Source of the DNA: Spirogloea muscicola
Lineage: Eukaryota; Streptophyta; Zygnematophyceae; Spirogloeales; Spirogloeaceae
Direction: 5' to 3'
Assembly (NCBI GenBank): GCA_009602725.1
Contig: WELB01000077.1
Span: 414,761-445,061, forward strand
Length of the DNA: 30,301 bases
Position numbers and translations under genes: made by a program
Notes under the pieces: generated by a model
Seen by the model: only the letters and a program-made list of their open reading frames with translations
What the model was told of the DNA's origin: nothing
The model's database searches: none
Shown: positions 1 through 30,301 of the stretch, one piece after another
Layout: each line of letters begins with the position of its first letter
Numbering within the stretch: the first letter of the stretch is position 1

Positions 1-2
1 CC

Positions 3-2262
3 GCCGGCGGCAACGACACCGGCGGCGGCGGCGGCGGCGCCCGCGGCGCCGACGAGTGGCAGGAGGAGCGGCCGGTGGACCACCGCATCGCCGAGGAGGA
101 CTTCCACCGCGTCCGCCTCCACGCCTGCGACTTCTTCGTGCGCGCCGTGCCGGACCCCGACGGCGACCTCTACGACTTCCGCGAGGTGACGAGAGCCTTG
201 CCCCCATTATAGATCCGTACATGGTTACCAACAAATTGAGGCAAATTACATGACTCTCTAGGGCTTATAATATTGTCTCAACCCCCCAATCTGATTAGAT
301 GTCCACCTCCCGATTGCATTAGGAACACTGGGCACACTGACCAGTGACTCAGACCCAATCACAAGTCCGGTAGGCTAGTCAAAGACTCAAACCCGTGTCC
401 AGAAACCTAAACCCTGTCGGCTTCAGTCACCGCTACTGCTCTTACCAGTGAAACAACTCTCGGGCTGAGAGCCTCCCAGTAATCCTGGGCCCTCGCTGCT
501 TGCACTTGGGTCATCAGATCCTGGAACCCATCAGAAACTTCCAGTCACAATACATGTATTGAGTCGATCCGACATGTCAGACTGTGAAAGTCATAGCTTC
601 AGAATATGGCGGCTTGTTGCAGGGGATGAAGGCCTTGGCATTGGCGGCTTTGCTTGCTTTGAGCTTCTTGTCGTCGGCCTTGCAACATCGCGGCTTGGCT
701 GGGAGTAGCAGGGCTATCCGGCGATGCTCCTGCTGAAGCCGGTGACCATCACTGACTTGTGCTCCCTCCCGCCTGCCCCTGCTGCAGATGTACGTGAGTG
801 CGCCTGATTCGGATGTGTACGCCGTGCCGCGCGTTCAGGGCAACATGCCAAAGAAGGTGCACAAGTCTGGCAGCTCCACCTGGTCCCTCTCTCTTCCCCC
901 TTCCTCCCGTGGTGCTCTGCTCTGGCACATCGGCATACAAAGCAAGCTTGGCATATAGAATTTTGGTGCTGTGCACATCACACTGCTAGGCTGGCGGGCG
1001 CCACTTGACGTGTGGCAGTCTGGGCTGGGTATGATGCTCAGAATCGTGTGGATCAAGTGCCTCCAAGTGTCAATACCATAGAAAGTCATGCTTCTCAGTC
1101 ACGCTCGTCCACCTCATGCCCTATGACGACCTGCAGCAATTTGCTTTCTGCCCGGCTGGGGTGTTGCTGAAACTCTGGCTCATGTTGTCAGGAATAAGGT
1201 CTTGGACTCACGGTCATGACCTACACATTGGCAAGGAGCTGACGGCGGCTGAGTTGTCCTTCCATTCTTGGCGCGCACCTCTGTGGTGGCAGCCGGTACG
1301 TTGCACCAAGAGCGAGTGGGATGTGATTGTCACGACGCTGCCGCCCCTCGACTCACCGCGCGCGCCATATGCCAAGGAAGAGAGGCAGGCCATGAAGGTA
1401 TGGCCGCCACACTGACTCTTGTCAGGTCATACAAACTTACATCGCATCTGTATGTCCCAGGGCACTATGAAACTCGACCAAGCATGCTCCACAGCAAGCT
1501 CCAGCTTTCCAATATTCATTCCAACAAGCTCAATTTTCCATTAAGCTCGTCTGGCAGCTCTCAAGTGTTCTGGCACCTCATGATGGACGCTTTCCACTGC
1601 AAGGTTAATGAATCGATTGGCTCTTGGCTCCAGGCATTCCTCATCCGGCACTATGGCAACCGGCGTGCTGAAGCCGACAACTTCATGCTGGACTTTGACG
1701 AGATCTACGTTCTCGACTCCAAGACCAAGTCTATCCATAGGGCTCCTGTGGAGGTGCGTCCCCTGAGCTTCCTCCCTCCAATCACAGTGTGTCAGCATAA
1801 CAGAGGCCTGCAGGCTTCAACTCTCCCGCCAAAAAGTGTACGAAGACCATCTTCTTGCCTAGTGGGTTTGAAGTTGCAAGTAACACCCGACTGCATGTCC
1901 TTGTCTGCAGTTGGCCTTGCCACAGGGCCGCAAGCGGGACCGCTTGGACGAGGTACTTGTGGTGCGGGACGACGGGACAAGCTTCAAAATCATTCCACAG
2001 GTCAGGCAACTGCGTAACAACTGAACGTATCCCTGGAGTGCCGGTAAAAAGCTTGTGCTCATAGGAGCTGCTAGTGTGGCCTTCGCAAGCTGGTGCCAGT
2101 TGAGGTGACGGTCAAGCTGGCGTGATCGTGAGCGGGATGGTCCAGGAGGAGCGGAAGACCCCGGACGACGTGCTCCAGGAGATGCAGTGGGACAAGACTC
2201 GGGAGACCATGGAGAACTATCTCCGGGGCTTTCGCGACTACGAGAAGTCAAATTGGTTCTAA
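3..2262 (+). CDS. pTAC6/PAP8-like plastid protein (tentative), 5' end outside window
   Basis: Six exons fit one frame: 3-185, 788-856, 1293-1397, 1634-1753, 1911-2000 and 2146-2262, all joining at phase 0 and ending in TAA. They give 227 residues; the N-terminus is cut off by the window edge. The visible protein starts with a Gly-rich stretch, then an acidic segment (ADEWQEERP), then LYDFRE/MYVSAPDSD, TLPPLDSPRAPY, FLIRHYGNRR, FDEIYVLDSKTKS, RKRDRLDEVLVVRDDG, and a C-terminus ending DYEKSNWF. I recognise no catalytic motif. The pattern recalls the plant plastid transcriptionally active protein pTAC6 (PAP8), a subunit associated with the plastid-encoded RNA polymerase, but this is a resemblance from memory and was not tested by alignment. 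A missing transit peptide would agree with the lost 5' end. The last intron uses the acceptor before GAGGAGCGG; reading straight through upstream of it would hit a stop. Confidence 0.6.
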
Positions 2263-2926
2263 TTTGTAGAATGCGGGCTGCTCGTTGCACGCCCCAAAAC
2301 GGTCTTCCTTCGTGCCACTGAGCACAGCGTATCTTCCGGTCGCCCAAAATCTGCCCTCCATACACTCCGTAGTCCTGCTGTCAGCGGGTCCGTAATTCAC
2401 ACCGCTTTTAGATGCGCATGCTTACATTCCTTTGGGCGGCGATTGCAACTGGGATACTCCGTGTTAGTATGCACATTATAGCGACGATATGGAGAGATCG
2501 TTGCAGGACCTCAGCGCCGCACGATGGGCTGGCCCGGCACGCCATTGCAAAACTGCAGCTCCCGTGGCCCCTTCGAGTGCGAGGCCACTTTTGGGTCTGC
2601 ATTCTCGTCATTATTTTAACTCCAGCCGTTGCAGGGGCCTTCGGGTTCAGAAGCTCGTCTTTGCCACACCACGCTGCGTTGATGCAACGTAAGAATCTGG
2701 CAGTAGAGGGCGATGGCTTTGATAGGCCCAGCGCAGGAAGAAGAATGAACGAAGCCCGAAAGGGCCATTAAAGCGCTAAAGCACACAGCGATTAAATGGC
2801 CACTGGGTGCTCATTATCCCTTTGTTGAGCAGCACGCCTGCAGTTGCCACAGTTGCTTGGCTATGTCGTGCCAACTCCATGGTCCTCGTGCTGCCAGTTG
2901 CTAGCGGCGCTCACTGCCGAACGGCA
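2263..2926. other. intergenic, gene 1 to beta-galactosidase
   Basis: These 664 bp lie between the stop of the upstream gene and the ATG of the beta-galactosidase gene, both on the plus strand. They should hold the 3' UTR of the first and the promoter and 5' UTR of the second. I see no convincing TATA box, no RNA gene and no reading frame that resembles a protein family. Confidence 0.5.
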
Positions 2927-2991
2927 ATGGCGCCCGCCCGGCCGACGGCGGCGGCGGCCGCGGCCGCGGCCGTGGCGGTCCTGCTCGCCTT

Positions 2992-3022
<31 letters not shown>

Positions 3023-6000
3023 ACGGCGAATGCGAGCTTCGACCACCGGGCGCTGCTCATCGGCGGCGAGCGCCGCATCCTCGTCGCCGGCGTCGTCCAC
3101 TACGCCAGGAGCACGCCGCAGGCATGGCCGCCATGAAGAAGCTCTGATGTATTTCTGTAGCTTAACGAAAGGCCGCTGGTCCCTCTTCAGGCCGTGAGCG
3201 CCTTCGGCGGCGTCTGCTTTGGGACGACAGCCGCTGGCCAACGACCTTTAACTCCTGAACCCTGACTTTATATCCTAACCCTGAGTCCTAACCCCTACAT
3301 TCAGGCTGACCGTGTACTCGACCCTGCAGATGTGGCCGCGCCTCTTCGCCAGGGCCCGGGCCGGCGGCATCAACGCCATCCAGACGTACATGTTCTGGAA
3401 CGCGCACGAGCCCCGCCGCGGCGAGGTAAGCCCGGCCACAGCGCGCTCGCTGCACCTGTGGCAATTTGCCAGGTTGTTGTTGTTCTCTCAACGAGGCAGT
3501 CGTTTGCCAAGCCCAATTCTGAGCACTTCAATGTCGGTTGACGATCCCGGTGATAATGAATCACTTGCCGACTCCAATTTTGAGCACTTGGGTCTTGGTG
3601 GACAATTCCGTGATTGCGAATCAAACTTCAACAATCCAATTGGCCGTTGTGTGGTGGCCAGTACGACTTCAGCGGGCGCCTTGACGTAGTGCGCTTCCTC
3701 GAGCTGGCGGCTGACTACGGCTTTGTTGTCAACCTGAGGATTGGGCCCTACGCCTGTGCTGAGTGGAACTATGGGTGAGGCAGGGTTTTGTGCAATTGAA
3801 AATGCATAATTTTGTTGTGTAATGGTAACAATGCTTGGAGGCCTGCATGTTTTGTTGGGGCAAAGTTGGCAACCACCCCTGACGTGCACAAGTAGGGTCG
3901 CAGTGCACAATCAAGGACAAGTATATAGTTCACAAGTCACGATCATATGAACAAGGTTCAAATTTTTCATAGAAGTCCAGAGACTCTCACCTGCTGGCTT
4001 GCTGTTGATGCTACCCTCACACTTACAGCAGTTGGCCCCACCTGTGCGATGCAGCGGGCTGCCCTTCTGGCTCAGGGACATTCCTGGCATGCAGTTTCGC
4101 ACTGACAACGAGCCCTTCAAGGTATCAATCAAGGACGAGTGACATGCGTTTGCTGGTCCAAGTATTGCAGCACAAAGCGCAGCTCCATGTTTGACTAGTT
4201 AATGAACTCTGTTGTGAAGTGCAGAGCTAACATGCTTGGGAAGGCCAGACTGTGTGCCACTAGACAATAGCCGTGGCCCCATGACTTTGAGCACTTGCCT
4301 CTCTAAGTGGTCCTGCGCTCTGTTGCTCTGATTACTCAGGCGGAGATGCTGCGATATATGAAGTACGTCGTTAGGAAGCTAAAGCACCACAAGCTTTTCT
4401 CCTGGCAAGGTGGCCCCATCATACTTACTCAGGTGCTTATGTGCAGCATCCACTGGCATGACTTGCGTCATTATAGTCACACAAGTTGCGGCTTTGAGTT
4501 TCCATTTATATGGCTTGCTACCGACTTGCAGTAGTGCCAAGTGATCCTCAGTTGTGTTACTTGAGTTGCCACCACCTTGAGATTTACAACACGTATTATT
4601 AAGCTGCTGCCATCAAGTAGCATAATGGGGAGAAAGTCAAACAAGTGCAAAGTGAGATGCTGTTGTAGATGGGGTGCAGGTGGAGAACGAGTATGGTAAT
4701 GTGGAGGCTGACTTTGGACCAGGAGGTGCAATATATGCGAGGTGGGCTGCAGAGATGGCGCTCAGCCTGGATACACGCACGCCATGGATGATGTGCGCTC
4801 AGCCTGATGCTCCAAAGGATGTGGTAAGAGGAAAGTCTCTCAGCACCTTCTCCACACGAGAGTATGTTAAGTTTGTCATTGCAATGGGTACTCCTAGGAA
4901 GGGTGTAAGGTACAAGTTGGGGTCTACTATGGAGTCTCACTCCTTTGCCTTAGGGAATGCACTGTTGGTATTGCACTCCTGACATCTTGAGTACAATCAG
5001 GACACCAGGCCACAGCTTTCGATGCAACTTGATCCAAAAGTCATTGGTTGCGTAGACAGATAGTTGTATTCGTGCCATCCACTTAATGCTCCAGCATCAG
5101 ATCTGAGTTACTCTTAAGCAAGCTTGTAGAACATGAGGAGCATATTGCCCATGCCTGTAGCACAAATTAGCCTAAGACTGTGATCTGCTTACAAGACACT
5201 ATGTGCTCCAACTTACACCGGAATTGAACATGTTGTTTGTGGTAGATCAACACGTGCAACGGTTTCTATTGCGATGGCTGGAGGTCCAACGCTTGGTCCA
5301 AGCCGAATCTTTTCACAGAAAGCTGGAGTGGCTGGTACACACTTGCATCGAGCAACTGTGGCTGTCATGGGCACTCTCACATCCACTGCATTACTATACT
5401 GGGTTGCAGAATAGAGTTCCATTGAGATTACAGCGATTTGTATCCCTGTCGGCTGTGTTGCAAGGTTTGTAGCTTGGGGCCAATCACTCCCAGACCGCCC
5501 CACAGAAGACCTCGCATTCGCCACTGCCCGATGGTTTGCCCGTGGAGGCTCCTACATCGCCTATTACATGGTTTGTTTCAAAACTATTAGCATGAAACAT
5601 TCATGATTGCAGCTGCAGCTGCTTGTATCACAGCTACTTCGGTGTGGCATTCTCCTATTCGCCCCTTGCCTCTCCTGCTTGGCAAAACAGTACCACGGAG
5701 GCACCACTTTCGGACGCTACACAGGAGGCCCTTACCTGACAACATCATATGACTACAGCGCACCACTAGACGAGTTCGGTACGGGAGAAGACTTTCATGC
5801 ATGTGTTGCCTTGATGGTTTACAATGTGTCGTAAATTGAGCCAGCAGCAAAGGACGTGCACACAGTTGGCAAGATGACATACTGCATGCAGGTTTGCCAA
5901 AGGAGCCTACGTATAGTCATCTTGCTGCTCTGCATCGGGTGATTCAAGACTGCGAGGACGCACTCACCATGTCAGAGGAGCCCTTGCAAGCCATGCTGGG

Positions 6001-9000
6001 GGAAGCACAAGAGGTTGCTTGTCTAATTCAGTTAGTCACATAAGCCGTGCCGTATCATTGTCCTTGTTTGCTTACCTGGTACATGGCTGGCAACTCAATT
6101 GCCAAAATCTGGCTGCCAATAATTTCTTCCAGATATACTCAAGCATGTGAGCCCTTACCGAAGTTGTTGTAACAATCCTGACCATATCAGTAACATTGGA
6201 CCTCATACTTTGTCAGGTACATCTGTATGGGCAACTCCTAGACGCATTCTCGGGATATACAACGCACTCAACGCCATGTGTGGCATTCCTTTCAAACTTT
6301 GGGGGCTCGTCGGAGACGGTTGTCTTCAGAGGACGAGAATATCTCTTGCCAGAGTGGTCTGTCAGCATTCTGCCCGATTGCAGGAACGTAGCCTTCAACA
6401 CCGCTCATGTAAGGCCTCCTTCGCATCAGTGCCACTGCAGCAGCGGCGCAAGATGTATGCCTGCTTGAGGAGCTCGTTGCCAGCATCATAGCATTATGTA
6501 TTCCTCAAAATATCTTCGCTATTCTTGCCTACCCTCATCACAGCATCGCAACCCACAAAGCCAGACTTTGCAATGCAGGTGAAGAACCAGACAACGTTGA
6601 TGGGTTGGACTCCTGCCGTCGACACAGAAGGCTCAAGACATAGTGGAGCTGCCGTTGTGGACAACTGGAGGGGGAAGGTCTTGCGTGCTATCACCACTTC
6701 AAGCACCCAGAGGCTGCCGAGGGCCTCTAAGGCCTGGGCCTGGAAATGGGCATCGGAGCCAGTGGGACAGTGGGGCAATGTCACGTCCTCGCCACTGCCG
6801 CTGGAGCAGATTATCACCACCCGGGACTCTACCGACTACTTGTGGTACATTCACAGGTATGGTCAGGGCGCAGCTGAAATTATTTCAAAATCAGCATAAA
6901 TACAAAGAGACGTTACTTAGGGAGTTGCCTCGAGTCTACTTTAAAATTCTCTAATGCATGTCTATGAAGCTTTCCCTGGCTGTAGCTTGGAGCTTCCTGA
7001 GGAGCTCGGGCCTGTGAATGTGACCCTGGAGATCACAAGCGTCGGTCATGCGCTCCACGCTTTCATCAACGGGGATCTTTCAGGTTCTTGCCCCAGTTGG
7101 TCACGTCCACCAAATAAATACTTACCTGTCCAAGTGCACTGCAATATCCAGATTTTTGTCGCTTGTACTGCCCAGTCCAGGTGACAGAGTACAGAGTTGC
7201 TATTCTAGGTGATTCAGAGGTTATCCGCAGGAAGTTTTTTTAGTGAATGCTGGAGATGCAGCGTGGACCTCACATGAACAAATTGCTGCACAATGAGTGG
7301 GACAGGAAGTGCCATAGGTGGGGCCATCGTTACTCTCCCCATTAGCCTGAAAGGAGGCAAGAACGAGATTGCTATCCTCAGCATGACCGTGGGCCTCTGG
7401 GTGAGCTTCTACAGAGCCTCTTATCTATCTCTAAACCACTCAATTTGCAGGCCACTGATGCAGCAGTTGCAGCTGAGCATCTTATTAACCAGGCTGGAGG
7501 AATAACACTTGCGGTAGAGTGCATGCACTTGCATGATTGAATCTCAGGTTGACGTTGCTGATCATGTGTTCAAGCTCGCTGACATTTCTACAGTCGAGGG
7601 TTGAAGACCAAGCAGACACCTGCTAGACACCTGCTAGATACACCTGCTAGATATGCTGCTACACATATATATATATATATTTATTTATTTATTACAAGCT
7701 CACCGAATGTCCACACAGACCTCTTAAGTTGGCAGCTATGCACGTCTGACAAAGAGCAGACTGACTGGAACCTCTGCATCGCAGAACTACTTTGCCCACT
7801 TCGAGACTTGGGAAGCTGGAATCCGTGGAAGCGTGATCGTCAGAGGTCTGCCTACAGGGGACCTAGATGTCAGCTCTACAGGATGCTGGCACCATCAGGT
7901 TGGCAACATTGTGGCTATCTCTTGACATATATTGTGCACCTTTGGATTCACCAACTTAGAAGAATCTGCAGGCTGATGTCGGCGGCCTCTTCAGAGGAGC
8001 ATTGTACATCCGAGCAAAATGGTGCCATGTTGATGCAGAACACAGAGGAGGCTGTGTCCCTAACCAACTAAAGCACGCAAGGAAGCAAGCAACCCATTCA
8101 ACGTGGCGATTAAGCAAGCAATCATCCAATCAAATTAGTCATGTATTTAATCAACCCAACAACGAAATGAAGTAAACCAACTAACCTGAACAAGCTAAAT
8201 CCTGCAGGTGGGCTTAAGCGGTGAGGAGCTCGAGCTGTACAGGCCCAGTCGTTCAAGGAGTGCAAGTTGGCACTCGTCTCTGGCAACATATCGTCCGCTG
8301 ACTTGGTATAAGGTAATGACCATTTGCTTCACTTCAAAAAGCACAAGTCAGTGCTTAGCAAACACTCTAGCTTATGACAACCCTTGCATTTATGACCTGT
8401 CATCAGTCCTCCCTTATATGGGCACTATTGACCTGTGCACACGCACACCTCGGAACTGTTGAACAATGGAAATCGTTTAATTCTCAAGCAGTAGCTTTTG
8501 ACTTCCTAGAGCTGTGTGCAGCGTACACCTAGCGATGACATAGCTTGTGACGCAGGTCAATTTTGACGAGCCCGAGGGCGACAGACCTCTAGCAGTGGAC
8601 CTGGGGAGCATGGGCAAGGGGTTCGCGTGGGTCAATGGACACGCGCTCGGCCGCTTCTGGCCGAGCATGATCGCGCAGCCGGCAGGCGCACCCTGCGACA
8701 TCACATGCCCCTACCAAGGATCCTACAATCCTGCCAAGTGCCGCCATGGCTGCGGCCAGCCCACTCAGCGCTGGTAAGGAACTCGTACCTCAAAACCCAT
8801 ATTGGCTTGGTGCTCGATGCATGCAGCGCAGCCAAGCAAGCTCTGCAGCACTGCAGTTTTGTATGCGCAGAAGTCGTCAAGCAAGACTGAGGTGCTTACG
8901 TCCACAGGTACCACGTACCACGGGAGTGGCTGAGGCCTGAGGATAACCTGCTGGTGCTCTTTGAGGAGATGGGAGGGGACCCATCACTGGTCTCGCTCGT

Positions 9001-9805
9001 CGAGCGCGCGCCCAAGACAATCTGCGCGAGCCTGCGGCTCAGATCCTCTGCCACCAAAGCCGACCACAATCACAGCCTCAGCGTGAGCATGGTTACGCGT
9101 GATGAGGAGGAGGAGGAGCTGGAGCTGAGCTGCGCGCCTGGCCAGGAGATTGGCGCCCTTGACTTTGTCGGATATGCTGACCCTGCTGCCGTGTGCGGCC
9201 GGCTGGACAAGGGCGACTGCTACGCACCTGACGCCAGCGCAAAGGAGGTGCCCATTTCACACTACTTGTAGTTTGGATGTGTACCTATTGTGGAGGCTGC
9301 AGAAATTGTTCCAATATGACAGAAACTTATAGAGATAGAGTTTGGCATTTAAGTCAGAATATAACGCACAATGCTGTGCACATTATGGTGCTTTTGTTGG
9401 TAGTATTCGTACCAGCTTGCTGCCAGCATAGCTGACGTGCACTTGGTGGTATAATGGCTGCCTCACTCATGGCTAGCTCTGCTTGCTTGTCTGCAGGATG
9501 CCGAGGAGCAGTGCCTGGGCCACCGGCGCTGCTTGATTGCGTCACGCAGAGACGCTTTACATTCTGGCAGAGCTCGATGTCAAGGCAAGGCCAAGGTTTT
9601 CGTTGTCCAAGCGAGGTGCAGAGATGCAGACAGCCATGATGCAAATGGAATGACGAGCCCACTAGACAAGGTCTTGCAGAGCCAGGGAAGAGCGTGGTGG
9701 GAGAGGAGCGGATCACGCTGGCAGAGGCCTGTCGCGAGGGAACTCCTTGCATGGAGCTCGAAGAGTGCGAGTCGAGGAAGTAAAGGTCACCCACAATTTC
9801 AGTAA
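2927..9805 (+). CDS. BGAL: GH35 beta-galactosidase with C-terminal SUEL lectin domain
   Basis: The enzyme removes terminal beta-galactose from cell-wall polysaccharides, arabinogalactan proteins or N-glycans, and should be secreted. Nineteen exons join in frame: 2927-3121, 3330-3425, 3662-3774, 4055-4121, 4340-4432, 4680-4823, 5246-5334, 5465-5570, 5691-5778, 5892-6013, 6217-6408, 6579-6856, 6986-7083, 7306-7400, 7785-7898, 8208-8312, 8556-8773, 8908-9247 and 9497-9805, giving 953 residues. An Ala-rich signal peptide occupies about residues 1-36. GH35 motifs follow: [25 protein letters not shown] (likely acid/base E192), LFTESWSGW (likely nucleophile E261) and YHGGTTFGR. The jelly-roll part carries LTWYK and [19 protein letters not shown] Cys-rich SUEL lectin domain spans about residues 813-892, followed by an unusual 61-residue tail. 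Nineteen exons match the largest land-plant BGAL genes. Intron 1 starts with GC rather than GT. Confidence 0.93.
2996..3022 (+). repeat. (GCG)9 run in beta-galactosidase signal peptide
   Basis: Nine uninterrupted GCG codons encode poly-Ala inside the predicted signal peptide. Such runs slip easily, so length variation between strains is likely. Confidence 0.9.
3122..3329 (+). other. GC-AG intron 1 of the beta-galactosidase gene
   Basis: Family similarity requires STPQ to join MWPRLF. The only phase-0 junction is CAG|GCATGG to CTGCAG|ATGTGG, so the donor is GC. Read-through of the intron would encode AWPP and then stop, which happens to mimic the next exon. Confidence 0.75.
3514..3635 (+). 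repeat. imperfect 61-bp tandem duplication in beta-galactosidase intron 2
   Basis: Two copies offset by 61 bp begin CAATTCTGAGCACTT (3514) and CAATTTTGAGCACTT (3575). They share further blocks such as GTCGGTTG/GTCTTGGTG and TGAT(A/T)(A/G)(T/C)GAATCA. The copies are clearly diverged. Confidence 0.7.
7616..7650 (+). repeat. three copies of ACACCTGCTAG in beta-galactosidase intron 14
   Basis: The 11-mer ACACCTGCTAG occurs at 7616, 7627 and 7640; the third copy follows a 2-base insertion. An (AT)8 run at 7665-7680 and TTTA repeats follow. Confidence 0.9.
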
Positions 9806-10026
9806 TCCCGTGTCCTAATGACATGCATGTGGAAGTGCCAAGTGCAGGAGACTAGACAGTTACATGGCACATTAGTCAGTGAGAGGACTATGTTGTCCTG
9901 CCTAACACAGCATGTGAGACATTATGCCTCAATCAATTTTGCTCAGCAAGCGTGTATTCCTCTTAAGAATCAGGTAACCAATGGGCTCAAGCAGCGCTCA
10001 GGCTTGGCAGAAACCTAACGTTTGCA
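9806..10026. other. convergent 3' gap, beta-galactosidase and SMU1
   Basis: The stop codons of the plus-strand beta-galactosidase and minus-strand SMU1 face each other across 221 bp. Both 3' UTRs must lie here and probably overlap. I see no TGTAA or AATAAA element close after either stop. Confidence 0.6.
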
Positions 10027-13000
10027 CTATGTGGCCCAAAGCTTGAGGACTGGATCTTCGCCATAAGAGGCAAGGACATTCCGGTGTGGGTGGTGCGCCA
10101 CGCCTATGACCTCCTTGTCGTGGATCTGTGAGGGCACCCGCCAGAGTGAGGATGCAGACAAAAATCTAAATCACGCAATTTCTGATTCAGATTTCAGCAA
10201 AGTAGCAGCAGTGCTCCTATTTATGCAGCTTACAGAAGTAGCTGGCTTTCACAAGCACCAGGCTTGGCTGCAACTTTCCACAACCAAAGGATGTAACTGG
10301 ATCTGCTCAGTGGATTGCTATTAAAAGCTTACCTTCATGAGATGCTCAAGCTTTCCAGACTGGTAGCCAAAGCAATACAGGTTCCTGCGCATCATGAAGC
10401 ACAAGCAATGCAAGACATTAGAGGCATCCATATTGACCAGACTATGCAGGCGCCAATCTGAATGTAGGAGTCGTGGTGCTATAACATCAGACTTGGTGAA
10501 AGAAGGTCAGCTAGCGCAGTTGTGTCACCTGTCTTCTCCTACACAGTAGAACCAGTCGCCTTTTGGTGACACGCACGCCCCCACAAAATCGCCACCTTCT
10601 CTCTTGCCGGATGAGAAGCTCTTAACCACCTGTGTGGAAGTACTAGCTGAAGGGTATGAAGTGACCAGGTGAAGCAACGCCAAGCTGCAAACTGTGACAG
10701 CAGCTCACACAGTAGATACTACAACAGAGCATATATTCTATGTTATTATTCAAGAGAGTGCATGGCACGCTGCACCCAAGCTCAATACCGGCCAAGAAGG
10801 AGAGCACAAGACTTTGAGCAATGCAGCAAAATGTCCTACAAACACCTGTCCCTGCAGTGTCATGACGAAGATGGTAGAAGAGCGGCTGCACACGACAATG
10901 TGGTCCAGATTCTTGGGCATCACATGCACAGAATTGACTGTAGCATCCCCGCCCTGCAAGTTACTGGCAAGACATCAACAATCTGAGCAACAAATACAGT
11001 GACTCCCAGTAGTGGCTGCCCAAGCGACACAGCCACTACTTCTTTGTGCCGTTGATATAACGCCTGGCATGCATTCTGGACGTTGATTGACGATGAAATG
11101 GCGAATGACAGTTGGTGATGCTCTGGAGTTAAGGTGTATAGGATGTTCAAGGTGGGTTTGGGCATAACATGAGTCCCTTGTCCCTTACCCGTAGAGGTGG
11201 TGGGGGCTTTAAGGTCTGCAGGCAGTCTGCGCTTTTGGCATCCCAGACCTGCCAATCCAATCGTAGCTCAGCTGTCACTATGCAAATGGTTTAGGGAGGT
11301 CGCAAGCCAAGCTTAGCCTAATCAATAATCAGCAATGAGGCACTCGCAAGCAGTAACAGAGGCAGTGATTGAAGAAGAGATGGCGCCATTGTGCTGGACG
11401 ATACCACCTGGCTTGAGAACCCTTTTCTTAAAGGCAAATTACCTTTACAGTGCCATCACTGGACGCAGTGACAACTCTCCCGCCGTCGCTCGTATAAATA
11501 GCATCGTTCACATAGGAACTGTGGCCACGGAACTCCTTCAGGGTCTTGCCCGACTTGAGGCCGTGTATTCTGCAAGCAAAGAGGTAAAAGCAAGACATGA
11601 GACAAGCACAGTGGCATCTTCCACATGTTCGCATGCATAGATAGAATCAAAGAGGCAGACAATGGAACAGACACCTGCTTGTTCTCTTCCATCTTGAATG
11701 AGTATGTAATCATTCAGGTTATCACAATTGTGACGTTCATGTCATGAATAAGCAAGATACAATGCAGTATTGATGCAGGTGTGCAGCACAGGGAATGGCT
11801 TGCGACCTGGCAAGGGTGTCGAACGAGGCAGAGAGGAGCTGGGAACTGTCCCGAGAGAAGCAGATGGAAGTAACTCCCTGCGAGTGCGCATTCTCGAACC
11901 GCCTCAGGCACTGGCCTGTCCTCAGCCGCCAGACCTGGCAAGGGCTCGTGCAATACGATTTGAGCAAGTGTTCTGGTTGCAGAAGCTAGTCTTTGTGCAT
12001 TTTACAAGAGGAAGCCCAGTGGAGAAAGAGATACGTCAGGAGAAGCTGGTCTGGTGGATCTGCACTGTGAGACTGTTGTTTGGGTCCTGAGGCCACAAGC
12101 TCCGCAAAACTTGCCGTGCTACACTGCACAATGCCGTTATGAGTGAGTTCGTATGGCTACCTTGATCTTTCCATCCTGAGAGCCGGACGCGAGCATCTCC
12201 GAGTCCTTGCTCCAGTTTACGCACAGCACAGCCTCCTCGTGCATCATGAAGGAGTCCTGTGGGACAGACAACGCAAAGCAAGACAGCTGGCGTGACTTTG
12301 TTGCCAGCCTTAGGCACCTTCATGTGATACTGCAGGTCCGCTACCAGAAGAGCTGACGCCAGTGAGGTAGTTGTGGGGCCTGCTGAGGTATGTAGCTTCT
12401 GAGGATGTGAGGACTTGGTCAGGCATTCATTTCCTCAGCTTTAGAAACTGAGATAAGGACTCACGTCGGCTTGATACTGCAGGTCCTTCTTCAGCTTTCC
12501 CGTTACGTAATCCCAGACCTGCGTCTCATTGAGAGCCCGAAATTGAAGAGGAGTACGGGCCTGCTGTACCTCGAAGAGATGGGTACATTACTGCAGCAGT
12601 AATTTGCAATGTTATCACTCTGTATTTTCAGGCCTCTCCAAGCCTGACTCTTCTACTTGCAGACTCACCTCAATGAAGCCATCCACTGAGGAGGAGACCA
12701 GGCACTGGCCATCTGGCGAAAAGCGAGCACACTCCGGGTGGCTCTTCTTACCAAACTGCAGCATATTGAGGAAATCTTTGACTGAGGAATATTAAGGCAG
12801 CACACACAGGGTCCCAAAAATTCTGCAGGCTGTGGATCTTTGCTAATTGAGTAAAGTCTAAGAGTACGCTGGATCATGCATAAACTCATTATCCTTTCTT
12901 AATTCTGAGATCCAGCGAAATGTGACCAGCGAGGGTGGCATGATCCATGTGCCGACCTTGATGTTGTGCATGACTTGTGTGGGGAAGGTCTCCTCCTCGT

Positions 13001-15183
13001 CCATCTTCACAGCTGCTGCACCTCGGAAGAGGTCAAATTGGGTCCCCGGAGGCAGGAGGCCTGCACATGAATGGCAATCAGAGCCCATCGAATGTAAGCT
13101 CCCATATTGGCTCTCATGGGCTCCACTGAACCCCAAGCGCCATAGTTGGGACGTACCGGGCGGCCCAACGAAGGCCACTTCAGATACCAATCGTATGTAT
13201 CACAAGCCACAGCATGTCATTTACCCGTTGGCTACTGGCACTATGATTATAACAAGCACAATTTTTGAGATCAGGTTCGTCAAGTTGGTATAGTATAATG
13301 GCCAGAAAGGTGCAGCAAAGGACAATTGTCTTGCCTTGGTGCTGCTGCCACTTGAGAGCCTGGCCAATGAGGGCCATGAGGCGCGATGGTGGCACCACGG
13401 TGACCTCTTGCGACAAGCCTGTTAATGCCATAGTGCACAAAGATGAGAAGGTCAGAAGTGAGCATCATGGACATGCTCGGCAGGCTCCCTTTAGCCCTGG
13501 CTTGGAAAACCAGTTGTTTGCCAGAGGTTTTCACTACTGGAACTCTGTGACCATGTATGGACTGCCAGGACCTGTCCAATGCTGACATTGAGAAGCTTGT
13601 TCTCCTCAGGGAGGTTGGTGGCATGCATATGACAGATACGACTGTGCAGTAGAAGCATTGACATCTAGGCTTTAGCAAGCGAAGGAGACCAGCTGCTCAC
13701 GACCATAGCAACAATGAGAATGTTAGCACGTCAACTACAATGCACTTTCAAAACCAGGCCATTATGACACAATCAGTCTCTTGATTGCTGAGAATTACTG
13801 CATGCCTCTTTGTTTAAATACTCATCGTCAGTCAATTGACAGCGTACATTATTGTAGTATTTATTACCTTGCTTGAAGTTGAGAATGTTGGACAAATCCA
13901 GTCTGCTGGGTTTGTCCACCATTCTCGTCTAACACTCACAACAATTCGTAACAACGGCCATCACGACTCTGCTGAGCAAAGAGGCTCAAAGTCTTAAGTT
14001 TGTGGAGTAATTACAAGGTCAGGAGGGGCTCACTGAAAGCTATTTGTGCACGCCTCTTTTCCTTGGAAGAGTCTTGGTAGGCCTGGCAAGAAATAGCACA
14101 AAGAATGTTAGTGCATCTTACTGCCAACATTCTCCGCAGACCTACACTGAAGGCTAAGCCAAAAGTAGGAGATGACCCCAAGTTTAGCATCACGTGACCT
14201 GCAGTCACTGACAAGCCCAGCAAAGTCTGGTGAACGTGGGTTGGGCTGTCAAGGTGGCAAAGATCTTGGTACTGCCAACAGTCCTTGCTACTACTACTAG
14301 CGTGTCAGGAGGCAAGGTGACAGTACCCTCCCAAGCTAATGCGATATGAAAGTCGCATACCTCTCGGGGGTCGAAGTAAGTCCGGACCAGGAGGTGCTCC
14401 AGGTGCAGGTACCGCTCCGGCTGTTCCTGCTTCATGTGGCCCATGGCCTGCGTCTGCCGCAGGATGGCTCGCGCCGTGTCCAGCTCCCGCAGCTCAATCA
14501 TCTCGAGCACAATCTGGAGGTTGCGAGATGAACACCGGTATTCATTGCTAGTATTGAGCTGCATTGAGCAGCAGACTGAAGTAGTGGAAAGGATTGAGCA
14601 GGAGGACTGCTGACCAGGATCGCCCAAGGTGGGAAGCTGAGACCCACAATGCAACTACTGCGGCTTCCTTAGGAGACATTGCAAGGACTCTTGAAAGACA
14701 ATATTAGTACCAGGAGAGCTAAATGACAGTCAGCTGGACAAGCGGGAAAGGCAGGGGGAGGAGCACCTACAGTACGCCAATAGTATATACATGTTGTATA
14801 CTTATACATGATTCTCCATATACCTGCTCGTAGAGGTCCTCGAGCTTGGCGCGCGGCAGCTTGAGCTGCGCGACCTGCGGCAGCACCGCGTCCCACCGCC
14901 CGTGGTTGACGTCCGCCAGGAACGGCTCCAGGCTCTCCACGGTGTTGAGCGACACCTGGCACTCCGCCTGCAGCGTCTGGAACGTCTGCGCCAGCGAGTT
15001 CTCCTTGCAGAATTGCAGCACGACCTTGATCACGCTGCAGCGCGACCGCCGCCGCCAGCCACCAGACGCGTCAGGCAGGCAGGCTGCAGCGAGTGCAGCG
15101 CCAAATGGCGTCCATGGCGCGTCCATGGCGAGTCCATGGGCGCGTCGTCCTCACTCCCGGGCCTCGATTTCCAGCGTCGACAT
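10027..15183 (-). CDS. SMU1: SMU1, LisH/WD40 spliceosome-associated protein
   Basis: SMU1 works with RED/SMU2 in the spliceosome and influences splice-site choice; it acts in the nucleus. Sixteen exons join in frame (given 5' to 3'): 15155-15183, 14824-15034, 14361-14513, 14034-14082, 13335-13418, 12957-13060, 12669-12755, 12465-12518, 12161-12256, 11807-11934, 11443-11569, 11189-11248, 10846-10953, 10529-10629, 10333-10384 and 10027-10125. They give 513 residues, the length usual for the family. An N-terminal LisH/CTLH region ([19 protein letters not shown], then [24 protein letters not shown]) is followed by [32 protein letters not shown], and WD40 repeats from about residue 211 (for example [20 protein letters not shown]). 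The protein ends with [20 protein letters not shown]. The ATG is fixed by [10 protein letters not shown]. Intron 5 has a GC donor; introns 6 and 10 have weak GTCG donors. Confidence 0.96.
13061..13334 (-). other. GC-AG intron 5 of SMU1
   Basis: The exon ends CACCAAG and the intron begins GCAAGA. Joining it to the exon that starts GCCTCCTGCC restores [12 protein letters not shown] exactly as in the family, so the GC donor is well supported. Confidence 0.85.
13881..13926. repeat. 19-bp stem, 8-nt loop hairpin in SMU1 intron 4
   Basis: GAGAATGTTGGACAAATCC (13881-13899) pairs with GGGTTTGTCCACCATTCTC (13908-13926) around the loop AGTCTGCT. Of 19 positions, 17 pair canonically, one is a wobble in plus-strand RNA and one is mismatched. 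Pairing is better in a plus-strand transcript, which is antisense to SMU1. It could be a small fold-back element, a small-RNA precursor or a splicing structure; the sequence does not decide. Confidence 0.8.
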
Positions 15184-15213
15184 GACGCCGGCGAGAAGGC
15201 GGGCTCGTCAGCC

Positions 15214-15251
15214 CCGCCGCCGCCGCCGCCGCCGCCACCGCCGCCGCCGCC
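15214..15251. repeat. CCG trinucleotide run just upstream of SMU1 ATG
   Basis: A run of CCG units with one CCA interruption lies about 30 bp upstream of the SMU1 start codon. It is probably in its 5' UTR, where it would read as GGC/CGG in the RNA. Confidence 0.85.
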
Positions 15252-15425
15252 AATAACACCGCGCGCGTGGCGTGCCTCAGGAGCCTTGCAAGCCAAGCGG
15301 CGTCGCCGGTCTCATCGCAGCTGGGAGCATCGCACGACAGCCCCCTGCAACGGCCGCCGCCGCGGCCGCTGCCGCCGCCGTCAACGCCGCCGCCGCAGCC
15401 GCCGCTGTCAAAGGCAAGCCTCTGC

Positions 15426-15426
15426 N
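15426..15426. other. unresolved base (N)
   Basis: The only ambiguous base in the window lies in the GC-rich divergent promoter region. It marks a spot of weak assembly or low read support. Confidence 0.99.
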
Positions 15427-15832
15427 CTCGAGACCTGGGCGCTCGAAGGCCCCTCCGAGCGCGCGGGCCTCACGCCCCGCGACAGCCTCGGCGGCAGCCC
15501 CCGGCGGCAGCTCGGCGGCGGCCCAACCAGCGCCGCGGCGAGACCGCGGGCGAGTTGCCGAGCGCTGGCAGCGATGACCACGACCGGCGGCGCGGCAGCA
15601 CGGCGCTGCCAGCGCCGTCCCCTTGCGGCACCCGCCCCGGATATTCACTAGATCCATATGCTACTGGACTAGAAATCCGCTGCATTAGTCTTCGAGAGTG
15701 AACGTCCCGTGCGTCGGTGCCATCCCTTGGCCTCGGTGCTCGCTGAAGGGCTACTGCACGGCAGCAGACTGCACTGCACGCCGCCTGGATGAGGGTCGCC
15801 CAGCAGCGGTGGCGGCCGCCGCGGCGCTCGTC

Positions 15833-16754
15833 ATGGATCACCTCAGCGCCCCCGAGATGATCAGGTCGGCTTGCACCGCCACCAGAGAGGCCGCCACCTT
15901 ACGCTCGGCCCCCACAGCTCGTGGCGGACAGGCGCAACGCACGCTCGAGCCCATGCCCTGCGAGGAGGCGGCTGGCCCTCGGGCGCCCCTGGCGTCCGTG
16001 ACTGGTCGCGCCTACGCCTTCAGCTTAGACCCTCGAATGTTTACCCCAGAGCGTGTCACTGAGACCTTGTCCTTGATGCCTTGTTGATGGTGCTCAATGC
16101 TCGCCAGGCTCCTGGAGGAAGAGGCAGCCACGCTAGGCAGGATGCAGTCCCATATCAACATGGAGCTCCACCACCTCCAGGTCATCAAGGCCTTCGTGGC
16201 GCTGAGGCTGCTCCTTGAAGTTGAAGCCTCAGCCCGACCTGCTTGCACCTGGCGCAACAGCTGCAGGCTCAGCCTCATGAGCCCGATAACTTGTTCATTA
16301 GAAGCTGCACTCAGGAGGGGCCCCTTAGGGGCTGGCTTTGAGCAGGTTGAGGAGGCGTTGTTGAGACAACAGCGGGAAGCCGCGGCGTCACAGCTGAGGG
16401 GCACCCACGGTGGGGAGGCAGCAGCTGGCAGGGGGAAGGGCAGCAACAAGGTGAGTCTGCAAACCGGTGTCCACATATTACAGTTCAGGCAGCAGCTGTT
16501 ATGCTGCAATTGCTGGCCACTTCAGTAACTGTCAATTTTTTGAACTCATTACTCACTTGTGCGCAGATAAGCTTAAAGAAAGCTGCAATTGAATGCCGAC
16601 TTTGGGCTGCGAGCTCATTGAGTGCACCGACTACTTCTTGACCAAAATGCAGAGGAAGCAGGCAGTAACAGCAGAGCAGGAGCTGGCTACAGAGCAGGCG
16701 CTGGCTGCAGAGCTGGAGGCTGTCTTGGAGGCGGGAGTTGTTGAGGATGGCTGA
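15833..16754 (+). CDS. small coiled-coil protein, unrecognised
   Basis: Four exons give one frame: 15833-15864, 16108-16180, 16346-16450 and 16614-16754, for 116 residues ending in TGA. The protein opens MDHLSAPEMIRLLEEEAATL, continues with a helix (MQSHINMELHHLQVEEALL), a Gly/Ala linker (GTHGGEAAAGRGKG), and a second helix (ECTDYFLTKMQRKQ, then Glu/Ala-rich to VVEDG). The heptad-like spacing suggests a coiled coil. The EEE...L...L..LxVEE..L pattern loosely recalls SNAPC5, a small snRNA-promoter factor subunit, but this is weak. Two points are uncertain: the first intron is open throughout, so keeping it would give an 84-residue variant, and a stronger acceptor at 16566 would instead end the protein with a short different tail. 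The gene stops 94 bp before the facing stop of the UPRT gene. Confidence 0.45.
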
Positions 16755-16848
16755 GGGTCGTCGCGTCTACCGGCAGGCTGCTTTTGCTCACTTAAGTACG
16801 GGCCAAGCGAGGCCAAATTTTGACCGTTAAAACGGCAGTGAGCAACCA

Positions 16849-19704
16849 CTACTCTGTGCCGAAGCTGCGGTCCCCTGCATCTCCAAGACCTGGCACGATG
16901 TAGCTGCACAATTTTGGAACACACGAAGAGTCGTGGTCAGCCACTGCAAGGTGGCTTGGAGAAAAGTCCCACAGTCTCACAGGGGTTGATAGTATAATCA
17001 TGTATATCGTGGTACATGATCAAAGTCCTGCACATACCCTTTGTCATTGAGCTCAGGATCAATGACGCCCGTGTAAACGTGGAGTCTGCGAGAACCGACA
17101 GCCGCAAGCAGTCAGACCATGCAAACACACCAGTGTAAGATGCCATCACGTAAGCAGTCCTACATAACCTGCTTCAAGCGTCACCCAGGAGACCCTGGGC
17201 TTGGCTTTGAGCATTTTGCACCAGAGCTCATTTTGTGATGTGAGCTAAACTCTCAAGTAGATCATCACAGGACCTGAATGCAAATGATGCCCATGACTAC
17301 AGAGAATTGTCACAATAATTTTCAACTGAACCAAATTGCTTGGCTAGAGGTTCCCAGGATTATGACGGTTACCCTGGAAACTTCTCCCCGAGCTGTTTAA
17401 GAGCTGGTGGAGCAGCAACCGCTGAGACCTGGCAGGCACCTGACCCGCGTCAGAGCTTGAAGTGTGCAAAGAACGACTCCACATCAATGATAATAAGATA
17501 CATCTTAATGCATATGGTATCCAGTCAAGGTCTCTGAGATGCAATAAGCAGACATTCTCTACCATCTGCTACTGTATCTTACAGGCTTACCACTCGCATC
17601 AGCTTGACGTCAGCACCCCTTCTCACGACTTCCTCAATGGCAGCCACAATAGTACCTCCTGAATAAGAGACAGCCTGTCTCTATAGTGAGCTTGAAACCC
17701 AGTACTAAATGTCCAACAGCTACACCCTGTGGTCATCAGTGGCAACAGAGGCAGCTGACAAAGTGCGCTCCCCCTTACTGAAAATGCACATCTTGTAGTA
17801 GTGGACCAAATCTGTCATCAATGATTCTTGTCTGCATACCTGTGGCCAGCATAGGGTCAGCTATCAGGACTCTTGATCCTTCTGGGAATGTGGTGGGAAG
17901 CCTACACTGCAGCACACACGCTGAAAGCTTCACAAGTTATGAAAGACTGCAACTACTCTACCACTTGACAGCACAACCTGCAAAAGCAGGTATATCGGAC
18001 ATAGCCATCCAGCAGGGAGCTTAAACATCAGACAAGCCACATGAGCTGCCATGCTATCAACTTTGTATGTTGTTCTGAAGACCCACTTGTTTAAATACAT
18101 AGAGGGCTGCAATGTCTCCTCATCTCTTGCATATCCTGCACACATACATTGCCACTAGGCACATTCAAGCGCTTGTTCTAACCTCCTATTGCAGGAAAAC
18201 TACGGCGCGTGCAAAGCCCACAGTGATAGAATCAGTTGCAACTGCAAGCCTACTTCAGCATGCCTCTACTAGATAACTTTTACCGAGATGGTAAGTCTGC
18301 ATTGCAGGTAGAACTGAGGCCATGTGCTCCACAAGTACCAGACCTGCCCTCAATATTGGGACCACCTGTCACTTGATCAAGCACAGACAGACCTCTACAC
18401 ACCTCAACAATCTACATCTTACGCATCTTAAAGAGGTCAGAGGAATGCTCAGGTGAGAACTTAGCATCAAACAGCAAAACTCTAATCAGAGAAAGTGAAG
18501 GCAGGCACTCATGCACCTTGATTGGTTCTCTTGGATCCACAAACTCAACGTCAGCTTGGCCACATGGAGTTTCTACCTGACCTTCCAAGGTCACCTGCAA
18601 CAATGTAGTAGGAAGCCATATCCCGTTTAAGAATCACCTCAACAATTACAATATGTCGCTGTTCTCTGTGTCTGTTTTAAGTAAGCTCGTGCCTGCAACT
18701 AAACCTCTCATAGCAGTATGGCAGCAAGTCGTGTCCTGTATTCAGCCCTATGTGCTGAGGTGAATATACAGCTCAGAAGAAATCGTAGCGTACCAGCCAG
18801 TCTCGCGAAGCTTCATATGTAAGAATCCGTCCCAACTCGCTCAAGGCCGACTCTGCAGTGCTATGAACAAGTCTAAGCACATTGCAGCGTGGAGAAAGAG
18901 CAAAGAATCTTCTTAAAGGCCTGGCTGAACACAATAATGCAGCGTGATGGTGAGTGGATTCTTACTAAATAACGGTGATGGGGTTGCTGAGTTCCTCAAA
19001 ATTGCAACCAGGTGTTTGACGAGAGGGTGTGGGGGCACAAAGACCTGCACTCGGTGGTGCAAGCTGACCAAAGGAGCCTCCCTCTATAGCCTAATGCTTG
19101 CTCATTAAGCTTTTAGCTATTCAAAGGAGTACTATAGACTGCCATTCAGTACGGAATGATTGAGCTACACATAGCATGCAGGCTGTTGCCACAGGCAGCC
19201 CTGAGCCTGCATTGCAGGACTGCCTGAGGACAGGCAAGTGCACCCTTACCAGCATCTGGCCACTCCCGACACGCCGGTTGTCTGCTGCTGCAATCGAACA
19301 CCTTGTCCGAGTTCTAGCCCGCGACTTCCAAAGATATGAGGTCCTTCCGGAGGCTGCTATAGGACTACTGGTGGCTGCTACCGATTGCTGAATTCCTCCA
19401 GCTGTCTTCGCCTGACAGGAGGAGCACCAAGAGCCCAAAGTTGGGCAGGAGCGACTGCTGACGACGAAGAGAGGCTAGACAAAGAGCTGTGGTCATGTGA
19501 GCAGTGTACCAGGGGAGGCGTCCCGGAGGCACCGTGGCCGACATCGAAGGAGGACGGCAAGTGCCAGCAGCGGCCGAGCAACGTCATGTCACTACAAGCT
19601 CGTGCAGTCGTGCTCACCAGGCCCGCGCAGTGGCCGCCACTCGGGCGCCCCACTGCCGCTGGAGCAGCGGCGGCCGCCATCGGCCTCACAAATGTGGCCG
19701 CCAT
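16849..19704 (-). CDS. UPP: plastid uracil phosphoribosyltransferase
   Basis: The enzyme makes UMP from uracil and PRPP, the pyrimidine salvage step located in plant plastids. Twelve exons join in frame (5' to 3'): 19618-19704, 19250-19411, 18966-19044, 18794-18852, 18517-18594, 18284-18365, 18087-18135, 17840-17901, 17591-17658, 17373-17428, 17038-17085 and 16849-16903, giving 294 residues. Residues 1 to about 80 are rich in Ala, Ser and Arg and poor in acids, like a chloroplast transit peptide. The core begins GSGQMLVFVPPHPLVKHL, followed by GRILTYEASRDWL, VDPREPIKVVPILRAG, the PRPP loop DPMLATGGT (residues 214-222), AVAAPPAL, TGVIDPELNDKG, and the uracil-binding end IVPGLGDAGDRSFGTE. The segment after RDWL looks two residues shorter than in land plants. 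The first two exons are the least certain, since transit peptides are not conserved. Confidence 0.93.
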
Positions 19705-19776
19705 CGAGGTCCGTCGCCCCCGCGGCCGACTTGCAAGGACAACGAGCAAAGGCTCTGCGGCGCGAGCGACTGCTGA

Positions 19777-19778
<2 letters not shown>

Positions 19779-19814
<36 letters not shown>
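19779..19814. repeat. (GCC)12 run, left arm of an inverted pair
   Basis: Twelve perfect GCC units lie 75 bp upstream of the UPRT ATG, probably in its 5' UTR. They are the reverse complement of the CGG run at 20004. Confidence 0.9.
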
Positions 19815-19818
<4 letters not shown>

Positions 19819-20002
19819 GCGAAGGAGAAGGCGCGCGCAGTGACGGAGTTGCCTTACACTAATGCCGGCCTTAATGGAGACCACTTGTCCGGAGAGTCTT
19901 TGGCTCAGCGATGGCTAATCTAATTGAGATCGCTTACCCGCAGATCAATCAGTGGCCGGACGGCCGTTAACCTCCGCTGCCGCGCTCCCTGCCGCGCCAC
20001 AC

Positions 20003-20003
<1 letters not shown>

Positions 20004-20039
<36 letters not shown>
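20004..20039. repeat. (CGG)12 run, right arm of an inverted pair
   Basis: Twelve perfect CGG units lie 189 bp to the right of the (GCC)12 run. The two 36-bp arms could pair as a large hairpin or cruciform between the two promoters. Confidence 0.9.
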
Positions 20040-20356
20040 ACGTCATGGCGGCGCCATTGGCTTCGCCGCCGCCGCTCTAAGCCTGGTGGAGCGAGTCCCC
20101 GCCGGCTGCGGCCATCGGACGGCTGCCGGCTAGCCCCGGGGGCCTCAGAGCCGGCGGCGGCCTGCGCAGCCGCCGCCGTGGACAATGCCGCGCGAGCTCC
20201 GGCGCAGTGCCGTCGCGGGAGCAGAGCCAGTGCGGCGACGGCGACCACGTCGCAGCTGCTTCTGCGCCTGGGCCATGACCGCACAGCCCCCGGTCCAGTT
20301 CACGTGACCGAGGCGGTGTAGCGGCAATGAGCTGAGGCACTGGAGGCTCCGACGAG

Positions 20357-23300
20357 ATGAAGGGCCACAAGAGGCTCGGTGGCAGGGGCAGGCTGCCCTC
20401 GCGGAGCTCCCGGGCAAGGCCTCGCCGGGTGTCCTTGCCGAAGGCCCTCCTGATCATCTTTGGCGTCATTGCCGTCCTTCTTTACAACGTCGTCCTCCGG
20501 TACCCGTCGGTCCTTGTCGGGAGCAAATTTACGAGGTTAGTGGCTTTGGACTTTAGTTTGGCTGTTGTTCTGGGCGCCGGAAGACTCACTTGATTGCACG
20601 TTCTGTCAGGCAGGGGCAGCTTGTGGAGTTTGGACCTGCTTGACGTGGCACTGAGCGGACTATATCAATTTAATTTCCAATCGTGAGTATATGCTGACTG
20701 CAGGGGTTCTGCGAATTGGTTGCGAGCCTGTCCCCTAAGGGCTGGGCAAGAGGCTGTCGCCGACATCACGACCAAGACTCTATATGACAATTTAGCCTTT
20801 GACAATGCCGAGGGGGGTGTTTGGAGGCAGGGGTGGAATGTCAAATACGAAGTAAGCACAGGCTTGCAGTGTAATTTGTCCGGACTTGATCTGATTGCCT
20901 GATTTGTAGGTTCGGTCTTGCTGGGCACGTCCATCGCACCAAGTAGAACTATCTTCCTGTCCCAGTCTCAGACTGGACATTACAATCTGCACTATGGGAA
21001 GGCATGGAATGGCTAGTTACACAGTAGATTTTGCAGCATGCTAGCAGCGGGTATGAGATGGTCGCTTATCAGAATCTCATTGCAGTGAGTTGACAAAATA
21101 ACAAGGACTTGCGCTCTGTCCTTCAGGGCACGGAGTGGGACGAGGAAAAGCTGCAAGTCTTCGTAGTGCCCCATTCGCATAATGATCCGGGCTGGTTGCG
21201 CACTGTTGAAGAGTATTACAATGAGCGAACACGAAACATCCTCAATGTCATGGTGGCTGCTCTGAAGCAGGTGTGTGATGCATTGAAGAATTCTTATCTG
21301 TCTTGCTGTCAAGACGCGCAAGGCTTGTGCTCCCAGCACGTATTTATAATCCCTCCAAGGGAGACCATCCTTCTTGCAGGATCGCAGGCGGAAATTCATA
21401 TGGGAGGAGATCTCATACTTGAAGAGATGGTGGCAAGATGCAACCCAGAAGCAAAAGCAAGACTTCATTTCTCTAGTGAGAAATGGTCAACTCGAGATTG
21501 TGGGGGGCGGTTGGGTCATGAATGACGAGGTCGTCCCGCTGCCCTTGACAAGTAACAACCTCCTAGTATTTGTTCGTTGTACCTACGAGCTACTTAGTCA
21601 TGCAGTTGGCAATGGACCAAACCAAGTGTTTTAAGACCTTGTCAAAGGAAGCATGTGCTCGCTTTTTGGCTACGGAGGGCAGATTACTTCGGACGACTGC
21701 TGCTTTGCGTCGCTGATCTAGTTTCTGTATTTCTGCGCAGGCCAACTCACACTACTTTGCTATTATTGACCAGGTGACTTCTTTGCTCCATAGCCCCCAC
21801 GACCAAGTTTGTAGGGATGCACTGCCAGACTGCTCAGATTCATCGTGAAACGAAGTTAAATTTATTGTTATTGATGTGGTACTTTGACTACTGTGCTGGA
21901 TGTGTGCCCCTCCTGATTACACAGATGTGAGCACCACACAATCTATTGGTTGAACAAGTACCTCTGGCACCGTCTCCCTGACAAATTTAATATGATTGCA
22001 TGCATTGCAGATCATGGAGGGCAACACTTGGCTTTTTGACAACATAGGCGTTGCTCCTAAGAACGCATGGGCCATTGATCCATTTGGACACTCTCCCACA
22101 ATGGCCTACATATACCGCCGCATGGGTTTCAGTAACATGCTCATACAGGTCAGACGAGATTCTACCTTTCATCCCCCTGCAGAGTGTTTCCGTCATTGCT
22201 TGTCATGTGTTTGACAGTATACTTGGTTAGCTCAGTCATCTCAAGGGGATTGGATTTTGCAGGACCTTGGTCGTGGCATGCATGTGTACTTGTGCTACGG
22301 TGGATTTAGTTGTATTTGGCATATGTGGGTTCCCAAGTCTGCCAGTGTAGCACCTCTTAGAGGGACTTCATGGAGAGAAATGAGATAAGCGTGGATGGCT
22401 GCAACAGGGCCCTGGCTCCTCCAGATACCAGATGTTCCGCAATCCTCGCTTGACATGCCTTGCTCTGATGCAGAGGACTCATTACGAGGTCAAGAGAGTG
22501 CTTGCTAGGAATCGCAGTCTGGAATTCAACTGGAGACAGGCCTGGGATGCACACAAAGACACAGATATGTTCTGCCACATGATGCCGTTCTACTCTTACG
22601 ATGCCCCACATAGCTGTGGACCGGACCCTGCCATTTGCTGCCAGGTGTGCCAACCAAACATAAGTTGTTGCTATTGCTTGTATGATGAAAGAGTGTGCTG
22701 CTGGTTGCAATTTCAGACTTATGGGGCACATGATAGAGCTACAAAGCCTGGGGACTTCATCAACTACTTCACCCTGTTGTGTCTGTGTGCCTGTGCAGTT
22801 CGACTTTTTCAGAATGCCTTCAACAGGGAGTGGATATACTTGCCCTTGGGGTACTCCGCCAGTGGAGATCACAGACGAGAATGTGCACGACAGGGCGTGG
22901 ATGCTTCTGGACCAATATCGCAAGAAGTCAATGCTCTACCAGACAAACTCCTTGTTGGTGCCCTTAGGTGATGATTTTCGCTACTTCAGCGATGTGGAGG
23001 CCGAGGTTCAGTACAGCAACTATGGGAAGCTCTTTGATGTGAGTTTGTGGCTTCAGCACAGTTCACTTGACTCAAGGAGCATGCTTCTTTGCTTGGGATG
23101 CTGGGCACAATGGTGGTCGCTGAAATTTGTTCTCAAGGAAAGGGCAACTAAGTTAGTAAGAGTATAATTGTTTATTCATGTACGTGTTCATAAATTCACA
23201 TCTCTCTTTCTCTCTCTGATATCTGTGTCCTGTTCATGGGTAGCTGCCGTTGGTGGCTGGAACATGATGTGAGGGCACAGGTGTCATCAATCAATTTCAA

Positions 23301-26300
23301 CTGTGTCAAAGGAGTGTCGCTTCCCCGATTCAAGTTGCAGATAGTCAGGAACCCCCTCTGACCATCTTTGTCCTCTGATAGTACATGAATGCGAGGTCAG
23401 ACTGGAATGTGGAGGCGCAATTTGGGACTCTGGAAGATTACTTCACGAGCGTGCGGGCCAAAGCGTCACACAACTCTCAAGTTCTTGGAGACGTGGCTGA
23501 TGTTAATGCTGCTGACAGTGGCGTTGCAGTGGCTCATGCACCTGAACACCTTCATAAAAAGACTGCGGTTGCCGGGTTCCCTTCTCTGTCAGGGGACTTC
23601 TTCACATATTCAGACAGAGTGCAGGACTACTGGAGCGGATACTTCACATCCCGTCCTTTCTACAAGGTTGGTATTTGCATGTGCCCTTCAAGTAGCATGA
23701 GTAGCTGCCATGCCCAATCAAACTATGGAACCTTTGACCTTTAAATTCCGAGGTTCCTTAACCTGCTCAGGGCTCGTTGCCTGGCAACTTCATTCAACAA
23801 AGGTGGAGGGAGCAAGGAGTCACAGGTAGGGTGCATGGGCAGGGACTGCTCTGGCTAACAGCTTGTCCGTCCCTGTTCAGGCTGTTGACAGAGTCCTGGA
23901 GCAGACATTGCGAGCGACAGAGATTCTCTTCTCGCTCTCTAAGGCCTACTGTTCTCGGAACAGTGAGTCATCGGCACCCCTGTTTCTTGATAGGGATGCA
24001 GAGCAGCTGCTGGAGGCCCGTCGTAACTTGGCCCTATTCCAGGTTAGTGCTCAGCTGCAATTGGCAGATCTCCTTACAAAGGCTCGTCTTAGCATGCTTG
24101 GCAAGACTACATGCTATGTAGGAAAGCAGCACCTCCGTTGACTGCTACCATGAGAGCTTGTGAAGGCTGCTCCTCCTTCCTGAATCTCTACGTGGTTCGC
24201 CTAGTATCATCCTTCCAGTTGACCAGCCAGGCACCAAGCGATGCTTGATGCAGGACATAGCAAATGATGGTCAATGATGGTTTCTTTATGCCATAACAGC
24301 ATCACGATGGTATCACGGGAACAGCAAAGGACCATGTGATGGACGACTATGGGAGAAGGATGCATGGTTCTCTAAGGGCTTTGCAGAAGCTGATGGAGAC
24401 TTCGATAACAGCAATGCTTCAGAGATCATCCCAGAAAGGAATCTGCTCAACTTCTGCTCTTGACTTCTTCACGTCACAGGAGGTGTGCTCCACCTTTATC
24501 ATGCACTTGCAGCTGCAAGCACCTGCTGCTTCAAGTGTGTGATAGGTGCTTCCACTTAGAAGTGCGTGATCTTAATCAACGCGCTGAGGGTGTTGATCTA
24601 TCAGATTCGGAGTGAACATAATGTCCTGCCTGAGAGAGCAGTTGTGGAAGTGGACGTAGAGGGCACCAAAAGAGTGGTCATCTACAATCCTTTGGAGGAA
24701 ACCGCCGAGCAGGTGGTTAGCATAGTTGTTGATCACCACCTCTATGGAGTCCTCGATTCCAAAATGAAATGCGTCATGAGCCAGGTGCGCTTTCTGCAAC
24801 TCTCAGCAAGTGCCATATATTCGACCATAGCACATGCTCTTCGCAGTCTAGTGTCAGGGAAATCGATGCGAAGGCGTTTGTACGCATTATTTCCTGTATG
24901 GGTTGCGAATATTCATGTCAGTCCCCTCATTACTAAGCTGTACTTGAATGGCAATTGAAATGACATCATTCTCACCAACTACTTGTGCAATGCGTACTGA
25001 TGGATGTATCCGCGTATCCCTGTATCAGAGGACTCCGCAGTGGAAGCTACACAGCCAGGGACAAAGTACGGGGAAACACATCCTGCACTGGATGGCAAAA
25101 GTTCCACCGCTTGGCCTCCAGGTCCAGATGTCTTGCCCACTGAGTTCCGCAAAGCTGGCCTACGATAAGATTGCAGTCTGCTTGTACAGCTGCTTTGAAA
25201 GAGGCACTGCTCTTACGTTGTCACCGTTGATAATCCTTTCCACTTATGTTGAGGTTACTAAGACCTGCTGACTCCATGGACCCGGCTGCGCATGGGCAGA
25301 CCTACTTCCTTGTGCAGAATGGCGTTCATCGCTGCATGTCGTCACAGGAGTCCACTATATTTGTGTACAATGCTCCTCAAGACTTCCAGTGCCCCTCTTC
25401 TTACCTCTGCCACGCGTCACCATCCAATGACAGTTTGGCATCAATACAAAACACCCACCTCGAGCTGTTCTTTGGCATGGCTGACGGCCTCCTTCGTCAT
25501 GCCAAGGTGATATATGGCATTGCATGGAAGGGGCACAAAATCTCATCAGTTTAATAGTATTGCAGTCTCCGCTGTAGTCAGCGGCACTTGAAATGAGCGC
25601 TTCTTACTGTGCCGTCATTAGTGTAGCTTGCAAGCGATTAGAGCCCAGAATGCTGGTCCTATATTGACCCTTGCGAACTCAAGGCTTGAGATGCCTGTTA
25701 TCAGGTCCTGGCAAGCGGAGCCGAATATCAACTTCAGGAGCAATTTTTGATGTACAAAGACACAAGCAGTGGAGCATATCTCTTCACCCCAAACGGGGAA
25801 GCAGTGCCCATTATCAAGGCAGGGGGACTGAGTCTTGTGACAACTGGACCTCTGGTGCATGAGGTGTACAGCGCGTTCAGATCAACGGATGGAGGCTTTG
25901 CACCGGTCGTCAGGAGGGCCCGTTTGTACGAGGGCAACACAGTCCAGGCTGCCATCGTGGAGATGGCTCACCGGGTGGAGCTGCGCCAAGCAAACTCTGA
26001 GCTCATTGTCAGGTATCAGACAGGAGTGCAGAGCGGAAAAGTCTTCTACTCAGACCTCAATGGTTTCCAGGCAAGCTTCTCCTCCAAATGCGGCTACTGT
26101 ATCACTCTATGCTTCTCCATACGGCAATGTCATGCCACGCAAGAAACACGTGGTCATCCTCATTAGGACAGACAGTCCTCAGTCACATCCGGCACCATCT
26201 CGATGGTTTGGCTGCAGACTGTTCGCCGAGAAACATTGGACAAGATACCTTTGCAGGGGAACTACTACCCCATGCCTTCGCTTGCATTTCTTCAGGTAGG

Positions 26301-28070
26301 AGCCTCGCCTGACAATGTCAGTAATCTGTTGTTTGTAGCACCTGTCTGTGGGTGTGCAACAACCAGAAAGCACAATCATAGTTTCATAGGTTATGTGTCA
26401 GTCAAGATATAGCATAGGTTGTCACAGTCCTTGATGGCTGGCTAGGTAGACTGTAGAAAAGTCTGTGTCCATCTTGATGCAAGCACTCAGCTGGCTCTTT
26501 CATATTTCTTATACGACATGAACATTGGCTGATCACTTGCAGGGGGCCAATGGGGCCCGCTTCTCTGTCCACTCACGGCAGGCAGTGGGGGTGGCCAGCC
26601 TACAGGTCTGACGTTCCCCATGATGCAGTCAGTTAAATGTCCACACGATGCCATCAGCGCAGTCACCAATTATGCCCTCAAACTCAAACTAACAGCGCAC
26701 CCGCTGCCAATGCTCTTTGGCTATGTTGCGGCAGTCTGGTTGGCTGGAGATGATGCTTGACCGGCGCCTCCTCAGCGATGACAACCGCGGGCTGGGCCAG
26801 GTCCTCGTTTGCCACTGAGCGGCGTCAGACTCTTATCGCTGCAAACCCTTTCCCTTCTATGGATATAGACTCAGAAAACAGCATTGCTCGCAGTGATGCA
26901 AAACTGTCGCCCGGTATGTGAAGTACACTTCCGGCTGATGCAGGGAGTCACAGACAATCACCCCGTAGAGAATGTGCTCCACCTCCTGCTTGAGAGCAAC
27001 AGCAGCAGGGCCGAGCCCCTGGCACAAGCTGCCTCGCCCCTCCTCCCCTCCCTCCTCTCCCACCGAGTAGGGGCGCAGCTCAATTATCCTCTTCACGTTT
27101 TTGTGGGTAGGCGGGAGGCCGTGGAATTACTTGAGGTAAAAGCAAAACTCTTAGGCCTGTATTGCATGTTGCCATGTGGGATCCTGTGAGCATGATTGTT
27201 ATGGCAAAGTCTCTGTGAGCTTGCAGAGGTCAGGCAGATTCCAAGTCATGGACTCGACATGCAAATTCTGACACCCTGAGGCGCCTCCTTGGCAACAGAC
27301 GAAGGCTCAGAAGCACTCAGCAATGAGGCCCACTTTTGCGCCGCTACGAGGGAGCCTCCCGTGTGACTTCCACATTGTGAACATGAAGGTCCACCGGCCG
27401 CTCAGCACGGACAAGGGTACTACCGACAGCGATGCCAAGGGTCCCGAGGCAGAGCCCCGCACGGCACTGCTCCTGCAGCGACGCGGTTGGGATTGTGCAT
27501 ACAGGTGCGTAAGCTTTTCACCAGCGGCATTGACGTCGCTAGGCTCACGCACATTTGTAATGGCAAACGGGTCAAGTACTATGGCCACCATCAGTCAACA
27601 TGTTTGCCCCTTGGCTGACTGTGATTCGGCTGGTGCAGCGCCGAGGCAAGGCCTGGAAGGATGGCCTGCAGTGCCACCCTCGATGGCCGCCTTAGCATGC
27701 AGGCCATGTTCTCCAGGTGAACCATCACAGGACTATGCTTGGCACACCTCCCGTTCGGCAGCGGAATCTTGCTCTGATGCAGCCACTTCTGTGGCGTTTC
27801 TCTCCCAGCCCTGATGCTGGCCTTCATGCTCGTGATACGTGTTGTGATTGCAGTCTGATCGCGTCTGAATTCAGAGAGATGCCGCTCTCACTGTTGCACA
27901 AAGAGGACACACTGCCCACAGAGGCGTTGGATGGCCACAAGGTGGGCGAGGCTGACAGCAGCGCCAGCACCCATCGGAAGGACCTTCTGCGGCAGTCGCG
28001 CGCTGTGCAAGGCTCGCTCCAGGTGGACCCCATGGAGATCGTGGCGGTCAAGTTTGACCTTGGCTTGTGA
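20357..28070 (+). CDS. GMII: Golgi alpha-mannosidase II (GH38)
   Basis: This type II Golgi membrane enzyme removes two mannoses from GlcNAc-Man5-GlcNAc2, opening the path to complex N-glycans. Twenty-two exons join in frame: 20357-20535, 20704-20851, 21127-21270, 21380-21529, 21741-21773, 22011-22148, 22474-22644, 22799-23038, 23382-23666, 23881-24042, 24300-24482, 24605-24784, 25029-25121, 25300-25506, 25705-26070, 26218-26295, 26543-26605, 26735-26800, 26944-27135, 27311-27504, 27639-27716 and 27854-28070, giving 1188 residues, close to the land-plant length. A basic 29-residue cytosolic tail precedes one membrane segment (about 30-47). Active-site motifs are PHSHNDPGW (zinc ligands H127, D129), WAIDPFGHS (nucleophile D241) and HHDGITGT (residues 551-558). 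Also clear are [49 protein letters not shown] and GAQLNYPL. Exon 5 is only 33 bp. Intron 15 has a GC donor. Confidence 0.96.
26071..26217 (+). other. GC-AG intron 15 of alpha-mannosidase II
   Basis: The exon ends DLNGFQ at CCAG, the intron begins GCAAGC, and the next exon starts [13 protein letters not shown] after GCTGCAG. Family alignment allows no other phase-0 junction nearby. Confidence 0.85.
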
Positions 28071-28155
28071 CAGCACCGAAGACGATATGCAATTGGCATG
28101 AAACTTTCACTGACTCGGCGGCATGCACTTTTCCACTGCAACAATGGCAGTGGCA
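28071..28155. other. 85-bp convergent gap, alpha-mannosidase II and GnT-II
   Basis: Only 85 bp separate the facing stop codons. The two transcripts almost certainly overlap at their 3' ends, each running into the last exon of the other. Confidence 0.7.
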
Positions 28156-30301
28156 TCAGTGATGTTTCAATTGCAGCTGTGGCTGTGAATGCCGGTACAT
28201 CTGCGCCATGTAGAGGCAGAGCTCGCGGTCGCGACGATCTGACCAGCCGCCGTAGCCCTGGAAGCCGGTTTCGCTGACCGGTACGACGTCTTGCTTGACA
28301 TCTGTGACGTCAGCAGCGCTCGCCACCCATGGCACGAGGTCGGTGTTCTCAATCCTAGGCAGATCCAGCTGGTCGCCAGCGCTGCCGCACTGGCCGGCCT
28401 TCTGGTGCAGGCCGCACTTGCCGAGGTGCACAGCGCTCGAGCGTGCGGCCCGCAGCGAGTGGCGGTGCGGCAGGATGCGGGCAATGGCTGTCCACATTGT
28501 AATGTCCCAATTATAGTCGTCAAAATTGCAGAAGGCCGGCGCCGCCACCCGCAGCACGTTCCAGAAGGTGCGGTTGAAGGCGTAGCCCACGTTGCTCATC
28601 TTGGCAGCCACCAGGCGGCCGGCAGGTGCTAACTCGCCACGCGAGTTCACATCAAAGGGTGCCAGGTTGAAGGCAATGCAGTAGGGGCACAGCGGAGCCT
28701 TGAGGGCAGCGAGCACCTGCGCGCTGCGGTACGCATTGGGGAACAGAAAGTGGTCCTCCTCGAAGAACAGCATGTGGCCGTCGAAGCCTGCGATTTCTGC
28801 GAGGGTCGCAACACGAGGCAAGAGGTGAGCAGAGCATGAGGGATGAGAGATGGCAGGTGCAACAAGAGATGTCTACTCTGCACCTTGCACCAGAGCATGC
28901 AAGGGAAGGCATTGTAGGCCATCAGTGCTGCTGCCTGCGTGGCTCCCTCCTCTATCTTCGCTCTAGCCAGATCAGTGCCGTCGTTGTCAGGTTGAGCCTC
29001 TAGAAATGGTTAGCAATGCCAGTCCAAGTGCAGCACTTCGCTGCTGATGCTGTTTCTTTGCCAGCTTGTGAAGTAAGACTCAAGTCTTATCACACGGGTG
29101 AGAATAAGCCTATATGTAATCTCTGGAACTCACCAGGGAGGCCGTCCCAGACAGTGTTCATGAGCCACCACCAGTGGTGCTTGAGCGACACAATGCGCTC
29201 CTCGCGGTAGTGCCCGTACCGGTCCGGGTTGCCGTGGCAGCCGGGACGCGCTTCGCGGTCTGCAGCATCACGGCAGTCATCGAGGGCCTCTGCAGGAAAG
29301 GTCGCCACCGAACCCTCCCCGGCAACGCCGGCCTTGAAGAGGTGTGGCGAGAACTCGGCATAGATCTGCTTCACTTGGCAGAACCGGATGCCACGCACAA
29401 TGGCGTCCACCTCGTCGTACTGCCCGTCGTGGCTGCCACCGCCACCGCGCCCGGCCGCCGCCCAGCGCGCGTCTGTGCGGCGTCAGCGGCGGTAGCAGAC
29501 TAGGATACGTACTCTTCACTAGACTCGTTGAGCGCCCAAACCCTGACGATGAAAACCTTCGCCGTCCACTTGATCATCCGCAATCTAACAAGCAGAGCGA
29601 CTCAGAGACCATCTGCCAACGGTAGCAGCAAATGCGATCCTCTCTTGCCCATTCCCCTCTAAATCTAGCCCTCTCTCCCTCCTCGTTAGCCTCCTGCCCT
29701 TTGGGTGGCACCAGAAGGCAAAGCCACTGGGGAGGAGGGATGGAGGAAGGGCGGGTGTATACGCGCTACCAGACTGCACGTGTTGTGGACCCTCAGACAG
29801 GCTAGCGACCCGAGCCCAATACACTGAACCTACACACCTGACAATCAGGAGCGTCTCGTTGATGCCCTCCACGTTGGCGAGCGCGTCGACGATCGGGCGC
29901 AGGTAATGTGGGCGGTTGTGCACGTAGAGCACGAGCACGACGCGGTCGGGGGCCAGAGATGGGAAGAGGTCCTGCAGCGGCCGCCAGGGCGCCCGTGTCG
30001 GCGAGAGAGCGGCAGCAAGGGAAGGTGGAGACCGGGAGAGCGAAGCAGGGGAGGAGGGAGGAGATGGGGGGGGTTCAGAAGGAGGGAGGAGGGAGAGCGG
30101 GAGGAGAGGAGGGAGGGAGGGCCACTGGCGGAGGGGCGGCGGCGCACCTGGTTGATGGGCGGCCGCCGCTTGAACTCCGCGAGCGCTGCGGAGCGCGCAT
30201 TGGCGGGCGGGATGGCATAGCCGCCGTACGTGAACCCGCCGCCGGCGTCCGGCGGTGGCGGCGGCCCCCGCTCCTGCTGCGGCGGGTCCCCAGCCGCCGC
30301 C
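28156..30301 (-). CDS. GNTII: N-acetylglucosaminyltransferase II (MGAT2), 5' end outside window
   Basis: The enzyme adds beta-1,2-GlcNAc to the alpha-1,6 mannose arm of the product of alpha-mannosidase II, in the Golgi. Four exons are visible (5' to 3'): 30148-30301, 29838-29971, 29134-29432 and 28156-28796, in frame and giving about 408 residues to the stop. Conserved parts in order are VLVLYVHNRPHYL, ANVEGINETLLIVSHDG, RFCQVKQIY, HGNPDRYGHYREERIVSLKH then HWWW, the metal-binding block FFEEDHFLFPNAY, FNLAPFDV, MSNVGYAFNR, FDDYNWDITMW, SSAVHLGKCGLHQ and GFQGYGGWSDRRDRELCL. The first visible exon is a Pro/Gly-rich stem; the cytosolic tail and membrane anchor lie beyond the window edge. The protein ends in a Gln/His-rich tail (QPQLQLKHH). 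Confidence 0.94.
30014..30121. repeat. G/A-rich tract in GnT-II intron
   Basis: About 108 bp are almost all G and A on the plus strand, with GGAGG and GGGAGGGAGGG units. In the GnT-II transcript it reads as a long pyrimidine tract, but it sits near the 5' side of the intron rather than at the acceptor. The G runs could form a quadruplex or triplex DNA. Confidence 0.75.

Follow-up and report, generated by a model that had tools for sequence, protein, structure and literature searches.

Convergent genes predicted to encode Golgi alpha-mannosidase II and GnT-II lie within an old inverted duplication in the alga Spirogloea muscicola

Golgi alpha-mannosidase II (GMII, or Man II) and GnT-II are enzymes of N-glycan processing, both of which depend on GnT-I according to the available sections of a 2025 review (PMC12507850). 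The closest described case of a physical association between them comes from diatoms, for which the same sections describe a single bifunctional protein combining Man II and GnT II in Phaeodactylum tricornutum (1453 aa) and its relatives. Apart from this fusion, the open-licence literature that we searched yielded no account of linkage between GMII and GnT-II genes. A preliminary description of the DNA studied here held that known plant and animal genomes generally keep the two genes apart, and this is borne out for Arabidopsis by the locus names given in excerpts of one source, which place GMII (At5g14950) on chromosome 5 and GnTII (At2g05320) on chromosome 2 (PMC5045529). Convergent gene pairs have also been surveyed in Arabidopsis, where the accessible part of the study counts 4,987 convergent pairs without overlap and 948 pairs that overlap at their 3′ ends (PMC2851598).

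We analyzed a stretch of 30,301 nucleotides (the window) from Spirogloea muscicola, corresponding to positions 414761–445061 of contig WELB01000077.1 (C77). In this window, a GMII gene on the forward strand and a GnT-II gene on the reverse strand adjoin tail to tail, and further copies of the region are located on contigs C40 and C55 of the same genome. The features, in window coordinates, are as follows.

2780–9268, + strand: GH35 beta-galactosidase gene of arm A (GH35-A), boundaries approximate, taken from the open frames matching GH35-B; PF01301 and PF17834 matches, and mirror-image matches to GH35-B on C40
14770–15150, − strand: LisH-domain open frame between GH35-A and GMII, representing the 5′ part of its gene; PF17814, E 2.5e-11
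17778–17936, − strand: possible uracil phosphoribosyltransferase (UPRT) exon between GH35-A and GMII; PF14681, E 0.0023, 17.9 bits, below the cut-off of 27
20357–28070, + strand: predicted Golgi alpha-mannosidase II gene (GMII, GH38), 22 exons; Pfam matches to GH38, all three copies agreeing in splice sites and frame, and Golgi mannosidase II as best PDB match
GMII exons 1–6, + strand: 20357–20535, 20704–20851, 21127–21270, 21380–21529, 21741–21773, 22011–22148
GMII exons 7–12, + strand: 22474–22644, 22799–23038, 23382–23666, 23881–24042, 24300–24482, 24605–24784
GMII exons 13–18, + strand: 25029–25121, 25300–25506, 25705–26070, 26218–26295, 26543–26605, 26735–26800
GMII exons 19–22, + strand: 26944–27135, 27311–27504, 27639–27716, 27854–28070
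28071–28155, no strand: spacer between the two stop codons, 85 bp; conservation not above that of introns
28156–30301, − strand: GnT-II-A (MGAT2, GT16); exons 28156–28796, 29134–29432, and 29838–29971, and an upstream exon part at 30148–30301 running into an N gap

The GMII model comprises 1188 codons plus a stop codon at 28068–28070. GT-AG borders were found in 20 of its 21 introns, intron 15 being GC-AG. When the exon borders were carried over to C40 and C55 by alignment, the 22 exon lengths, the splice dinucleotides, and the open frame to the stop codon were identical in both copies, and the N-terminal and C-terminal GH38 domains scored above the cut-off on all three contigs. In the PDB comparison, a 481-residue stretch scored highest with the solved structures of Golgi alpha-mannosidase II (1hty and relatives), at 514 bits, compared with 168 bits for the jack bean enzyme and 146 bits for lysosomal alpha-mannosidase. 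Two conserved stretches of 19 and 10 residues also aligned with 1hty, which we take to be the Drosophila Golgi enzyme, and presumably represent the metal and catalytic sites. By homology, the product is predicted to be a Golgi alpha-mannosidase II, nearer to the Golgi than to the lysosomal enzymes, that would remove two mannoses once GnT-I has acted. A hydrophobic stretch near its N-terminus, noted by eye in the translation, fits a type II Golgi protein. The second GH38 family of this genome occupies three loci.

The three exons of GnT-II-A, which end in a stop codon at 28158–28156, carry over to C40 and C55 as the GMII exons do. The GnT-II exons scored 121.6 bits against Pfam MGAT2 (cut-off 27), and the matches on C77 covered profile positions 17–60, 61–154, and 154–349, that is, nearly the whole profile. 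Both GnT-II-A and a second gene described below, GnT-II-B, matched one distinct solved sequence each at E ≤ 0.001, namely GnT-II 5vcm, with which the EEDH and DDYNWD stretches align and which we assume to be the human enzyme. The upstream exon of GnT-II-A ends at 30148 and enters N directly behind the window, its 5′ end being lost in the gap; a complete 5′ end was seen in none of the three copies, and N gaps adjoin this exon or lie shortly behind it on C77, C40, and C55. Scans with the GnT-II exon pattern gave no match in a viral contig collection and 12 pattern matches in a prokaryote genome collection, none of them a relative. Among the three copies, dN/dS was 0.14–0.16 for GMII and 0.13–0.23 for the three GnT-II exons, which indicates purifying selection. 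These exon models and family matches confirm what the preliminary description had read from the window, namely that both enzymes are recognizable and that their genes stand tail to tail with 85 bp between the stop codons.

The same pair, in the same orientation, is present in all three region copies found, and the spacer between the stop codons measures 85 bp on C77, 84 bp on C40, and 85 bp on C55. N gaps lie near the pair, one of them starting directly behind the window, and would count in favor of a chimeric join introduced during assembly. However, one junction recurs on three contigs, and the three spacers differ at 11–19% of aligned positions. The pair is therefore neither an assembly artifact nor very recent, and we assign a negligible probability to an artificial join. 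The adjacency is genuine, and the neighbors form a convergent pair whose products would be ordinary Golgi enzymes of N-glycan processing. A 7-bp inverted repeat seen by eye in the C77 spacer was dropped, as it is absent from C40 and C55.

The three blocks are collinear from window position 13000 to the end at approximately 82–92% DNA identity, and dS between them is only 0.13–0.18. GMII, GnT-II, the GHD-bearing GH35 gene, and the LisH domain (PF17814, also detected once on C4) each occur on C77, C40, and C55, and in the genome GH47 was found at six loci and the second GH38 family, as noted above, at three. These numbers resemble a genome triplication, an event that we take Spirogloea muscicola to have undergone. 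In excerpts of a published study, the species is named among those with duplication or triplication events (PMC12866927). The pair was fixed before the region was triplicated. Since the neighbors GH35-A and the LisH-domain gene were also kept on three contigs, the three copies of the pair show only this pre-triplication age; together with the low dS, they document that the pair was inherited, which is no evidence that it was selected. For these reasons, its retention on all three contigs was set aside as a sign of selection.

Beyond what the preliminary description contained, we found that an old inverted duplication surrounds the pair, with GH35 and GnT-II occupying its mirror-image arms. On C40 and C55, GnT-II-B stands in the opposite orientation 36–39 kb away (N gaps included). 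On C40, it shares 189 of 345 aligned residues with GnT-II-A; of the three visible GnT-II-A introns, the first and third are apparently kept and the second is absent, with borders judged by eye. A second GH35 gene on C40 (GH35-B) is arranged tail to tail with GnT-II-B, about 406 bp separating the GnT-II-B stop codon from that of the last GH35-B frame, and on C55 a TAG is located near the end of the GnT-II-B frame. Comparison of the open frames of C77 and C40 gave inverted-order matches for window positions 2780–9268 (GH35) and 28159–30300 (GnT-II). The intervening stretch, which holds the LisH-domain gene, the possible UPRT exon, and GMII, had no inverted counterpart at E ≤ 1e-5. GMII was found in arm A only and was undetected in arm B of C40 and C55; a search of arm B for relics of GMII exons and of LisH-gene and UPRT-like pieces gave three weak matches (E 0.03 to 0.07), which were taken as chance.

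Across the genome, all five listed GHD-domain matches fall at the two arms, in a search blind to GH35 genes without this domain, and so do all 13 MGAT2 exon matches. That both of these unrelated families map to one pair of mirror-image positions makes a segmental duplication far likelier than coincidence. The mirror image is visible on two of the three contigs (C40 and C55), the full comparison being that of C77 with C40; arm B of C77 would fall within the approximately 16 kb of N at C77:486408–502392. Scattered inverted matches to several places, from 36.8 kb onward in the same comparison, were tentatively read as repeats.

Of the neighboring open frames that passed filters for length, low complexity, and (on the far side) conservation, 67 of 71 and 51 of 87 were scanned against Pfam. 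The families detected were GH35, GHD, LisH_TPL, and TilS_C on one side of the pair and pectinacetylesterase and Ribosomal_60s on the other. The LisH-domain gene, no further part of which matched any family, is presumably SMU1-like. A frame at 18916–19083, considered by eye as a second UPRT exon, matched no family.

Taken together, the history of the block is more eventful than reading the sequence by itself had shown, and the pair looks like an inherited order within a locally rearranged block. With a probability of roughly two in three, we regard the locus as a convergent pair of ordinary enzymes that predates the triplication, was made by local rearrangement of an inverted-duplicated block, and has no dedicated regulatory role. 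An ancestral block would have carried a GH35 beta-galactosidase gene and GnT-II facing each other tail to tail, and would then have been duplicated in inverted orientation to yield two arms. In arm A, GMII, the LisH-domain gene, and the possible UPRT gene now stand between GH35-A and GnT-II-A; either GMII and its companions would have been inserted beside GnT-II in this arm, or arm B would have lost them. We slightly favor an ancestral block that already held GMII and a subsequent loss from arm B, since losing redundant copies is easier than inserting several genes into a short gap. Under either history, the adjacency would have a local structural origin and need no special function. The promoters would be separate and lie at the distal ends of the two genes, the 3′ ends would probably overlap, and the two enzymes would come together only at the protein level, in the Golgi. 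Besides the limits of the mirror-image comparison given above, the preferred reading has against it the low chance of adjacency for two genes named in advance (about 2e-4), and the diatom fusion of the same enzymes, which suggests that a close association of this pair can be favored.

One alternative is a selected two-gene cluster, whose linkage would be kept because co-inheritance or shared chromatin balances consecutive enzymes. GMII and GnT-II do act in consecutive steps, the pair is kept on three of three contigs, and both enzymes are fused in the diatoms covered by the review sections. The chance adjacency of two pre-named genes is also low, at 1.3e-4 to 2.5e-4 for an assumed gene number of 8,000–15,000; over an assumed 500 consecutive enzyme pairs, however, 0.07–0.13 chance adjacencies would be expected from scanning, so that one such case is notable without being extraordinary. 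The retention of GH35-A and the LisH-domain gene alongside the pair, the little time for loss that a dS of 0.13–0.18 allows, and the presence of a GnT-II-B gene without GMII all argue against selection, as does the location of GnT-I, needed by both enzymes, on a single unlinked contig. Plant-type metabolic gene clusters bring together three or more unrelated pathway genes. An exon-by-exon search for four families (PF03071, PF01532, PF04577, and PF00852), which can miss genes, found no further N-glycan gene near the pair: GnT-I matches lay on contig C44 only, GH47 and GT10 matches lay on contigs other than those of the pair, and the nearest match on the pair contigs was GT61 at C55:85060, approximately 0.63 Mb away. 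Within these four families, the locus is thus not a plant-type metabolic gene cluster. Of the earlier proposal of a small pathway cluster fixed in this lineage, the fixation before the triplication is supported, and a wider cluster was not seen with these families. We consider a selected two-gene cluster unlikely, and a still bolder version, in which an old selected streptophyte cluster was already present when GH35 and GnT-II were duplicated in inverted orientation and would show, alongside the diatom fusion, that linkage was favored independently more than once, quite improbable.

Another alternative places the function in the 3′ ends, whose transcripts could act as a natural antisense pair or through interference between polymerases, either keeping the enzymes in balance or letting them be used in alternation. 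As the stop codons are 85 bp apart, any untranslated end longer than this must extend into the neighboring gene. One polyadenylation-like motif, TGTAA, was found 428 nt behind GMII on C77, inside GnT-II, in a scan for five motifs over 900 nt behind all six gene ends that had no positive control and used motifs that may not be the signals of this organism. The spacer, however, carries no sign of extra constraint, as its identity between copies (67/83, 76/85, and 68/83) is about that of the introns (0.869, 0.833, and 0.824). In the accessible part of the Arabidopsis survey, convergent pairs less than 400 bp apart have a mean correlation of 0.024, versus 0.014 for random pairs (P = 0.50), and 3′-overlapping pairs have a mean correlation of −0.019 with abundance above average (PMC2851598), so that a regulatory role would be unusual. 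These averages make coupling unlikely as a default, and are silent on the GMII/GnT-II pair itself. The coupling through overlapping 3′ ends that had been suggested for this pair is thus possible but unsupported, with a spacer lacking extra conservation and an Arabidopsis average pointing the other way, and we judge regulation by 3′ overlap to be improbable.

Should other Zygnematophyceae keep the pair amid shuffled surroundings, it would offer a rare instance of N-glycan processing genes linked other than by fusion, and would naturally test whether linkage keeps consecutive Golgi enzymes in balance. Otherwise, the locus would be a clear example of segmental duplication and gene loss placing functionally related genes together by chance. 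Compared with close convergent pairs in Arabidopsis, the orientation and the short 3′ spacing are alike, whereas the products here are sequential in one pathway. The Arabidopsis GMII and GnTII genes belong to the same families and, by homology, would have the same functions, but are placed by the source excerpts on different chromosomes, while they are adjacent here. In diatoms, as the review sections describe, one transcript encodes one type II protein with Man II in the N-terminal and GnT II in the C-terminal part, whereas in the alga the two domains are encoded by distinct genes on opposite strands, both ending in a stop codon of their own, and no single frame holds both. Opposite strands in a tail-to-tail order permit no fusion by read-through, and this order cannot be a step towards a diatom-type fusion. 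The diatom protein is nevertheless the closest parallel, in which the same two consecutive Golgi enzymes have become physically linked in a distant lineage.

Copy number is uneven among GnT-I, GMII and GnT-II, genes of one pathway, for which we found one, three and at least five loci, respectively. The GC donor of GMII intron 15 is common to all three GMII copies. The first two features are as follows (C44 is another contig of the same genome).

C44:607460-609630, GnT-I, the sole locus found (L020)
window 26071-26217, GMII intron 15, with a GC donor

The diverged second GnT-II gene, GnT-II-B, was found tail-to-tail with a second GH35 beta-galactosidase gene on both contigs that carry the other copies of the GMII/GnT-II-A pair, an arrangement that mirrors the GH35-A/GnT-II-A arm of the window.

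C40:776-786 kb, GnT-II-B and second GH35, tail-to-tail (L007)
C55:675-685 kb, GnT-II-B and second GH35, tail-to-tail (L013)

The C55 copy of GnT-II-B contains an in-frame TAG close to its C-terminal end, whereas the frame of the C40 copy is open, and this difference in sequence may reflect recent decay of one GnT-II-B copy.

On each of two further contigs, a distance of about 72-82 kb separates a gene of the second GH38 family from one for a GH47 alpha-mannosidase; the third copies of the two occupy separate contigs, C17 and C6.

C22:670-753 kb, second GH38 family and GH47 alpha-mannosidase
C9:1140-1233 kb, second GH38 family and GH47 alpha-mannosidase
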